DNA from: Fusibacter paucivorans
GTDB lineage: Bacteria; Bacillota; Clostridia; Peptostreptococcales; Acidaminobacteraceae
DNA: 64,000 nucleotides
Assembly: GCF_018390735.1 (NCBI RefSeq)
Contig: NZ_JAHBCL010000021.1
Location: 1 to 64,000, forward strand
Direction: 5' to 3'
Positions within the stretch are counted from its first letter, which is position 1, and the number at the start of each line of letters is the position of its first letter. Below are positions 1-64,000 of this stretch, in pieces. Made by a program: the position numbers and the translations under genes. The notes beneath the pieces were generated by a model, which saw nothing but the letters and a program-made list of their open reading frames with translations, ran no database searches and was not told the DNA's origin.

Positions 1-96
1 CCATGATTATTGGGCTGCAGTAACACTGCAGCCACTACACGCATTTTTTGAGGCAAGATAAGCGAGCTAGCTACGGCAAGAGTTATGAGCTAGGCA

Positions 97-3015
97 ATGA
101 CAGAACTAGAAATCAGAAACACCAATGATGTTGTGCCAGTTATCGTTTGTGATAATGTCTATGCACCTTACTTTAGTAGTTTCTTAAGTACGACAAATGG
201 TCTGCTTATCAATTCGCTTGATGGTGTTGGCAATGCGCTTGTTGAAGTGCTTTCTGGTATGCAGCAGGATTCTGAGAAGACGCTTTGTATTTTAAACACT
301 GATTCACTGAGTTTTGACACATTATATTATGATTACGAAAACGATGCACTCTATTCAAAAGGTATTAAAGCAACACATGTAGACACCTTTTTTGACAATA
401 ACAATGGTTTTTATGCTAATTCAGGTGTGTATCAAACTTTATTTGCCAATACAAAGTTGACACTTCCGAATGTTGGCATCTATGAAATTGAACCTTCGGT
501 GCGTGACAATCCCGTTGGCACTAATAATGCACTTGATTCGTATCGAAAATGGTCAACAGATGCCAAAAAGACAAAGGTAATCGTGCATCGAAAGCCAATT
601 GCTGATTTTGATTTAAATATTATGCTTGAATACAGTAACACTTATTATAAATATAAGTATTTATTTGATTTCCAAAATCGATCTTACGACCTTGACCATA
701 TGTCTGACGCCAATCACGGTATTGTCGATTACGTCTTGCAGTACCAAAAGGCTGATCGAGTAACAGGTGAACCTTTAACCGATTGGATTGATTCCTCAAT
801 GTTTTCTGAAATGACAGATATTATCTATAGATTTGGAACGGGAATCTATCGCATCAATGCGCGACTAAAGGTCAAAGATCCCGAGGGTGCTTGGTCAGAT
901 TATTGTGAAAAGGACATGCTTTTTTTAGGCTATTATGTATATTCAAATCTTTATGCGACACTGAGGACTGATAATCCATCTAATCCTCTTACTGCATTTA
1001 GACCGGGTAACTATGTGGAATGGTATGATATTCACTTTACGGATTACTATATCTTTCAAGACATTAGCAATCTGAATTACTATTTAGAAATATCGCTTTT
1101 AGACAATGGCACGCCTGTGCCTGGTGTTCCCGTTAAGAAAATTACTGATCCAAGTCAAATATATGACCCCCAATATCGAGATCATTACTGGAATAACCAA
1201 AAGTTTTACATTTCAGATGTGGCAGGGCTTGAAAATAAGACGTATCAAGTAGAAATTGCAGCGATCATTGACGATGACATGGATGGTGATTATGATCGCC
1301 GAATTAGCAAAATTGAAGACATTACGCTTTATGCGAATAACCCGCCGACAATATCGGCAAGTTTGTCGGCGACATCCTTACGCCAAGGCAATGACAATAC
1401 CGTTTGGGTTAATGTTAATGATCCCGATCAAGACAACTTATTATTAAACATTTCTGTTAAAAAGGATGACGAAACGTATGCTTCAAAAGGGTATGCCTTA
1501 TCGTATCCGTATGTGTCGACTTCACTGCCGCTTGTTGATTTAGATGCAGGGACATATGCTGTAACCGCAACTGTCAGTGACGGTGTAGAATCTGCATCTA
1601 AATCTTTAGCATTTACTGTACTTCCCAATACGCCGCCTGCTGTAGCGGTTAATGTAACATCGCCGTATCTCTTTGAGACAGATACCAACACGGCATTCGT
1701 CAGCGTATATGATGCGGAAGGGGATGATTTGGCGCTCGATGTCACAGTTCTCAAAGACGGCACTGTTTATCGAACGTTTAGCTATAACAAAACATCACCT
1801 TATACCGATGAAGTGATAGCACTTAGTAATCTCAGTGCGGGAACTTACACTGTAAGGGCATTTGCGGCAGATGACTATGGCAATGCCACGGCGACTGCTA
1901 CATTTCCCGTCTATGTTAATTCACCACCATACATCACCGCAGAAATTGCATCCCCAGAAATCCTCGATGGCGACAGCAACACACTGACGACACATTTAAC
2001 AGATATCGACCCTCAAAACTTGTTTGTGCAGACAGAGCTTTACAAGGAAGGTGTATTGTACAGCCGTCAGAACACGACGGTTGCGCCTGTTGGGGGCATA
2101 TACAGTGATGTGTTGTTCACATTCCCGAATTTGCCGATTGGCAGTTATTTAGGACAGGTGGCGGCATGGGATGGCTATGCAACTTCGAATTACGTCAACT
2201 ACAGCTTTAATGTCATACCGCGCAATCTGCCGCCTTCTGTGACGGTGGGCGTCACACCGGAAACGCTATTTGCAGGTCAGAAGGCAACTGTTGCCATGCT
2301 GTTTGACGACGGCGATCATGAACCGCTTACCGTAACTTTAACGGTTCTCAAAGACGGTACGGCTTATGATGTCAGTACATTTTCAGTGGCATGGCTTGGC
2401 ACGCAGTATGAAGTGATAAAAAAATCGTACGAAGGCCTGCCAGAAGGAACGTATACCGTTAAGGCAGTCGTCAGTGACGGGACGGCGACAGATGAAGACG
2501 TCAAAACTTTTGACGTAAAGCCGCTGAATATCAGTGCATTTGAGATCACGGGCGCATGGAATCACTGGGATGGGCGAACGGATTATCGAGGCGTCTATTT
2601 GACGCCGAATACGCATCGGTTTCTGTCGCTGGAGACCGTAACGTTTCACGCTTCTATTAAGGGGCTGCCGGAGATGGTAACAGTGACACTGTCCCCGGAA
2701 CTAATGGCAATGACGTACACAGACCCTTATGGCGTCGTCTATGAATATGAAGAACTGGTTGGGTACGACGTGGCCTTTCCATTGGCACTGAGTATGGTCT
2801 CTTATGATGAGGCGAGTGCCATGAGTACTTGGGAGGGAGCGTATTTACTGCCGTTGGCGCCTTCAACGCTGTCATGGGAAGATATTCGAAAGCGAAGTCC
2901 TTACGAGGCAGAGCTTACGGCGAGTCAAGAGCTGTCAAGTGTAAAGGCGACAATTGATGACGTTGAGATCACTGGGAATATCTATGATCGGATATCATTA
3001 CAACCCGTCTATTAG
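97..3015 (+). CDS. Large Ig-like repeat protein, N-terminus uncertain
   Basis: Function not recognised. About residues 413-808 consist of four tandem modules of roughly 97-102 residues. Each opens with an N-x-P-P motif (NNPP, NTPP, NSPP, NLPP) and closes with a G-[TS]-Y-x(5)-A-x-D/S-G/D pattern, typical of PKD/cadherin-like Ig folds of surface or secreted proteins. Residues 1-410 and 810-972 are unlike the repeats; a degenerate D-D-D-M-D-G-D-Y-D run lies near residue 395. The first ATG follows an in-frame TAG at 91-93, has no convincing SD, and is not followed by a signal peptide, although the domain type is usually extracellular. The true N-terminus may therefore lie left of the window and be separated by a frameshift, or this may be a domain remnant. 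The 3' end is followed by a bidirectional terminator. The repeats are certain; start and role are not. Confidence 0.7.
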   Translation: MTELEIRNTNDVVPVIVCDNVYAPYFSSFLSTTNGLLINSLDGVGNALVEVLSGMQQDSEKTLCILNTDSLSFDTLYYDYENDALYSKGIKATHVDTFFDNNNGFYANSGVYQTLFANTKLTLPNVGIYEIEPSVRDNPVGTNNALDSYRKWSTDAKKTKVIVHRKPIADFDLNIMLEYSNTYYKYKYLFDFQNRSYDLDHMSDANHGIVDYVLQYQKADRVTGEPLTDWIDSSMFSEMTDIIYRFGTGIYRINARLKVKDPEGAWSDYCEKDMLFLGYYVYSNLYATLRTDNPSNPLTAFRPGNYVEWYDIHFTDYYIFQDISNLNYYLEISLLDNGTPVPGVPVKKITDPSQIYDPQYRDHYWNNQKFYISDVAGLENKTYQVEIAAIIDDDMDGDYDRRISKIEDITLYANNPPTISASLSATSLRQGNDNTVWVNVNDPDQDNLLLNISVKKDDETYASKGYALSYPYVSTSLPLVDLDAGTYAVTATVSDGVESASKSLAFTVLPNTPPAVAVNVTSPYLFETDTNTAFVSVYDAEGDDLALDVTVLKDGTVYRTFSYNKTSPYTDEVIALSNLSAGTYTVRAFAADDYGNATATATFPVYVNSPPYITAEIASPEILDGDSNTLTTHLTDIDPQNLFVQTELYKEGVLYSRQNTTVAPVGGIYSDVLFTFPNLPIGSYLGQVAAWDGYATSNYVNYSFNVIPRNLPPSVTVGVTPETLFAGQKATVAMLFDDGDHEPLTVTLTVLKDGTAYDVSTFSVAWLGTQYEVIKKSYEGLPEGTYTVKAVVSDGTATDEDVKTFDVKPLNISAFEITGAWNHWDGRTDYRGVYLTPNTHRFLSLETVTFHASIKGLPEMVTVTLSPELMAMTYTDPYGVVYEYEELVGYDVAFPLALSMVSYDEASAMSTWEGAYLLPLAPSTLSWEDIRKRSPYEAELTASQELSSVKATIDDVEITGNIYDRISLQPVY

Positions 3016-3180
3016 TGTTTGCCGTTCACGCTTTCGTTTAACGATACAGTTATAATATGATAAAAGATACTGTAGACTAAATACAAAAGCCAATTAACAT
3101 TAAAGCCAAAAAATAGAAAATCAAATATACGTGGATTGAATCTCAAAGTACAATAGAGACAATAACAAGAAGCAATAACA

Positions 3181-3215
3181 AAAAAATAAGATACAGTTGC
3201 GTATCTTATTTTTTT
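3181..3215. terminator. Bidirectional rho-independent terminator
   Basis: The two arms 3181-3194 and 3201-3214 are perfect 14-bp inverted repeats around the six-base loop AGTTGC. They begin with an A run and end with a T run, so the hairpin can terminate both the upstream + gene and the convergent - strand peptidase gene. Confidence 0.85.
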
Positions 3216-3253
3216 GCCCCCATAAATACAGTTGGCAATTGAGAATATTACAC

Positions 3254-3361
3254 CATTCAAATTTTGATCTTTTCATGACAATAGGTACGATTATCATCAT
3301 ACGAAAATTCAACATATCGCAATATCGCATTGAAAAATTAGCGAAAGACAATAAGGGCATT
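3254..3361 (+). repeat. Dispersed intergenic repeat, copy A
   Basis: This stretch aligns by eye with 29041-29140 in the same orientation. The first 67-70 bases match at roughly 85 percent apart from a short gap, and the similarity continues more loosely through a shared GCGAAAG/ACGAAAG and a final GCATT/CCATT. Both copies are intergenic, downstream of a terminator. Nothing identifies it as a known element. Confidence 0.65.
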
Positions 3362-3414
3362 CCAATAATTAAAGCTTTTGTTTCTAACGACTTATATTAA
3401 ATACAGTTTTACGA

Positions 3415-5025
3415 CTACCATAACTTTTTATAATTGTCATAGGTAACCGCATCGTCAAAGAGCAGCCAGCCCGGTTCAAAATTGACATCATAGAATGACA
3501 AAATAAAATGAAGATGCGGTCCTGTTGAAAAACCAGTTGAACCGACGTTGCCAATGATTGAGCCCTTTTCAACAAATTCACCTTTTTGACACAGGCGTTC
3601 GCTTAAATGAAAGTAAGTGCTGAAAATACCGGCGCCATGATCGATGACGATCGTATTGCCCGTCAAAGTGAGGAAATCAGAAAACACGATGTTGCCGCTA
3701 TTGGTTGCAGCGACTGGCGTACCATTTGGTGCGGCAATGTCAAGACCGGAATGGCGATAGGTCGTCATCGCTCCGTTGACGTCACGTGTTTCGCCAAACT
3801 CAGTGGATAACCTGCCGGTCGCGGGTAGTATATAATCACCAGAGGTTAATGTTTTTGGTGAGGATCTGGTTCGAACGGGATCAAATAAAGCATCAAATTC
3901 TTCATAAGCAGCATCATTTCGCGTTGACTGTGCAACTGTTTCATCAATGATTAAATGCTGAATATTAAAGTTTCTCGCTGTCACTGTTACAGGATAATGC
4001 TTTCCATCCAGCAAAATATCATAATCACCGGGTGATGTATCATAATTTGTCGGAATATAGCAAATGTAGTTGGATGCGCTTTGGTAAAATTTAACTTGTG
4101 TTGAATCAGAAATTGATTGTTCAATTGTCGGCAGTTCTGTTTCCTCGGCATATTGTGTGGTGATTATGAGCGGTTCCCCTTGCTCGATCGTCGTATGATT
4201 AAAGTCAAAAACAGTAGGGCGATCGTAATGTATTTCAAAAGCATATTTCACAGTGCCTTCAAAATTTGCAGTGTCATCATGCCATGTCGCGGTCAGGTGG
4301 TAATGATAGACACCGTCCGTTTCAGAAAATGGGAGCATATAACCTGAGTCAGTTTCATGAAGATTGCGAATGACAAGTGCACTAGTACCGGCGGTTTCAT
4401 AAGATAAGACCACTTCATCGGGTATTTTGTCAAATGTAACGAAAAGCTGATCATCTGGCCTATTGATGCTGATGATCTGTGATTGGTTGGCTGTTTTTAC
4501 CTCAACCGGATACCAATTGCCATCGAATTTTAAAATTTGCCAGCTCGCTGATGATGCAGGCAGTGTCAACGATTCTGCTTTGGTAAAGTGATTAATTGCA
4601 GCAGAAGGCATCAACTGATCATTGTAAACAGCGTCAAAGTAAGGCTGTGTATAAAAAAAATCAGCATTTTGAGCGCGATAGTAAGATTTGTCATGTAAAA
4701 TCACAACGCCTGATGGATCAATACTCACAACTTGGTAAATAGCTTTTCCCCAAAACGGATGATGAAGCTCAACCGTAAAAACGGCTTCAGAAGCAGACGG
4801 TCTACTAACGTCATGATTAGCTTCAAGCGGTTCATTTAATGCTGATTGAAGCAGCTGACGCTGATTTGGCGTCGTAGGTATAAAAGAGGGTATTTGATCC
4901 TGATAGCCGATGTAAACATTAGTATACTGCATATGATTATAGATAAAGAGTGCCATGAAAATCAGCAGTGCAAATCCCAAACCGATTAATCGCTTATTAT
5001 TTCTAAAAATATGTTTCTTTTGCAT
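3415..5025 (-). CDS. Membrane-anchored M23 metallopeptidase
   Basis: Predicted cell-wall endopeptidase of the LytM/M23 family, about 536 residues. A short basic N-terminus is followed by one hydrophobic segment (about residues 12-32), which would place the rest outside the membrane. The middle, about 370 residues, is beta-rich and unassigned. The C-terminal domain has the zinc motifs H-S-G-L-D (H425, D429) and H-L-H (H504, H506), so catalysis should be intact. A TTG sits just before the ATG. The ATG is preferred because GGGAGG lies five bases before it and only two before the TTG. The gene is single, facing away from the chemoreceptor gene next door. The family cleaves peptidoglycan cross-links; the exact bond and any partner are unknown. 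Confidence 0.88.
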   Translation of the reverse strand: MQKKHIFRNNKRLIGLGFALLIFMALFIYNHMQYTNVYIGYQDQIPSFIPTTPNQRQLLQSALNEPLEANHDVSRPSASEAVFTVELHHPFWGKAIYQVVSIDPSGVVILHDKSYYRAQNADFFYTQPYFDAVYNDQLMPSAAINHFTKAESLTLPASSASWQILKFDGNWYPVEVKTANQSQIISINRPDDQLFVTFDKIPDEVVLSYETAGTSALVIRNLHETDSGYMLPFSETDGVYHYHLTATWHDDTANFEGTVKYAFEIHYDRPTVFDFNHTTIEQGEPLIITTQYAEETELPTIEQSISDSTQVKFYQSASNYICYIPTNYDTSPGDYDILLDGKHYPVTVTARNFNIQHLIIDETVAQSTRNDAAYEEFDALFDPVRTRSSPKTLTSGDYILPATGRLSTEFGETRDVNGAMTTYRHSGLDIAAPNGTPVAATNSGNIVFSDFLTLTGNTIVIDHGAGIFSTYFHLSERLCQKGEFVEKGSIIGNVGSTGFSTGPHLHFILSFYDVNFEPGWLLFDDAVTYDNYKKLW

Positions 5026-5146
5026 CAAGGCCTCCCGAAGATGTTTATAGTCTATGATAGCATATGTTAATAAAAATAGCAGGACATATGTGTTATTTGT
5101 TAATTAATGGGTATCTAAGTCACAAAAGTATCTGTGAGGTGATGTT

Positions 5147-6856
5147 ATGAAAAATCTTAAGCTAAGGTATAAAATACTGTTTTTAGCACTTTTCATCATT
5201 ATTATTTTCTCAGCAGTGATTATGGCCTACATCCTACCAAAAGTCAATTCAATTATTGAAGAACGTACAGCAGTCAAACTTGAAGAACTGGTTGACATTG
5301 CCCTGTCTGAAATACAAAATCAGCAGACACTGGCAGCAACTGGTGTGAAAACAGAAGAGGAAGCAAAGGCAGATGCACTGGCGGCGATCGGCAATTATCG
5401 CTACAGCGGCTCTGAGTACTACTGGATTAATGATGAGACGGGTATGATGCTCAATCATCCGATCAAGCCAGAATTAAACGATACCAATATTTTGGATATC
5501 CAAGATCCAGACGGCAAATATATATTCCAGGAAATGATTGCCGTTGCCAACGCTGACGGCGGTGGAGTTGTAGAATACCAGTGGCCAAAGCCTGGTTTTG
5601 ACGTACCGCAGCCTAAAATGTCCTATGTTGGCAAAGAGCAAAACTGGGGATGGATTGTCGGAACGGGGATCTATATTGATGATCTCAAGGCAATTGAACA
5701 TGAAATTAATATCACGACCTTAATTATTTCGGTTATCATTATTATCTTCTCGCTCATTATTGTAACGCTGATTGTCATGCCGATCAATAAGACGCTGATG
5801 AATATTATCGAAAATACTGAAAGATATAAAAACTATGATTTTACGACTGACATAGATGTCAGCTCAAAAGATGAGTTAGGCGCCATCGCTGAATCTTTCA
5901 ACAAAGTGAGTGTGGGCCTGAAAGATCTTTTAAGAAATATGATTGAAACATCAAAAGAACTGACTGGTGATTCTATTGAGATATCAGACAGTATGCACTT
6001 GCTGCAGGACAAGACTGGCAATACGCTTCAATCGACATCGGATATTTCTGCTGTCATCGAAGAAACCAGTGCAGCAACTCAACAAGTTGCTGAAACAATC
6101 GTCGAAGCAAAAGATGCCATTACCATCGTCGCTGAAAAAGCAACAGAGGGTGCAATGCGAGTTAGTGATGTCAGCAGGCGCGCTGACGAGCTACGCATTT
6201 CATCACAAAAATCGAGCGATGAAGCGAAACAGATATATTCAGATGTTAAAACACGCCTCGAAGGCGCCATTGACAATGCCAAAAAAGTTGATCGAATCAA
6301 TGCACTGCTGGAAGATATTCTCAGCATCACATCACAGACAAACCTGCTTGCCCTTAATGCTTCTATTGAAGCGGCACGGGCAGGTGATGCCGGTAGAGGC
6401 TTTGCCGTTGTTGCCAATGAAGTTGGCAATTTGGCAGATCAATCAGCTCAAATGGTTGAAGATATTAAACAAACTGTTGAATTTATCCAGCACGCTGTTT
6501 CGGCACTGATTAAGGATTCAACTGAAATTTTAGGATTTGTTGAAAGCAAAGTGCTAAACGACTACGAAAAACTCATTGATATCGGTGAGCAATACAGTGC
6601 TGATGCAACGGAATTTAATAGTATCATGATGGAACTCAGTGCTATAAGTGAAGAGCTCACAGGTTCTATGGAAACGATTTCAAGTAATGTTTCTGAAGTG
6701 AGGATCGCGACAGAACAAGAAGCCGAAGAAGTATCCAATATACTCGCGATGACAGAAGAAGTGACGCAGCGAACAGATCGTGTCAATGATATTATTTCTG
6801 AAAATATTAAAATGATCAAATCACTTGATGAGTTGATTACGAAATTTAAAATCTAA
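5147..6856 (+). CDS. Methyl-accepting chemotaxis protein with Cache domain
   Basis: Transmembrane chemoreceptor. TM1 spans about residues 7-30. An extracellular single-Cache (Cache_2) type sensor fills about 35-180, with the characteristic Y-Y-W-I-N-D-E-T-G and [12 protein letters not shown] motifs. TM2 is about 187-212, then HAMP, then a long coiled coil. The signalling tip lies around residues 395-432, with [14 protein letters not shown] and [19 protein letters not shown] lies just before the ATG. Cache domains of this type commonly bind small organic acids or amino acids; the ligand here is unknown. No che genes are nearby, so it presumably reports to a chemotaxis system encoded elsewhere. 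A hairpin terminator follows. Confidence 0.95.
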
Positions 6857-6917
6857 TGTGCGTATCACGGGGACAGTAGAGCGTCGATGATAACATTTGA
6901 TTCAATTAAAAAAGTGG

Positions 6918-6962
6918 GGACCATTGCCATCATTGAATGATGCTGTGTGGTCCTCTCTTTTT
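6918..6962 (+). terminator. Rho-independent terminator after chemoreceptor
   Basis: GGACCA at 6918-6923 pairs with TGGTCC at 6948-6953, and an inner CATCATT/AATGATG stem continues the hairpin. The T-rich tail TCTCTTTTT follows. It separates the chemoreceptor from sbcD. Confidence 0.75.
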
Positions 6963-7008
6963 GCATAATTCGACTAAGATTTAAAAATCAGAAAAGTGAG
7001 GTGACAGT

Positions 7009-7037
7009 GTGAAATTTGATGCTGAAAATGATACAAT
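7009..7037 (+). promoter_or_regulatory. Possible sigma-70 promoter of sbcDC
   Basis: GTGAAA (7009-7014) and TACAAT (7032-7037) are separated by 17 bases and lie about 35 bp before the sbcD start. Both hexamers deviate from consensus, so this is a tentative call. Confidence 0.4.
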
Positions 7038-7070
7038 AAGTGAATAACGAAACGAAATGAGGAAACCGCA

Positions 7071-8240
7071 ATGAAGCTATTACATACGGGTGATTGGCAT
7101 ATTGGCAAACTCGTCTTTAATCGATATATGACGGAAGATCAGCGATATTTGTTAAAACAGCTGGTAACACTCGTCAAAGAGGAAGCGATTGACGTCGTTC
7201 TAATTGCCGGCGATCTATATGATCGGCAAATACCGCCGGCTGATGCGGTTTCACTGTTAAATGAAATCATTACTGAATTGACATTGGCGCTCGGGGTCAA
7301 GGTGATTGCAATTGCTGGCAATCACGATAGCCCAGAACGCCTTGATTTTGGACAAGACCTTTTAAAAAATCATGGATTTTACATTGAAGGAAAGCTGATG
7401 CCGGCATGCGAGCCCATAGAGTTCTATGATGAATATGGTCCTGTACGTTTTTACCCTATTCCCTATGCCGACCCCGCTGTTGTTCGTGCTGTATTGAGAG
7501 ATGATTCTATTAAAACACACGAAAGTGGCATGCGAGTGATTATTGAACAAATTAGGCAGTCGATGGATAATACGATTAGAAATATTTGCCTCAGTCATGC
7601 ATTTGTGATTGGCGACGCATTACCTGAAACATCAGAATCTGAAAGGCAGCTTAGCAGTATAGGTGGTGTTGCACATGTACCTGTGAGCCTCTATGAAGCT
7701 TTTGATTATGTTGCACTTGGACATTTGCACCGACCGCAGCGCATTGTTGCCGACCATATTCGCTATGCAGGCTCTTTGATGAAATATTCTTTTTCAGAAG
7801 CTGATCACATAAAATCAGTGACTGTGATAAATTTGGGTGTAAAAGGTGATCTCGATATTCAATTAAAGACATTGAAGCCGCTGCGCGACATGAGGCGAAT
7901 TGAGGGGCCGCTTGAAATGCTTTGCCATCCTGATGTGATATCAGGCGCCAATCGTGAAGACTATATTCATGTAACGCTCACAGATCAAGGCGCACTCTTT
8001 GAGCCGTTGAAAAAGATGCGCGCGTTTTATCCAAACATACTACAATTAGAAAGAAGCCATCTAAAAACTGAAAAAGATGGTGAAAAACTGACGACGCACC
8101 AATTAAAACAAAAGAAACCAGAGGCGCTCTTTGAAGCCTTTTATCAAGAAGCCGTTGGAACATCACCAGATAAAAATCTTATGACGCATTTTCATGCCGC
8201 TGCGGATAAAGCAATGACGAGTGAGGGAGGCGAACCATGA
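7071..8240 (+). CDS. sbcD: SbcD, nuclease subunit of the SbcCD complex
   Basis: Mre11-type metallophosphoesterase that, with SbcC, cleaves DNA hairpins and processes protein-blocked or palindromic ends in the cytoplasm. The five phosphoesterase motifs are visible in order: G-D-W-H-I-G (D8, H10), A-G-D-L-Y-D-R, G-N-H-D-S-P-E-R-L, a conserved S-H-A, and G-H-L-H-R-P. At 389 residues it is the usual length. The ATG is preceded by ATGAGGA. Its stop codon overlaps the sbcC start as ATGA, so the two are translationally coupled, as expected for subunits of one complex. Confidence 0.96.
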   Translation: MKLLHTGDWHIGKLVFNRYMTEDQRYLLKQLVTLVKEEAIDVVLIAGDLYDRQIPPADAVSLLNEIITELTLALGVKVIAIAGNHDSPERLDFGQDLLKNHGFYIEGKLMPACEPIEFYDEYGPVRFYPIPYADPAVVRAVLRDDSIKTHESGMRVIIEQIRQSMDNTIRNICLSHAFVIGDALPETSESERQLSSIGGVAHVPVSLYEAFDYVALGHLHRPQRIVADHIRYAGSLMKYSFSEADHIKSVTVINLGVKGDLDIQLKTLKPLRDMRRIEGPLEMLCHPDVISGANREDYIHVTLTDQGALFEPLKKMRAFYPNILQLERSHLKTEKDGEKLTTHQLKQKKPEALFEAFYQEAVGTSPDKNLMTHFHAAADKAMTSEGGEP

Positions 8241-11200
8241 AACCGATCACATTGACAATCAATGCATTTGGCCCTTATGCAGGAACAGAAGTGCTGGATT
8301 TTTCACTGTTAGCAAATGAAACGCTCTTCCTTATCACCGGACCGACTGGGGCAGGCAAAACATCGATTTTTGATGCCATTTGCTTTGCGCTTTACGGAGA
8401 GACAAATGGAACAGATCGACCTGAAAAGAGTGTTCGATGCGATCATGCTGAAGAGGATCACACAACAGAAGTTACCTTTGCCTTCGAACTCAGATCAAAA
8501 CGCTATACAGTATGGCGCAGACCTAAGCAAATGCGGCCTAAAACGCGTGGAGAAGGGCTGACAGAAGTGCCTTCCGACGCAAACTTGACGATCGAGGGCG
8601 TTGAACGCCCTATTACTGGAAGCAGACAAGTAACAGCTTCAATAGAAGAATTGATAGGACTTACCATCTCGCAATTCCGTCAAATCATGATGATTCCGCA
8701 AGGGGAGTTTAGAGAATTATTAATGGCAAAGTCAGATGATCGTGCAGCGATACTGAGGCATATCTTTAAGACTTCGCTTTACAGCAATATGCAGCGGCAA
8801 GTAGCCGAAGAGAAAAAGCATATAGCAGCTGACCTAAAGGTACAGGATGATGCACTGAATGAAACCATTGATGATATTCGAACTTTTTCGGTTGACCATC
8901 TGCCAAGTGTGAATGCATGCAATGAAATAAATGACGATTGGTTCAATCTGACAGATCAATCGACCTATGAAGAAGAACATGTTGCTACAATTGCGAAGCT
9001 TCTGATAAAAGCCAATGCTGTAATCAATGAACAAAAACAGGCTTCAATTCCCGCATACGAAGTGATTATAGAGCGTCTTCAAAATTTTAATGATAACTTA
9101 CATCAATACATTGGATTAATGGACGAACGTATTCGATTACAGGAAGCAGACTATAAGAAGCGGATTCGAGAGATAGAACGTTATCAAACACAAAATGAAC
9201 AAATCTCCCGATATCGCCAAGCTGTTGCCGATTTAGAGGAACTCGATGCAAAGCGAGACTTAATCAATATAAAGCGAAACGAAGTGATTAATTTAGAAGC
9301 CATTCAAAAAATAATCCCTTTAGAAGCGGAAAGCAATCGGCGCAATGAACGCTTGACATTATGCAGGACACGTATTTTAAATGAAGAACGTATTTGTGAA
9401 ATGAACGGGCAAAAATATGAAGCGGCAAGGCAGGCTTATGAAGCAGCGAATACACCAACCGCAGAAGCAGAACGCCAAAATTTAAAACATACGATTGAAT
9501 CACTGAAAAATTATCAAAAAATATTGGAAAATGTTGAAACATTAAAAGATGAAAGTGCACAGACAAGGCAAGCTTTTAACGAACTGCAAGCAAGAGAAAA
9601 AGAACTGTTGGATAATCAGACTGAAATTGAACAGTCAATTGAAAAATGCCAAAATTATTTACTTCAGCATGAAGGTGATGCACTGAAGGCGCTCGAAATA
9701 AAGCAGTCACTTAATGAAGTGAGTGGACAACTGTCAAAGATTGCATCCGGTATTGAAGCTTATCAGAATATCCGTGAACGCCATAAAAAATGGCTGTCAG
9801 CAAAGGATGAGCTGAAAAGTCAGCATAAACACTGTGACGCTGCTGAGAAAGCATATCATTCATTAAAAATGCGCTATCATCTCAATCAAGCAGCTTATTT
9901 AGCAAGTACGTTGGATGAAAATGCCCCTTGTCCGGTCTGTGGGTCAACATCACATCCTAAAAAAGCCGTTTTAAAAGAGACAGTTGAAATGGCTGATCTC
10001 GAAAGTGCAGAACTGGCACTTACAGCTGCTCAAACTGATTTAAAACAATCTGAATTGACGCTTGAACGGCAACGCGTTAAAATGAAAAATGAATCCGATA
10101 CACTGGCTGCCTATTTGTATGAAATTGATGAAACGATTAAGTGCCCTGCATTTGATAAAATCAATGATTTCGAGACATCTGAAAGTTTGGCAATTCAGCA
10201 AGCGCTAGATGACAGATTGCTGTTTCATCAACGGGCGTATGCTGCATTACAAACGCAGCAAGAAAGCATTCAGCAGGCTTTAAGAGAAGCAGAACGTCAA
10301 AAAGCGATCGTGAAAGATGAAGAAGCCAAGCTGGCTGAAATGAAAATTGCACTTGAGGCACATGAACTCGAAATTTCTGAAAAGCAGCATTTGCTAGAGG
10401 TTAAATCTACGCAGATTGAAACGATGATGGCTTCGATCCCTGAGGCATATCAACCATTAAAGGATACATTGAAAGCGTTGCAATCCAAGCAAACGGAACT
10501 TGATCAGTTGAATGATACACTGACGTTTCTGACACAGGAAGTCGAAATAACGAGAACTGCTTTTAATAGTGCCAAAGAGAATGCGGCTGTTGCAGCAGCA
10601 GCGATTGAGACAGCGAAGATAGAGCAGAAAGAAGCTGAACTGCATTTTCAGGAGGCACTGACAGCACATGACATATCAAGTGAAAGCTACCAAGATCACA
10701 AAGCACACATTGCGACACTTGATGCACTGAAAGCATCGGTAGAAGCTTATGATCGACAGCGATTGATCGTTGAGAATAGTATTAAAGACTTGGAACCTTT
10801 GGCAAAGACGCGTAAACTAGTTGATATTGAAACCTTAGAAAAGAAGGCTGAATCAATAGAACTTATGTATAAGAGTGCTCAGCAAAATAGAGAGAAGTAT
10901 GCAATCGTCGAATATGAGAATGAAGCAGCGCTTATGAAAATGCAAAATATTCTTGAAAAACGCTCATCACTTGAAGCAGCCTATCGTTATGTGGGACAGT
11001 TAGCAGATGTAATGAATGGGAAGAATCGGAAGAACATTACCTTCGAGCGCTATATCTTATCTGCATACTTAAGGGATATTTTAGCGCTTGCCAATGAACG
11101 CTTCCTCGCAATGACTTACGGACGTTACACGCTGCAAATTGCAGAAGAAGTCGCAGACCGACGTCAGGGATCAGGGCTGGATTTAGAAGTGATGGATCGA

Positions 11201-11524
11201 CATACCGGATTGCCGCGATCTGTCAAGACATTGTCTGGTGGCGAAAGTTTTAAAGCATCTTTGGCACTTGCATTAAGCTTGTCAGAGGTTGTTCAGGAAA
11301 CTGCCGGCGGGATACAATTGGATACAGTATTTATAGATGAAGGATTTGGCACACTGGATCAGATATCACTTGAGAGTGCAGTTGAATGCTTAATGGCACT
11401 TCGTGAAACCGGGAGACTAGTAGGGATCATTTCACATGTTCAAGATCTTAAGGAGCGTGTTAGAACACAATTGGTGATAACACCTGATGAAGGCGGCAGC
11501 CATGCGGCCTTTCGATTTGGATAA
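8237..11524 (+). CDS. sbcC: SbcC, SMC-like ATPase of the SbcCD complex
   Basis: Rad50-type ATPase partner of SbcD. Walker A is G-P-T-G-A-G-K-T-S (residues 35-43) and is followed by a Q-loop region with I-P-Q-G-E-F-R. Two long coiled-coil arms fill most of the protein and meet at the zinc hook C-P-V-C (C565, C568), close to the centre of the 1095 residues. The ABC signature L-S-G-G-E-S-F and Walker B V-F-I-D-E-G-F-G-T-L-D lie near the C-terminus. All functional elements appear intact and the length is normal. The ATG overlaps the sbcD stop. A small DNA-binding protein gene follows 70 bases later. Confidence 0.96.
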   Translation: MKPITLTINAFGPYAGTEVLDFSLLANETLFLITGPTGAGKTSIFDAICFALYGETNGTDRPEKSVRCDHAEEDHTTEVTFAFELRSKRYTVWRRPKQMRPKTRGEGLTEVPSDANLTIEGVERPITGSRQVTASIEELIGLTISQFRQIMMIPQGEFRELLMAKSDDRAAILRHIFKTSLYSNMQRQVAEEKKHIAADLKVQDDALNETIDDIRTFSVDHLPSVNACNEINDDWFNLTDQSTYEEEHVATIAKLLIKANAVINEQKQASIPAYEVIIERLQNFNDNLHQYIGLMDERIRLQEADYKKRIREIERYQTQNEQISRYRQAVADLEELDAKRDLINIKRNEVINLEAIQKIIPLEAESNRRNERLTLCRTRILNEERICEMNGQKYEAARQAYEAANTPTAEAERQNLKHTIESLKNYQKILENVETLKDESAQTRQAFNELQAREKELLDNQTEIEQSIEKCQNYLLQHEGDALKALEIKQSLNEVSGQLSKIASGIEAYQNIRERHKKWLSAKDELKSQHKHCDAAEKAYHSLKMRYHLNQAAYLASTLDENAPCPVCGSTSHPKKAVLKETVEMADLESAELALTAAQTDLKQSELTLERQRVKMKNESDTLAAYLYEIDETIKCPAFDKINDFETSESLAIQQALDDRLLFHQRAYAALQTQQESIQQALREAERQKAIVKDEEAKLAEMKIALEAHELEISEKQHLLEVKSTQIETMMASIPEAYQPLKDTLKALQSKQTELDQLNDTLTFLTQEVEITRTAFNSAKENAAVAAAAIETAKIEQKEAELHFQEALTAHDISSESYQDHKAHIATLDALKASVEAYDRQRLIVENSIKDLEPLAKTRKLVDIETLEKKAESIELMYKSAQQNREKYAIVEYENEAALMKMQNILEKRSSLEAAYRYVGQLADVMNGKNRKNITFERYILSAYLRDILALANERFLAMTYGRYTLQIAEEVADRRQGSGLDLEVMDRHTGLPRSVKTLSGGESFKASLALALSLSEVVQETAGGIQLDTVFIDEGFGTLDQISLESAVECLMALRETGRLVGIISHVQDLKERVRTQLVITPDEGGSHAAFRFG

Positions 11525-11594
11525 AGCGGTAATGGGCTTGAATGTGAAAAGTGAGGTGTGCTAAAGCCATCATTAATGATTGAATGGAGGATTT

Positions 11595-11810
11595 ATGGCG
11601 GATTTAAAATTTGAAATCATTGAAACATTAGGCGTTCTTTCAGAAAACAGCAGTGGATGGACAAAAGAATTAAATCTCATCAGTTGGAATGATCGAGCAC
11701 CTAAATACGACTTAAGGGACTGGGCACCAGAACATTCGAAAATGGGAAAGGGCGTAACATTAACGGAGGCCGAGTTAAAAGCTTTAAAAACGATTTTGGA
11801 GCAGATTTGA
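11595..11810 (+). CDS. YdbC/PC4-like DNA-binding protein
   Basis: A 71-residue protein resembling the bacterial YdbC family, relatives of the eukaryotic coactivator PC4 that bind single-stranded DNA as dimers. Family-like features are the F-E-I-I-E-x-L-G-x-L-S-E opening, W-x-K-E-L-N-L-I-S-W-N, and the Y-D-L-R-D-W-A-P-E-H-x-K-M-G-K-G-V-T-L pattern. An ATG lies 15 bases upstream, but GGAGG at 11586-11590 fits only the start chosen here. It directly follows sbcC; if co-transcribed, a role in single-strand handling during end processing would be plausible, but that is inference. Confidence 0.85.
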   Translation: MADLKFEIIETLGVLSENSSGWTKELNLISWNDRAPKYDLRDWAPEHSKMGKGVTLTEAELKALKTILEQI

Positions 11811-11909
11811 CGATAAAAAAAGCTGTGTAAAAAAATTCAAATGCGAGAAAATGACTCGAATACTAAAAGACAGAAAGTAAATTAAAAAGAGAGAGAAAGG
11901 CAAAACGGA

Positions 11910-12632
11910 ATGACAATAGAACAAAAAGAAACCATTGTATTGATACATGGCGCGTGGGATACGTCAAAAACTTGGGGACGATTAACGCCATTTTTAGAGG
12001 AATATGGGCATCGCATTGTTGCGCTTGATCTTCCTGGACATGGTGAAGACGAGACTGAGATAAAAGATCAGACAATGAAAACATATGTGGACGCTGTGGA
12101 AAAAGCCATCCAAGCATTAGAAGGGCGAATTGTTTTAGCAGGCAACAGTATGGGAGGCACGATTATCTCTAATGTAGCAGAGCGCATACCGCAAAAAGTA
12201 AAAAAGCTGATTTATATTACAGCGTTTATGCTAAAAGATGGGCAGTCATTAAATGGTACAGACGGCAGCGGCATCATTCCGGTGAACTGGCGAGCGCATT
12301 CGGAAGATGGCCTTACTGCAAAATTTGTTGAAACGATATTTATTGAAGGTGATCGGAAGCAAACCATTAATAAGCCGCGTATAAAGCCACCGGTTATGTA
12401 CGAGAGCATTGATGCACTTACGAGCAAAGTTCAAGTGACAGAAATGAATTGGGGACAGATTCCGAGATACTACGTAAAATGTACAAAGGATATCGCGTTA
12501 CCGCCTCCTATCCAACAGCAGATGATTGATGCACTGCCGTGTCATGCTGTCTACGAAATTGAATCTGGCCATTCGCCACAGATTCAAAAGCCCGCAGAAT
12601 TAGCAGAGATTATACAAAAGATCATTGATTAA
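11910..12632 (+). CDS. Alpha/beta hydrolase, esterase-like
   Basis: Soluble alpha/beta-hydrolase of 240 residues. The oxyanion-hole motif H-G-A-W lies at about residues 11-14, the nucleophile elbow G-N-S-M-G-G (catalytic serine near residue 80) in the middle, and the catalytic histidine in E-S-G-H-S-P near the C-terminus. The short form with L-D-L-P-G-H-G-E-D and a C-terminal G-H-S-P resembles the EstC/methylesterase/hydroxynitrile lyase branch. The substrate cannot be told. It looks monocistronic: a 99-bp gap separates it from the YdbC-like gene and a strong terminator follows. Confidence 0.85.
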   Translation: MTIEQKETIVLIHGAWDTSKTWGRLTPFLEEYGHRIVALDLPGHGEDETEIKDQTMKTYVDAVEKAIQALEGRIVLAGNSMGGTIISNVAERIPQKVKKLIYITAFMLKDGQSLNGTDGSGIIPVNWRAHSEDGLTAKFVETIFIEGDRKQTINKPRIKPPVMYESIDALTSKVQVTEMNWGQIPRYYVKCTKDIALPPPIQQQMIDALPCHAVYEIESGHSPQIQKPAELAEIIQKIID

Positions 12633-12649
12633 ATGCATAGTATTATAAG

Positions 12650-12707
12650 AAAAACACCTGATGTAATTTTCAAGGCCTACGGCCATAAAAGCACTCAGGT
12701 GTTTTTT
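12650..12707. terminator. Bidirectional terminator between convergent genes
   Basis: AAAAACACCTGA (12650-12661) pairs with TCAGGTGTTTTT (12695-12706). A second small GGCC-TAC-GGCC hairpin sits in the loop. A and T runs flank the stem, so it can serve both the hydrolase gene and the end of the minus-strand hydroxyproline operon. Confidence 0.85.
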
Positions 12708-12788
12708 TGTGTAGTAATCGGTTTGACATCACGAAAGCATAATGGTTTAAAAAAAATCAGTCTACAAATAGGATGCGGTGATTTACAA

Positions 12789-13589
12789 TTATTGCTGTGT
12801 TTTAATGTCTTTCGACTTCATATAGCTGTTGGTGAAAGATTTAATAATAACCGATCGAATTTTGTGATACTCCATCTCATTGATGCCCTCAATGGTAATA
12901 CCGGAAGGTGAACATACCAAATCTTTGATAACGGCAGGATGCTGGTGTGTTTCATTCATCATTTCGAGGGTTTGAATCATGATGTTTGAAATGGTTTGAT
13001 AAGAGGGGGTTTCTCTTAAAAATCCAATATGTTCACTGGCATCAACCATGGCGCTTAGAAAGATACCTAAATATGCAGGAATAGAAGCATAGAGTGAGGC
13101 GAAGGCATCACAGACAGTATCGTCAATGTGTTCGATGGTACCAAGTGAAGTCATCAGCATTTCGATATGCTGACGCGCTTCGTCCGAGACTTTATTAAGA
13201 TAGGCAATACCGGTATGGCTGTGAGCGCTCATAATATTGATGTTCGGTATAATGCGGACAACAGGATGCGACATAGATAAGGGAACATGCATGTCTAGCC
13301 AATCGCGGTCAATGCCAACAGTCGTTAAGAGCAATGGTGTTGCCTCTTTAACAAAGGGGAGCATCTGCTGAAGCAGATGTGCCAAATCATTATTTTTTAC
13401 GGCAATGACAATGAGATCACTCGATTCGCAAAGTAATGCCAGCTGCTTAGGTTCGGGATTGATACCTGTGAGCGTTTTCAATTTCGATGGATTTCGATCA
13501 AAACATCTTAAAGAGTGATGCCCAGCTTTACGGCAGCCATGATAAAAAGCGCTGCCGATATTGCCAAGGCCTATGATTCCTATTTTCAT
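12789..13589 (-). CDS. Pyrroline-5-carboxylate reductase-like protein (ProC family)
   Basis: Predicted NAD(P)H-dependent reductase of the ProC family, 266 residues. The N-terminal Rossmann motif is G-I-I-G-L-G-N-I-G-S-A. A V-V-R-I-I-P-N segment matches the family's R-x-M-P-N. The C-terminal signature D-L-V-C-S-P-S-G-I-T-I-E-G is close to the P5CR pattern, with S-G-I-T in place of the usual G-G-T-T. An upstream GTG is discarded because it sits inside the AAGGTGG SD; the ATG is correctly spaced. As last gene of the hypE-hypD operon it should reduce the dehydratase product P5C to proline. The divergent signature leaves open a ComER-like non-catalytic or altered-specificity role. Confidence 0.75.
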   Translation of the reverse strand: MKIGIIGLGNIGSAFYHGCRKAGHHSLRCFDRNPSKLKTLTGINPEPKQLALLCESSDLIVIAVKNNDLAHLLQQMLPFVKEATPLLLTTVGIDRDWLDMHVPLSMSHPVVRIIPNINIMSAHSHTGIAYLNKVSDEARQHIEMLMTSLGTIEHIDDTVCDAFASLYASIPAYLGIFLSAMVDASEHIGFLRETPSYQTISNIMIQTLEMMNETHQHPAVIKDLVCSPSGITIEGINEMEYHKIRSVIIKSFTNSYMKSKDIKTQQ

Positions 13590-13615
13590 AGCGTCCACCT
13601 TTCTTGTCTCGTTAA

Positions 13616-14704
13616 CTAATCCTTGATAAGGATGTCTTTTGGATAATGCGTAATAACAGTCGGTGTTCCGTTTTCCATAATGACGATATCTTCAATACGA
13701 ACACCAAAACGACCTTTGAGATAGATCCCGGGCTCAATCGTAAAGCACATGCGATTATCTAAAGGCAAAGTATTGTAGCCGTTAATGTATGGTCCTTCGT
13801 GATTGGCATAGCCAATGCCGTGTCCAAGTCTAGTAATAAACTGATTACCATAGCCTGCGGCTTCAATGACATGGCGGCCTGCCGTGTCCACATCGCAAGC
13901 TTTTACTTGATTTTTTGAAGCTTCAATGCCCGCCTCATTGGCAGATTTGACAATTTGATAGATTGCTTTCATTTCTTCAGTTGGCGTGCCGACGAAGACG
14001 GTGCGGGTAATATCGGAGCATAACCCTTTATAAAAACCGCCAATATCCATTAAGACGACATCACGGGCTTCAATTGTGCGATCTCGACCGCTATAATGCG
14101 GCAGTGCTGCATTGGGGCCAGTTGCGATAATAGCAAAAGCTGTTGTCATCCCTTGACTTTCGAAAGAAGCCTTTGTGAGATCAATGAGTTCGCCTTCTGT
14201 TACACCGGGTCTAATCGCATCAATAATCTGCGCCATAACCCAATCCGTTCGCTTAGAAGCTTCCTTGAGCATCTGAATTTCTTCATCGGTTTTGTGAAGG
14301 CGAATTTCTTCGAGTATGGAGCGGCCGTTAACGAATTGAATTGGCAATGCTTTTGTCATTTCAATGATATTAAAGGCACGGACTGTGGTATTGACTGCAA
14401 TGATTCCCTGATCAAGTCCCTTGTCTTTAAGAACTTCTAGTAATGGTTCAGTAAATTGTACTTGATCATACCACGTATATACTTTATCGCTGGGCAGAAT
14501 TTCTAGGACTTCATCTCGCGTCAGCAAGTTGCAGAAATAAAAGTAATCACCGTTTTGCTTGATGAACATGCCTTGAAAGCGTTCGCAGAAAAAAGGCAAG
14601 AAACCAAAGAGAAACTGAAGTTCTTCTGATGGTGCAATGAGCATGGCATCAATATGACGTGTTTTCATAATCCGGCATAGTTTGTCAATAAATAGATTAT
14701 TCAT
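13616..14704 (-). CDS. M24 family Xaa-Pro peptidase (prolidase/aminopeptidase P type)
   Basis: Metallopeptidase of 362 residues with the creatinase-type N-terminal domain and the pita-bread catalytic domain. The five metal ligands can be seen in order: D in L-M-D-I-G-G, D in C-S-D-I-T-R-T, H in G-H-G-I-G-Y, E in T-I-E-P-G-I-Y and E in R-I-E-D-I-V. GAGGTGATGTT precedes the chosen ATG; an in-frame ATG 15 bases upstream would place the SD inside the gene. Members cut bonds next to proline. In an operon for hydroxyproline breakdown its likely job is to free proline or hydroxyproline from collagen-type dipeptides (inference). Confidence 0.88.
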   Translation of the reverse strand: MNNLFIDKLCRIMKTRHIDAMLIAPSEELQFLFGFLPFFCERFQGMFIKQNGDYFYFCNLLTRDEVLEILPSDKVYTWYDQVQFTEPLLEVLKDKGLDQGIIAVNTTVRAFNIIEMTKALPIQFVNGRSILEEIRLHKTDEEIQMLKEASKRTDWVMAQIIDAIRPGVTEGELIDLTKASFESQGMTTAFAIIATGPNAALPHYSGRDRTIEARDVVLMDIGGFYKGLCSDITRTVFVGTPTEEMKAIYQIVKSANEAGIEASKNQVKACDVDTAGRHVIEAAGYGNQFITRLGHGIGYANHEGPYINGYNTLPLDNRMCFTIEPGIYLKGRFGVRIEDIVIMENGTPTVITHYPKDILIKD

Positions 14705-14719
14705 AACATCACCTCGCAT

Positions 14720-16345
14720 CTATTTGCCCATAAATGGGTAACGGTAATCTGTTGGCGGACAATAAGTTTCTTTGATTGTGCGAGCAGAAATCCATCGGTA
14801 TAGATTTAGTTTGCTGCCTGCTTTATCGTTGGTTCCTGAAGCACGTCCGCCGCCAAATGGCTGTTGACCGACAACGGCACCTGTTGGTTTATCGTTAATG
14901 TAGAAATTACCGGCAGTCTGAGAGAGCAATTGTTCAAGTTCTACAATTACCTTACGGTCTTCTGCAAAAATAGCACCTGTTAAAGCGTAATCTGAGACAT
15001 CGTTTAAAGACTCAAGTGTTTCAGCTCGCGCCTCATCTTCATAGACGTAGACGGTAAGTACAGGGCCGAAGATTTCTTCACGCATTGAAACGTAGTCCGG
15101 CTTCTTAGCGAGAATTAGCGTTGGTGCAATAAAATAGCCGACAGAGTCGTCATAAGTACCACCTGCAATAATTTCTGCGTCCTCTGATTGTTGCGCATCT
15201 TCAATGTAGCTGACGATTTTTTTGTAAGCCTTTGCATCAATGACAGCATTGACAAAATTTTCAAAGTTTGCAACATCCCCCATTTTTAGTTCTGATATCA
15301 TTGTTTTTGCGCGATCGAGTACAGCGGCAGCAATACTCTTTGGCAGGTATGCACGTGAAGCAGCTGAGCATTTTTGACCTTGGAATTCAAAGGATCCCCT
15401 GACCATGGCGACGGCGAGTGCATCAATGTTAGCAGAGGCATCTGCAAAGATATAATCCTTGCCGCCGGTTTCACCGACGAGTCTCGGATAAGACTTATAT
15501 TGATGAATATTTTCACTGACACTTCGCCACAGCGACTGAAAAACAGCTGTTGAGCCAGTAAAGTGAATGCCGGCTAAGCTCGAATGACTCGTACAAACAT
15601 CAGTAATTTCAGCAGAATTGCCTGGAACGAAGTTGATGACGCCTTTTGGCAGTCCTGCTTCGATAAGAATTTGCATGAAAATATAGTTGGAATAGACAGT
15701 TGTACTAGAAGGTTTCCAGATAACACAATTGCCGAGCATTGCAGGTGCCGTTGGCAGATTGCCGGCAATAGCAGTAAAATTAAATGGCGTTATAGCATAG
15801 ACAAAGCCGTCGAGCGGTCTATATTCTAAGCGATTCCACGTATCCTTAGTACTATTGGGCTGTTCGCTGTAGATTTCGGCGACATATTTTGCATTAAAAC
15901 GCAAGAAGTCTGTGAGTTCGCAGGTTGAGTCAATTTCTGCTTGAAAAGCATTTTTGCTTTGCGTCAGCATTGTTGCCGCATTCAATAGTGCACGGTATTT
16001 TGTTGAAACGAGTTCAGCCGCTTTTAAGAAAATAGCGACACGGTGCTGCCATGGCATGGCTGCCCATTCTTTTTGAGCGGTAAGGCAAGCATCAATTGCG
16101 GCTTTTGTCTCATCAGTGCCGGCTGCATGGTAAAAACCGATCACGTGCTGGTGATCATGCGGCATCGTACAATCCTTTAAATTGCCGGTTTTAACAGCTT
16201 CGCCATTGATAATTAAGGGAATTTCGATTTTTTCTGCTGAAAGCGCCTTTAGTTTGGCTTCTAAGGCAATGCGTTCTGCGGATCCTGGCGCGTAGTCTTT
16301 TACGGGCTCGTTAACAGGGGTGTTCACGTTAAATAATCCATTCAT
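14720..16345 (-). CDS. L-glutamate gamma-semialdehyde (P5C) dehydrogenase
   Basis: Aldehyde dehydrogenase of 541 residues, the length of the PruA/RocA type. Visible motifs are W-x-x-R-L-E-Y-R-P-L-D-G-F-V-Y-A-I-T-P-F-N-F-T-A-I, an F-T-G-S segment, G-E-T-G-G-K-D-Y containing the general-base glutamate, and F-E-F-Q-G-Q-K-C-S-A-A-S-R with the catalytic cysteine. The near C-terminal F-G-G-G-R-A-S-G-T-N-D-K-A-G is the P5C dehydrogenase hallmark. It oxidises P5C semialdehyde to glutamate with NAD. The ATG with GGAGG seven bases upstream is preferred over a start 19 codons earlier. It lies between hypD and the M24 peptidase, giving the oxidative exit from P5C. Confidence 0.92.
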   Translation of the reverse strand: MNGLFNVNTPVNEPVKDYAPGSAERIALEAKLKALSAEKIEIPLIINGEAVKTGNLKDCTMPHDHQHVIGFYHAAGTDETKAAIDACLTAQKEWAAMPWQHRVAIFLKAAELVSTKYRALLNAATMLTQSKNAFQAEIDSTCELTDFLRFNAKYVAEIYSEQPNSTKDTWNRLEYRPLDGFVYAITPFNFTAIAGNLPTAPAMLGNCVIWKPSSTTVYSNYIFMQILIEAGLPKGVINFVPGNSAEITDVCTSHSSLAGIHFTGSTAVFQSLWRSVSENIHQYKSYPRLVGETGGKDYIFADASANIDALAVAMVRGSFEFQGQKCSAASRAYLPKSIAAAVLDRAKTMISELKMGDVANFENFVNAVIDAKAYKKIVSYIEDAQQSEDAEIIAGGTYDDSVGYFIAPTLILAKKPDYVSMREEIFGPVLTVYVYEDEARAETLESLNDVSDYALTGAIFAEDRKVIVELEQLLSQTAGNFYINDKPTGAVVGQQPFGGGRASGTNDKAGSKLNLYRWISARTIKETYCPPTDYRYPFMGK

Positions 16346-16414
16346 TTTGAATCCTCCAATAAATTTTTGATCGTTAAATACGATTGATAGATTGACAGGC
16401 AATTAAAATGAGCA

Positions 16415-18799
16415 TTAAAATGCCTGATGTTCAGTACGGTAAATAATTTCATCCTGAAGTGCCTTTTCCAAATTATTAAAGTGATCGGAGTAGCCAGCGA
16501 CGCGAACGATGAGGTTCGAATAAGCTTCCGGATCTTTTTGCGCTTCTATCAGTAGTGCGCGGTCAATGATATTAAATTGAATGTGATGACCGCCTAATAG
16601 AAAGTAGCTTCGGACAAAAGCACTTAATAAATCAAGGCCTTTTTCACCGGCAACGGCATTAGGTGCGAATTTTTGGTTGAGTAAGGTGCCGCCGGTGATG
16701 GCGTGATCCATTTTTGAAGCTGACTTGATCACGGCAGTTGGACCATTGATATCTGCACCTTTTTCTGGCGAAATACCATCGGGAAGCGGGATATATGCTT
16801 TTCGACCGTTAGCACTGGCACGTGTGACACTGCCAAAGTAAACATGACAGGTGGTTGGCAGCATATCAATACGATAGACACCGCCACAGGCTGTCGGACG
16901 ATTGGTAACGGCATCGTAAAAGAGCTGAAAAGCCTGCTGCATCAAATTGTCAGCATAATCATTATCGTTGCCGTATTTTGGCGTATGTTTAAGGACGCGC
17001 TTATGCAGCATTTCATAACCTTCAAAATTGTGATCAAGTGCTGTCATTAGCTTTTGAAGTGAAAAGTGCTGTTTGTCAAAAACATTGAATTTGATTGCCG
17101 AAAGACTGTCCGCAATCGTGCCAATACCGACGCCCTGAATGTAACGCGTATTATAGCGAGCGCCGCCATTATTGTAGTCCTTGCCGCTTTCAATGCAGTC
17201 GTCAACAATAATGGAAAGGAAGGGGGCTTGCATCTGCTTAGCAAATCGCTTTTCAATGATTTGATTGCCTTCTATTTTGATATCAATTAAATATTGCAGT
17301 TGTCTTTTATAACCGTCGAAAAGCGCATCAAAGGATTCGAATGTCTGACCGTTTTCCAGAATCTTAATTCCAACTTGTTCTTTTGTTTCAAAATCATAAC
17401 CGTTGCTTAGTGTGAGCTCCAGCACTTTTGGCAAATTGAAGTAACCTGTTAGAATATATGCCTCTTTGCCTGCACAGCCGGTTTCAACACACCCGCTGGA
17501 ACCACCGTAAAGTGCATCTTCATAGGATTTTCCGGCATTCATAAGCTCTTGGATGAGTTCTTCAGTATTATAGAAAGCCGGCTGTCCCCATCCCTTGCGT
17601 GAAATTTCACAGGCGCGTTTGATAAAGGCACTTGGTGTTTCGCGGTTGATTTGAACATTTGAACTCGGTTGCAGCAGTTTCATTTCATCCATAACATCTA
17701 AGATGAGAAAAGAAACATCGTTGACGCCGGATTCACCTGTGTTGGGGTTTAGGCCGCCCGTATTGATATTGGCGAAATCGGTGTATGTGGCGCTTTCTTT
17801 TAATGTGACGCCTACTTTTGGCGGTGCAGGTTGATTATTGAATTTGATCCAAAGACATTCGAGCAATTCCTGCGCGCTTTCACGCGTCAAAATCCCTTTG
17901 GCAACATCGTGCTGATAGAAAGGGTAGAGATACTGATCGAGTTTGCCCGGTGAAAAGGCATCCCACGTATTCAGCTCGGTCGTAACGCCAAGGTGGACAA
18001 ACCAGTACATTTGCAGCGCCTGTGCAAATGTTTCGGGTTTGTGTGATGGTACGACACGGCAGTTGGCAGCAATGGCAAGCAATTCTGATTTGCGCTGTGG
18101 GTCATGTTCGGCAGCAGCTTTAGATTCTGCCATTTCGGCATAGCGTTTGCCGAGAAGTATGATGGCATCGCAGGCAATTACCATTGCTTCTAGTTGATCG
18201 CGCTTTTCAACAGCGTCGGAATCATTTAAATAATCGAGTTGTTCGATATGTTTTTCAATGCGTGCTTTAAAATCCAAAAAACCATTGTGGTACATTTTAT
18301 CATCAGCAACAGTGTGTCCAGGTGCGCGTTGCTCCATAAATTCAGTAAAGACACCGGCCTTATAGGCTTTGTGCCAATCAGGCGTCATGTCGCTTAAGAT
18401 TTTATGACGCATGGATTTCTCAGCCCAAAAAGGGATGATTTCCGATGTATGAACAGCTTTATCATCGTCGGAAACTTTGAATGAAATGTATTGGCGCTTA
18501 GACATGATGTCGAGATCTTCAAGTGTATGGCAGCATAAGTCGGGAAAAGTCGGCGCTGACTGCGGAGATTTTCCTTTTTCGCCTACGATGAGTTCGCGAT
18601 CGCCAAAATAAAGTGTTCGAGTTTCCATAAAGCGCTTAAATGCCATAGCACGAAGGATGACAGGCGGTTTAACGCCCATGTACTTTTTATAAATTTCTGT
18701 GTATATAATGGCGCGTTCCATATCGAGACGCGGCTGTGTGCGTGTACTCTTTGCACGCAAATATTGTGTTCTTTTCGTACTGCCTCTGGCGAGTTCCAT
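16415..18799 (-). CDS. hypD: Trans-4-hydroxy-L-proline dehydratase (glycyl radical enzyme)
   Basis: Oxygen-sensitive glycyl radical enzyme that dehydrates trans-4-hydroxy-L-proline to pyrroline-5-carboxylate. At 794 residues it has the family length. The active-site loop reads S-G-C-V-E-T-G-C with C437 and E439, and the glycyl radical loop near the end reads R-V-A-G-Y-S-D-H-F with G769. From memory, long stretches match the Clostridioides difficile HypD sequence closely (for example T-E-F-M-E-Q-R-A-P-G-H-T-V and L-L-E-C-L-W-[IV]-K-F-N-N-Q-P-A-P-P-K-V-G), far more than for pyruvate formate-lyase or choline lyase. The start follows hypE by two bases and its GGAGG overlaps the last hypE codons. 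An alternative dehydratase substrate is possible but unlikely given the neighbours. Confidence 0.93.
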   Translation of the reverse strand: MELARGSTKRTQYLRAKSTRTQPRLDMERAIIYTEIYKKYMGVKPPVILRAMAFKRFMETRTLYFGDRELIVGEKGKSPQSAPTFPDLCCHTLEDLDIMSKRQYISFKVSDDDKAVHTSEIIPFWAEKSMRHKILSDMTPDWHKAYKAGVFTEFMEQRAPGHTVADDKMYHNGFLDFKARIEKHIEQLDYLNDSDAVEKRDQLEAMVIACDAIILLGKRYAEMAESKAAAEHDPQRKSELLAIAANCRVVPSHKPETFAQALQMYWFVHLGVTTELNTWDAFSPGKLDQYLYPFYQHDVAKGILTRESAQELLECLWIKFNNQPAPPKVGVTLKESATYTDFANINTGGLNPNTGESGVNDVSFLILDVMDEMKLLQPSSNVQINRETPSAFIKRACEISRKGWGQPAFYNTEELIQELMNAGKSYEDALYGGSSGCVETGCAGKEAYILTGYFNLPKVLELTLSNGYDFETKEQVGIKILENGQTFESFDALFDGYKRQLQYLIDIKIEGNQIIEKRFAKQMQAPFLSIIVDDCIESGKDYNNGGARYNTRYIQGVGIGTIADSLSAIKFNVFDKQHFSLQKLMTALDHNFEGYEMLHKRVLKHTPKYGNDNDYADNLMQQAFQLFYDAVTNRPTACGGVYRIDMLPTTCHVYFGSVTRASANGRKAYIPLPDGISPEKGADINGPTAVIKSASKMDHAITGGTLLNQKFAPNAVAGEKGLDLLSAFVRSYFLLGGHHIQFNIIDRALLIEAQKDPEAYSNLIVRVAGYSDHFNNLEKALQDEIIYRTEHQAF

Positions 18800-18801
18800 T
18801 A

Positions 18802-19701
18802 TTAACCTCCAATATGTGTATGGTATCCGCTTTGAATGAATTTTTGCTGTATCGCTGTAAGCATTGCTTGATCTGGTGTTTCAAGTGATTCCCCAAGATA
18901 TGGCATGCCAAGTTTCCTGTATTTATGTCCTGAGATATGGTGATACGGCAGTAAAAAAACATCTTTAACGGCAGATTGATTTAGAATGTAAAGGATTTTA
19001 TTTAATTCTTCATCCGTTGTATTCAGTGGTTTGATGAGGGGGATACGTCCCCAGATAGTTACCGGCTGCTGTGAAAGTTTATAGAGGTTTTCTTTGATGA
19101 TATCGTTATAGACACCTGTGTAATGGTGGTGTTTTTTTGAGTCGCCGAATTTTATATCATACATGAATAAATCGACGTAAGGCAGTATTTTTTCAAACTG
19201 CTCGTAAGGGACGTAGCCCGAGGTATCCACTGTGATATGAATATTCGCCGCTTTTAACCGCTTGAGAAGATCAATGAGATAATCGGCGTGAATGAGCGGC
19301 TCGCCGCCTGAAAATGTAACACCGCCGTCAGATGTTTCATAGAAAATACGATCTGCTGTCAATGCTTCATAAAGCGTATCATAGTCATAGGTCTTTCCGA
19401 CGACAGCACGTGCACTCGACAAGCAGTATTCTGTACAGGTTTCACATCCCGTGCAACTGTTTAAGTCTGTTTTGATGCGATCTGCTTCAATGGCTATGCT
19501 TTTGGCAGGACATTGAGCAGCACAGGTGCCGCAATGCGAGCATTTCTGATTATCCCACATAATCTCTCTAGCGGCATTAATACTTTCAGGATTATGACAC
19601 CAGATACAATTTAATGGACAGCCTTTAAAAAAGACTGTGGTTCGAATGCCCGGGCCGTCGTGAATGGAAAATTTTTGAATGTTGAAGATTTGATGTTCCA
19701 T
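18802..19701 (-). CDS. hypE: Glycyl radical enzyme activating enzyme for HypD
   Basis: Radical SAM enzyme of 299 residues that installs the glycyl radical on its partner. The radical SAM cluster motif C-x3-C-x2-C is C28, C32, C35, within F-F-K-G-C-P-L-N-C-I-W-C. A ferredoxin-like insert follows with C-S-H-C-G-T-C-A-A-Q-C-P and C-T-G-C-E-T-C-T-E-Y-C, for two extra 4Fe-4S clusters, as in activases of dehydratase-type glycyl radical enzymes. A D-G-G-V-T-F-S-G-G-E-P motif is also present. It is the first gene after the sigma-54 promoter and lies immediately before hypD, which fixes its partner. Confidence 0.92.
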   Translation of the reverse strand: MEHQIFNIQKFSIHDGPGIRTTVFFKGCPLNCIWCHNPESINAAREIMWDNQKCSHCGTCAAQCPAKSIAIEADRIKTDLNSCTGCETCTEYCLSSARAVVGKTYDYDTLYEALTADRIFYETSDGGVTFSGGEPLIHADYLIDLLKRLKAANIHITVDTSGYVPYEQFEKILPYVDLFMYDIKFGDSKKHHHYTGVYNDIIKENLYKLSQQPVTIWGRIPLIKPLNTTDEELNKILYILNQSAVKDVFLLPYHHISGHKYRKLGMPYLGESLETPDQAMLTAIQQKFIQSGYHTHIGG

Positions 19702-19741
19702 ACATGCCTCTTTTCATTTATTCCAATTGGCATTAAGTATA

Positions 19742-19757
19742 TGCAAAATGCGTGCCA
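19742..19757 (-). promoter_or_regulatory. Consensus sigma-54 promoter of the hyp operon
   Basis: Read on the minus strand the site is TGGCACGCATTTTGCA, a full match to the -24/-12 consensus TGGCAC-N5-TTGCW. It lies about 40 bp upstream of hypE and points into it. An AAA+ sigma-54 activator gene lies just upstream, which supports the call. Confidence 0.93.
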
Positions 19758-19773
19758 AATAGGTTCGTGTTGT

Positions 19774-19787
19774 AAACGAAGCCGTTT
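19774..19787. promoter_or_regulatory. Possible activator binding site (imperfect palindrome)
   Basis: AAACG (19774-19778) and CGTTT (19783-19787) form an inverted repeat upstream of the sigma-54 promoter. A second pair, GATAT and ATATC, lies at about 19797-19818. Either could be an upstream activating sequence. The distance to the promoter is short for such a site, so this is tentative. Confidence 0.3.
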
Positions 19788-19825
19788 CAATGACTTGATA
19801 TGCGTTTGCAGAGATATCACATGAA

Positions 19826-19869
19826 AATGTAAAAAAATTCGTCTTAACAAAGACGAATTTTTTTACATT
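19826..19869. terminator. Strong bidirectional terminator
   Basis: A 19-bp perfect stem (19826-19844 with 19851-19869) closes on the loop TAACAA, with runs of seven A and seven T in the arms. It ends the regulator transcript just before the hyp promoter and so insulates the sigma-54 promoter from read-through. Confidence 0.9.
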
Positions 19870-19872
19870 GGA

Positions 19873-21315
19873 CTAAATATTATCAATATGGCGCTGAACA
19901 CTAATTCCGTGCTGTTTCATTTTATAATGCAGTGTTTGTCTTGGGATTGACAGTCGTTCTGCTGCCTTGACAATGGCATAGCCTTCTGCGTTTAGCGCTT
20001 CTAAAATAATTGTCTTTTCAACGGCTTTCATACGTTCTTTAAGCGATTGTGAAGAAAGTGGTGCCGATGACATCAAGACATCTGGTTGTTTGTGAGATGA
20101 AGGTTTATCACTCGTTATGGTATGGCCGAACGCATTAAACGGCTCTTTCAGACAGCCGATGAAATCATCAGAAGTTAAAAGTGTATTAGAGCTCATGAGA
20201 AAGACGTGCTCAATGGCGTGCTTGAGTTCTCGGATATTACCCGGCCATTCGTACTGCATCAGCATTTGATAAGCACTTTTGCTGATGCTTTTCTTCTGAT
20301 CAGCATAGCGTTCATTAAGGTTTTCTAAAAAATGGGCAGCAAGTACAGGTATATCTTCGCAACGTTCCTTTAGTGGCGGTATGTGAATACTTAGAACATT
20401 GAGTCTGTAATAGAGATCAGCTCTGAGAATGCCATTGTTAATGGCGTAATCAGGTGTAATATTCATTGCGGCGATGATTCGGACATCGACGGCACGTATT
20501 TTATCATCGCCAATTCTTCGAATAGAGCCGTCTTGTATCGCGCGGAGCAGTTTTGCCTGTATGGAAATATCCATAGCGTTTAATTCGTCTAGGAAAAGTG
20601 TCCCACCGTCGGCGAGTTCGAAAAGCCCGGGTGTATTTTTTGATCCCGTAAAACTACCGACAGTTGTCCCAAATAGAATACTTTCCAGCAGTGTGACGGG
20701 AATGGCGGCGCAATTTTGAACGATAAAGGGTTTGTCGCGGCGGTTGCTGAGATGATGAATGCTCTGAACGACGAGTTCTTTGCCGACGCCGGTTTCGCCA
20801 TAGACGATGACAGGCGCATCATTGGCTGCGATCTTACGAACTTTAGATTTAATATCATGGATGGCATTGCTGTTGCCGATCATATGATCGACTTCTGAAA
20901 AAGCATAATCGCGATTTATTCCTTTGACCTCTCGAAGCTGATTTATTTTGTCATTAAAGGATCGAAATTTCTTAACGTCTTTTGAGATTTCAACTGCGCC
21001 GATAATGTGGCCGTTTTCGATAACGGGAAAAGTAGAGGAAAGAATGGTTTTTTCCTCATGACGGTAATTGTAATAATGCTGAATGTAATCAATGACGGGT
21101 TCACCTGTCTTGAGCACTTTCATGAGGGTACTGCTATTTTCGGTGAGTGCGGGAAAGAGTTCAAGCAGCGGTTTATCGATAGCGTCTTCGAAACTGAGAC
21201 CGGCTTGATTATTTAATGAGGCATTGTAAAAGACGACTTTTGCCTGTACGTCGACGATGAAGATGCCATCGTCAATGTGACTTGCAATGGTTTTTAAAAC
21301 GGCTTGATAGTCCAT
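19873..21315 (-). CDS. Sigma-54-dependent activator with PAS domain
   Basis: Enhancer-binding protein of 480 residues. A PAS sensor occupies about residues 1-120 (D-D-G-I-F-I-V-D, then N-N-Q-A-G-L). The AAA+ domain is about 145-375, with Walker A G-E-T-G-V-G-K-E, the sigma-54 contact loop G-S-F-T-G-S in place of G-A-F-T-G-A, Walker B G-G-T-L-F-L-D-E-L and the arginine-finger region. A Fis-type helix-turn-helix ends the protein (A-E-R-L-S-I-P-R-Q-T-L-H-Y-K-M-K). Architecture and contact loop resemble RocR-type activators of amino-acid catabolism. The adjacent consensus sigma-54 promoter makes the hypE-hypD operon its obvious target, perhaps with a proline-related ligand at PAS (inference). Confidence 0.93.
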   Translation of the reverse strand: MDYQAVLKTIASHIDDGIFIVDVQAKVVFYNASLNNQAGLSFEDAIDKPLLELFPALTENSSTLMKVLKTGEPVIDYIQHYYNYRHEEKTILSSTFPVIENGHIIGAVEISKDVKKFRSFNDKINQLREVKGINRDYAFSEVDHMIGNSNAIHDIKSKVRKIAANDAPVIVYGETGVGKELVVQSIHHLSNRRDKPFIVQNCAAIPVTLLESILFGTTVGSFTGSKNTPGLFELADGGTLFLDELNAMDISIQAKLLRAIQDGSIRRIGDDKIRAVDVRIIAAMNITPDYAINNGILRADLYYRLNVLSIHIPPLKERCEDIPVLAAHFLENLNERYADQKKSISKSAYQMLMQYEWPGNIRELKHAIEHVFLMSSNTLLTSDDFIGCLKEPFNAFGHTITSDKPSSHKQPDVLMSSAPLSSQSLKERMKAVEKTIILEALNAEGYAIVKAAERLSIPRQTLHYKMKQHGISVQRHIDNI

Positions 21316-21346
21316 TGGAATTCCCCTTTACTTATGCTATGTTGCC

Positions 21347-21361
21347 GCATCATAATGATGC
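21347..21361. promoter_or_regulatory. Palindrome upstream of the sigma-54 activator gene
   Basis: GCATCAT-A-ATGATGC is a perfect 7-bp inverted repeat with a single central base, about 32 bp before the activator start. It may be an operator or a leader hairpin. No regulator can be assigned. Confidence 0.35.
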
Positions 21362-21433
21362 TGTTCAATACTGCAAAATGATGAATATTTATTCCCGATT
21401 TTGCAAAAAAGTTCGAAAAGTTTCTTTTTTGCA

Positions 21434-21462
21434 TTGACAAAATGACATTAAGTTCATATAAT
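21434..21462 (+). promoter_or_regulatory. Consensus sigma-70 promoter of the XRE-cupin gene
   Basis: TTGACA (21434-21439), a 17-base spacer and TATAAT (21457-21462) match consensus at every base. Transcription should start near 21469, so an in-frame ATG at 21442 lies inside the promoter and cannot be the start of the downstream gene. Confidence 0.9.
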
Positions 21463-21555
21463 TTACACAATATTAATAAAATTGAAGTACAGCTTCAATT
21501 ATTGCACTTATTATACAACTTTTTTAGTGAAATTTGCAATAGGGAGGTGATTAAT

Positions 21556-22095
21556 ATCGATGATATCGGCAAAAAGCTGAAAAAAATCCGTACGGATAAG
21601 AACATCACATTGAAACAGCTTAGTGAAAAAACAAGCTTATCCATTAGTTTTATTTCACAGGTTGAACGCGGCGTGTCATCGCTGACAGTGACATCGCTTA
21701 AAAAAATAGCAGATGCGCTGGGCGTTAGTTTAAATGATGTTGTAACTTATAAAGAAAATGATTCTTACGCTTATAAAAAGGACCATCCTGTTTTTTTACG
21801 CATGCGCAACGATTATGCAAGTCATCAAATCGTCAGTGGAAAATTCGACGGCAAAAAACTGGAAGGAATCATTTTTACCATCGCAGCCAATACGGAAATG
21901 GATTCTTTTGCTCATGAAGGGGAAGAATTTCATTATGTAATTAAGGGAAAGGCAGATTTTTATATTGATGATGTCAAATATGTTGTTGAAGCAGGGGATA
22001 CCATTCATTTTCCCTCGACCATTGATCATAAGATCTGCAATAGTACCGACGACGAGATTGTCATTATGTCTGTTTTGACACCCTCCCTCTTTTAG
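21556..22095 (+). CDS. XRE-family regulator with C-terminal cupin
   Basis: Transcription factor of about 179 residues. An XRE helix-turn-helix spans about residues 5-60 (L-K-Q-L-S-E-K-T-S-L-S-I-S-F-I-S-Q-V-E-R-G), and a small-molecule-binding cupin about 100-175 (H-E-G-E-E-F-H-Y-V-I-K-G, then A-G-D-T-I-H-F-P). Members usually regulate neighbouring transport and amino-acid or polyamine catabolism genes. The start is odd. The GGGAGGTGA SD at 21542-21550 points to ATC at 21556, where the family normally begins M-x-D-I-G-K-K. No ATG exists in frame apart from one inside the promoter; a GTG in frame lies within the SD itself. It probably controls the hyu genes downstream. Confidence 0.88.
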   Translation: MDDIGKKLKKIRTDKNITLKQLSEKTSLSISFISQVERGVSSLTVTSLKKIADALGVSLNDVVTYKENDSYAYKKDHPVFLRMRNDYASHQIVSGKFDGKKLEGIIFTIAANTEMDSFAHEGEEFHYVIKGKADFYIDDVKYVVEAGDTIHFPSTIDHKICNSTDDEIVIMSVLTPSLF

Positions 22096-22146
22096 ACCGG
22101 CCTACGTTCTAAAGACGGTCAACGGTTACCAAAAGGTGGTATGGAA

Positions 22147-22878
22147 ATGCTGAAAATACTTTGGATTAATCCAGTAGGCACCGATCATTACGATGCACCA
22201 TTTTTAGAAGGGTTTAACCAAATTAAGCGTGAGGATACGACAGTCGATGTCGTTTCACTGAAAAATGGACCAACGCATTTGGAGTTTATGTATTATGAAA
22301 CAATGGTGCTCCCGGAAATTCTTTCAATCGTAATGAAAGCGGACCGAGAAGGTTACGATGCGGCCGTTATCGGTTGTTTTTATGATTTGGGGCTGCATGA
22401 AGCGCGTGAAGTGAGCGAAAAGATGGCTATTGTCGCGCCGGAAGAGGCTTGTACAGCACTGGCGGCGACAATGGGACATCGATTTTCAATTATTGTCACA
22501 CGAGATAAGTGTGTGCCGCAAATGGCAAAAAATTTGGCGGAATATGGTCTGAATCACAAATTGGCATCATTTAAATCACTTGCTATAGGGGTGGACGATT
22601 TGCATCAGGATGATGAAACAACTTACAGGCGTATGCTGCAGTGTGCGAAAGAAGCGGTTGTGCAGGATGGTGCAGAGGTAATCGTTCTGGGGTGTACGAT
22701 ACAGTTTGGCTTTTATCAGCGGCTGCAGGAAGAGGTTGGCGTTCCTGTTATTGATGCGGTGGCAGCACCTTTTAAATACGCTGAATATGCCGCTGATATC
22801 AATCGGCAATTTGAATGGCGACACAGTAAAAAGTGTTATTACGAATCGCCAACAGACCTTGCTATGCAAATCAAATGA
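22147..22878 (+). CDS. Asp/Glu/hydantoin racemase family protein
   Basis: Cofactor-independent racemase of 243 residues. The two catalytic cysteines occur in I-G-C-F-Y-D (C77) and L-G-C-T-I-Q (C183), close to the positions I recall for hydantoin racemases (76 and 181). The start M-L-K-I-L-W-I-N-P-V-G is typical for the hydantoin branch. A second ATG, six bases after the first, is preferred because AAGGTGG is seven bases away. Lying ahead of hyuA and hyuB, it would interconvert enantiomers of the ring substrate so that a stereospecific hydrolase can use both. Glutamate or aspartate racemase activity is a less likely alternative. Confidence 0.83.
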   Translation: MLKILWINPVGTDHYDAPFLEGFNQIKREDTTVDVVSLKNGPTHLEFMYYETMVLPEILSIVMKADREGYDAAVIGCFYDLGLHEAREVSEKMAIVAPEEACTALAATMGHRFSIIVTRDKCVPQMAKNLAEYGLNHKLASFKSLAIGVDDLHQDDETTYRRMLQCAKEAVVQDGAEVIVLGCTIQFGFYQRLQEEVGVPVIDAVAAPFKYAEYAADINRQFEWRHSKKCYYESPTDLAMQIK

Positions 22879-23065
22879 GCTTCTGACGTCAGATGAATCC
22901 GTATAGCAAGCAACAGATGAAGCAATATAGAGAGCTGTCATACAACAGCGGAAAGAAAAAAGTACTTCGGAAGACATTATAAGATATTTGAAACACAAGC
23001 GTATTACATTAAAAACAACAGAGCCATAACAGAGACACATCAAGCAGTACGAAAGGGATGATGAC

Positions 23066-23401
23066 GTGAAAATTATCAATGAAAAGGATACGGCAGTACG
23101 AGCATTTGACTTATACGATATGCTCGATGCTTTTAGCGAAAGACTCGACACCTCAGAGGTAAAAATGGGGAAAGCAGTTATGAAGCCGGGGGTTCGTGTG
23201 CCAAAAGAAGGTATGAAACCGCATGTACAGGACGAATTTGCCTATATTATCAAGGGTTCGCTAAAGTCAGGCATTGGTGATCGAGAAACGACGATTTCAG
23301 CTGGGGATTTTAGTTTTATTCCAAAAAACACGCCCCATTGGTCCGAAAATATACTCGATGAAGATTGCGAACTCATTTGGATATTAGTCGGCGAAGCATA
23401 A
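23066..23401 (+). CDS. Small cupin-domain protein
   Basis: A 111-residue single cupin. Motif 1 covers P-H-V-Q-D-E-F-A-Y-I-I-K-G-S-L and motif 2 covers A-G-D-F-S-F-I-P-K-N-T-P-H-W. Possible metal ligands H (in K-P-H-V), E (in D-E-F) and H (in T-P-H-W) are present. It starts with GTG, with AAAGGGA upstream. The stop codon runs into the hyuA SD (TAAGGAGG), so co-translation is likely. Such cupins are enzymes or ligand-binding helpers; the role cannot be assigned, but a step in cyclic-amide metabolism is suggested by position. Confidence 0.75.
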   Translation: MKIINEKDTAVRAFDLYDMLDAFSERLDTSEVKMGKAVMKPGVRVPKEGMKPHVQDEFAYIIKGSLKSGIGDRETTISAGDFSFIPKNTPHWSENILDEDCELIWILVGEA

Positions 23402-23412
23402 GGAGGCAGTCA

Positions 23413-25455
23413 ATGAAAGTTGCAACAGATATTGGCGGTACATTTACAGACATCGTCTATATTGATAAAGCAGGTGAAATCGGTGTTGATAAGGCACATA
23501 CGACACCACCGAATTTTGAAAAGGGTGTTATTGACGTCATTGAAAAGGCGGGTGTTAACACAGCCGCTATTGAAAGTTTTGTACACGGTACAACTGTTAT
23601 TATTAACGCACTGACAGAACGAAAAGGTGCCAAAACGGGTCTTATTACCACGAAGGGATTCCGCGATGTACTGGATATTCAGCGTGGTAATCGTCCCGAT
23701 CTTTTTAATATGCGGTATAAAAAACCAGAATCATTTGTACCGCGCTATCTGAGACATGAAATCAATGAGCGAATCAATTATAAGGGTGAAGTGCTCACAG
23801 ACCTTGATGAAGGCGATGTGCTGCGAGCCATAGCAGCATTAAAAAAAGAAGATGTTGAAGCCGTTGCCGTCGTCTTTTTACATTCCTATATCAATGACGA
23901 ACATGAGCGAAAAGTGATCGATATGATTAAAGCGGAATGGCCGGAAGTCTTTGTGACGGGCTCTTATGAAGTGACAAAGGAATGGCGGGAGTACGAACGT
24001 ACGACAACAGCTGTTTTAAATGCTTTTGTCAAACCCGTTGCAGCAAACTATATTGATAAACTCTACAATAAATTAGAGGCAATTGGCATTGCATCTCCAA
24101 AATACATCATGCAGTCAAATGGCGGGACGACGACTTTTGAAAAGTCTAAAGAAACACCAATCAACATGGTAGAATCAGGACCTGTTGCAGGTATTTTCGG
24201 TTCTGCAATGATAGGCAAGCTCGTCGGTAATGAAAAAGTAATCGGATTTGATGTCGGTGGGACGACGGCGAAGTGTTCTCTTATTGACGGCGGTGAAGTC
24301 AAAGTGACAACAGAATATAAAATCGACCAGACAGATCGTTTTGCAGGTTATCCGATTAAAACACCTGTTGTCGACATCGTAGAAATCGGTAATGGGGGCG
24401 GTTCGATCGCATGGGTTGATGAAGCGGGTTATCTTCGTGTCGGACCGCAATCTGCGGGGGCGCTTCCTGGGCCTGTCGCCTATGGTAAAGGCGGTTCACA
24501 GCCGACGACAACGGATGCCAACCTCGTACTCGGAAGATTATCACCAAAGAATTTCGATATGGATGTCAACATGGATAAAGTCCGTGAATCCGTTGATAAC
24601 ATAGTCGCAAAGCCTTTTGGAATCAGCACGGATGATGCGGCGCTCGGCATTGTACGCATTGCCAATGCCAATATGCTGAATGCATTGAAAATCATCTCCG
24701 TGAGAAAGGGCTATGATCCAAGAGAATTTGCAATGGTAGCCTTTGGCGGCGGCGGCGCGATGCATGCTGCGGCACTTGCAAAGGAACTCGGTGTCAAAAA
24801 AGTCATTATACCGCTGGCTTCGTCAGTATTTTCAGCACTAGGGATGTTAATGACAGATTTGAGACAAGACAATATCAATACATTTAATATCAGAATGGAC
24901 CATATTGATTATGATGCCCTTGAAGCGAAGTGGCAGGAACTTGAGCAAGCTGCAATGGCAGATAATCTTACGAAAGGGATTGCGGCTGAAGATGTTGTCT
25001 TTGTCAGAAATCTCGATATGCGCTACTGGGGACAGGAACATACCGTTAAAGTTCTCGTGCCAAATAAAATGATTTCTGAATCGAATGTCGACGATATTAT
25101 TCAGCGTTTTCATGCAGAGCATGAAAAGGCATATTCTTTTAAAATGGAGGATAGCATGACAGAAATCGTCAACCTCCATCTCGTCACACTTGGTAAGACA
25201 GAAAAAACAACTTTTAAAACCATAGATGCTTACTCAGAAGATACAGAAAGTGCTGTTAAAGAAATCCGCACCGTCCTCTTTGAGGCAGTAGGCAGCGTCG
25301 ATACGAAAATTTACGATTTGGGCGCATTGTTGCCAGGTATGACAGTCAACGGCCCCGCCGTCATTGAAGAACGTTCTTCATCCATAGTCGTTTATCCGGA
25401 TATGGTTGCTGAAAAGGACGTTTACGGCAATATCATCATTAACACGGAGGTATAA
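23413..25455 (+). CDS. hyuA: Hydantoinase/oxoprolinase subunit A
   Basis: ATP-binding subunit of an ATP-dependent cyclic amide hydrolase, 680 residues. The N-terminal phosphate-binding motif is T-D-I-G-G-T-F-T-D (residues 5-13), the second is G-F-D-V-G-G-T-T-A-K near residue 280, and the Hydantoinase_A core has E-S-G-P-V-A-G and G-N-G-G-G-S-I-A. GGAGG precedes the ATG; an upstream in-frame ATG lies inside the cupin gene and is discarded. The next gene, hyuB, begins directly after the stop. The family includes N-methylhydantoinase, 5-oxoprolinase and the acetone/acetophenone carboxylases, so the substrate is not fixed by sequence; racemase and peptide-type transporter neighbours favour a hydantoin or 5-oxoproline. 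Confidence 0.9.
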   Translation: MKVATDIGGTFTDIVYIDKAGEIGVDKAHTTPPNFEKGVIDVIEKAGVNTAAIESFVHGTTVIINALTERKGAKTGLITTKGFRDVLDIQRGNRPDLFNMRYKKPESFVPRYLRHEINERINYKGEVLTDLDEGDVLRAIAALKKEDVEAVAVVFLHSYINDEHERKVIDMIKAEWPEVFVTGSYEVTKEWREYERTTTAVLNAFVKPVAANYIDKLYNKLEAIGIASPKYIMQSNGGTTTFEKSKETPINMVESGPVAGIFGSAMIGKLVGNEKVIGFDVGGTTAKCSLIDGGEVKVTTEYKIDQTDRFAGYPIKTPVVDIVEIGNGGGSIAWVDEAGYLRVGPQSAGALPGPVAYGKGGSQPTTTDANLVLGRLSPKNFDMDVNMDKVRESVDNIVAKPFGISTDDAALGIVRIANANMLNALKIISVRKGYDPREFAMVAFGGGGAMHAAALAKELGVKKVIIPLASSVFSALGMLMTDLRQDNINTFNIRMDHIDYDALEAKWQELEQAAMADNLTKGIAAEDVVFVRNLDMRYWGQEHTVKVLVPNKMISESNVDDIIQRFHAEHEKAYSFKMEDSMTEIVNLHLVTLGKTEKTTFKTIDAYSEDTESAVKEIRTVLFEAVGSVDTKIYDLGALLPGMTVNGPAVIEERSSSIVVYPDMVAEKDVYGNIIINTEV

Positions 25456-27213
25456 ATGATCGAAAAAAACAATACGATGGATCAATTCACTTTAGACATT
25501 ATTAAAGATTCGCTTTATGCCATCGGTGAAGAGATGTTTATCGCCGTGGCAAGATCATCAAAAAGTCCTGTTATTTATGAAACGCTTGACTTTGCATCTG
25601 CACTGACAGATGCAAAGGGAAACTTACTGACACAAGGCAATGGCGTTACGGGTTTTATCGGCCTCCTTTCTTCCATTGTCAAAGCGACGATTAACAAATT
25701 TGGCATCAGGAACAACATATTGCCGGGAGATGTATTTATCATCAACGATCCTTATATTGGCGGGGGTTCTCATCTCTCAGATGTCGGTATTGTAACACCG
25801 ATTTTCTATCAGAATGAACTCGTTGCCTTTTCAGCCAATAAAGCACACTGGACAGAAGTCGGCGGTAAAGACCCGGGATCATGGGGCGTTGATACGAATT
25901 CCATTTTTCAGGAAGGGCTGCAATTTCCTTGTGTCAAACTCTTTGAACAGGGCAAGATCAATGAGAGTGTGATGGATATTATTCGCGGCAATGTGCGATA
26001 CCCGGATCTTTCGATTGGTGACCTCTGGGCACAGATTGCCGGCAATCGTACCGGTGAAAAGCGATTTGTCGAGTTATGTGATAAATACGGCAAGACACTC
26101 GTCATGATGTCAATAGAAAGACTGCTGAAATCCAGTGAAATACTCTCAATTAAAGAAATTCAAAAATTGCCGAAAGGTGATTACTATGCAGAAGATTTTA
26201 TAGACGATGACGGCGTTGGGCATGGGCCGTTCCTAATTAAAGTAAAAGTTACGGTTACAGAAGACAGTTTCATCTGTGATTTTACCGGCAGTCATCCGCA
26301 AGTACCGGGTCCGATTAATTCAACTTATTACGCAACAGTTGGCGCAGTTCGAACGATGTTTTTAGCGGCAACAAATCCGTCTCAGGATATTAATGACGGT
26401 GTTTTTAAACCGCTAAAAGTTATTGCTGAAGAAGGATCTATCTTTAATGCACAACGGCCTGCACCAATATCGACTTATTGGGAAAGCATGAGTTTTGCCA
26501 GTGATTTGATCTGGAAGGCACTGGCACCGATTTTACCGGATAGACTGACGGCAGGTCACTTGGTTTCAGTATGCGGTTTCAATATGTCTGGCATACATCC
26601 AGATACTGGAGAGCCCTATCTCAACGTTGCACCTAACCAAGGCGGATGGGGTGCAGGTGAAGGCATGGATGGTCAGAATGCGCAATTCTGTATCGGTGAC
26701 GGAGAGACATACAATATTCCAGCGGAAGTCCTTGAAACGCGTTACGGTTTCATCGTCGAATCCTACAGCCTGCTTGCTGACGGTATGGGAAAAGGTGAAT
26801 ACCGCGGCGGCTCAGGCGTTGTGAAACGGTATCGCTATCTCAATGATGAGAATTATTTTACGGGTACCTTTGGCCGCAATAAATTCCTGCCATGGGGTAT
26901 GAATGATGGCGGCGGTGGCTCAGGCAACCGATTTAGGATTATAAAGAAAGATGGTACGATTGATGGGCCATTCGGCAAGTATCCTCGTTACCCGCTTCGA
27001 GAAGGGGATTGTCTTGAAATGATTATGGGAACGGGCGGCGGTTACGGACATCCGTACAAACGACCAATTGACAAGGTACTCATGGATTATAAAAATGAGT
27101 TTATTTCATTGGCACAGGCAGAAACTGATTATGGTGTCATTATCAATCCAGATGACGGCGCTTTTATTGCACTGACAAAAGAGAGAGAAGCTTTCGGTGC
27201 AGCCAATCAATAA
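25456..27213 (+). CDS. hyuB: Hydantoinase/oxoprolinase subunit B
   Basis: Catalytic partner of HyuA, 585 residues, the usual length for the separate B subunit. It opens with D-Q-F-T-L-D-I-I-K-D-S-L-Y-A-I-G-E-E-M and contains the family blocks N-D-P-Y-I-G-G-G-S-H-L-S-D, G-G-K-D-P-G-S-W-G and the C-terminal glycine-rich T-G-G-G-Y-G-H-P. The ATG directly abuts the hyuA stop and GGAGG lies in the last hyuA codons, so the subunits are coupled. Together they would open a lactam ring at the cost of ATP, in the cytoplasm. Confidence 0.9.
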   Translation: MIEKNNTMDQFTLDIIKDSLYAIGEEMFIAVARSSKSPVIYETLDFASALTDAKGNLLTQGNGVTGFIGLLSSIVKATINKFGIRNNILPGDVFIINDPYIGGGSHLSDVGIVTPIFYQNELVAFSANKAHWTEVGGKDPGSWGVDTNSIFQEGLQFPCVKLFEQGKINESVMDIIRGNVRYPDLSIGDLWAQIAGNRTGEKRFVELCDKYGKTLVMMSIERLLKSSEILSIKEIQKLPKGDYYAEDFIDDDGVGHGPFLIKVKVTVTEDSFICDFTGSHPQVPGPINSTYYATVGAVRTMFLAATNPSQDINDGVFKPLKVIAEEGSIFNAQRPAPISTYWESMSFASDLIWKALAPILPDRLTAGHLVSVCGFNMSGIHPDTGEPYLNVAPNQGGWGAGEGMDGQNAQFCIGDGETYNIPAEVLETRYGFIVESYSLLADGMGKGEYRGGSGVVKRYRYLNDENYFTGTFGRNKFLPWGMNDGGGGSGNRFRIIKKDGTIDGPFGKYPRYPLREGDCLEMIMGTGGGYGHPYKRPIDKVLMDYKNEFISLAQAETDYGVIINPDDGAFIALTKEREAFGAANQ

Positions 27214-27263
27214 CGGACGCATTTCACTTAAAATAAAGTATGAAGGAAAATAGGAGGATATGC

Positions 27264-28970
27264 ATGATGTTCAGAAAATTTAACGTGTTAGCCATTGTTC
27301 TTGCAATGATGATTGCAATGACTGGCTGTGGGGGATCCAGTTCAAACACATCCCAAAACAGTGATGCATCAGCATCAAACAATGCATCAAGTGATGCAGG
27401 CAATACTGGCGCTGCTGCTGCGAAGATTATTCGCAGAAGTGTTTCGGGTACGCCTAAAGTCGACCCGGCAGTGGGCAGCGATGGTGGGAGTACATTGGCA
27501 ATGGTCAATCTGTATGATTCGTTGGTTTATCCAGTTGCAGATGGCACTGTAGAGCCGTCGCTTGCGGAATCATGGGAAGTCTCTGATGATAATTTGACGT
27601 ATACGTTCAAAGTCAGAGAAGGTGTCAAATTCCACAATGGCGATACCATGACGGCAAATGATGTTGCCTTTTCAATGAATCGTCTGTTAAAAATCGGTGA
27701 AGGGCCCGCTTATTTATTTGAGGGTTACGTAGAAAGTGCAGAGGCAGCTGATGACTCAACAGTGGTATTCCACATGGTACAGCCATTTGGGCCATTCATT
27801 GAAACATTAACGAAGCTTTACATTGTCAATGAAGCACAAATTATGGACAATCTTGTTGCTGATGGCCCTTATGGCGAATTTGGCGATTATGCAAAAGAGT
27901 ACATGCTGACACATGATGCTGGGACAGGTGCTTATATGCTCGTCGATATCCAGCAGCAAGGATATGTGCTGGCAGATCGTTTCGAAGATTACTGGCGTGG
28001 ATGGGATAATACCGATGCACCGGATCAAATTAAATTTATCGACAACGTTGAAGCATCAAGTGTTCGGACGATGATTGGCAATAGGGAACTTGAAATAACA
28101 GATGAATGGCAGTCGACAGAAAACATCAATGCCATGAATAAAATTGAAGGGGTTGAAGTTGCCGTCATGTCTACAGGGATGACGCAGAACATGATGTATA
28201 ATACAAAGCTTGCACCAACAGACGATGCAAACTTTAGAAAGGCATTAAACTGTCTATTTGATTATCAAATGATCTCAGATAAAATTCTCATCGATTCACC
28301 TGTTTCAGTAGGTCCAGTTTCAGCCAATACACCTGGTGCTTCGACAGATTTAATGCAATATACCTATGATATTGAAAAAGCAAAAGATTATCTTTCAAAA
28401 TCCAAGTACGCGAATAATCTTGCAGATTATCCTGTAGAACTCTTCGTCAACAGCGATGTTGCAGACCATGAAAAAATAGCGTTGGCATTCCAAGCGGCAG
28501 CGCAGCAAGCAGGCATTACTGTCGATATAACAAAAGGCCCTTGGCTTGCTATTCAAGAGCGTGTTGCAACTGTTGAATCAACGCCAAATATGCTTTGCAT
28601 CTCTGTTGCACCGCATTATATGGAAGCGGGTTCAATGCTGGCAACGCGATACCATTCAAATTCTGTCGGAACATGGGAACAGGCAGAATGGCTGCAAAGC
28701 GATGAAATTGACGGCTTAATTGAAGATGCGCTTGCAACAACGGACCGTGCAGCACGATTCGAGCAATATGATGTAATTCAAAAGAAACTGGTTGATATTG
28801 CGCCAACCGCGTGGCTGGTCGATTTGTCCGAGCGTCATATTTACCAAAGTGCCTATGTGTACTGGCCAGTTGCAGAATCTGCAAAAGAGGGCACGATTAT
28901 AACGTTGCCGTTAGGTTATACGGAAGATTACAGACTCTTTAAAGTATTTCCGGATCAGATTCCACAATAG
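27264..28970 (+). CDS. Peptide/nickel-type ABC substrate-binding lipoprotein
   Basis: Solute-binding protein of family SBP_bac_5, 568 residues. The signal peptide ends in the lipobox M-T-G-C, with C22 as the lipidated residue, followed by a Ser/Asn/Ala linker to about residue 55. The typical S-L-A-E-S-W-E-V-S-D-D-N-L-T-Y-T-F-K-V-R-E-G-V-K-F-H-N-G-D block is present. AGGAGG lies before the ATG-ATG start. The gene follows hyuB by 50 bp without a terminator and is followed by a hairpin that would make this protein more abundant than the permeases. The ligand is unknown; context suggests a cyclic amide or modified peptide. Confidence 0.93.
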   Translation: MMFRKFNVLAIVLAMMIAMTGCGGSSSNTSQNSDASASNNASSDAGNTGAAAAKIIRRSVSGTPKVDPAVGSDGGSTLAMVNLYDSLVYPVADGTVEPSLAESWEVSDDNLTYTFKVREGVKFHNGDTMTANDVAFSMNRLLKIGEGPAYLFEGYVESAEAADDSTVVFHMVQPFGPFIETLTKLYIVNEAQIMDNLVADGPYGEFGDYAKEYMLTHDAGTGAYMLVDIQQQGYVLADRFEDYWRGWDNTDAPDQIKFIDNVEASSVRTMIGNRELEITDEWQSTENINAMNKIEGVEVAVMSTGMTQNMMYNTKLAPTDDANFRKALNCLFDYQMISDKILIDSPVSVGPVSANTPGASTDLMQYTYDIEKAKDYLSKSKYANNLADYPVELFVNSDVADHEKIALAFQAAAQQAGITVDITKGPWLAIQERVATVESTPNMLCISVAPHYMEAGSMLATRYHSNSVGTWEQAEWLQSDEIDGLIEDALATTDRAARFEQYDVIQKKLVDIAPTAWLVDLSERHIYQSAYVYWPVAESAKEGTIITLPLGYTEDYRLFKVFPDQIPQ

Positions 28971-28983
28971 AATGAGATAGACC

Positions 28984-29024
28984 CCCTTTGCGAGTGATCT
29001 GCCCGCAAAGGGTATTTCTTTTTA
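28984..29024 (+). terminator. Hairpin after the binding-protein gene (attenuator)
   Basis: CCCTTTGCG (28984-28992) pairs perfectly with CGCAAAGGG (29004-29012), followed by TATTTCTTTTT. As an intra-operon partial terminator it would let the binding protein be made in excess over the permeases and ATPases. Confidence 0.75.
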
Positions 29025-29040
29025 GGTGAGAAAATAGCAT

Positions 29041-29140
29041 CATTCAAATTTTAATCCTTTCACGACAATAAATACGATTTTCAGCATACGAAAGTGCAAC
29101 ATTTTGTCGCGAAGGATCAACGAAAGGTAATGATGCCATT
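29041..29140 (+). repeat. Dispersed intergenic repeat, copy B
   Basis: Second copy of the roughly 100-bp repeat seen at 3254-3361, same orientation. It sits between the hairpin after the binding-protein gene and the first permease gene. The best conserved part is the first 70 bases. It overlaps no gene. Confidence 0.65.
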
Positions 29141-29174
29141 TTCTTAGGTAACAAAGTGCAAAAGGAGGATTTGA

Positions 29175-30185
29175 ATGTTACGCTTTTTGTCAAGACGATT
29201 ACTTCAAGGCGTATTTGTAATATTCGGATTATCAATCTTCATTTTCGTCATCTCCAGAATCATTCCGGGCGATCCCGCTAAAATGGCATTGGGGCCAAGG
29301 GCTACTGAAACCGCCGTTGAACAGCTTCGTGAAGAAATGCATCTGAACGACAGCATACCGGAACAATACTATTATTGGATTACAGGAGCGCTTAAAGGCG
29401 ATTTAGGAAAATCCGTCAACACCAAACGTGCCGTTGTCGAAGATGTCAGCGAATTCTTGCCGGCAACGATTGAACTCGTTATTGTTTCAGGTATCATACT
29501 GATCGTTGTCTCGCTGTTATTAGGTGTTTTAGCGGCGCGCTACAAGGATACATGGATAGATGCGCTGATACGCTTTACTGCATATATTGGCATTGCGATT
29601 CCATCCTTTGTCATGGCTATTATATTTTTGCTTATTTTTGGTTTGGTATTACAGTGGGTTCCTGTACTCGGGCGACTTAGCCCCGGGATGACGCCGCCGC
29701 CGACTGTAACGGGTTTGATGATGGTAGACAGCTTAATCGCTGGCGACATGGCAGCATTTTGGGATGCTTTTGAGCACATCATACTGCCGGCTATTTCATT
29801 AGCATTGGGCGGTTTGTTACAGGAAGCCAGAATTTTGAGGAGCGCCATTTCGGACAATATGGGAAAAGAATATATTGCTGTCGCTAGAGGCTACGGTATC
29901 CCAAACAATAAAATAATGAATAAGTATTTACTCAAACCCTCGATGATTCCAGTTGTCTCGGTTATGGGTTTGGATCTTGCTTCCCTTATGGGCAACGCAT
30001 TTTTGGTTGAGAAAATTTTTAACTGGCCTGGTTTATCGCGTTATGGTCTCAATGCCATGCTGACAAAAGACCTGAATGCCATTTCGGCAGTTATTCTGAT
30101 AATCGGTTTGATGTTTTTAGTGATCAACATCGTGGTCGATATCATTATCGCCGCTTTGGACCCGAGAATAAGATTGGGGGACTAG
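29175..30185 (+). CDS. ABC transporter permease, DppB/OppB type
   Basis: Inner-membrane permease of 336 residues with six predicted membrane segments. The N-terminal M-L-R-F-L-S-R-R-L-L-Q-G-V-F-V-I-F-G is characteristic of the DppB subfamily. The EAA loop lies around residues 235-260 (A-R-G-Y-G-I-P-N-N-K-I-M-N-K-Y) and contacts the ATPase. AAAGGAGG precedes the ATG. It pairs with the permease that begins nine bases after its stop, as a heterodimeric channel. Confidence 0.92.
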   Translation: MLRFLSRRLLQGVFVIFGLSIFIFVISRIIPGDPAKMALGPRATETAVEQLREEMHLNDSIPEQYYYWITGALKGDLGKSVNTKRAVVEDVSEFLPATIELVIVSGIILIVVSLLLGVLAARYKDTWIDALIRFTAYIGIAIPSFVMAIIFLLIFGLVLQWVPVLGRLSPGMTPPPTVTGLMMVDSLIAGDMAAFWDAFEHIILPAISLALGGLLQEARILRSAISDNMGKEYIAVARGYGIPNNKIMNKYLLKPSMIPVVSVMGLDLASLMGNAFLVEKIFNWPGLSRYGLNAMLTKDLNAISAVILIIGLMFLVINIVVDIIIAALDPRIRLGD

Positions 30186-30194
30186 GAGATTACG

Positions 30195-31091
30195 ATGGAA
30201 AATCAAGGAAGAATACACAAAAATACATTTATGAAAGAATCGACAAGAGAAAATATGCGCATGTACTGGTATAAATTCTCTAGAAACAAATTATCTGTTC
30301 TCGGTTTGCTGTTAGTGATCAGCTCCATTGTCATCGCCATCTTTGCGCCTGTTATTGCACCATTTCCACAACACGTAGAAGCATTTGTCGACTATAACAA
30401 CGCAAGCTTAGCGCCAAGCAGCACATACTGGTTTGGAACGGATATTTTTGGGCGCGATATTCTGTCTAGAATCATTTTTGCTTTTCGTGGAGCGCTTTAC
30501 ATGTCGATTATCGTTCTCGCCATCGCAGTACCGGTTGGTACGCTTTTAGGACTGATCGCCGGCTATTTCGGCGGATGGTTTGAGGTGGTTATTATGCGTC
30601 TTACAGACATCTTTTTATCGATACCGGCGATTATTCTGGCGCTTTCGATCGCATCAGTACTAGAACCAAATCTGACGAGTTCTATGATCGCTGTTACAGT
30701 AATGTGGTGGCCTTGGTATACACGCATGGTAGCGGGGATGGCAAAATCTTACTCAAAGGAGTATTTTATCAAAAATGCCGAACTGATCGGTGCTTCAAAG
30801 TTCCATATTTTATTTCGGGAGATCTTGCCAAACTGTATTTCGCCGATTTTGACAAAGATGGCACTGGATGTCGGATGGGTTATGCTCATCGGCGCAACAC
30901 TCAGCTATTGTGGCTTGGGTGAACAGCCGCCAACGCCGGCGTTTGGACAAATGATTTCTGATGGTTCAAAATATATGCCGGACCTATGGTGGATGACTAT
31001 CTATCCGGCAATGGCGATTGCCTATATCATCTTAGGTTTTAATCTTTTAGGTGATGGCATATCCGACATGTTTAACAAAGGGAGACAGTAG
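30195..31091 (+). CDS. ABC transporter permease, DppC/OppC type
   Basis: Second permease, 298 residues. The N-terminal cytosolic W-Y-K-F-S-R-N-K-L-S-V-L-G-L motif precedes the first membrane helix, as in OppC_N proteins. H-W/Y-F-G-T-D-x-x-G-R-D-I-L-S-R appears here as Y-W-F-G-T-D-I-F-G-R-D-I-L-S-R. The EAA-like loop is E-L-I-G-A-S-K-F-H-I-L-F-R-E-I-L-P-N. TAGGAGAT lies before the ATG. It sits in the transporter operon between the DppB-type permease and the first ATPase. Confidence 0.92.
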   Translation: MENQGRIHKNTFMKESTRENMRMYWYKFSRNKLSVLGLLLVISSIVIAIFAPVIAPFPQHVEAFVDYNNASLAPSSTYWFGTDIFGRDILSRIIFAFRGALYMSIIVLAIAVPVGTLLGLIAGYFGGWFEVVIMRLTDIFLSIPAIILALSIASVLEPNLTSSMIAVTVMWWPWYTRMVAGMAKSYSKEYFIKNAELIGASKFHILFREILPNCISPILTKMALDVGWVMLIGATLSYCGLGEQPPTPAFGQMISDGSKYMPDLWWMTIYPAMAIAYIILGFNLLGDGISDMFNKGRQ

Positions 31092-31093
31092 TT

Positions 31094-32065
31094 ATGACGA
31101 ATGAATTATTAAGCATCAAAGACCTTGAGGTATGGTATAAAACATATCGTGGGTATGCGAAAGTCGTCAACGGCGTCAATCTGACAGTAAACAAAGGAGA
31201 GAAAGTTGGCGTCGTCGGCGAATCAGGATGCGGCAAAACGACGACGATGAAGTCGATTTTGCGGATGAATGTACAAAGTGCATATGTAAACAGTGGTGAG
31301 ATATTGTATAGCGGCGAAAATATATTAAAAATGAACGAAGCGAAGCTTCAAGAGATCAGGCGGCGTGATATTGCCATGATTTCTCAGGAGCCTTCCGCAG
31401 CGCTCAATCCCGTTTTTACAATCGGAGAGCAAATACGAGATGTCATTCGATATTCAGATACAAAGAAAAAGTTTACAAAAGAGGAAATGCAGTCAAAGGC
31501 CATTGATGCAATTAAAAGTGTTATGATTTCGGATCCGGAACGCATACTGGCTTCATATCCTTACCAGCTTAGCGGCGGTATGAAGCAGCGTATCTGCATT
31601 GCAATGGGGCTTGTCGTTCCAAGAAATGTTTTAATTGCAGACGAGCCGGGAACGGCACTTGACGTCACTATTCAAGATCAGATACATCGTTTACTTCATA
31701 ATTTGGTAGAAGAAAAGGATATGTCGCTGATCATGATTACACATTCACTTGGCGTTGCAAGAGAGCTCGTTGATCGAATACACGTTATGTATGCAGGTGA
31801 CGTTGTCGAAGTGGCAAAGACGGATGACTTGTTTAAAAAGCCGCTGCATCCTTATACCATCGGCCTTCTGGATTGTGTACCAAAGCTATCCGGTGGAGGG
31901 ATATCAGAGGGGATTTACGGTTATGTGCCAAGTTACATTAACCCGGCACCGGGCTGTCGATTTGCATCAAGGTGTCCAAAGGCAACGCAAATCTGTCGTG
32001 AACAAAAACCGAGCATGACGAGCGTTGATGCAGAGCACAGCGTTGCGTGCTTCAATTATCAATAG
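31094..32065 (+). CDS. ABC transporter ATPase, DppD/OppD type
   Basis: ATP-binding subunit of 323 residues. Walker A is G-E-S-G-C-G-K-T-T, the signature is L-S-G-G-M-K-Q-R, and Walker B is V-L-I-A-D-E-P-G-T-A-L-D. The C-terminal oligopeptide extension carries H-P-Y-T-I and the cysteine-rich C-R-F-A-S-R-C-P-K-A-T-Q-I-C, which in relatives binds an iron-sulfur cluster. It starts two bases after the permease stop. Confidence 0.93.
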   Translation: MTNELLSIKDLEVWYKTYRGYAKVVNGVNLTVNKGEKVGVVGESGCGKTTTMKSILRMNVQSAYVNSGEILYSGENILKMNEAKLQEIRRRDIAMISQEPSAALNPVFTIGEQIRDVIRYSDTKKKFTKEEMQSKAIDAIKSVMISDPERILASYPYQLSGGMKQRICIAMGLVVPRNVLIADEPGTALDVTIQDQIHRLLHNLVEEKDMSLIMITHSLGVARELVDRIHVMYAGDVVEVAKTDDLFKKPLHPYTIGLLDCVPKLSGGGISEGIYGYVPSYINPAPGCRFASRCPKATQICREQKPSMTSVDAEHSVACFNYQ

Positions 32066-32078
32066 CAAAGAGGCAATT

Positions 32079-33056
32079 ATGAGTAAAACAGTATTACAAG
32101 TGAACCATTTAAAGACCTATTTTACGGTCGATAAACGCAAGAATCTATTTGTAAGAGCTGTCGATGACGTTTCCTTTTCAATTGATCAGGGCGAGATTGT
32201 TGCACTCGTCGGAGAATCTGGGTCAGGTAAGAGCACCATTGCCTATACTATTATGGGCATGTATGAGACATCTGGCGGCGAAATAATATTTGATGGTGAA
32301 GACATTGCCAATAAAAAGCGTACCTTTGATTTTAAGAAAAAAGCGCAAATTGTTTTTCAAGACCCTGGTTCATCGCTTAATTCACATCAAGATGTCAAAG
32401 AAATTTTAAGTTTGCCGCTAAAAGTTCATAAAGTCGTAAAGCCAAGTCAGTTAGAAACGAAAATTATTGAGACATTGGATCGCGTTGGCCTGTCAGAAGA
32501 TTTTATGTATAAGTCACCTACGGCGATTGGAGGAGGCGAAAAGCAGCTCGTCTCTATTGCGAGGGCGCTTTGCAGCAATCCTGAATTCATCATATTGGAT
32601 GAGCCGACGTCGAATCTTGATGTCTCCATTCAGGCTAAAATTATCAACATGCTGCTAAAATTACATGAAGAACAATCACTTTCATATCTTTTTATTACAC
32701 ATGATTTAAGTTTGGTGCGCAATATTTCGACAAAAGTTATCATTATGTATCTGGGCAAGATCTGTGAAATTGCCAATACAGAAGAATTTTACGGTAATCC
32801 GCATCACCCGTATACGCAAATGCTGCTTTCGGCTATACCGGTTGTTTCGGAAGAAGAGGAGCAGCTAAAGCCATCGAGAATACGTTCAACAGGTGAAATA
32901 CCATCCCCTGTAAACATACCAAAAGGATGCAGTTTCAATACGCGATGTCATCGTGCAGTACCATTATGCTTCGAGGAAGACCCAGAGATGATCGAAGTCA
33001 CAAAAGGACATTTTGTCAGATGTCACCTCTATGGCAAATGTAAACCAGAACTGTAG
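32079..33056 (+). CDS. ABC transporter ATPase, DppF/OppF type
   Basis: Second ATPase of the pair, 325 residues. Walker A is G-E-S-G-S-G-K-S-T and Walker B is F-I-I-L-D-E-P-T-S-N-L-D. The signature reads I-G-G-G-E-K-Q-L instead of L-S-G-G-Q, with serine replaced by glycine, which may weaken one of the two ATP sites. The H-P-Y-T-Q motif and C-S-F-N-T-R-C-H-R-A-V-P-L-C end are intact. An in-frame ATG at 32025 lies within the preceding gene; AAAGAGG supports the start given. Confidence 0.92.
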   Translation: MSKTVLQVNHLKTYFTVDKRKNLFVRAVDDVSFSIDQGEIVALVGESGSGKSTIAYTIMGMYETSGGEIIFDGEDIANKKRTFDFKKKAQIVFQDPGSSLNSHQDVKEILSLPLKVHKVVKPSQLETKIIETLDRVGLSEDFMYKSPTAIGGGEKQLVSIARALCSNPEFIILDEPTSNLDVSIQAKIINMLLKLHEEQSLSYLFITHDLSLVRNISTKVIIMYLGKICEIANTEEFYGNPHHPYTQMLLSAIPVVSEEEEQLKPSRIRSTGEIPSPVNIPKGCSFNTRCHRAVPLCFEEDPEMIEVTKGHFVRCHLYGKCKPEL

Positions 33057-33393
33057 CGTGTACCCTTTCACGTCGTTTCAGTATACGATTTCAATAACCG
33101 TTATCACTTTGCTCCAGAAAGCGGCAACATGTTGTTGAACCGATAAATAATACTCGTAGGACACATTATTGTGTTCTGCGGGTATTTTTTATCTCGTTGT
33201 TGTTCAATTGAGGAAATGTGAATGATGTAATGTCCTCAATAATCAATGATAGTGGTATGAATATTTCAGATGGTTAAAAAAATAAAATCTTGCGACCGCT
33301 TTCGGAGGATGGTACGATATTAAAAAGCATTCAGATTGAATGCAAAACAGCGGAAAATAATCAAAAACAAATAAATGAAAATGAGGAAAAGAC
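33057..33393. other. Intergenic region between hyu-transport operon and SLC12-like gene
   Basis: This 337-bp gap holds a terminator at about 33147-33190 and a degenerate match to the dispersed repeat at 33064-33141. An 8-bp inverted repeat (ATTGAGGA at 33207-33214 with TCCTCAAT at 33233-33240) could be an operator or hairpin. No promoter stands out and no gene is visible. Confidence 0.6.
33147..33190 (+). terminator. Terminator of the hyu-transport operon
   Basis: AATACTCG...GGACACA pairs with TGTGTTCTGCGGGTATT through an imperfect stem around the loop TTAT, and six T follow. It closes the operon after the DppF-type ATPase. Confidence 0.75.
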
Positions 33394-35502
33394 ATGGAAA
33401 AAAAGATAGGTCTTAAGACGCTTGAAGGCGTCTATACGCCGACATTATTAACAATTCTCGGCGTTATTCTCTATTTGCGTCTGGGCTGGGTTGTCGGCAA
33501 TGTTGGTTTTTTTGCGACAATACTCATTATCCTCCTTGCGCATGTCATTACTTTTGCAACGGCACTGTCAATGTCCTCAATGCTCACCAATATCAAAATC
33601 GGTTCTGGCGGTGCATATGCAATTATCACGCGGTCTTTGGGACTTGAAATGGGTGGTGCGATTGGTGTGCCGCTCTATATTTCGCAATCGATTTCCGTAG
33701 CCTTTTACATTACCGGTTTTAGCGAGCTGTGGGTGAATTTTTTTCCGAGTCATTCACAGATTATTGTTGGCGTTTTAACGTGGGCGGTTCTGTCAATCAT
33801 CTCACTAAAGAGTGCTAAACTCGCATTTCGCATTCAGTATGGCATTCTTTTAGCCGTGATCCTTTCATTGATTTCCTTTTTAATGGGTCCAAACCTTAAT
33901 ACAAACGGGATTGTCATGCAGGGAACGTTCGAAATGGGTTCTTTTTGGACGACATTCGCTGTCTTCTTCCCAGCTGTTACAGGTATACTAACAGGCGCTA
34001 CAATGTCAGGTGACCTTGAAAATCCAAGAGAAAGCATTATTAAGGGAACGATTGGTTCTATTCTGACCGGTTTAATCGTTTATATTGTTGTTGCATACTG
34101 GTTTGCGCATCAAGCAAACCAATATGACTTATTGCATGATACTTCAATTATTTTTAAGCTCGCACGGGTAGAAGCGCTAATCATTGCAGGTGTAATGGGA
34201 GCGGTGCTTTCATCGGCACTGTCAACATTGGTCAGTGCACCGAGGACGTTGGCAGCACTTGCAGAAAATCACGTTGTGCCATTTCACAGGCTATTGTCAA
34301 AAACGAATAAGAACGGAGAACCCTTCAATGCTATTATCGTCTCATCTGCCATTTCGTTAGGCGTTATCATTGCAGGCAATCTAGATAGTCTCGCATCGCT
34401 ATTGACGATGTTTTTCTTAACGACATACGGCATGATAAACCTCGTCGTTTTTTTAGAACAAGTGACGGGAATTATCAGTTATAGACCCAGCTTGAAAATG
34501 TCAATCGCCGTACCGATTGTTGGGACAGTGGGCTGTTTTTCTGTTATGCTGCTCATTAACCCAGTCTTTTCAGTGATTACCTTTGGCGTCGTCATGGTGA
34601 TTTACTCTGTCCTGAAAAAACGTCATTTAGCGTCGCCGTATGGTGATGTCAGAGGTGGAATCTTCATTGCCATTTCTGAATGGGCTGCTCAGAAATCTGC
34701 GGCAATACCGTATCACCCTAGACTGTGGAAACCTTCTATTGCAGTACCTGTCGAAAAACCGGAAGATTTTAAGCGCTTGACGCGCATTATTCAAAAACTC
34801 GTCTATCCGTCGGGGCGGGTCTATTATATCACTTCTCATAAAGAAGCGGTCATTGATGAAAATCATGATCGTCGAATTGACGAAGTACTCGTCCCCCTAA
34901 GAGAAAAGCAAATATTTGTACAAAAAACGACGGTTACTTCTGAAAAGTTTGCCGATGTACTCGTGCCGACACTTCAATGTCTTAAAAGTTCTTATTTACC
35001 GCCTAATATTATTTTGCTAACAATCAGTGATGACCATGAAAAGCAAGAAAAGCTCAGAAATATGGTTTATATGGTAAAGCCTCTAAAGATATCCGTGGGC
35101 TGCCTGTGGCTGCATCCTAAGTTCGGCATGGGCAATGAACGAACGATTAATCTCTGGCTGCGCGACAAGAGTCCCAATAATGATTTAGCAATTCTCTGTG
35201 CGCTTCAGCTATCCCGCAATTACGATGCCGAACTCCATTTATGCCGTGTGATCAGTGCTGAGAGCGACCGCCGAAAAACAGAGGAGGACTTAATGGCGTT
35301 TATTGACGAAGCGAGATTGCCTGCCAATACAAAACTGCGCGTTATGAAAGGCGAGTTTAAGGCACTGATGAATGAAAATGGTGCCGATCTTAATATTATC
35401 GGAATGCCTTATGATTTTGAGAGTATGCTTCGGATTATCGATTCCAGCAGCAGTAGTATTCTCTTCGTTGCATCAGGCGGACTTGAAAACGCATTGGTAT
35501 AG
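33394..35502 (+). CDS. SLC12-like (cation-chloride cotransporter type) APC transporter
   Basis: Membrane transporter of 702 residues. About 12 hydrophobic helices fill residues 15-415, followed by a cytosolic C-terminal domain of nearly 290 residues, the size plan of SLC12 cation-chloride cotransporters rather than ordinary amino-acid permeases. TM1 has the unwound helix pattern L-G-V-I-L-Y-L-R-L-G-W-V-V-G, and G-S-G-G-A-Y-A-I-I-[TS]-R-S-L-G-x-E-x-G-G is the family hallmark. The tail contains repeated beta-alpha units resembling universal-stress-like folds. The ion or amino-acid substrate cannot be assigned. It appears to be transcribed alone, since a terminator lies on each side. Confidence 0.83.
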   Translation: MEKKIGLKTLEGVYTPTLLTILGVILYLRLGWVVGNVGFFATILIILLAHVITFATALSMSSMLTNIKIGSGGAYAIITRSLGLEMGGAIGVPLYISQSISVAFYITGFSELWVNFFPSHSQIIVGVLTWAVLSIISLKSAKLAFRIQYGILLAVILSLISFLMGPNLNTNGIVMQGTFEMGSFWTTFAVFFPAVTGILTGATMSGDLENPRESIIKGTIGSILTGLIVYIVVAYWFAHQANQYDLLHDTSIIFKLARVEALIIAGVMGAVLSSALSTLVSAPRTLAALAENHVVPFHRLLSKTNKNGEPFNAIIVSSAISLGVIIAGNLDSLASLLTMFFLTTYGMINLVVFLEQVTGIISYRPSLKMSIAVPIVGTVGCFSVMLLINPVFSVITFGVVMVIYSVLKKRHLASPYGDVRGGIFIAISEWAAQKSAAIPYHPRLWKPSIAVPVEKPEDFKRLTRIIQKLVYPSGRVYYITSHKEAVIDENHDRRIDEVLVPLREKQIFVQKTTVTSEKFADVLVPTLQCLKSSYLPPNIILLTISDDHEKQEKLRNMVYMVKPLKISVGCLWLHPKFGMGNERTINLWLRDKSPNNDLAILCALQLSRNYDAELHLCRVISAESDRRKTEEDLMAFIDEARLPANTKLRVMKGEFKALMNENGADLNIIGMPYDFESMLRIIDSSSSSILFVASGGLENALV

Positions 35503-35570
35503 CCAAAACTGTAATCAATCATGACTGATCAGAAATAAAACGATAATATGACACAGACTGATACGATAAA

Positions 35571-35624
35571 AATAACGCCCGACATCATCCGCTCACTTTT
35601 TGAGCAGCTGGTGCTGGGCGTTTA
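35571..35624. terminator. Bidirectional terminator between convergent genes
   Basis: AATAACGCCC opens a long stem that closes with GGGCGTTTATT; GCTCA and TGAGC flank the inner loop CTTTT. It serves the SLC12-like gene and the convergent UPF0316 gene. Confidence 0.85.
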
Positions 35625-35669
35625 TTCTGCCATATGCTAAATTTGGGCTATTTGCATCGAAAGGTGTTG

Positions 35670-36191
35670 TTAAATTCGCTTTCGTTTCATCAGACTGAGA
35701 ATGTAGCCGCCCTTGAAATGTTTTGGCTCATAAAAGATGACAAAAGCCGACGGCTCAAATTTCTCAATGATCGCAAGCAGCTCTGATTCACGGTTGCGCT
35801 TGGTGAGGATGTCTAAACGGTAACGGGTACTTTCGCGTCCTTCACCTTCAAAAATAGTAACACCAAATCCGGTATCTCTCAGAAATTTGATAAGTTCTTC
35901 GTTTTTATTACGAATATTGACGATGGCAGATGTATAGCCGATAGCCAGACGGTCTTCTACATGAATGCCAACAATTAAGCCAAGGCCATAGCCAAGTGCA
36001 TAGACGATGAGTCCCCAGAATGTTTGATTGCCTGTGAGAACTAATGACAGACCAAAGACGTAGATCAAGCATTCGATGATGCCAAAGACGCTTGTCAGCA
36101 GCGTCATTTTTTTTACCATGCTAATCGTGCGTAGTGCCAGCATTGGAACATAACATAGCTGTAGAATAAGAATTAGAGCGAGTTCTTTCAT
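35670..36191 (-). CDS. UPF0316 membrane protein (DUF2179/DUF5698)
   Basis: Integral membrane protein of 173 residues of unknown function. Three hydrophobic helices lie in residues 1-80 (with Y-V-P-M-L-A-L-R-T-I-S-M and G-L-I-V-G-I-H-V-E-D-R-L-A-I-G). The cytosolic DUF2179 domain follows (L-R-D-T-G-F-G-V-T-I-F-E-G-E-G-R). The start is awkward: GGGAGG stands 12 bases before the ATG, and a three-codon reading frame with ideal spacing lies between, its TGA overlapping this ATG. A longer in-frame version starting at 36215 would contain the SD inside the gene, so I chose 36191. Confidence 0.85.
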   Translation of the reverse strand: MKELALILILQLCYVPMLALRTISMVKKMTLLTSVFGIIECLIYVFGLSLVLTGNQTFWGLIVYALGYGLGLIVGIHVEDRLAIGYTSAIVNIRNKNEELIKFLRDTGFGVTIFEGEGRESTRYRLDILTKRNRESELLAIIEKFEPSAFVIFYEPKHFKGGYILSLMKRKRI

Positions 36192-36506
36192 AATTGCATT
36201 TTGCCTCCCAATCATTGCCTAATCATCATAACAATTACCGATAAAGTACTTGTTTTATTCTACCATTCATGTGATAACGCGTAAAGGCTGACGTACTTTC
36301 TTCTTTATGGTCGATGGGTTGACAACGCGTAATTATAGAAAGTAAATCGGGACAGTGTTTTATTGATTAAGCTTATAGACTGTGTGAATTTATAAGTATA
36401 TCGAATTGTTCAGCAGGATTGGGGTATAATAACATCATCGGAATAAAGCACAAATATCCGTGATTGACGCAATGACATTCATTTGATATTTAGGGGGGCG
36501 TATTGA
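36192..36506. promoter_or_regulatory. Divergent intergenic region with paired ACGCGT motifs
   Basis: The region between the UPF0316 gene and the hybrid kinase gene contains AACGCGTAA twice (36276-36284 and 36324-36332), 48 bp apart. An 8-bp inverted pair TACTTTCT/AGAAAGTA lies at 36294-36301 and 36337-36344. A good -10 box TATAAT occurs at 36425-36430, without a clear -35. These may be binding sites for a regulator of the signalling cluster; no regulator is assigned. Confidence 0.4.
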
Positions 36507-39500
36507 TTGGCGAAACGTTTATCGAATAGCGTGGCGATAGCAGCAATCGTATGTTATGCTTTCATTTATATATTGTTTTTTGCAATGCAAAATACAATGG
36601 CTTTGTTGCTTCTTAAGCCGGTTGCCGCCGTTATGGCTGCCGTCTTTTTGAAGTTTTTTGTTCAAATGACACCGGAGCATGCCGCAACGGAGAAAAGCAT
36701 TCGAGTAACATTTCTCATCTGGATTGTTGCCGATATTTTTTCAGTGATCAACGCATTTTTTTTCCATGCAGTGAATCCCTTAATACTCAACATTGAACTG
36801 AGTCTTTACCTGCTGGTGAGGATTAGTCTGTTGATCGCTTGTTTGAAATTGTACTTGGCACTGACAAAACATTATAATCGATTTCAGATTATTGCAGATG
36901 TTTTGACCATTGTCGTGTGTATTGCTACAGAAATTTGGCTGGTATTTTTAAATGTACGGGCTGAAGGAACTGTCATGCGCAATTGGATGTTAATCAGCCG
37001 CGGTGATGAACGAACGATCATTGCATTTTTATTTTTGGTCAACGGTATGATGATAATGGGAACGCTGTTAATTGCTTGGTTTCATTTTCAAAAAAAGGCA
37101 ATGACACTGGGACAGCGAATGATTATGATCAGTGTTGCCGGGATCGCGGCTATTGACGTAATGTTGGCGTTGAACCCTCCATTATTGCTTGGCAATGAAA
37201 GCGTTGATGCAATGAGAATAGGTATGGTCATTCTATTTGGCATTGGGGCATTGCTGTTTAATCAATATCAGCATGCACTCCATTTTTTAGCCAACCGAAA
37301 TGACCACTCAAAGTATGGCATGTGGGAAAATGCGTTATACTTGCTTTCCTATCCGCTTTTTTTGGTGGTCATTATTGGATTTGATGCGACGATTCTATTG
37401 TATTTCTCTTATATTGCCTTTTATGTTGTCTCTTGTCTTTATGTAAAGCAAATTGAGGTTACAAATCAATTGCTTGCTGAAGAAATAAAATATAACAAAC
37501 AGCTGAAAATATATTCTGATGTTATTGACCAAGCGCCAATGTCTATTGTCATAACCGATATAGAAGGCAATATTGAGTATGTCAATCAGTATTTCTCCGA
37601 TGTAACAGGTTATACCCCGGAAGAAGCAAGAGGGAAAAATCCAAGAATTCTCAAATCTGAAAAAACACCGTCAGAAGTCTATACGGCTTTGTGGGAAAAG
37701 CTGACCAATGGCGAAAAGTGGGAAGGCGAGTTTATCAATATCAATAAGCTTGGTCAGGTTTATGAAGAACGTGCGATTATATTACCTGTCAAAAATGAAT
37801 CCAATAAAATAACGAATTATGTTGGCATTAAAGAAAACATTTCTGAATCCAATAAAATTCGCAAGCAACTCTCTAACCAAAGTTATTTTACATCCCAATT
37901 ACTCGATACGATTCCCAGTGCGATCTTTTATGTTTCAGCAAATGATATTTTTTTAGGGGCTAATGCAGCTTGCAAAAGTATTTATGGGGTTCATGATGAA
38001 GAGATGATCGGTATGAAACTAGAGCATGCGCCATGGATGAACGGAGAGCGTTATCAGCATTTTGTACAAATGAAGCAAGAAGCATTGCGTCAAAAATCAC
38101 CATGTACGCGTCAAGTTCAACGCCAAACGGGCTTTGGGACATTTGCGAGCATTTTATACAGTGTTAGTCCATTTTATCTGGCAGATGGCCGCGTTGGCGG
38201 CTTCTTGGCTGTGATGACGGATATTAGCGATTTGAAGGAGAAGGAAGAAGCGCTTGAAATAGCACTGAAACAGGCGAATGAGGCAACAGAAGTCAAATCT
38301 CAGTTTTTGGCGAATATGAGCCATGAAATTAGAACACCGATGAATGCCATTATCGGCATGTCCTATCTTGCTCTCAAAACGAACTTGGATTTGCGGCAAC
38401 GTGACTATATTAATAAAATTAACACGGCGGCAAACGCATTGCTTAGAATTATCAACGATGTTCTGGACTTTTCTAAAATTGAGTCTGGGAAATTAGATTT
38501 GGAACATGTTGCATTTGACTTAGATACAGTGGTTGCGGATTCGATTAACCTGATGGTTCAGCGGGCACATGAAAAACAGCTTGAGTTCCTCTACCATCTG
38601 CCGATTGGTATACCAAGGCGATTAAGCGGGGACTCATTACGCCTCGGGCAGATTTTAACCAATCTAGTCAGCAATGCCGTTAAGTTTACGCAGCAAGGCG
38701 AAATTGAAATAGATGTCAGCGAAGTAGAACGGCGAGAAAAAGAGATTTGTCTGAGATTTGAGGTCAGGGACACGGGTATAGATATACCAAAGGAAAAAAT
38801 TGATAAGCTCTTTGATGCTTTTACACAGTCAGACAGTTCAACAACTCGTCAATTTGGCGGAACGGGACTGGGCTTGACAATTTGCAAGCAGCTGGTCGAA
38901 ATGATGGGCGGCAGGATTTGGATAGAGAGTATCGTCGGCAAGGGCAGTGTCTTCAGTTTTACCGCATGGTTTGAAGTTCAGGAAGAGGATCATTTACAAC
39001 AGCAGCTCATAGAAAACGAGGTCAGTGATATGAAAGTTTTAATCGTTGATGACAACAGTGCGGCACGTGAAATTATTTCCGAATATTTTTATGCAATGGG
39101 TTTCCAAGCAAATTCAGTTTCTACGGGTGAGGATGCCCTGTATTTAATTGCGGCGTCAGACAAAGCGAATCCTTATGATGCTGTTTTTATTGATTGGAAA
39201 ATGCCTGAAAGTGATGGAATCGATGTCGTCCGAAAAATTAACAGCTTGGAAAATCTGAGACACAAACCTGCAATGGTACTTATAACGGCCTATGATATGA
39301 ATGAAATGATGAAACAGGCTGAGGGGTTGGGGGTGTCTTATTTTCTTGCGAAACCTGTTAACCAGTCAACCCTATACGATACCATTGTCAAAATTGGAAA
39401 GCCGCATACCGTATCAAGTGATGAAGTCACTAAGGATATTCGTGATGAAACACCTCAGTATCCATTAGCCGGCCTCCACGTACTATTAGCAGAAGATAAT

Positions 39501-40475
39501 GAAATTAATCAACAAATAGCCTATGAACTGTTAAATGGCCAAGGGGTAGCGGTTGCCATCGCAGGGAATGGTGATGAAGCCATTGAGATGTTTAAGCATG
39601 CAGAGGTTGTGTATGATTTAATTTTAATGGATTTGCAAATGCCGATCAAAGACGGCTTTACAGCTACAAAAGAGATCAGACAGATGAATCAAACGATTCC
39701 AATAGTCGCCATGACGGCTAGAACTATGCTTCAAGAAAAAGATTTGTGTTATCAGGTTGGTATGAATGCGCATATTGCAAAGCCGATTAACCCAGATGAT
39801 CTGTTCAAAACGCTTTTAAACTGTGTGCCGCCCTCTCGTTTAGAGGAGCTCACAGTAGTTGAAGCAAATCATTTAGAGGCAGATGAACACCAGATTCAGA
39901 TTGATGGTATAAATACTGCTGATGGACTTAATCGTGTTTCAAATAATCTAAAACTATATGAGAAGTTATTAAGAAATTTTGTTTCGAATCATAGCGACAC
40001 AGCCGAAAAAATAGAAAATGCTATCAAGAATATGCAATATGATTCCGTTGAACAGCTCTCTCACATGCTTCGCGGTGTAGCGGGAAATATTGGTGCGGCA
40101 ACTATACAGACATTGTGCGCGTCAATGGAGCGAAATGCAAAGACAGTGAAGGATTATGCTGTTTTAATCAGATTAAATCAGCAACTGAAAGCTGAAATAC
40201 ACCATGTAACACAAGGTATTATCAATGATCCATGCTTTAATGACGATGCGACAGTGTTCACAAAGGAAAATTTGAACGCCGGTGAAGTCATTGGTAAGCT
40301 TTTACAACTGCTTGAAGAAGGTGACAGTGATGCAAATGAATACTTTGAGACCATTCGACAAATTGTCAGAGAACGCTTTGGACCGCAGGGTTGCGATCAA
40401 ATCGCTTTATGTATAAACAATTATGTTTATGACGAAGCGATACAATTGTTGAAGACGCCGTTAGAAGAGGAATGA
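36507..40475 (+). CDS. Hybrid sensor histidine kinase (PAS, REC, REC, Hpt)
   Basis: Membrane phosphorelay protein of 1322 residues. About eight hydrophobic segments fill residues 10-310. PAS domains follow at about 335-445 and 455-575. HisKA has the phospho-accepting H606 in N-M-S-H-E-I-R-T-P. The ATPase domain has an N box (L-V-S-N-A-V-K-F) and G boxes (R-D-T-G-I-D-I-P, F-G-G-T-G-L-G-L). The first receiver has D896 and the second D1042. The Hpt domain has H1186 in L-S-H-M-L-R-G-V-A-G-N. It starts with TTG behind a G-rich SD. The usual lysine after the Hpt histidine is arginine here. The next gene, a REC-HD-GYP protein overlapping closely, is a likely phosphorelay target. The signal is unknown. 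Confidence 0.93.
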   Translation: MAKRLSNSVAIAAIVCYAFIYILFFAMQNTMALLLLKPVAAVMAAVFLKFFVQMTPEHAATEKSIRVTFLIWIVADIFSVINAFFFHAVNPLILNIELSLYLLVRISLLIACLKLYLALTKHYNRFQIIADVLTIVVCIATEIWLVFLNVRAEGTVMRNWMLISRGDERTIIAFLFLVNGMMIMGTLLIAWFHFQKKAMTLGQRMIMISVAGIAAIDVMLALNPPLLLGNESVDAMRIGMVILFGIGALLFNQYQHALHFLANRNDHSKYGMWENALYLLSYPLFLVVIIGFDATILLYFSYIAFYVVSCLYVKQIEVTNQLLAEEIKYNKQLKIYSDVIDQAPMSIVITDIEGNIEYVNQYFSDVTGYTPEEARGKNPRILKSEKTPSEVYTALWEKLTNGEKWEGEFININKLGQVYEERAIILPVKNESNKITNYVGIKENISESNKIRKQLSNQSYFTSQLLDTIPSAIFYVSANDIFLGANAACKSIYGVHDEEMIGMKLEHAPWMNGERYQHFVQMKQEALRQKSPCTRQVQRQTGFGTFASILYSVSPFYLADGRVGGFLAVMTDISDLKEKEEALEIALKQANEATEVKSQFLANMSHEIRTPMNAIIGMSYLALKTNLDLRQRDYINKINTAANALLRIINDVLDFSKIESGKLDLEHVAFDLDTVVADSINLMVQRAHEKQLEFLYHLPIGIPRRLSGDSLRLGQILTNLVSNAVKFTQQGEIEIDVSEVERREKEICLRFEVRDTGIDIPKEKIDKLFDAFTQSDSSTTRQFGGTGLGLTICKQLVEMMGGRIWIESIVGKGSVFSFTAWFEVQEEDHLQQQLIENEVSDMKVLIVDDNSAAREIISEYFYAMGFQANSVSTGEDALYLIAASDKANPYDAVFIDWKMPESDGIDVVRKINSLENLRHKPAMVLITAYDMNEMMKQAEGLGVSYFLAKPVNQSTLYDTIVKIGKPHTVSSDEVTKDIRDETPQYPLAGLHVLLAEDNEINQQIAYELLNGQGVAVAIAGNGDEAIEMFKHAEVVYDLILMDLQMPIKDGFTATKEIRQMNQTIPIVAMTARTMLQEKDLCYQVGMNAHIAKPINPDDLFKTLLNCVPPSRLEELTVVEANHLEADEHQIQIDGINTADGLNRVSNNLKLYEKLLRNFVSNHSDTAEKIENAIKNMQYDSVEQLSHMLRGVAGNIGAATIQTLCASMERNAKTVKDYAVLIRLNQQLKAEIHHVTQGIINDPCFNDDATVFTKENLNAGEVIGKLLQLLEEGDSDANEYFETIRQIVRERFGPQGCDQIALCINNYVYDEAIQLLKTPLEEE

Positions 40476-40483
40476 GGCATATA

Positions 40484-41572
40484 ATGAATGATGCACAAGT
40501 TGTTTTGGTTGTTGATGACACCCCAGACAATATTACTTTGATGAGTGGTTTACTGAAAGATCATTATAAAGTTAGAGTTGCTTTAAACGGTCAAAAGGCA
40601 ATTGAAATGATGCAGAAAAAATTACCGGATATCATTTTGCTTGACATTATGATGCCGATAATGGATGGCTATGAGACTTGCAGGATTATCAAGTCAAATC
40701 CGGATTGGATGGCTATTCCCATTATCTTTCTAACATCTAAGAATGAAGTCGAAGACGAGAGCAAAGGGTTCGAACTTGGTGCATCAGATTATATTAGCAA
40801 GCCGGTTAACCCTATTATTTTACTTTCCAGAATCAAAACACATCTTTCGTTAAAAGCGGCGAATGATTTTCTAAAAGATCAAAATCAATATTTGGAAAAA
40901 GAGATTTCAAGGCGGGCGAAAGAAGTCGCACTTATTCAAGAGGTATCCATTATGGCGATGGCTTCACTTGCAGAAATTAGAGATCTCGAAACAGGATATC
41001 ACTTGCAGCGAACCAAAATGTATGTAGCAGCACTATGCGATCAAATCATCACCGATGGTGCCTATACAGCGGACTTGAGTCGTGAAAATGCTGATTTAAT
41101 CATTGCTTCAGCGCCGTTGCATGACATCGGAAAAATCGGTATTCCCGATTCTATTCTGCTGAAGCCAGGGAAATTTACAAAAGAAGAATTTGAGATGATG
41201 AAGCTGCATACCGTTTTAGGGAAAAAGGCGATCTTAAAAGCAGAGAGGCTGTTATATCAGCAAGAGTCATTTTTACGCTATCCAATCGAGATTGTTTTTT
41301 CCCACCATGAAAAATGGGATGGCAGCGGTTATCCAGTGGGGCTGAGAGGCGAAGCAATTCCCATTTCTGCAAGAATTGTCGCTATTGCAGATGTCTATGA
41401 TGCACTTGTAAGTGAACGCGTTTATAAAAGTGCCTATTCACATGAACAAGCGGTTGAAATGATCAAATTGGAATCAGGTAAGCATTTCGATCCGAAAATA
41501 GTCGATGCCTTTTTAAAAGTTGAAGAAAAGTTTCATGAAATTGCAGTGACGTATAGAGATCTGCCTCAATGA
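40484..41572 (+). CDS. Response regulator with HD-GYP phosphodiesterase domain
   Basis: Cytoplasmic regulator of 362 residues. The REC domain has D11-D12 and the phospho-acceptor D54 (L-L-D-I-M-M-P). The HD-GYP domain has H213-D214 in L-H-D-I-G-K-I-G-I-P and H-H-E-K-W-D-G-S-G-Y-P near residue 275, so both catalytic signatures are intact, predicting cyclic di-GMP hydrolysis. An earlier ATG, 12 bases upstream, overlaps the kinase stop; the one used is better spaced from GAGG. It is co-transcribed with the kinase before it and the GGDEF-HD protein after it. Confidence 0.93.
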   Translation: MNDAQVVLVVDDTPDNITLMSGLLKDHYKVRVALNGQKAIEMMQKKLPDIILLDIMMPIMDGYETCRIIKSNPDWMAIPIIFLTSKNEVEDESKGFELGASDYISKPVNPIILLSRIKTHLSLKAANDFLKDQNQYLEKEISRRAKEVALIQEVSIMAMASLAEIRDLETGYHLQRTKMYVAALCDQIITDGAYTADLSRENADLIIASAPLHDIGKIGIPDSILLKPGKFTKEEFEMMKLHTVLGKKAILKAERLLYQQESFLRYPIEIVFSHHEKWDGSGYPVGLRGEAIPISARIVAIADVYDALVSERVYKSAYSHEQAVEMIKLESGKHFDPKIVDAFLKVEEKFHEIAVTYRDLPQ

Positions 41573-41591
41573 AAAGGATTTGGGAGTTCTT

Positions 41592-44042
41592 ATGAAAATT
41601 AGGACAAAGCTTATTTATTACATTTTGATTTGTTTATCCATTGGCGTTATTGGTGCAATTGTTGTTGTGGCGGCAGTTTCGATACCATACCTTACCAATG
41701 AGGAAACGAAGAAAGTTCATAATGATATTGACAAGATGTCCGCCATTCTAAATGCAGAATTCGATTCACTGGGGCGGACACAACGAGATTGGAGCCTCTG
41801 GGACGATACCTATGATTTCATTAGTGGTAATTTGGACAGCTATGCCACTGACAATCTGGGAGATGAAACACTGGCGCAGCTAGATCTCGTAAGCATGATT
41901 TTCTGTGATAAAAGTGGCAATATCATTTATAACGGCTCTATTGATGATGCGAGCTCAAATGTCAATACAATGATTATTGCGCAGAATGCATTCGAAATTT
42001 TAACAAAAGGCGTAACGGCAGAACAAATTCACTCCGGTCTTTCGCTGGTGGACGGCAAGCTTTATTTAATTTCTGTTGAAGGAACGACAAATACGGCGCA
42101 ATCAGTTCCTCATAATGGTTATCTAATTCTGGTAAGGGCACTTGATGATCGGTTTTTTACTTATTTAGAGCAATTGCTGGAGTCTGATATTGCTTTACAA
42201 TTTGTGGAAGGCGATACGATGCAGCGGTTTAACGGTGTCACAGTAGGTGAGATACAACGTGAGGGGATGCAGCTATCCTATACAGGCCGTGCAAATGATC
42301 TTCTTAGAAATGGCATGGTATTATTTGTTTTTAATCATGAACGAACCTCGTTTATGGAAGCAATTAAAACATTAAAAACGGTAAGCCTTGCCCTTTGTGT
42401 GATGTTCTTCTTCATTGGCATTGGAACCGTTTTTGTTGTGAGCAGGAGAGAAGTGAAGCGCATCACATATCTAAGCGATTTTGTTCAAAACGTCGTAACA
42501 CAGGAAAATCTGTCTTTAAGAACAAAGATGAGCGGGAACGATGAACTGACGCAACTAGGTGAAAACATCAATCATATGCTGTTTGACCTTGAAAAGAATT
42601 ATCGGGCGATCCAAAAAAATGATGAACATCTGAAAATGATTATGGAAGCGACAAATGACGGCTATTTTGATTATGATCTCGATAAAGATATAATGACGAT
42701 TAGTCCAGGGTGGTATACACATCTTGGCTACGATGAAAACGACAATGAACCCTTTGGCAGAGACCGTGTTCTCAATACGATTTTAGAAGAAGATCGTGTG
42801 GCATTTATAAATGACTTCAATGCCTATTTGGGAAAGAATACAGGCATATTTTATAAAGAATTAAGAGCTTATAAAGCGACGCGTGGATTTCTATGGGTGT
42901 TGGTAAGAGGTCGTGCGGTGTCAGCAGATGCAACAGGAAGACCTACGCGTTTCGTCGGCAGTTTCATGGACATTACGGAGAAAAAAATCGAAGAAGACAG
43001 CAACCAATATCTACGCGAATCCGATCCGGTGACGGGGATAAATAATCGCGCATTTATTGAAAAACTGCTGTTGCAGATTAATACGGTGGAAGCATTTGCA
43101 GCTTATTGTGTAATGATGCTGGATGTCAATGGACTAAAACTCATAAATGATGCGTTTGGTCTTCAAGAGGGAAATCGATTGCTTAAGACGATTGGCGACA
43201 TTTTAAAGCTTTGTTGTGGGGATAGTGACATATCCGCAAGATGGGGCAGCGACGAGTTTATCATTCTTGTCAAAAACGATAGAACTTATGCGGATACGCT
43301 GATGGATACCATAAAAAAAGAAATTGATAATTTGTACATGTTTCCAATTAAGATTAGTGTTGCATTTGGGTGTGCTAATGTGATGGATGAGGATGCCGGT
43401 ATTGAAAATATCATCACGAGGGCAGAAGAAACAATGTACCAAAATAAATTACTTGAGCACAGAAGTTTTAGAAATGGAATCGTTGCTCCATTTGAGCAGC
43501 TTTTATACCATATGAAAATTGAAACGCCGGAACGCGTTAAACGCAGGTTGTCGCTTTGTCGGCTCATGCGTGATGCGATGCATTTGTCACCTGAGGAAGG
43601 CGACGCGCTAATGCTGCTGACGCTGTTGCATAATGTTGGGAAAGCAGCTGCATCGGAAGTAAGCGCATCAGCAGCAGATGATCAGACAGTAAAGACGCAG
43701 AAAGAAGCGGATTTAGAAAAAGGCAGCCGCATATTAAAAAATGTGCCGGAAGTTGCTCACATCGCGAATGACATCCTTTATCATGAAGCGCATTACGATG
43801 GTACGGGTATACCGATGGGAGCGTCAAGAGATTCGATACCGCTAAATGCCAGAATCAGTACAGTCATTTGCTATTTTGATGACTTAATAACAGCGGCTGA
43901 GATCGTTAGTGAAGCCGGCATTGATGAAGCAAAATCTCAGATTAGACAGCGCTCTGGAAAATCATTTGATCCGCAAATCGTTGAAACTTTTATTCGTATC
44001 ATTGATCAATGGTGGCAACAATTGGACAAAATGGGATCATAA
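41592..44042 (+). CDS. CHASE4-HAMP-PAS-GGDEF-HD signalling protein with degenerate motifs
   Basis: Membrane protein of 816 residues. TM1 spans about residues 8-32. A CHASE4 sensor follows (R-D-W-S-L-W-D-D-T-Y-D-F), then TM2 near 262-285, HAMP, PAS (about 350-470), GGDEF and an HD-GYP-like domain. The GGDEF motif is G-S-D-E-F (552-556) and no R-x-x-D inhibitory site stands before it. The HD motif reads H-N-V-G-K (H680, N681 in place of D), and G-Y-P is G-I-P (residues 739-741). Diguanylate cyclase activity is thus possible but phosphodiesterase activity is probably lost, leaving a regulatory or scaffold domain. An upstream in-frame TTG is passed over in favour of ATG with GGGAG upstream. Confidence 0.88.
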   Translation: MKIRTKLIYYILICLSIGVIGAIVVVAAVSIPYLTNEETKKVHNDIDKMSAILNAEFDSLGRTQRDWSLWDDTYDFISGNLDSYATDNLGDETLAQLDLVSMIFCDKSGNIIYNGSIDDASSNVNTMIIAQNAFEILTKGVTAEQIHSGLSLVDGKLYLISVEGTTNTAQSVPHNGYLILVRALDDRFFTYLEQLLESDIALQFVEGDTMQRFNGVTVGEIQREGMQLSYTGRANDLLRNGMVLFVFNHERTSFMEAIKTLKTVSLALCVMFFFIGIGTVFVVSRREVKRITYLSDFVQNVVTQENLSLRTKMSGNDELTQLGENINHMLFDLEKNYRAIQKNDEHLKMIMEATNDGYFDYDLDKDIMTISPGWYTHLGYDENDNEPFGRDRVLNTILEEDRVAFINDFNAYLGKNTGIFYKELRAYKATRGFLWVLVRGRAVSADATGRPTRFVGSFMDITEKKIEEDSNQYLRESDPVTGINNRAFIEKLLLQINTVEAFAAYCVMMLDVNGLKLINDAFGLQEGNRLLKTIGDILKLCCGDSDISARWGSDEFIILVKNDRTYADTLMDTIKKEIDNLYMFPIKISVAFGCANVMDEDAGIENIITRAEETMYQNKLLEHRSFRNGIVAPFEQLLYHMKIETPERVKRRLSLCRLMRDAMHLSPEEGDALMLLTLLHNVGKAAASEVSASAADDQTVKTQKEADLEKGSRILKNVPEVAHIANDILYHEAHYDGTGIPMGASRDSIPLNARISTVICYFDDLITAAEIVSEAGIDEAKSQIRQRSGKSFDPQIVETFIRIIDQWWQQLDKMGS

Positions 44043-44068
44043 GGGGACAAAACACTTGTTTGCAAATG

Positions 44069-44078
44069 TACAATTGTA
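44069..44078. promoter_or_regulatory. Short palindrome before second chemoreceptor gene
   Basis: TACAATTGTA is a perfect 10-bp palindrome about 70 bp upstream of the -10 box. It could be chance in AT-rich sequence. Confidence 0.2.
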
Positions 44079-44139
44079 AATAAGTTGTGACCATCATTAA
44101 CAATATGTGAAAAACGCTCTCAATTAGTAAGCACTGTGA

Positions 44140-44176
44140 TATAATTCTCACAGGTTTGTTTACAATCATAAACAAA
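44140..44176 (+). promoter_or_regulatory. -10 box and operator-like palindrome of second chemoreceptor
   Basis: TATAAT lies at 44140-44145 without a good -35. Just downstream TTTGTTTA (44155-44162) and TAAACAAA (44169-44176) form a perfect 8-bp inverted repeat around CAATCA, placed at the expected transcription start. It could be an operator or a 5' stabilising hairpin. Confidence 0.45.
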
Positions 44177-44205
44177 TACTTTGCTGCTAGAATTGAGGAT
44201 CCCTT

Positions 44206-45762
44206 ATGATTAGTAAAAGAGTACAGCGAATGATGTTCATCGCGATTGCGTTGATATTGCTCCAAGGCGCTATTGGTGAAATCAGCAGTTATATCACAAT
44301 AAAGCAGTTGGGTGATCTCGAAGAACTCAATGCATCGGCGAGTGCCTTAAATGAACTGCGTGTCGATGTCATAACATCAAGCTCCATTAGCGTTGAACAG
44401 GCAGAAATAAATCGCACGACTATCGAGAATGGTATTCGCGTCGCTGAAAAATTTGAGGATGATGCGATGCAGGCGAAGATGCAGCGCGTTTCTGAAGCAT
44501 TTGAGCACTATATGACGTCACATGATCAATCGTCTGGTGAGGCGATGCTTACAGATTTATCTGAACTCGTGACATATTCTAATACCGCATATGAAACGAT
44601 TCACGAAGAAATGATGGCGGGAATTCTTTGGAAGAACCAGATTACCATTGCCATTATCATTGTGTTTTTGCTCATCATGTGGCTATGGGGCAGAAGACTG
44701 GTTCGCGTGATTGTCAAAAAAATTGACGATCAGAAAATATTGATTGAAACCTTTGCAAATGGAGAGATCAATCAAGCGTTGCCGGATAACGATACTTCTG
44801 AATTCCGTACTATTATTGATGCCATTCGAACAGCTTCGCACAGTATTTCGGATATTATTAACGGTATCAATCAAAATCTTTATCATACGAAATCAGAGAT
44901 GAAAGCATTATCAGAGGATTTAAACGATGAACAAGAACAGATGACGCAGTTAATGGATGGCTATGCGAGAAATGTGATGCAGTTGGTGCAGAATATTGAA
45001 CAGATTAATCGGACGACGAACGAAATTGCAAGTGGCGCAACAGAGATTGCAGCATCCGCAACAAAGTCGGCAGATGCTTCAGGCGAGGCGCTCGCCAATA
45101 GCAGTGAATCGAAAATCAAAGTGGATGAAATGGCTGGGGCGCTTGAAATGGCTCAAAAGGAAGTCCTTACGATCGATTCGAGTGTAACGTCGCTTTCCAA
45201 AGCGTTTGATGAAATTGTGGATCTTGTCGGAGCGATTAAGGGTGTGTCATCACAAATTAATCTGCTTGCGTTAAATGCAGCTATAGAAGCCGCTCGTGCA
45301 GGAGAAGCCGGCAGAGGTTTTGCCGTGGTTTCGGAAGAAATTCGAAAACTTTCCGATGAGACGGATCAACTGACAGAAAATATCGAAAAAGTGACTCAGA
45401 CCATGGTTGCCAGAATAGGTGATGTAAGTGAAAATGTGGCTAAAGCAGGCGAAGAGGCAGCACATGGTGTTTCATTGGCGGAATCGACGACGCTTTTAAT
45501 TGATCAATCACTTGTTAGTGTCACAAAACTCAGTGAAAGCATTCGTGATATTGCAGCGATCACGCAAGAGCAGGCAGCTGGGACAGAAGAAATTGCAGCA
45601 ACAATCGACGTCACTTCTCAGACAGCCAATCAAATGTCAGCTGACAGTGAAGTCCTCGGTTCGAATTTTGCAAAAGTACTGGAAAAATCAAAAGATGCAT
45701 CAAAGTCAGTTGGAAAAAACCTCGACGAAATTAGAAGACGCATGCAGTATTTTAAAATCTAA
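44206..45762 (+). CDS. Methyl-accepting chemotaxis protein
   Basis: Chemoreceptor of 518 residues. TM1 lies at about residues 8-30 and TM2 at about 140-162. The short, mostly helical extracellular part between them (about 110 residues) resembles a four-helix-bundle sensor. A HAMP-like region and a long coiled coil follow. The signalling tip has [32 protein letters not shown]. Ligand unknown. It lies 164 bp after the CHASE4-GGDEF gene and has its own putative promoter and terminator, so it is probably a separate unit. Confidence 0.94.
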
Positions 45763-45784
45763 TAACGAACATGCTTGAGAGAAG

Positions 45785-45830
45785 CTCGCCTTACCGCAAT
45801 TCATGAGGAATTGTGATGGCGAGTTTTTTT
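45785..45830 (+). terminator. Terminator of second chemoreceptor gene
   Basis: CTCGCC (45785-45790) and GGCGAG (45818-45823) pair at the base. CGCAATTC/GAATTGTG extend the stem around ATGAG, and seven T follow. Confidence 0.85.
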
Positions 45831-45969
45831 ACAACGGTTTAAGAATAGCGCGCATAAGAATAGTCTCTAAAAGCGGTATGCTTATTCATTACAGCGAAAT
45901 ATAAAGATTTCCTTGATAAAGAGGCGCATAATCTCGGACAAAAAAGAATGAAAAAGTACCAAAAAAGGA

Positions 45970-45998
45970 TTGACGCATTTGTAACATTCCGTTAATAT
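45970..45998 (+). promoter_or_regulatory. Sigma-70 promoter of the nucleoside operon
   Basis: TTGACG (45970-45975), a 17-base spacer and TAATAT (45993-45998). The operators lie about 34 and 110 bases downstream of the expected start, compatible with LacI-type road-blocking or looping. Confidence 0.6.
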
Positions 45999-46038
45999 GT
46001 AGTTAGACATTTAATTAAATTTATTTTTCTGTTGTGAA

Positions 46039-46054
46039 GGTAAAACGTTTTTCC
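46039..46054. promoter_or_regulatory. LacI-type operator, first copy (one mismatch)
   Basis: GGTAAAACGTTTTTCC is a 16-bp near palindrome with the central CG typical of LacI-family sites; one T replaces the A needed for perfect symmetry. It shares its core AAAACGTTTT with the site at 46116. Confidence 0.8.
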
Positions 46055-46115
46055 AATGTGGGGGAAGCATTGATCTTGTAAGGAAAGTAGACTTAATTAT
46101 TTTTTTGGCATCAAA

Positions 46116-46129
46116 GTAAAACGTTTTAC
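46116..46129. promoter_or_regulatory. LacI-type operator, second copy (perfect)
   Basis: GTAAAACGTTTTAC is a perfect 14-bp palindrome centred 76 bp from the first copy and 47 bp before the lipoprotein start. The LacI protein encoded at 55587 in the same cluster is the likely ligand (inference). Confidence 0.85.
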
Positions 46130-46169
46130 CAAGAAAAAGCGGGTAATGAACTTGTAGGAGGAAAGAAGC

Positions 46170-47243
46170 ATGATGAAAAGAATGATGAGCATTTTATTAA
46201 TGTTAATGTTGGTGTTTTCTTTAACGGCGTGTAGCGGCGGCTCAGAGCCTGCGGCATCAACAAACGAAGGTGGCAGTGATGCACCGGCTAAGACGCGTGT
46301 TGCCATTGTATTTTCCGGCAATTTAGGTGACAAGTCGTACAATGACTCTTGTTACGCAGGTGCTTTAAAAGCACAGGAAGAATTTGACATTGAATTGAAA
46401 ACACTTGAAGGTACTGAAGCAGCAGAATGGGAAGCAAACTTCCTGGCAGTTGCAGAAGAAGGTTATGATCTGATTATCTGTTCTTCTTCAAACTTCGAAG
46501 AATACATGAAGGAACATTGTGCAAATTATCCTGATACAAAGTTTGCCGTTATCGACACGACGGTTGAAGGCGATAACATCGTATCTGTAAGCTTTGCACA
46601 AAATCAAGGATCATTCTTAGCAGGTGCGGCAGCAGCATTGTTTACAAAAATGAGTGATATCGAAGGCGTAAATGATGAAAATATCATTGGCTGGGTAGGC
46701 GGCATGGATATTCCTGTGCTCCACGATTTCTATACTGGTTATGAGCAAGGTGCAAAATATGTCGATCCTGATATTACAATTCTCCAGTCATTTGCAGGCA
46801 CTTGGAATGACCCGCTGAAAGGAAAAGAACTTACTTTAGCACAATATCAACAAGGTGCGGACGTCGTCATGAACGTTGCATCCGGTACCGGTACTGGTAT
46901 CTTAGAAGCGGCAACAGAAGCTGGCAAATATGCGATCGGCGTTGACCTCAATCAAGATGGCGATCAACCAGGTCACGTGTTGACTTCAATGCTCAAACGC
47001 GTTGATTCTGCTTGTTACCTGTTAATTCAATCCGTTGTTGAGGGTACATTTGAGGGTGGCTCTAAACAATATTTAACCATTGCCGACAACGGCGTAAGTT
47101 TAACCGACATGAGCGTTATGAAAGAAGCGCTTGGCGATCAGTTCCCGGATGAAATCCTCACAAAGATCCAAGAACTCCAAGATAAAATCGTCTCAGGTGA
47201 AATCGTCGTTGAAAATTATGAGGGATTTGGCCCGAATAATTAA
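46170..47243 (+). CDS. BMP-family nucleoside-binding lipoprotein
   Basis: Extracellular substrate-binding lipoprotein of 357 residues, family of BmpA/PnrA/TmpC. The signal peptide ends in the lipobox L-T-A-C with C21. Features of the family are G-N-L-G-D-K-S-Y-N-D near residue 50, A-x-x-x-Y-P-D-T-K-F-A-V-I-D and F-A-Q-N-Q-G-S-F-L-A-G-A-A-A. BMP proteins bind purine or other nucleosides at the membrane surface. GGAGG lies eight bases before the ATG. It heads an operon with an ABC ATPase, two permeases and a nucleoside hydrolase, which supports nucleoside as ligand. Confidence 0.93.
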   Translation: MMKRMMSILLMLMLVFSLTACSGGSEPAASTNEGGSDAPAKTRVAIVFSGNLGDKSYNDSCYAGALKAQEEFDIELKTLEGTEAAEWEANFLAVAEEGYDLIICSSSNFEEYMKEHCANYPDTKFAVIDTTVEGDNIVSVSFAQNQGSFLAGAAAALFTKMSDIEGVNDENIIGWVGGMDIPVLHDFYTGYEQGAKYVDPDITILQSFAGTWNDPLKGKELTLAQYQQGADVVMNVASGTGTGILEAATEAGKYAIGVDLNQDGDQPGHVLTSMLKRVDSACYLLIQSVVEGTFEGGSKQYLTIADNGVSLTDMSVMKEALGDQFPDEILTKIQELQDKIVSGEIVVENYEGFGPNN

Positions 47244-47264
47244 TAAATCCTTAATTTTCCCCAA

Positions 47265-47303
47265 GAAGGCAGGTTCGTTTACACAGCCTGCCTTCACTCT
47301 TTT
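47265..47303 (+). terminator. Intra-operon hairpin after the BMP gene
   Basis: GAAGGCAGG (47265-47273) pairs perfectly with CCTGCCTTC (47287-47295), followed by ACTCTTTT. The poor T run suggests partial termination, giving excess binding protein. A TATAAT at 47328-47333 downstream might add an internal promoter, but no -35 is evident. Confidence 0.6.
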
Positions 47304-47422
47304 CAAGTGTTTGGCGACTGAATTTTGTATAATGGAATCAGTGCGGTGCAAGTAAGTGAAAAAATGCCGCAAACGGTATAAAATAGCGTTAAAGCCAAAC
47401 ATGCATACATAGGAGGTGCAAC

Positions 47423-48952
47423 ATGAGTTCTTTTGTTGTAGAAATGAAGGGCATCAATAAAAATTTTGGTGAAGTCTGTGCCGTTAAAAACGGACATATA
47501 CAAGTTGAAAAAGGTGAAATTCACGCGTTGATTGGGGAAAACGGCGCTGGTAAATCAACAATGATGAAACTGCTCTACGGCCTATTCCCACATGATGCAG
47601 GCGATATATGGGTGTCAGAAAAACAAATAAAAAATATGACGCCAAAGCGTGCGATTGATCTTGGGATTGGTATGGTACATCAAGAATTTATGCTCGTCAA
47701 TGAATTGACGGTGCTTGAAAATATATTGTTAGGTTTTGAGCCCAAAAAAGGACTTACTGTTGATTTCGCCACTGGGCGTGCACAGGTTCAACAGTTTATT
47801 GACCAATACGGCCTTGATATTCAAATGGATAAGCGCATTCATCAGATTTCTGTCGGTGAAGCTCAGCGTGTCGAAATCATTAAGATCTTATCACGTGGCG
47901 CCGAGATTATTATTCTCGATGAGCCTACAGCCGTACTGACACCACAGGAAGCCGATGGCCTTTTCGAAATTTTAAAAAAATTAAAAGCCGACGGCAAATC
48001 TGTCATCTTTATTTCGCATAAACTAGATGAAGTGATGAAAATATCAGATCGTATTTCTGTCATGCGGCAAGGCGCTTACATTGGTACGGTTCAAAAGACT
48101 GAAACGAATCCTGCACAGCTTGCACAGATGATGATTGGTCGAGAGGTCTTCCTCAATATCAAGAAATCAGAAGTGAATTCAGGTGCAAAGGTGCTTGATG
48201 TTCAGGATCTCTGGACTTCCGGTGAAAAGGAAATCTCTAAGATCAGAGGAATCAGCTTTGAAGTGCATGAAGGCGAAATTCTTGGCATTGCCGGTATTGA
48301 CGGCAATGGACAAAGCGAATTGATAGAAGCGATCACGGGGCTTCGAAAAGTTGAAAAGGGAAAAGTTATACTCGCTGGCGAAGCAATTACGAATTTATCC
48401 GTGAGTAATATTCGGGCAAAGGGCATGACGCATATTCCAGAAGACAGGAATAAACGCGGCTTAAACCGCGCTCTTACAATTTGGGAGAATATCATCGCGA
48501 CGCATATAGGCGATCAGGCATTTTCAAAAAACAAAGTTTTATCTCTGCAGCATTCGATTGACTATGCCAATGAACTTGCAGAACAATTTGACATAAGGCC
48601 GAGGGATGTCACAATGCCGACTCAGTCATTGTCTGGCGGAAATGCGCAAAAGGTTGTTGTTGCAAGAGAAGTTGCCATGAATGGCAAACTGCTTGTCGCG
48701 TCTCAGCCGACGCGTGGGGTTGATATTGGGGCGATTGAATCCATTCGAAGTATCCTCGAAAAAGTAAAAGAACAGGGGACTGGCGTCCTGCTGGTTTCGG
48801 CAGATCTTGAAGAGATACTGTCGCTGTCCGACCGCATCATTGTTATGTTCGAAGGAAAGATTTCAGGAACGTTGACAGCTAGCGAAGCAACGGATACAAA
48901 GCTCGGCTACTTGATGATGGGCGGTAAAACAGAGGAGGCGGCACATGCGTGA
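47423..48952 (+). CDS. ABC transporter ATPase for nucleosides (two ATPase domains)
   Basis: Double ATP-binding protein of 509 residues. The first half has Walker A G-E-N-G-A-G-K-S-T, signature S-V-G-E-A-Q-R and Walker B I-I-I-L-D-E-P-T-A-V-L-T. The second half has a degenerate Walker A (G-I-D-G-N-G-Q-S-E) and signature L-S-G-G-N-A-Q-K, as usual for the RbsA/YufO group. H-Q-E-F-M-L-V-N-E-L-T-V-L-E-N-I-L-L-G is typical of the BMP-linked subtype. AGGAGG precedes the ATG. It powers uptake with the two permeases that follow; its last eight bases overlap the next gene. Confidence 0.95.
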   Translation: MSSFVVEMKGINKNFGEVCAVKNGHIQVEKGEIHALIGENGAGKSTMMKLLYGLFPHDAGDIWVSEKQIKNMTPKRAIDLGIGMVHQEFMLVNELTVLENILLGFEPKKGLTVDFATGRAQVQQFIDQYGLDIQMDKRIHQISVGEAQRVEIIKILSRGAEIIILDEPTAVLTPQEADGLFEILKKLKADGKSVIFISHKLDEVMKISDRISVMRQGAYIGTVQKTETNPAQLAQMMIGREVFLNIKKSEVNSGAKVLDVQDLWTSGEKEISKIRGISFEVHEGEILGIAGIDGNGQSELIEAITGLRKVEKGKVILAGEAITNLSVSNIRAKGMTHIPEDRNKRGLNRALTIWENIIATHIGDQAFSKNKVLSLQHSIDYANELAEQFDIRPRDVTMPTQSLSGGNAQKVVVAREVAMNGKLLVASQPTRGVDIGAIESIRSILEKVKEQGTGVLLVSADLEEILSLSDRIIVMFEGKISGTLTASEATDTKLGYLMMGGKTEEAAHA

Positions 48953-50018
48953 TTTTGGAAAAAGTTTAATCCGGTTTGCACTCATTATCGCATTGTCTTT
49001 GGTGATTGGCGCCATTTTTATTATGATAATTGGTGAAAATCCGATCTCCGCTTATGCGGCTTTAGTTAAAGGTGCCTTTGTCGGAAAACTAAATTTGGGC
49101 AAGACGCTGGCTAATTTCACACCACTAATGCTAACAGCACTGGCCTTTGCCGTTGGTGCAAAAGGCGGCGCCTTTAATGTCGGTGTTGAAGGTGAGGTCT
49201 TTCTCGGCGGGATCGCAGCGGCGTATATCGGCATACATTGGGGGTTCCTTCCAATGCCTATTCACCTATTGGCATGCTTTCTCGGTGCGATGATTGTTGC
49301 CGCAATGTGGGCATTTATCCCCGGGGCGTTAAAAGCATACTATGGGGTTAATGAAGTATGCAGCACCATTTTATTGAATTATGTGGCCTTTTATATAACG
49401 TCCTATCTAGTCAGTGGGCCAATGAGTGCAGGCGTTGCCAATGCGCAGTCAGATCCGGTGGCAGATCAGGTAAAGCTTTACCAGTTTATGAAACCGAGCA
49501 GTGCCAATGTCGGCATGTTTATCGCAATTATCGTTGGCATCATCGCAATTTGGATACTAAATAAAACGACTTTCGGTTACAAGATTAGAACCGTGGGACT
49601 CAATGCTTCACATGCAGAGTATGTGGGCATTAATCCTAAACACACCTTTGTCAAAACGATGATTTTCAGCGGCGTTTTGGGCGGCATCGCAGGCTGTATA
49701 GAAATTTTGGGCGTACACGGCTATTTCTTAAACAATTTTGCAGCGAATATAGGCTTTAACGGCATGTTGGCAGCGCTTGTGGTTAAAAACAATCTCATTT
49801 TAACGCCTTTTATGGCATTTTTCCTTGGCGCCTTAAAATCTGGAGCGTTAGGACTGCAACAGGCGACCAGTGTGCCAAAGTCCATCGTCGATACCATAAC
49901 GGCAGTGTTTATCATTATTGCAACAATGGACTTGCTGTTTCAATTTAAAAAGAAAAAACAAATTCAGCAGTCGGATGAACCGCTAAAACCTGAAGCGTCA
50001 CAAGAGAAGGAGGCGTAG
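48945..50018 (+). CDS. Nucleoside ABC transporter permease 1
   Basis: BPD_transp_2 family permease of 357 residues with about eight to ten membrane segments. It has the family block F-N-V-G-V-E-G-E-V-F-L-G-G-I-A-A-A-Y and the loop G-L-N-A-S-H-A-E-Y-V-G-I-N. The start codon lies eight bases inside the ATPase gene, with GAGGAGG upstream, so it is translationally coupled. A charged C-terminal tail ends the protein. It pairs with the next gene to form the channel. Confidence 0.93.
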   Translation: MRDFGKSLIRFALIIALSLVIGAIFIMIIGENPISAYAALVKGAFVGKLNLGKTLANFTPLMLTALAFAVGAKGGAFNVGVEGEVFLGGIAAAYIGIHWGFLPMPIHLLACFLGAMIVAAMWAFIPGALKAYYGVNEVCSTILLNYVAFYITSYLVSGPMSAGVANAQSDPVADQVKLYQFMKPSSANVGMFIAIIVGIIAIWILNKTTFGYKIRTVGLNASHAEYVGINPKHTFVKTMIFSGVLGGIAGCIEILGVHGYFLNNFAANIGFNGMLAALVVKNNLILTPFMAFFLGALKSGALGLQQATSVPKSIVDTITAVFIIIATMDLLFQFKKKKQIQQSDEPLKPEASQEKEA

Positions 50019-50020
50019 AC

Positions 50021-50983
50021 ATGACATTTGAAAAAATTATCAACTTATCCCTGATCTACGCAACACTTCGTTCTGCAACACCGATTATCTATGCGTCACT
50101 ATGTGCGGCGATTACACAGCAAGCAGACATTCTCAATATTGGCACGGAAGGCATCATGCTCACAGGGGCTTTTACCGCCGTTACGGTGAGCTATTTAACT
50201 GGCAGCTGGCTTCTTGCGGTTATTGTTGCAATGCTGGCAGGACTGGTAATGGCTTCTGTCATTGCAGTGGGACATTTAAAATATGGCGCTGAAATTACGG
50301 CGATCGGTATAGGTATCAATATGTTTGCACTGGCCTTTACCAAATATATGCTAAACAGCCTTTTAGGCAAAACAGGTTCGTTTACCGATCCAAAGATCAT
50401 TGGCATACCAAAGGTGCACCTAGCCTTTTTAGATAATTCTCCAGCACTGAACGAACTCTTTAACAATTGGGCGGTAACAGAGTGGTTCGCCTTTATACTC
50501 GTCGGTATTCTGACATTTGTCCTCTTTAAAACGGTTTGGGGGCTACGGCTGAGAGCTGTTGGCAAGTTCCCAATGGCAGCGCAAACCGCCGGGATTAATG
50601 TAACGGCAATGCGCTATCAGGCACTTGCGATTTCAGGACTCGTCGGTGGATTGGCCGGTGCCCATTTATCGCTTGGCTACAGCAAGATGTTCACAGAAAA
50701 TATGACCAATGGGCGAGGTTTTATGGGGGTTGCCGCAATGTTCTTCGGTGGCGCACATCCCGTATTGACAGCAATAGGATGCTTGGTCTTTGGCTTTGCC
50801 GATTCCATTGGTGCGAGACTTCAGGCATATGGCGTTCCTTCGCAGTTCGTCCTATTGATGCCGTATGTTGTAACCGTTGCCGTACTGGCTATATCAATGG
50901 CAACAAAACAATCCAGAGAGGCGCGCAAGAAAAGTGCGCTGATTACGACAGCACCTTCAACATTGACTGAAAAGAGAGGTTAA
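50021..50983 (+). CDS. Nucleoside ABC transporter permease 2
   Basis: Second BPD_transp_2 permease, 320 residues. The matching family block is L-N-I-G-T-E-G-I-M-L-T-G-A-F and the loop G-K-F-P-M-A-A-Q-T-A-G-I-N. It starts two bases after permease 1 with AAGGAGG placed inside the previous gene, so subunit synthesis is coupled. It is followed three bases later by the nucleoside hydrolase gene. Confidence 0.93.
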   Translation: MTFEKIINLSLIYATLRSATPIIYASLCAAITQQADILNIGTEGIMLTGAFTAVTVSYLTGSWLLAVIVAMLAGLVMASVIAVGHLKYGAEITAIGIGINMFALAFTKYMLNSLLGKTGSFTDPKIIGIPKVHLAFLDNSPALNELFNNWAVTEWFAFILVGILTFVLFKTVWGLRLRAVGKFPMAAQTAGINVTAMRYQALAISGLVGGLAGAHLSLGYSKMFTENMTNGRGFMGVAAMFFGGAHPVLTAIGCLVFGFADSIGARLQAYGVPSQFVLLMPYVVTVAVLAISMATKQSREARKKSALITTAPSTLTEKRG

Positions 50984-50986
50984 AGG

Positions 50987-51937
50987 ATGAGCCAAGAAAA
51001 TAGAAAACCGACACCGATTATTTTAGACTGTGATCCGGGACACGATGACGCCATTGCCATTATGTTGGCGGGCGGTCATCCTGCCATTGATTTAAAGGGT
51101 ATTACCGTGGTTGCCGGCAATCAGACGCTTGAAAAAACCGTTAACAATGCTTTAAACGTCTGTCAGCATTTGGCGATTGACGTGCCCGTTTTTGCTGGCT
51201 GTGATCGCCCCATGGTGAGGGCTAAGCAAGTTATTGCAGATGATATTCACGGCGAAACCGGTCTTGACGGCCCTGTTTTTGCTCCGAGAACGAAGACGGC
51301 AGAAGCAATGCATGCGGTGATGTATATTATTGAAACACTAAAGGCTTCTGTCGAACCGATGACACTCGTTGCGACGGGACCGCTTACCAATTATGCAATG
51401 GCACTTCGCATGGCACCGGACATTATTGAAAAAATTGACCGCTTTGTGATTATGGGCGGCAGTTTACAACACGGTAATGTGACCCCGGCAGCAGAATTTA
51501 ATATTCTTGCAGATGCAGAAGCGGCGCATATTGTTTTCAGCGCAGGCAAAAAAGTCGTCATGGTAGGGCTGGATGTAACGCGAAAAGTCCTTTGCCTGCC
51601 CAGTGTTGTTGAAAAAATGCGCGTAGAAGGCAATGTTGCTTCAAAATTATTTGTTGACTTAATGTCCTTTTTCAACAAAACGCAAAAAGAAGTTTTTGGA
51701 TGGGAAGGCGGCCCTTTACATGATCCCGTCACAATTGCCTATTTAATCAATCCATCTATTCTTGAACTTCAGTCCATGGTAACAGAAATTGACTACAGTC
51801 AGGGACCAAGTTATGGTCGAACAAACTGTGACCTATTCGGATTTTCAAAAGAACCGCATAATTCAGAGGTTGCAATGAATGTTGACGTCGAGGCATTTTG
51901 GCAAGTGATTAGAGAGGGCATCGCCTGTTATGAATAA
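50987..51937 (+). CDS. Inosine/uridine-type nucleoside hydrolase
   Basis: Cytoplasmic hydrolase of 316 residues that splits ribonucleosides into base and ribose. The calcium-binding N-terminus I-L-D-C-D-P-G-H-D-D-A is intact. A-T-G-P-L-T-N, a block containing P-A-A-E-F-N-I-L-A-D-A-E-A-A, and the catalytic H-D in G-G-P-L-H-D-P-V are also present. Base preference cannot be read from this. It sits directly behind the nucleoside transporter and upstream of a ribokinase-like gene, so imported nucleosides would be cut and the ribose phosphorylated. Confidence 0.94.
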   Translation: MSQENRKPTPIILDCDPGHDDAIAIMLAGGHPAIDLKGITVVAGNQTLEKTVNNALNVCQHLAIDVPVFAGCDRPMVRAKQVIADDIHGETGLDGPVFAPRTKTAEAMHAVMYIIETLKASVEPMTLVATGPLTNYAMALRMAPDIIEKIDRFVIMGGSLQHGNVTPAAEFNILADAEAAHIVFSAGKKVVMVGLDVTRKVLCLPSVVEKMRVEGNVASKLFVDLMSFFNKTQKEVFGWEGGPLHDPVTIAYLINPSILELQSMVTEIDYSQGPSYGRTNCDLFGFSKEPHNSEVAMNVDVEAFWQVIREGIACYE

Positions 51938-53186
51938 ATTGAGAGCATTCCTATATGAGAATCAAGAAGCCTATTTGAAACCGCTTTACAACTTAGTTGC
52001 CTGTGATACGCAGGTGGTGGGACACGGCATCTTAGGCGGCCATGAAAAAAATGGTCAGGTCTATTTAAAATCACTGTTTGAATCCATGGGGGGCGCGGAA
52101 ATTGTTGAAGACCCCATGTCTGAAACCGTGCTTAAAAAAGCAGTTCAAATGTATCAGGAAGGTAATTTAGGACACGATCAAACGGATCGCTACAACCTCT
52201 ATGCGCATTTTGAAGGGACTTCCCCTAAACGATTAATTTTTAATGGTCATGTAGATACGATGCCGATCGGTGAAGCAGATGCTTGGCAGTATCCGCCGAT
52301 TCATGCCACACTTGACGGCGATCGCATTTACGGCCTTGGCGTCTGTGATATGAAAGGCGGTCTAACGGCGGCAACTATGGCTGTGAAACTGTTAAAAGAT
52401 GCAGGACGCGCTTTGCCATGCCATGTAACCATCACATCTGTTGTGGATGAAGAAGGCGGCGGCAATGGGTCGATACAGGCAGCGATGAATGGCATTAAAG
52501 GTGATGGACTCGTCGTCTGTGAACCGACGAGTGGGGCACTGATTTTGGCGCACATGGGATTTGTATTTTTCCGCGTTAGCATTAAAGGACGTGCCAATCA
52601 TTCCGGTGCAAAATGGCTTGGCGTCAGTGCAATTGAAAAGGCCATGAAGATGATGGCCGAACTGGAAGCACTTGAGAACGACTGGCAGCTTGCCTATGAC
52701 CATCCGCTGCTGCCAAAGCCAAGTATGAACGTCGGTACGATTCACGGCGGTTCAGCTGCGTCAACGGTTGCAGGAAGCTGTACATTTGAAGTGTGTATTC
52801 ATTATCATCCTAACACCATGAGCCATGCGCAGGTGGAAGCTGCCTTTATGAACGCGATTGATTTAGATGATCCGTGGCTGAAAGCAAATCCGCCGACTGT
52901 AACCATGTACCAGGCGGGTGGTGCCTATGAGATGCCGATGGATGATTCATTTGTAAAGTGTTTTCAGGAAGCATCAAAAGCGGTAAAAGGACATGAAGCG
53001 GTGATCGAAGGATCGCCTGCCGGCTGTGATTCGAGAATTTGGCAGAACATAGCGGGCGTGCCTACGATACAATTTGGACCGGGCAATCTGGCACAGTGTC
53101 ATGCCGTTAATGAATACTTATCAAAATCGGCTTATCTTGAGAGCATACTGGTTTATGCCTCGCTGATTGAACAGTTTGGCAAGTAA
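51930..53186 (+). CDS. M20 family metallohydrolase 1 (ArgE/DapE type)
   Basis: Dizinc hydrolase of 418 residues. Ligand motifs visible are F-N-G-H-V-D-T-M-P, G-V-C-D-M-K-G-G, V-V-D-E-E-G-G-G-N-G and the late C-H-A-V-N-E. The lid domain lies in between. Relatives remove acyl or carbamoyl groups from amino acids or cleave amides; allantoate amidohydrolases belong to the same superfamily. Its ATG overlaps the nucleoside hydrolase stop by eight bases and has no close SD, so it depends on coupling. The substrate is unknown, and a second M20 gene lies 1.1 kb on. Confidence 0.88.
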   Translation: MNKLRAFLYENQEAYLKPLYNLVACDTQVVGHGILGGHEKNGQVYLKSLFESMGGAEIVEDPMSETVLKKAVQMYQEGNLGHDQTDRYNLYAHFEGTSPKRLIFNGHVDTMPIGEADAWQYPPIHATLDGDRIYGLGVCDMKGGLTAATMAVKLLKDAGRALPCHVTITSVVDEEGGGNGSIQAAMNGIKGDGLVVCEPTSGALILAHMGFVFFRVSIKGRANHSGAKWLGVSAIEKAMKMMAELEALENDWQLAYDHPLLPKPSMNVGTIHGGSAASTVAGSCTFEVCIHYHPNTMSHAQVEAAFMNAIDLDDPWLKANPPTVTMYQAGGAYEMPMDDSFVKCFQEASKAVKGHEAVIEGSPAGCDSRIWQNIAGVPTIQFGPGNLAQCHAVNEYLSKSAYLESILVYASLIEQFGK

Positions 53187-53242
53187 AGCAGTGATGTACA
53201 TGCGACGCTATGCTGTTATAAGTGAAGACGCAATGAACAAAG

Positions 53243-53313
53243 GATAATCTAAGTCAAACGATAATATCCGTCAAAGACAATCTGAGTCAAAGACAATCTA
53301 AGTCAAAGATAAT
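53243..53313 (+). repeat. 16-bp tandem repeat array (about 4.5 units)
   Basis: Units with consensus GAYAATCTAAGTCAAA begin at 53243 (17 bp), 53260, 53276 and 53292 (16 bp each), with a partial fifth at 53308. Units 3 and 4 differ at one base; unit 2 is the most diverged. It lies in the 261-bp gap between the M20 gene and the GATase1-like gene, with no reading frame over it. It may be an array of direct binding sites or replication slippage. Confidence 0.85.
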
Positions 53314-53324
53314 TATGAATTTAA

Positions 53325-53358
53325 AACAGTTTAAGCAAACGCTTAGATGACAACTGTT
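53325..53358. promoter_or_regulatory. Nested inverted repeat, operator-like
   Basis: AACAGTT (53325-53331) and AACTGTT (53352-53358) enclose TAAGC-AAAC-GCTTA (53332-53345), itself an inverted repeat with LacI-like character. It lies about 90 bp before the GATase1-like gene. It could be an operator for an internal promoter or an RNA hairpin. Confidence 0.4.
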
Positions 53359-53447
53359 AAGATATTGAAAATGAGCATAACTTTGGGCAGAGCATAAGCT
53401 AAAATGCTTTTGCACGAAAGCACCCTATAAATGATAAGGAGAATGAT

Positions 53448-54197
53448 ATGAAAAGTAAGCGTATTTTGTTGGCTGGGGAATCATGGATGAGTTATACCAC
53501 ACATGTTAAAGGATTTGACAGTTTTTATACTTCGACATATGAAACCGGCGAAAAATGGTTAAAGGCGGCACTGGAAGCCGGCGGCTGTGAAGTGACATTT
53601 ATGCCGAATCATTTGGCGATGACAGAGTTCCCTTTTACACTGGAAGAACTCAAAGCCTATGATTGTATCATTCTTTCGGATATTGGTGCCAATACGCTTT
53701 TACTGCCGGTACCAACTTTTACGAGAAGCGAAGTGAAACCAAACCGCTGTAATCTCTTAAAAGAGTATGTGCTCTCAGGCGGCGGTCTTGTAATGGTTGG
53801 CGGCTATCTGACTTTCTCAGGTGTTGATGCAAAGGGTAAATGGCAGGATACAGCAGTTCAAGAAGTATTGCCGGTTCAAATACTGAGTACAGATGACCGC
53901 ATGGAACATTGCGAAGGTGTAGTGCCGACTGTTCAAAAACAGCATGAAGTGATTGACGGTATTCCGGCTGAATGGCCGCATCTTTTAGGCTACAACAAGA
54001 CGGTTGCAAAACCGGATGCAGAAGTACTGGTGACAGTGGGTGAAGATCCGCTTATTGCACTAGGTAAATATGGTGAAGGCAGAAGTGCTGTCTTTACATC
54101 GGACTGTGCTCCACACTGGGCGCCGCCGGAGTTTGTCTCATGGGAATATTATGACAAAATGTGGCAAGGCTTGGTAAATTGGGTTATAATGAAGTAA
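53448..54197 (+). CDS. GATase1-like protein (PF07090-type, unknown function)
   Basis: Cytoplasmic protein of 249 residues similar to putative glutamine amidotransferase-like proteins of the DUF1355/PF07090 family. The start R-I-L-L-A-G-E-S-W, the block Y-D-C-I-I-L-S-D-I-G-A-N-T-L-L, L-L-K-E-Y-V-L-S-G-G-G-L-V-M-V-G-G-Y-L-T-F-S-G and the C-terminal T-S-D-C-A-P-H-W-A-P-P-E-F fit the family. A class I GATase nucleophile elbow G-x-C-x-G is absent, so amidotransferase activity is doubtful. It lies between two M20 hydrolase genes in the nucleoside cluster and may act with them. Confidence 0.75.
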   Translation: MKSKRILLAGESWMSYTTHVKGFDSFYTSTYETGEKWLKAALEAGGCEVTFMPNHLAMTEFPFTLEELKAYDCIILSDIGANTLLLPVPTFTRSEVKPNRCNLLKEYVLSGGGLVMVGGYLTFSGVDAKGKWQDTAVQEVLPVQILSTDDRMEHCEGVVPTVQKQHEVIDGIPAEWPHLLGYNKTVAKPDAEVLVTVGEDPLIALGKYGEGRSAVFTSDCAPHWAPPEFVSWEYYDKMWQGLVNWVIMK

Positions 54198-54295
54198 TTG
54201 CAACGATTGTGGCAGAATGATAAATTGATTTAAATGATGCAGAAATACACTGGAGATTTGTATGGAGAGGTCTATAGATGGAGGAGTAAACAACC

Positions 54296-55495
54296 ATGAG
54301 TATCACAAATCATATGCCTGAAAGTGCCAAAGACCTTTTATTGGCGCTCTTAGGCAAACCATCCGTCAACGGTGCTGAAAATGAAGCGGCAATTGCGTCG
54401 TATATCTGTGATTACCTGACAGCAAACGGTATTGATGCCGTATGTGAGCACGTGGCACCTGGTAGGGCGAATGCTGTCGCATTGATCGAAGGGTGTGATA
54501 ACGGTCAAACCGTCGTCTGGAACGGTCATCTGGATACGGTGCCCTATGGTGATTTAAACGCATGGCATTCTGCTCCGGATCAGCCGCTGATATTGGAAGA
54601 TCGTGTTGTCGCCAGAGGCAGCAGCGATATGAAGGGCGGACTTGCCGTTATGCTGTATACACTGGTTAAAATGCATGCGCTCGGTATTCGGCCTGCTTAT
54701 AATATATTATTCTTGGCAACTTGCGATGAAGAGCGAGGCGGGATTGGTGCGATGCATTTTTGTAAGCAGCACGAGATGGCAAAGATGCATCATCTGTTAA
54801 TTGCCGAACCGACGGGATGTCAACTGGGGATTGCACAAAAGGGCTGTCTGTGGCTTGACTTGCATGTCCAAGGCGCAACAAGCCATGGCGCATATCCAGA
54901 GAAGGGCGTTAATGCTCTGGTGCTTGGAACATTAATATATCAGCATCTCAAAACTGTCTTCGAGGTAGATCGCCATGCGCTGTTAGGGCATTCAACGGTA
55001 ACACTGACCAAATTAAATGGCGGCATTGCCACGAATATGGTACCGGATCAATGTGAGATGTCATTGGATATTCGATTGACGCCTGCCTATCAAAGCAGTC
55101 AGGTGTGTACTGTACTGGAAGATTATATCAACCAACAATTAATGGCAGAATATCCAGGTGCCTCAGTTTTTTGGCAAATTGTGAATGATCGCATGGCGAT
55201 TGGGCTTTCAGAAACACATAAACTCTATCGTCAATATCAATCTATTCAAGAGGCAATTACGACTGCTGAGATGTATTCAATAGATGAAGCCAACAATAAT
55301 ATTGCACCAGTGGGGGTTCGATATTTTACAGATGCTTCCGTGCTGATAAAATCGTATCCGGATATCCCGGTAATATTGTATGGCCCAGGTAGAGCGGCGT
55401 TGGCGCACCAGCCGAATGAGGCCCTCTATTGGACAGACTTTGAAAGGGCGCTGGCGTTTTATGAAAAGATTTATCAAATGCCGCTGATAAACTGA
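54296..55495 (+). CDS. M20 family metallohydrolase 2 (ArgE/DapE type)
   Basis: Second M20 enzyme of the cluster, 399 residues, clearly different from the first. Ligand motifs are W-N-G-H-L-D-T-V-P-Y-G-D, S-S-D-M-K-G-G-L, C-D-E-E-R-G-G-I-G and the late L-A-H-Q-P-N-E. The lid-domain dimerisation signature G-A-T-S-H-G-A-Y-P-E-K-G-V-N-A is clear. GGAGG precedes the ATG. Substrate unknown; deacetylase, carbamoyl hydrolase and dipeptidase activities are all possible. It is the last enzyme gene before the LacI regulator. Confidence 0.88.
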   Translation: MSITNHMPESAKDLLLALLGKPSVNGAENEAAIASYICDYLTANGIDAVCEHVAPGRANAVALIEGCDNGQTVVWNGHLDTVPYGDLNAWHSAPDQPLILEDRVVARGSSDMKGGLAVMLYTLVKMHALGIRPAYNILFLATCDEERGGIGAMHFCKQHEMAKMHHLLIAEPTGCQLGIAQKGCLWLDLHVQGATSHGAYPEKGVNALVLGTLIYQHLKTVFEVDRHALLGHSTVTLTKLNGGIATNMVPDQCEMSLDIRLTPAYQSSQVCTVLEDYINQQLMAEYPGASVFWQIVNDRMAIGLSETHKLYRQYQSIQEAITTAEMYSIDEANNNIAPVGVRYFTDASVLIKSYPDIPVILYGPGRAALAHQPNEALYWTDFERALAFYEKIYQMPLIN

Positions 55496-55586
55496 TGGCG
55501 ATAATGGCTATGGCATAATGCCTGAGAATAGTAAGTGTTAAACAGTATTGGAGAAAGTGAAAACTAGGGAGGTTTTGTAGCATACA

Positions 55587-56636
55587 ATGAGGACGACGAT
55601 TAAGGATATAGCAGAATACACAGGCTTTTCAGTAACGACGATATCCCTCGTTCTCAACGGTAAGGGTACGAAAATTCCTGAAAAGACGAAACAAATTATT
55701 TTCAAAGCCGTTGAAGATCTGGATTACAGACCGAATCAAATTGCTGTTGGACTCGTAAAAAAGCGTACGAATACGATTGGCCTGATTATATCTGATATTC
55801 GAAATGTTTTTTTCTCTAATTTGGCAAAGGGAATCGAAGATGAATGCCGTCGAAACGGCTGGAATCTCGTTCTGTGTAATACAAATGATATGCATGAGCG
55901 CGATATGGCTTATATACGCGTATTGGCGGATAAAGGCGTTGACGGCATTCTCTATGCCATGTCGATTGACAGCGATCACGAGAAGGCGATGGAAAGTTTA
56001 ACACTTATGGACAGTATTAAAATACCTTATATTATGATTGACAGGACGTTTCGTCAGAAATGCTGCCATTACGTGGTAACCGATCACGAAGTGGGCGGTT
56101 ATTTGGCGACAAAACATTTAACAGATTTGGGACATCGCAGGATCGCTTGTGTAACGGGGCCGCTGCACTTGGATGATTCAAAATTTAGACTGGATGGCTA
56201 TCGCCGCGCACTTGAAGAAGCTTCAATACCATATGATCCCGCTTTGATCTACGAAGGTGATTATACGGTTGAAGGCGGCCGCGAGGGCATTAACAAGCTC
56301 TTGAGCGAAACCTTTACAGCAGTCTTTGCTTTCAATGATATGTCAGCGTATGGCGTCTATAATGTTTTAAAGGCAAATGGCTACAATATACCGGATGATA
56401 TATCACTGGTTGGCTATGATAATATCTTTTTTTCGGAATTATTGGATACACCGCTTACGACCATTCATCAGCCAATCTATGAAGTGGGTATAGAGGCGAC
56501 GAAACGCTTGATTGAAATGAATGAGAAAAAACCAATTGACAAACTCGAACGCGTGATAGAACCGTATTTAGTTGTCCGCAAGAGTACATCAGCAGTTAAA
56601 TTAGAGAAGACGGAAGCGAATGAAAGTGTAAAATAA
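55587..56636 (+). CDS. LacI-family regulator of the nucleoside cluster
   Basis: Repressor of 349 residues. The N-terminal helix-turn-helix reads T-I-K-D-I-A-E-Y-T-G-F-S-V-T-T-I-S-L-V-L-N-G, followed by the hinge and a periplasmic-binding-like domain (T-I-G-L-I-I-S-D-I-R-N-V-F-F) that binds a sugar or nucleoside. GGAGG stands 14 bases before the ATG, longer than usual. No palindrome of the LacI type is visible in front of this gene, so autoregulation is not apparent; the AAAACGTTTT operators before the BMP gene are its best candidate targets. Confidence 0.93.
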   Translation: MRTTIKDIAEYTGFSVTTISLVLNGKGTKIPEKTKQIIFKAVEDLDYRPNQIAVGLVKKRTNTIGLIISDIRNVFFSNLAKGIEDECRRNGWNLVLCNTNDMHERDMAYIRVLADKGVDGILYAMSIDSDHEKAMESLTLMDSIKIPYIMIDRTFRQKCCHYVVTDHEVGGYLATKHLTDLGHRRIACVTGPLHLDDSKFRLDGYRRALEEASIPYDPALIYEGDYTVEGGREGINKLLSETFTAVFAFNDMSAYGVYNVLKANGYNIPDDISLVGYDNIFFSELLDTPLTTIHQPIYEVGIEATKRLIEMNEKKPIDKLERVIEPYLVVRKSTSAVKLEKTEANESVK

Positions 56637-56669
56637 AACGCAATTTTTCATATATAAGGAGGCGGTTGG

Positions 56670-57587
56670 GTGGTTTCTGAAACGAACCGTGGAAAAAAAC
56701 AAAAAGTACTCAATTTTGGATCGCTTAATATTGATTATGTTTACGATGTGGCACATATCAATCGAGAAGGCGAAACACAGCAGTCAAAGGCAAGACACGT
56801 TTACTGCGGCGGCAAGGGTCTAAACCAGTCACTGGCATTAAAAAAGGCAGGCGTTTCAGTGTATCAGGCAGGTGCCGTTGGTGCAGATGACAGTGAGATA
56901 TTGATTTCACTGTTGGCTGATCATAAAATTGATACGACTTTTATCAGCCATAAGGCAATGGCGTCAGGGCATGCGATTATTCAACGCGATCTTGATGGGA
57001 AAAATAGTATTTTGCTCTATGGCGGCGCAAATATGCAAATTGATCATACTGAAATTGATACAACATTGGCAAATTTTGCACAAGGCGATTTGCTGATTCT
57101 GCAAAATGAAATTTCTGAGATGGCCTATTTAATGGCACAGGCATCAAAGCGGGGAATGGTGATTGTCTTTAATCCATCGCCTTTTGACAAAAGTGTGCTG
57201 GATTACCCACTGGATGCTGTCAATTATTTAATACTGAATGAACATGAAGCGGAAGCCATTTGTGATTTCGAAGGATCCTCTGAAGCACATGCTAAGGCAT
57301 TGATAGACCGTTATCCAAAGACGAAAATCGTATTGACGATGGGTGAAAACGGCGTCTTGTACCAAGATGGAAACACGCGTCTGTTCGTGCCGGCATTAAA
57401 GGTCAAAGCAGTGGATACCACTGCGGCAGGGGATACCTTTACAGGTTACTTTATTGCGTCGCTGCTTCGCAATTTAGAAGTCCAGACGGCGCTTGAAATA
57501 GCTACACGCGCCAGTGCCATTGCCGTAACGCGGCCGGGTGCGGCGCCGTCAATTCCAGAAGCATCTGAAGTCTTTTCAAATGAATAA
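56670..57587 (+). CDS. PfkB-family sugar kinase, ribokinase-like
   Basis: Kinase of 305 residues. The substrate-binding motif is Y-C-G-G-K-G-L-N-Q-S-L-A-L (about residues 47-59), and the ATP/catalytic motif is D-T-T-A-A-G-D-T-F-T-G-Y-F near residue 253, with the catalytic aspartate. The start is GTG, seven bases after AGGAGG. As last gene of a nucleoside hydrolase operon it probably converts ribose to ribose 5-phosphate, though other PfkB substrates, including nucleosides themselves, are possible. Confidence 0.88.
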   Translation: MVSETNRGKKQKVLNFGSLNIDYVYDVAHINREGETQQSKARHVYCGGKGLNQSLALKKAGVSVYQAGAVGADDSEILISLLADHKIDTTFISHKAMASGHAIIQRDLDGKNSILLYGGANMQIDHTEIDTTLANFAQGDLLILQNEISEMAYLMAQASKRGMVIVFNPSPFDKSVLDYPLDAVNYLILNEHEAEAICDFEGSSEAHAKALIDRYPKTKIVLTMGENGVLYQDGNTRLFVPALKVKAVDTTAAGDTFTGYFIASLLRNLEVQTALEIATRASAIAVTRPGAAPSIPEASEVFSNE

Positions 57588-57625
57588 CTTCCGGCAAAAG
57601 GTTAAACTTCTCTTTTTAAACATAT

Positions 57626-57665
57626 AAAAATCGACTGGGTTTATAAAATACCCAGTCGATTTTTT
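57626..57665. terminator. Bidirectional terminator overlapping a gene end
   Basis: AAAAATCGACTGGGT (57626-57640) and its perfect complement (57650-57664) enclose nine bases. It terminates the kinase transcript. The right arm also encodes the last codons of the minus-strand cysteine-cluster gene, whose stop is at 57641-57643. Confidence 0.9.
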
Positions 57666-58333
57666 ATTGTCGGCAATGTTTCGTAAAATTGTTTATAAAA
57701 TGCCCGATGCGCTTCTACATCACTCATTTGCTGCAAAGGCAGCTGAATACTGTAAAACCCGTTGATAAAATCATCATTAAAAATACGAACTGCGTCTGCT
57801 TCTCTAATGAACTTCATGCGAAACGCAATGGCGCCTAAAAGGCGATGCCATTCGAGCAGAAAAGCTTTATTTTCAGGATAAGAATCAATGCCGATCCATT
57901 TTTTAATTTTCACTTTTTCTAGTTTTGACTTGACACAGGCATTTTGTTGTAAGATATACTTGAAATCATCCTCATCATAAACCCTGCCAAGCGGGAAGAG
58001 TCTGCAAATATTAGGGCGATAGTTGTGAATGCTGCAGCGGCCCTCCATATTAAGAAATGAGCAAGCTGCATTGCCATCATGCATTTTCAGATAGGGAAGA
58101 TTAAGTTTCCCGATGCGATGGATAGCGATATGATCTGATGTGAGCGCTGCAAATGACTGCTGCGTTGCTCGCATCATTTCATAAGTATCATACGGCGTAA
58201 GCGAAACGAGATCGCCGACGTCGACGCAACAGGCGTGACACTCCAAACAGCCGCCTGTATCCGCTTTGACGACATCGGTGTAATCATATAACTTGCCGTC
58301 GGATATTTCTGTTAAAGATTTAATTGTTTTCAT
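57641..58333 (-). CDS. YkgJ-family cysteine cluster protein
   Basis: Putative metal-binding protein of 230 residues. The cysteine pattern is C-L-E-C-H-A-C-C near residues 29-36, then A-C-S-F-L-N-M-E-G-R-C-S-I-H-N-Y-R-P-x-x-C-R-L-F-P-L-G-R, the hallmark of the YkgJ/CxxCxxCC zinc or iron-sulfur family. The remainder is mostly helical. Function is unknown in the family; some members act near flagellar or protein-modification genes. It is transcribed alone, opposite to its neighbours. No clear SD precedes the ATG beyond a G-rich GAGGGCC. Confidence 0.85.
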   Translation of the reverse strand: MKTIKSLTEISDGKLYDYTDVVKADTGGCLECHACCVDVGDLVSLTPYDTYEMMRATQQSFAALTSDHIAIHRIGKLNLPYLKMHDGNAACSFLNMEGRCSIHNYRPNICRLFPLGRVYDEDDFKYILQQNACVKSKLEKVKIKKWIGIDSYPENKAFLLEWHRLLGAIAFRMKFIREADAVRIFNDDFINGFYSIQLPLQQMSDVEAHRAFYKQFYETLPTIKNRLGIL

Positions 58334-58542
58334 AGGCCCTCGGTTAAAAGCGTTATCATGTATTGGGTAGAAGCAATGGGTAGAAGCATGAAAAATCCGT
58401 ATGGTTATTGGCTTCCCATAACGTCTTTAAGTTAATAAGACTGCTTTATTATAATACAGAATAATCATAATGGCACGGATAAAATGATGATCGTTAAAAT
58501 TCGTATCAAAAAGATATATTTGAGGAAATTGTCAGAAAGCTA

Positions 58543-58572
58543 TTGACAAGAAAAGCAAAAACAGATTAGAAT
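58543..58572 (+). promoter_or_regulatory. Sigma-70 promoter of second LacI gene
   Basis: TTGACA (58543-58548), an 18-base spacer and TAGAAT (58567-58572). The expected start falls at about 58579, inside the first operator, which predicts autorepression. Confidence 0.75.
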
Positions 58573-58577
58573 AGTCA

Positions 58578-58593
58578 TAGTAAACGTTTACTA
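58578..58593. promoter_or_regulatory. LacI-type operator O1, perfect
   Basis: TAGTAAACGTTTACTA is a perfect 16-bp palindrome with central CG, lying over the predicted transcription start. Confidence 0.92.
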
Positions 58594-58609
58594 TATGATA
58601 TTTCAACAC

Positions 58610-58623
58610 AGTAAACGTTTACT
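58610..58623. promoter_or_regulatory. LacI-type operator O2, perfect
   Basis: AGTAAACGTTTACT is the same 14-bp core as O1, centred 31 bp away (about three helical turns), so two repressor dimers could bind the same face of the DNA. It lies in the untranslated leader 44 bp before the start codon. Confidence 0.92.
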
Positions 58624-58666
58624 TATTATAAAATTACATAATTCATTAAAGAAGAGTGGGGACGCG

Positions 58667-59692
58667 ATGAAAAAGGCTACCATCAAAGATGTTGCAAAAA
58701 TGGCAAATGTCTCAGTTGCAACAGTATCAAGAGTATTGAATAAAGTGGATTATCCGGTCAGTGATGCTGTCAAAAAAAAAGTTGAGGATGCTATTGAAGA
58801 GCTTGAATATACGCCGAGCAAATCAGCACAATCACTGAAATCCAATAAAAGTCAGCTTATAGGACTAATCGTTCGCGATATAGCAGATCCGTATTTTTCG
58901 GCGATTGCAAAAGGCGTCACAGAATCAGCGATTGCATATGGCTATCTGGCTTTAGTCTGCAACTCAAAACGCGATATGGAAAATGAGCTTAAATACTATG
59001 ATGTTCTGATGCAGCATAATGTGGCGGGAATCGTCATTGCTGGCGCAGGATATCGGGATGAGGCTTTTCAACAGGCGCAAGAAATTCGGGTTAAGCGTGC
59101 ACGGGAACTTGGGATTCCAATTATCGCTTTGGCACCCCAAAACGTGGCGATGACGACGATATCAGTCGACAATCATTACGTGGGACAATTGCTTGGCAAT
59201 TATCTTGTGGAGAATGGTCATCATCATATTGCTTATGTCGGCGGGAATGCTGAGATTATTGTCGATCAACAAAGGCTAGACGGCTTTTTAAGTGCCATGA
59301 GAACTGCGGGGATACAGCAAGATACAACGCTTATTACTCATGGTGATTTTACATGGGAAGCAGGTTATAAGGCGATGGAAAATTTTAGCGACAGATTACA
59401 TGAGATAACGGCGATCTGTTGCGCCAACGATAATATTGCCATTGGCGTTTTGCGCTATTTGAAGGAAAACAATTTAATAATTCCTGAAAATATAAGTCTC
59501 GTCAGCGTAGGTGATATTATTATTACAGAATATACGACACCTAAACTTTCAACGGTAAAAATTCCTTTTTATGAGCTTGGGGAAAAGAGTGTAGAAATTA
59601 TTTGTGATCCAAATGTACAGTCAGATGAATTGCCTCATTATGAAGCAAAACTCATCAAGCGAAATTCAGTTGCTAGGCGCTGTAAGCTATAG
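58667..59692 (+). CDS. LacI-family repressor, autoregulated
   Basis: Repressor of 341 residues. The helix-turn-helix is T-I-K-D-V-A-K-M-A-N-V-S-V-A-T-V-S-R-V-L-N, then a hinge with S-A-Q-S-L-K-S-N-K-S and a ligand-binding domain beginning L-I-G-L-I-V-R-D-I-A-D-P-Y-F-S. An in-frame ATG at 58595 lies between the two operators and lacks an SD, so the ATG after GTGGGGAC is used. It should control itself and the DapA-like and TRAP genes downstream; the effector is unknown. Confidence 0.94.
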   Translation: MKKATIKDVAKMANVSVATVSRVLNKVDYPVSDAVKKKVEDAIEELEYTPSKSAQSLKSNKSQLIGLIVRDIADPYFSAIAKGVTESAIAYGYLALVCNSKRDMENELKYYDVLMQHNVAGIVIAGAGYRDEAFQQAQEIRVKRARELGIPIIALAPQNVAMTTISVDNHYVGQLLGNYLVENGHHHIAYVGGNAEIIVDQQRLDGFLSAMRTAGIQQDTTLITHGDFTWEAGYKAMENFSDRLHEITAICCANDNIAIGVLRYLKENNLIIPENISLVSVGDIIITEYTTPKLSTVKIPFYELGEKSVEIICDPNVQSDELPHYEAKLIKRNSVARRCKL

Positions 59693-59741
59693 AGCATTAA
59701 GCTTACACCCTTTCAATAAAACAATTATAGGAGATGAGACA

Positions 59742-60665
59742 ATGAAAAAAGTATCATGGGAAAATATTTTTCCAGCCATTTCTATTCCGCTGAACGAGGA
59801 TTTCAGTATCAATGAACAAGAATTAAGAAAGTATGTAGCGTGGTTAGCAGATTTTGAAGGCATTGACGGCCTAGTCTGCAATGGGCATACCGGTGAAATA
59901 ACATCTTTCAACAGAGAAGAGCGAAAACGCATTGTTGAAATTGTTGCAGACGAAGTTGGTGACAGAGTGATGATTATCTCCGGTGTATGTGCAGAGGGAA
60001 CATTGGAAGCTATCGATCATGCACGTGATGCACAAGACGCGGGTGCTGATGGGATATTGTTAATGCCGCCGCATATTTGGCTGAGATTTGGTATGAAACA
60101 GAGCTCTGCAGTGACATTTTTTAAAAAAGTTGCAGATGCCATTGATATTGGTATTATTATTCACCTTTACCCATATTCAACAAAGGCATTCTATCCGGTT
60201 GAGACAGTGCTCGAAATCAGTAAAATCGAAAACGTTAAAGCACTTAAAATTGGTACAAGGCAAATGGCAGTTTACGAAAGAGATATTCGCATACTGAGAG
60301 AACAAGCACCTGAACTGAAAATTTTAACCTGTCATGATGAATACCTGCTGTCATCAATGTATGTTGGCGTCGACGGCGCGTTGATTGGGTTTGGAAACTG
60401 TATCCCTGAGCTCATTACAGAAGCATGGCAAGCAGTTAAAGCAAATGATTTCGTAAAAACACGCGAGCTGCAGGAAAAAATATTCCCGATGGCTGAGGCG
60501 ATTTACGGGATCGGACAGCCATCGGGAGAAGCGCATGCCCGAATGAAAGAAGTCATCCACCAAAGAGGCTTTTTCACGACGGGATTAATGCGCGAGCCAG
60601 TCATGCCGCTTGATCAAGACGAAGTTAAAAAAGTAAAATACGCCTTGACAAAAGCAGGACTTTAA
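59742..60665 (+). CDS. DapA-family class I aldolase/lyase
   Basis: Schiff-base enzyme of 307 residues in the dihydrodipicolinate synthase/N-acetylneuraminate lyase family. The carboxylate-binding loop is G-H-T-G-E near residue 49, a tyrosine lies in H-L-Y-P-Y-S (Y143 or Y145), and the Schiff-base lysine is K169 in A-L-K-I-G-T-R. G-A-D-G-I-L-L-M-P-P fits the family. AGGAGAT precedes the ATG; a longer in-frame start at 59604 lies in the regulator gene. Being next to a LacI gene and a TRAP importer, it is probably a catabolic lyase or dehydratase for an oxo-acid rather than biosynthetic DapA. Confidence 0.88.
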   Translation: MKKVSWENIFPAISIPLNEDFSINEQELRKYVAWLADFEGIDGLVCNGHTGEITSFNREERKRIVEIVADEVGDRVMIISGVCAEGTLEAIDHARDAQDAGADGILLMPPHIWLRFGMKQSSAVTFFKKVADAIDIGIIIHLYPYSTKAFYPVETVLEISKIENVKALKIGTRQMAVYERDIRILREQAPELKILTCHDEYLLSSMYVGVDGALIGFGNCIPELITEAWQAVKANDFVKTRELQEKIFPMAEAIYGIGQPSGEAHARMKEVIHQRGFFTTGLMREPVMPLDQDEVKKVKYALTKAGL

Positions 60666-60701
60666 ATCATCATAACACAGGTAAAAAGTATTGCACAATA
60701 C

Positions 60702-60738
60702 GTCTTGGCAAATATACGGGGTATTTGCCAAGACTTTT
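60702..60738. terminator. Perfect hairpin terminator
   Basis: GTCTTGGCAAATA (60702-60714) and TATTTGCCAAGAC (60722-60734) form a perfect 13-bp stem, then TTTT. It separates the lacI-dapA-like unit from the TRAP genes, so the transporter may have its own promoter in 60740-60912, which I could not define. Confidence 0.85.
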
Positions 60739-60912
60739 GCATCAAAATTGCCGATTGACCAAGTGTGCCCAAGAAAATTGCAGCTGATTGAGGTGTTTGC
60801 CTTTATGAGTGTGTACATTGCTAAAGCAGACAATGGCAGTTGAGCATTCTATATGTTGGCTGATCGGGCAACGCGGAAAATATATGAACGCGAAACGGTT
60901 TGGAGGGATACG

Positions 60913-61917
60913 ATGAAAAAGCAAAATATCACAGCGTTGATGCTGGTTACAGTTTTAATCCTTGCACTGGTGGGGTGCGGATCACAGCCTGAAACAACGG
61001 GCGCCAGCGATAAAAATTCAGAGGGAACGGCTGAAAAAAGTCAGTTTTATGCAGTGGGAACTGCTGGAACCGGCGGCGCTTACTATCCAATAGGCATTGC
61101 AATTGCAGATGTTTTAACCAACAGTTTAGAGATACAATCAACGGCGAAAGTAACTGGGGGCGCGCCGGAAAACAATGTCCTCGTCAATGAAAACACAGTA
61201 CAGATTGCCATTACACAAGGCCCGATGGCGTATGCAGCGGTCAATGGCGAAGCGCCATACACAGAAAAAATGGATAATATCGCAACACTTTTTACAGGCT
61301 TATCCAAAGGTGTATTGCATATTGTCGTCATGAATGATTCAAATATTCAAACATTTGCCGATTTGAAAGGTAAAACCATTGCCATGGGACCAGCCGGAGG
61401 AGGTGCCATCAATGTGGCATCTGACATTTTTAAAGTTTACGGATTTGGACTGGAAGATATTAATGCCACATACTTGGCTTATTCTGAAGGTGTAGATGCC
61501 TTAAAAGACGGGAATGTTGATGCTGCTGTTATTCAATCTGCTGCACCGGCCTCGGCAGTTACACAACTCGCAGCAACTACAACAGATTTTAAAATTCTCA
61601 GTATTGAAGACGATAAAATGGCCGAAATTTTAAGCGCGTACCCATATTATTCGGAAATTGAAATCGACAAAAGCATGTATGATATTTCCGAAAGCGCCAA
61701 AACCATTTATTTATCCAATATGGTTGTCGTCAGCAAGAGTCTTTCCGATGACGAAGTTTACGAGATTACGAAGGCAATTTTTGAATCAGTTGACAAAATC
61801 AAACAATCGCATCCATCGGCAGCAGGGCTGACACTTGAAGATGCTGTAACAAGGGTGCCAATACCACTGCATGCAGGTGCAGAACGTTACTTTAAAGAAA
61901 GGGGCGTTCTTAATTGA
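60913..61917 (+). CDS. TAXI-family TRAP transporter binding lipoprotein
   Basis: Solute receptor of 334 residues. The signal peptide ends in the lipobox L-V-G-C with C22. The family signature F-Y-A-V-G-T-A-G-T-G-G-A-Y-Y-P-I-G is at residues 45-61, and Q-I-A-I-T-Q-G-P-M-A-Y-A-A follows. GGAGGG lies five bases before the ATG; an upstream ATG at 60853 has no SD. TAXI receptors deliver organic acids or amino acids such as glutamate to the fused permease. Its stop codon overlaps the permease start (TTGA). Confidence 0.94.
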   Translation: MKKQNITALMLVTVLILALVGCGSQPETTGASDKNSEGTAEKSQFYAVGTAGTGGAYYPIGIAIADVLTNSLEIQSTAKVTGGAPENNVLVNENTVQIAITQGPMAYAAVNGEAPYTEKMDNIATLFTGLSKGVLHIVVMNDSNIQTFADLKGKTIAMGPAGGGAINVASDIFKVYGFGLEDINATYLAYSEGVDALKDGNVDAAVIQSAAPASAVTQLAATTTDFKILSIEDDKMAEILSAYPYYSEIEIDKSMYDISESAKTIYLSNMVVVSKSLSDDEVYEITKAIFESVDKIKQSHPSAAGLTLEDAVTRVPIPLHAGAERYFKERGVLN

Positions 61918-63809
61918 GTGACAAAAAGCTGACACTGCGCGTGTGCTTTGTTTACATTTTAAAAAGTCTTTTGACAATGACTTCGCTAATCTATTTGTAC
62001 ACTGCTGGTTTCGGCGTCTTTTCAGCGATGACGCACCGTGCGCTGCTCATAACACTGCTGTTGCCCGTCGCATTTTTTATTAAGGGTAAAGGCGATAATC
62101 TACAGATTGAAGGCGGCACGCTGTCGCTCGTTTGGCGCAGTTTACTGGCGGTATTGCTGGCTGTATCCGGTATTTATATTATGGTTGTCTGGAAGAGCCG
62201 CGTTATGAAAATTGGCGCAACACCTGATATGGATATTATTATGGGCGGTATTATGATTTTAACGCTGTTAGAGCTAACGCGACGACGTGTTGGCAAATTT
62301 ATTACATTGACAGCTGTGTTGTTTTTACTCTATACGCGTTTTGGCCCTTACTTTCCAAGTGTTTTAGCACATAGCGGTGAATCGTGGCGCCGAATTATTG
62401 AGTTCTTGTACATGACGACTGAGGGGATCTTCGGCATTCCCTTAGGAATTGCATCAACATTTATTATTGTCTTCGTCATTTTTGGCGCTTTTTTAAGTGC
62501 CTATGATGTAGGGCAGTGGTTTATTGATGTTGCATTTAGCTTAACCGGTAAATACCGTGGAGGTCCGGCGAAAACAGCTATTGCTGCAAGCGGCCTAATG
62601 GGGATGATTTCAGGTTCTTCAGCTGCTAATGTGGCGACAACGGGAACCTTTACCATTCCACTCATGAAACGGACGGGATACATGCCGCATTATGCTGCAT
62701 CTATAGAAGCTGTTGCTTCAACTGCTGGATTGTTTACGCCGCCGATTATGGGGGCAGGTGCTTTTATCATGGCAGAATACCTGAATGTGCCTTATAAGAC
62801 CATTGCAATGGCAGCTGTATTTCCTGCAACACTATTTTACCTTTCGCTTTTCTTAACGGTGGATTCACGTGCTAAGAAAATGGGAATTAAAGGACTCTCT
62901 GAAAATGAAATTCCAAATTTTAAAAAGATTTTTACAGAGAAGTATTATTTAAGTATTCCGGTAATTTTTATGATTACGTTTATCATGATGGGCTGGAGCC
63001 CCATGAAGACTGCATTCGGTGCGCTGATGCTCACAGTTGTCATTCACATGATCCGCGTTAAATTCAAAATTTCGATAGCGTACTTTGTGGAAACACTTCA
63101 AAACGGTGCGATACAGGCAATTCCGATTATTATTTCATGTGCAGCTGCCGGGATTATTGTCGGGACGATTTCCATGACAGGCCTTGGCGCTAAACTCTCT
63201 TATACGCTAATTGATATTTCCAACGGCAATTTAGCGATAGCGGGCGTCGTAATTGCATTAATTACATTGGTGCTCGGATGTGCCATGCCACCAACGGCTG
63301 TTTACATCATCTTGGCCTCTATTCTTGTTCCGCCAATGGTTGATATGGGCGTGACAAAGCTTGCGGCACATTTATTCATCTTTATGTATGCATCGCTGGG
63401 AGCGTTGACACCGCCTGTGGCAATTACCGCATATACAGCGGCTGCCATTGCAGAGAGTGAGCCCAATAAGACAGGCTTTACAGCTTTTCGCTTAGGATTG
63501 GCGGCATACCTGATGCCGTTTAAATTTCTCTTTAATGCGAGCCTGTTGATGGTTGGACCGATTAGCGGAATCGTTTTGAGTATTTTTGAGATGATTTTAA
63601 TCATCGTGGCATTGGTTGTCGTAACAGAGGGGTATTTTATCTTTGTTTGGACAAAAACGATGCGCGTCATCATGGGGATGGCGGCAATGATGCTGATTAC
63701 AGCATATCCAATCTTGCAGTTGGCAGGTGCTGTCATTGTTATCATTTGTTTTACATGGCAGTATATTCGTCATCGTGTTAAAGCAAAAACAGAAAGCTTA
63801 TCGGTATAA
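61914..63809 (+). CDS. Fused TRAP transporter permease (DctQM type)
   Basis: Sodium-driven permease of 631 residues in which the small 4-TM DctQ-like part (residues 1-135) and the large 12-TM DctM-like part (about 140-620) are joined, the normal form for TAXI systems. The signature G-M-I-S-G-S-S-A-A-N-V-A-T-T-G-T-F-T-I-P is near residue 225, and G-L-F-T-P-P-I-M-G-A-G-A-F follows at about 265. A TTG start overlaps the receptor's TGA stop, giving coupled translation. Predicted to import an unknown carboxylate for the DapA-like enzyme. Confidence 0.95.
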   Translation: MSDKKLTLRVCFVYILKSLLTMTSLIYLYTAGFGVFSAMTHRALLITLLLPVAFFIKGKGDNLQIEGGTLSLVWRSLLAVLLAVSGIYIMVVWKSRVMKIGATPDMDIIMGGIMILTLLELTRRRVGKFITLTAVLFLLYTRFGPYFPSVLAHSGESWRRIIEFLYMTTEGIFGIPLGIASTFIIVFVIFGAFLSAYDVGQWFIDVAFSLTGKYRGGPAKTAIAASGLMGMISGSSAANVATTGTFTIPLMKRTGYMPHYAASIEAVASTAGLFTPPIMGAGAFIMAEYLNVPYKTIAMAAVFPATLFYLSLFLTVDSRAKKMGIKGLSENEIPNFKKIFTEKYYLSIPVIFMITFIMMGWSPMKTAFGALMLTVVIHMIRVKFKISIAYFVETLQNGAIQAIPIIISCAAAGIIVGTISMTGLGAKLSYTLIDISNGNLAIAGVVIALITLVLGCAMPPTAVYIILASILVPPMVDMGVTKLAAHLFIFMYASLGALTPPVAITAYTAAAIAESEPNKTGFTAFRLGLAAYLMPFKFLFNASLLMVGPISGIVLSIFEMILIIVALVVVTEGYFIFVWTKTMRVIMGMAAMMLITAYPILQLAGAVIVIICFTWQYIRHRVKAKTESLSV

Positions 63810-63833
63810 TTGCGATATTAAAAGAACGAATTC

Positions 63834-63878
63834 AAACGCCATGTCAAAAGGATATAAGCCTTGAGACATGGCGTTTTG
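63834..63878 (+). terminator. Terminator of the TRAP operon
   Basis: AAACGCCATGTC (63834-63845) pairs perfectly with GACATGGCGTTT (63865-63876). AAGG/CCTT in the loop adds a second small stem, and the sequence continues TTGT. Confidence 0.8.
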
Positions 63879-64000
63879 TACATCGAGGGTTATTATTCCA
63901 AATCGTCATAATAAGTTGAAAATATGAATTGAAGCTTTTTTTGCGATTATTTATACTTTAATTACGATATCGTTTTAGGGGGCGTCCCGGAAAGCTTAGT

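Follow-up and report, generated by a model that had tools for sequence, protein, structure and literature searches.

A probable sigma-54-controlled hydroxyproline operon in Fusibacter paucivorans that joins HypE and HypD to a P5C dehydrogenase, an M24 peptidase and a diverged ProC-like protein

Hydroxyproline is an amino acid of collagen. In the available portion of PMC9044972, HypE and HypD are described as making P5C from hydroxyproline, with a ProC gene adjoining as in Clostridioides difficile, and in that of PMC11574389 this species is reported to use the resulting proline as a Stickland acceptor; from these partial texts, HypD is usually seen as feeding proline-based Stickland fermentation. 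Sigma-54 regulons of the Clostridiales are covered in the available portion of PMC6615313, where an activator and a sigma-54 promoter control Stickland-type amino acid genes; the words ‘hydroxyproline’, ‘glycyl’ and ‘pyrroline’ are all absent from its main text. No description of an operon joining hypD to an L-glutamate gamma-semialdehyde (P5C) dehydrogenase (P5CDH) gene was met in the literature searched, which consisted of partial texts and whose scope did not extend to the Levin 2017 discovery paper and Huang 2018.

Within 64,000 nucleotides of Fusibacter paucivorans DNA (the window), we consider it likely that a sigma-54-switched hydroxyproline catabolic operon is present, in which an M24 peptidase, HypE, HypD and P5CDH lead to glutamate and a ProC-like protein serves as a valve (Table 1). 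A first-pass annotation had placed these five genes in a single minus-strand run and had noted no hydroxyproline transporter among them. Every gene that it named was located by profile matches, in the order activator, hypE, hypD, P5CDH, M24 and ProC-like, with the sigma-54 site ahead of hypE, and there is indeed no transporter gene within the five-gene run. Inspection by eye favours ATG 16345 for P5CDH (with GGAGG ahead), ATG 14704 for M24 and ATG 13589 for the ProC-like gene as likely starts over the listed ones. Given these starts, the intergenic gaps within the run are at most 69 nt; 171 bp separate the activator gene from hypE. All listed minus-strand terminator-like sites fall outside the gaps of the run, and we infer that its five genes are co-transcribed. 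Searches of the whole window with Rfam (gathering thresholds) and for tRNAs gave no match.

Table 1. Features of the predicted hydroxyproline operon, listed in the direction of transcription
Feature	Coordinates	Strand	Basis
PAS/AAA+/Fis-type sigma-54 activator (enhancer-binding protein) gene	19873..21315	-	Pfam and NCBIfam profiles; PAS (PAS_4), PF00158 and Fis HTH PF02954 (Pfam)
Inverted repeat, perfect, 16+16 nt	19828..19867	.	TGTAAAAAAATTCGTC-N8-GACGAATTTTTTTACA; candidate enhancer, possibly also activator-gene terminator
Predicted sigma-54 (-24/-12) promoter, TGGCACGCATTTTGCA	19742..19757	-	Exact match; rpoN in genome
hypE, putative radical-SAM activase of HypD	18802..19701	-	NF043069, 401 bits (curated cut-off 425); CX3CX2C motif by eye
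hypD	16415..18799	-	NF043068, 1349 bits (curated cut-off 1100); best PDB match 6vxc; active-site residues kept
P5CDH	14720..16402	-	TIGR01236, 772 bits (cut-off 614); best PDB match 4idm
M24 Xaa-Pro dipeptidase/aminopeptidase-type peptidase	13616..14719	-	PF00557 and creatinase N domain PF01321 (Pfam); best PDB match 1wn1
ProC-like, highly diverged P5CR-fold reductase	12789..13598	-	TIGR00112, 143 bits (curated cut-off 196.75); fold Z 25 to PYCR1

The identity of HypD is secure from its sequence. It scores above the curated cut-off and retains all ten equivalents of H160, D278, S334, D339, F340, C434, E436, Y450, T645 and G765, which comprise nine substrate or catalytic residues, as listed in the available portion of PMC7077986, and the radical glycine. 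These features argue for the conversion of hydroxyproline to P5C that had been proposed. HypE falls just below its curated cut-off, which counts against the operon reading. Because it passes the broader model TIGR02494 (328 bits against a cut-off of 174) and both its motif and its position fit, the protein would nonetheless work like a HypD activase.

The identity of P5CDH is likewise secure, which supports the oxidative exit from P5C claimed earlier: the family cut-off is exceeded, and the GQKCSA and GETGGKD motifs, which we take to be the catalytic Cys and Glu motifs of this enzyme, align with 4idm. No proline dehydrogenase (ProDH) was found in the genome, in a search whose control matched 8 of 14 genomes; HypD is therefore the likely source of P5C for P5CDH. 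HypD is present in 16 of 25 P5CDH genomes (this one included) versus 74 of 272 without P5CDH (Fisher p 3.6e-4, uncorrected for kinship or genome size). Against the operon reading, P5CDH elsewhere mostly does not adjoin hypD, which lies within 2 of the 20 P5CDH regions examined (L148 and L154) from 24 other P5CDH genomes.

The assignment of the M24 protein to the Xaa-Pro peptidase type also agrees with its sequence, in that the M24 and creatinase N domains characteristic of M24B enzymes are accompanied by five positions, aligned by eye with 1wn1, which are presumably the metal ligands. Of the 89 other HypD loci from the order, 10 have an M24 gene in the stretch, and in six of those 10 it adjoins hypE or hypD or lies one gene away, as judged by match position. 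Identity is 40-46% for L184, L193 and L210 and 26-30% for L174, L175 and L177. No M24 match was obtained in the 20 P5CDH regions at E 1e-5, a threshold different from that of the HypD-locus count. M24 peptidases are common in general, which tells against the operon reading.

The reductive exit is the weak link in the idea of two exits from P5C. Several features favour the earlier reading of the ProC-like protein as a P5C reductase (P5CR). Its reading frame is intact, it carries the P5CR-dimer domain PF14748 (Pfam), and its model matches the PYCR1 fold, although that model was built on a P5CR alignment and hence is not independent. A GxGNxG-type nucleotide motif is kept, and so are the substrate-loop residues Val228, Ser230 and Thr235; the Ser and Thr that bind a substrate analogue in PYCR1 are retained. 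Against a P5C reductase, PNTPA is changed to PNINI and SGS to YAS, and Ile replaces the first Thr of the TT pair. The protein scores below the family cut-off and, of 76 columns conserved in at least 85% of 48 P5CRs, retains 44 and loses 32 (both points count against the operon reading), whereas the other 48 keep at least 57 of 76-79. It forms the longest branch (8.96) of 49 sequences, exceeds every one of the 48 P5CRs in divergence, and has no supported position in the ProC tree. Across 297 genomes of the order, no listed match exceeds 32% identity, and at E 1e-32 only the protein itself was recovered in 398 genomes of the phylum.

Given this divergence, it is a serious possibility, if short of probable, that the ProC-like protein works on a different cyclic imino or keto acid, or that its function is being lost, so that the operon would be purely oxidative from hydroxyproline to glutamate. 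Its isolation among the genomes searched and the presence of an ordinary proC elsewhere in the genome point in this direction, whereas the intact frame, the dimer domain and the conserved nucleotide and substrate-loop residues point away from it. Somewhat doubtful is a self-contained disproportionation, wherein a working P5C reductase would turn two hydroxyprolines into one proline and one glutamate and close the redox balance within the operon, with proline excreted or built into protein. The retained residues, the P5CR fold and the location of the gene inside the run are in keeping with this proposal, as is the arrangement at 60 of the 89 order loci, where an ordinary ProC follows the hypD start within 4 kb. 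It is opposed by the low family score, the branch length, the altered motifs and the resident proC, and also by the apparent lack of a consumer of proline. A search for the D-proline reductase PrdA, the marker used for Stickland proline reduction, gave no candidates in this genome (G000, 97.5% complete), whereas scores of about 1000 bits were reached in G056 and G100. With neither PrdA nor ProDH found, proline would be an end product. The internal Stickland-like exchange put forward in the first-pass annotation is chemically possible, though any flux to proline would be hypothetical.

Turning to regulation, the promoter is the sole exact TGGCACN5TTGCW match in the window, which bears out the claim of full consensus. 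When up to one mismatch is allowed, 4 sites are found and 3.48 are expected; the motif count alone is therefore not significant, and it is the exactness and position of the site that carry weight. Together with rpoN and the AAA+/Fis-HTH activator, this site leads us to predict a sigma-54 dependent operon that is probably regulated by the PAS-type activator, whose best NCBIfam model is PrdR (354 bits, below the cut-off of 795). Activator homologues occur near hypD in 9 of 80 named loci. Of 66 loci (L148 plus 65 named loci, the other 15 named ones having hypE cut, missing or incomplete), 12 have a sigma-54-like site (at most two mismatches) upstream of hypE, versus 4.7% of random 350-bp pieces drawn from them. 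Nine of the 66 carry an activator gene in the stretch, and 7 of these nine have such a site. Counts for the order loci used analyst-chosen thresholds (P5CDH 300 bits, M24 60, activator 200 within 6.5 kb), and the 7 activators counted there do not include those located farther away (L148, L154, L179 and L180).

Upstream of the sigma-54 site is the perfect inverted repeat, whose arms reach 20 nt if lengthened both ways. We regard it as probably an enhancer for the activator, possibly doubling as the terminator of the activator gene. New here are this repeat and the recurrence of its half-site within part of one HypD clade in a FastTree phylogeny of the 80 named loci and 31 analyst-selected loci of the 89. 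Exact matches to a broad half-site pattern, which is biased because it was drawn from inspected sigma-54-bearing regions, are confined to the 20-row clade containing the window; with one mismatch the pattern also matches L075, outside that clade. Among the 15 other clade members that are evaluable, the half-site is present in six and absent in nine (four more are not evaluable). A pattern built from three inverted repeats only, with the remaining members held out, matched 4 of 13 clade members versus 0.5% of shuffles. Six named loci carry the half-site 141-178 nt before the hypE match, in each case with no same-strand activator gene ending just ahead of it, and four of the six lack an inverted repeat of at least 12 nt at that place; L004 and L007 carry a separate hairpin farther upstream (by eye). 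Among HypD loci of the order, 85 upstream regions were evaluable, and none has the half-site even with one mismatch allowed. Nor is the half-site enriched across the genome of the window (12 matches versus 9 for a reversed control pattern), and by itself it therefore reveals no more regulon members. That the repeat is solely a terminator is unlikely: it begins about 5 nt past the activator stop codon, its RNA folds strongly (-22.8 kcal/mol, z -9.28), and the results for the genome and the order agree with that role, but the six loci without a preceding activator gene, the separate hairpins, the missing repeats and the held-out result argue against it.

In the hydroxyproline operon that we favour, the PAS-type activator would occupy an upstream site, probably the inverted repeat, and turn on the promoter in response to a ligand, probably hydroxyproline or a product of it. 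The M24 enzyme would release hydroxyproline or proline from short Xaa-Pro/Xaa-Hyp peptides, HypE would place the glycyl radical on HypD, and HypD would dehydrate hydroxyproline to P5C. P5CDH would then convert P5C to glutamate with formation of NADH, and the glutamate may be fermented or supply the cell with carbon and nitrogen. For the ProC-like protein, we think it most likely that the ability to reduce P5C or a close imino acid is retained, perhaps as an overflow or redox valve. More speculatively, and with rather low confidence, we envisage a ‘HypR’ regulon (unnamed in the main text of PMC6615313) in which a hydroxyproline-sensing activator at a conserved inverted repeat drives this one operon. 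A bacterium without proline reductase or dehydrogenase would then live on collagen peptides, splitting P5C between glutamate and the diverged reductase, with hydroxyproline as both donor and acceptor. A P5CDH gene in a hyp operon, where no PrdA or ProDH was found, points to a second fate of hydroxyproline via glutamate, for carbon, nitrogen and energy, and the layout of sigma-54 site, activator and inverted repeat offers a testable regulator of hydroxyproline use in Tissierellia-type bacteria.

The expectation that other Clostridia share the five-gene order was not borne out, as none of the 80 named loci and none of the 89 further HypD loci from the order shows it, many of them being cut by contig ends. 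The exact P5CDH-M24-ProC-like block was seen in no other genome, and its link to hydroxyproline therefore rests on operon position; it is absent from the corresponding place in a same-genus genome, and its base composition is unremarkable. Looser combinations exist in three other loci (L032, L148 and L154), each with HypD, P5CDH and an ordinary ProC, and thus the dual-exit idea is not unique to the window. In L032, from Faecalispora jeddahensis JCD, hypE, hypD, proC, P5CDH (57%) and M24 share one strand over about 12 kb, but an ordinary ProC directly follows hypD, two membrane-protein ORFs (ThrE-like by eye), a POT-family transporter and an amidohydrolase are interposed, and no activator homologue was found in the stretch. 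Loci L148 and L154, from genomes G102/G091 of the same order, resemble the window in having a PAS sigma-54 activator (42-43%), P5CDH (60%), hypE, hypD and a proC gene on one strand, and also a sigma-54-like site, here with one mismatch and upstream of P5CDH. They differ from the window in that their ProC is canonical, P5CDH stands in front with an SNF-family transporter and another ORF between, no M24 match occurs in the stretch, and no sigma-54-like site (at most two mismatches) lies directly upstream of hypE.

With the sigma-54 regulons described in the available portion of PMC6615313, the window shares an activator, a sigma-54 promoter and the TGT...ACA enhancer style, although its activator does not reach the PrdR model. 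With hypD-proC clusters of the Clostridioides difficile type it shares HypE and HypD for P5C formation and an adjoining ProC gene, but the order loci of this type have an ordinary P5CR, and only 2 of the 60 (L148 and L154) include P5CDH. Relative to the C. difficile cluster, PrdA was not found in this genome; to the known core of the hyp pathway, the window adds P5CDH, an M24 peptidase and an altered ProC-like reductase.

The minus-strand gene run in the window is a likely hydroxyproline (Hyp) operon. Its core chemistry is known; it additionally encodes an oxidative branch, a peptidase and a diverged ProC-like protein, and carries a sigma-54 switch. All of the hyp genes listed in the first-pass annotation were found on that strand, with names that are consistent across profile and PDB searches. 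We consider the identities of HypD and of the P5C dehydrogenase (P5CDH) to be firm, and the operon structure of the run to be likely. The proposed sigma-54 promoter also held up, given that TGGCACGCATTTTGCA, located between the activator gene and hypE, is the sole exact consensus match in the window and that rpoN is present in the genome. The same five-gene order was sought in other Clostridia and was not seen in 80 named HypD loci or in a further 89 from the order, sets that share some genomes and in which many stretches end at contig ends.

Features of the hyp gene run and its surroundings in the window
Feature	Position	Strand	Remarks
PAS/AAA+/Fis-type activator gene	19873-21315	minus	first in transcription order
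hypE	18802-19701	minus	401 bits, below curated cut-off (425)
hypD	16415-18799	minus	1349 bits, cut-off 1100
P5CDH gene	14720-16402	minus	TIGR01236, 772 bits, cut-off 614
M24 peptidase gene	13616-14719	minus	best matches are Xaa-Pro dipeptidases
ProC-like gene	12789-13598	minus	TIGR00112, 143 bits, below curated family cut-off (196.75)
Inverted repeat	19828-19867		perfect, 16+16 nt; some 115 bp ahead of the transcription start deduced from the promoter
Divergent run adjoining the operon	21442-33056	plus	hydantoinase/oxoprolinase run
Opp/Dpp-type ABC transporter	27240-33056	plus	binding protein, two permeases, two ATPases
Intergenic repeat	29031-29140		75-110 bp sequence
Intergenic repeat, partial copy	near 3240-3315		83%

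The closest PDB match of the window's HypD is HypD 6vxc. PMC7077986 ties Hyp binding or catalysis to His160, Asp278, Ser334, Asp339, Phe340, Cys434, Glu436, Tyr450 and Thr645, and all nine of the residues named there, together with the radical Gly765, are kept at aligned positions. We regard the assignment of Hyp as the substrate as secure by homology.

Of the two exits from P5C proposed previously, the oxidative one stands. P5CDH aligns to solved P5CDH structures across residues 17-558, and no proline dehydrogenase domain was matched in its own genome (97.5% complete) by a search that was positive in 8 of 14 control genomes. P5CDH is thus unlikely to act here as the second step of ordinary proline oxidation, and HypD is the obvious candidate source of its P5C. 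Among 297 genomes of the order, HypD occurs in 16 of the 25 with a P5CDH of the window type versus 74 of the 272 without it (Fisher p 3.6e-4, uncorrected for kinship and genome size). The two genes are mostly not adjacent, with hypD present in only 2 of 20 P5CDH regions examined (L148 and L154, loci from the same order).

The reductive exit is the weak part. The ProC-like protein retains the P5CR dimer domain, the nucleotide motif, Val228, Ser230 and Thr235, but it reads PNINI for PNTPA and YAS for SGS, and has Ile in place of the leading Thr of the TT pair (Thr235 in E. coli). The retained Ser and Thr correspond to Ser233 and Thr238 of PYCR1, which bind a substrate analogue (PMC7560826), and an E. 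coli docking model has proline held by Val229, Thr235 and Thr236 (PMC12899673). Of the columns at least 85% conserved among 48 P5CRs, the ProC-like protein keeps 44 of 76, versus 64 of 78 for the genome's ordinary ProC and 57 of 78-79 for the lowest of the other P5CRs. Its model, which was built on a P5CR alignment, reaches Z of about 25 to PYCR1, with the first non-P5CR fold at Z 18. In the tree, the ProC-like protein sits on a branch of 8.96 changes per column, with no support for its placement. The closest other match in the 297 genomes has 31% identity (none exceeds 32% among the matches listed), and in 398 genomes of the phylum only the protein itself reaches E 1e-32.

An ordinary proC (275 bits) resides on a different contig, and thus the cell can presumably make proline from P5C without the operon's gene. 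No D-proline reductase candidate was found in this genome by a search that scored about 1000 bits in two others (G056 and G100), which implies that proline from Hyp would serve as a final product or a building block rather than as a Stickland acceptor. P5C might be split between both exits for redox balance, as proposed.

The top matches of the M24 protein are archaeal and bacterial Xaa-Pro dipeptidases. Of the 89 further HypD loci from the order, 10 have an M24 match within the stretch (a raw count). Judged by match position, it adjoins hypE on the upstream side in L174, L175, L177 and L193, and lies behind hypD in L210. ORFs were listed only for L210 and L184, the latter having the order activator-M24-SSF symporter-hypE-hypD. 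This related cluster (L184 1979-10336) also carries a sigma-54-like site upstream of hypE, and a transporter of the kind that the first-pass annotation noted as lacking in the operon. The window's run indeed contains no transporter, as had been stated; other hyp loci carry SSF (L184), SNF (L148) or POT (L032) genes. The ABC transporter of the divergent run is not assignable as a Hyp importer, being part of a series that also comprises an HTH-cupin regulator, an Asp/Glu/hydantoin racemase, a small cupin-like ORF (by eye) and hydantoinase/oxoprolinase A and B.

Of 66 loci (L148 and 65 of the named set), 12 have a sigma-54-like site (at most two mismatches) ahead of hypE, versus 4.7% of random pieces; where the stretch includes an activator gene, 7 of 9 loci have such a site. 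Among the order's loci these sites occur in 6 of 85, four of these being among the seven with a near activator. An inverted repeat nearly identical to the window's precedes hypE in L004 and L007, whereas L010, L012, L013 and L028 have single half-sites (one arm of the repeat) there. The window and these six hyp loci, which belong to the Tissierellia-like HypD clade, have the half-site in common. With a pattern derived from the three inverted repeats only (at most one mismatch), 4 of 63 held-out loci match, all within this 20-row clade (4 of its 13 evaluable held-out members), versus about 0.5% of shuffles. None of 85 HypD loci from the order showed the half-site, and it is not enriched in the window's own genome. 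Because the repeat folds strongly and starts directly behind the activator stop codon, it may also, or solely, terminate the activator transcript.

The history of the locus was approached through one same-genus genome (G001, equal to L063 judging by length and matches), in which hypD and the contig-held part of hypE are 89-90% identical to those of the window. There, on one unbroken contig, a conserved hairpin (by eye) and the alpha/beta hydrolase gene come next after hypD, with P5CDH, M24 and ProC-like genes missing in between; a search of that genome at E 1e-100 turned up no P5CDH of the window type. These three genes have been gained or lost at the hypD site, jointly or stepwise. Gain of the block would be favoured over loss, because no P5CDH lies close to hypD across the related HypD clade, where stretches are often short. 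Dethiosulfatibacter and Tissierellia-like bacteria are the neighbours of the window and its same-genus relative in a FastTree HypD tree (local support 99), whose seven other HypDs of the window's family lie apart from them; this placement suggests horizontal transfer of the core hyp genes. The intergenic repeat also occurs in the same-genus genome (L063 8592-8701, 81%) beside an sbcD-like gene, and is possibly a small repeat element.

HypD, P5CDH and an ordinary ProC are encoded on one strand in Faecalispora jeddahensis (L032) and in L148 and L154, which represent two genomes of one genus in the window's order. The case for the reductive exit is stronger in these three loci than in the window, and the two-exit idea, as read from gene content, is not peculiar to the window.
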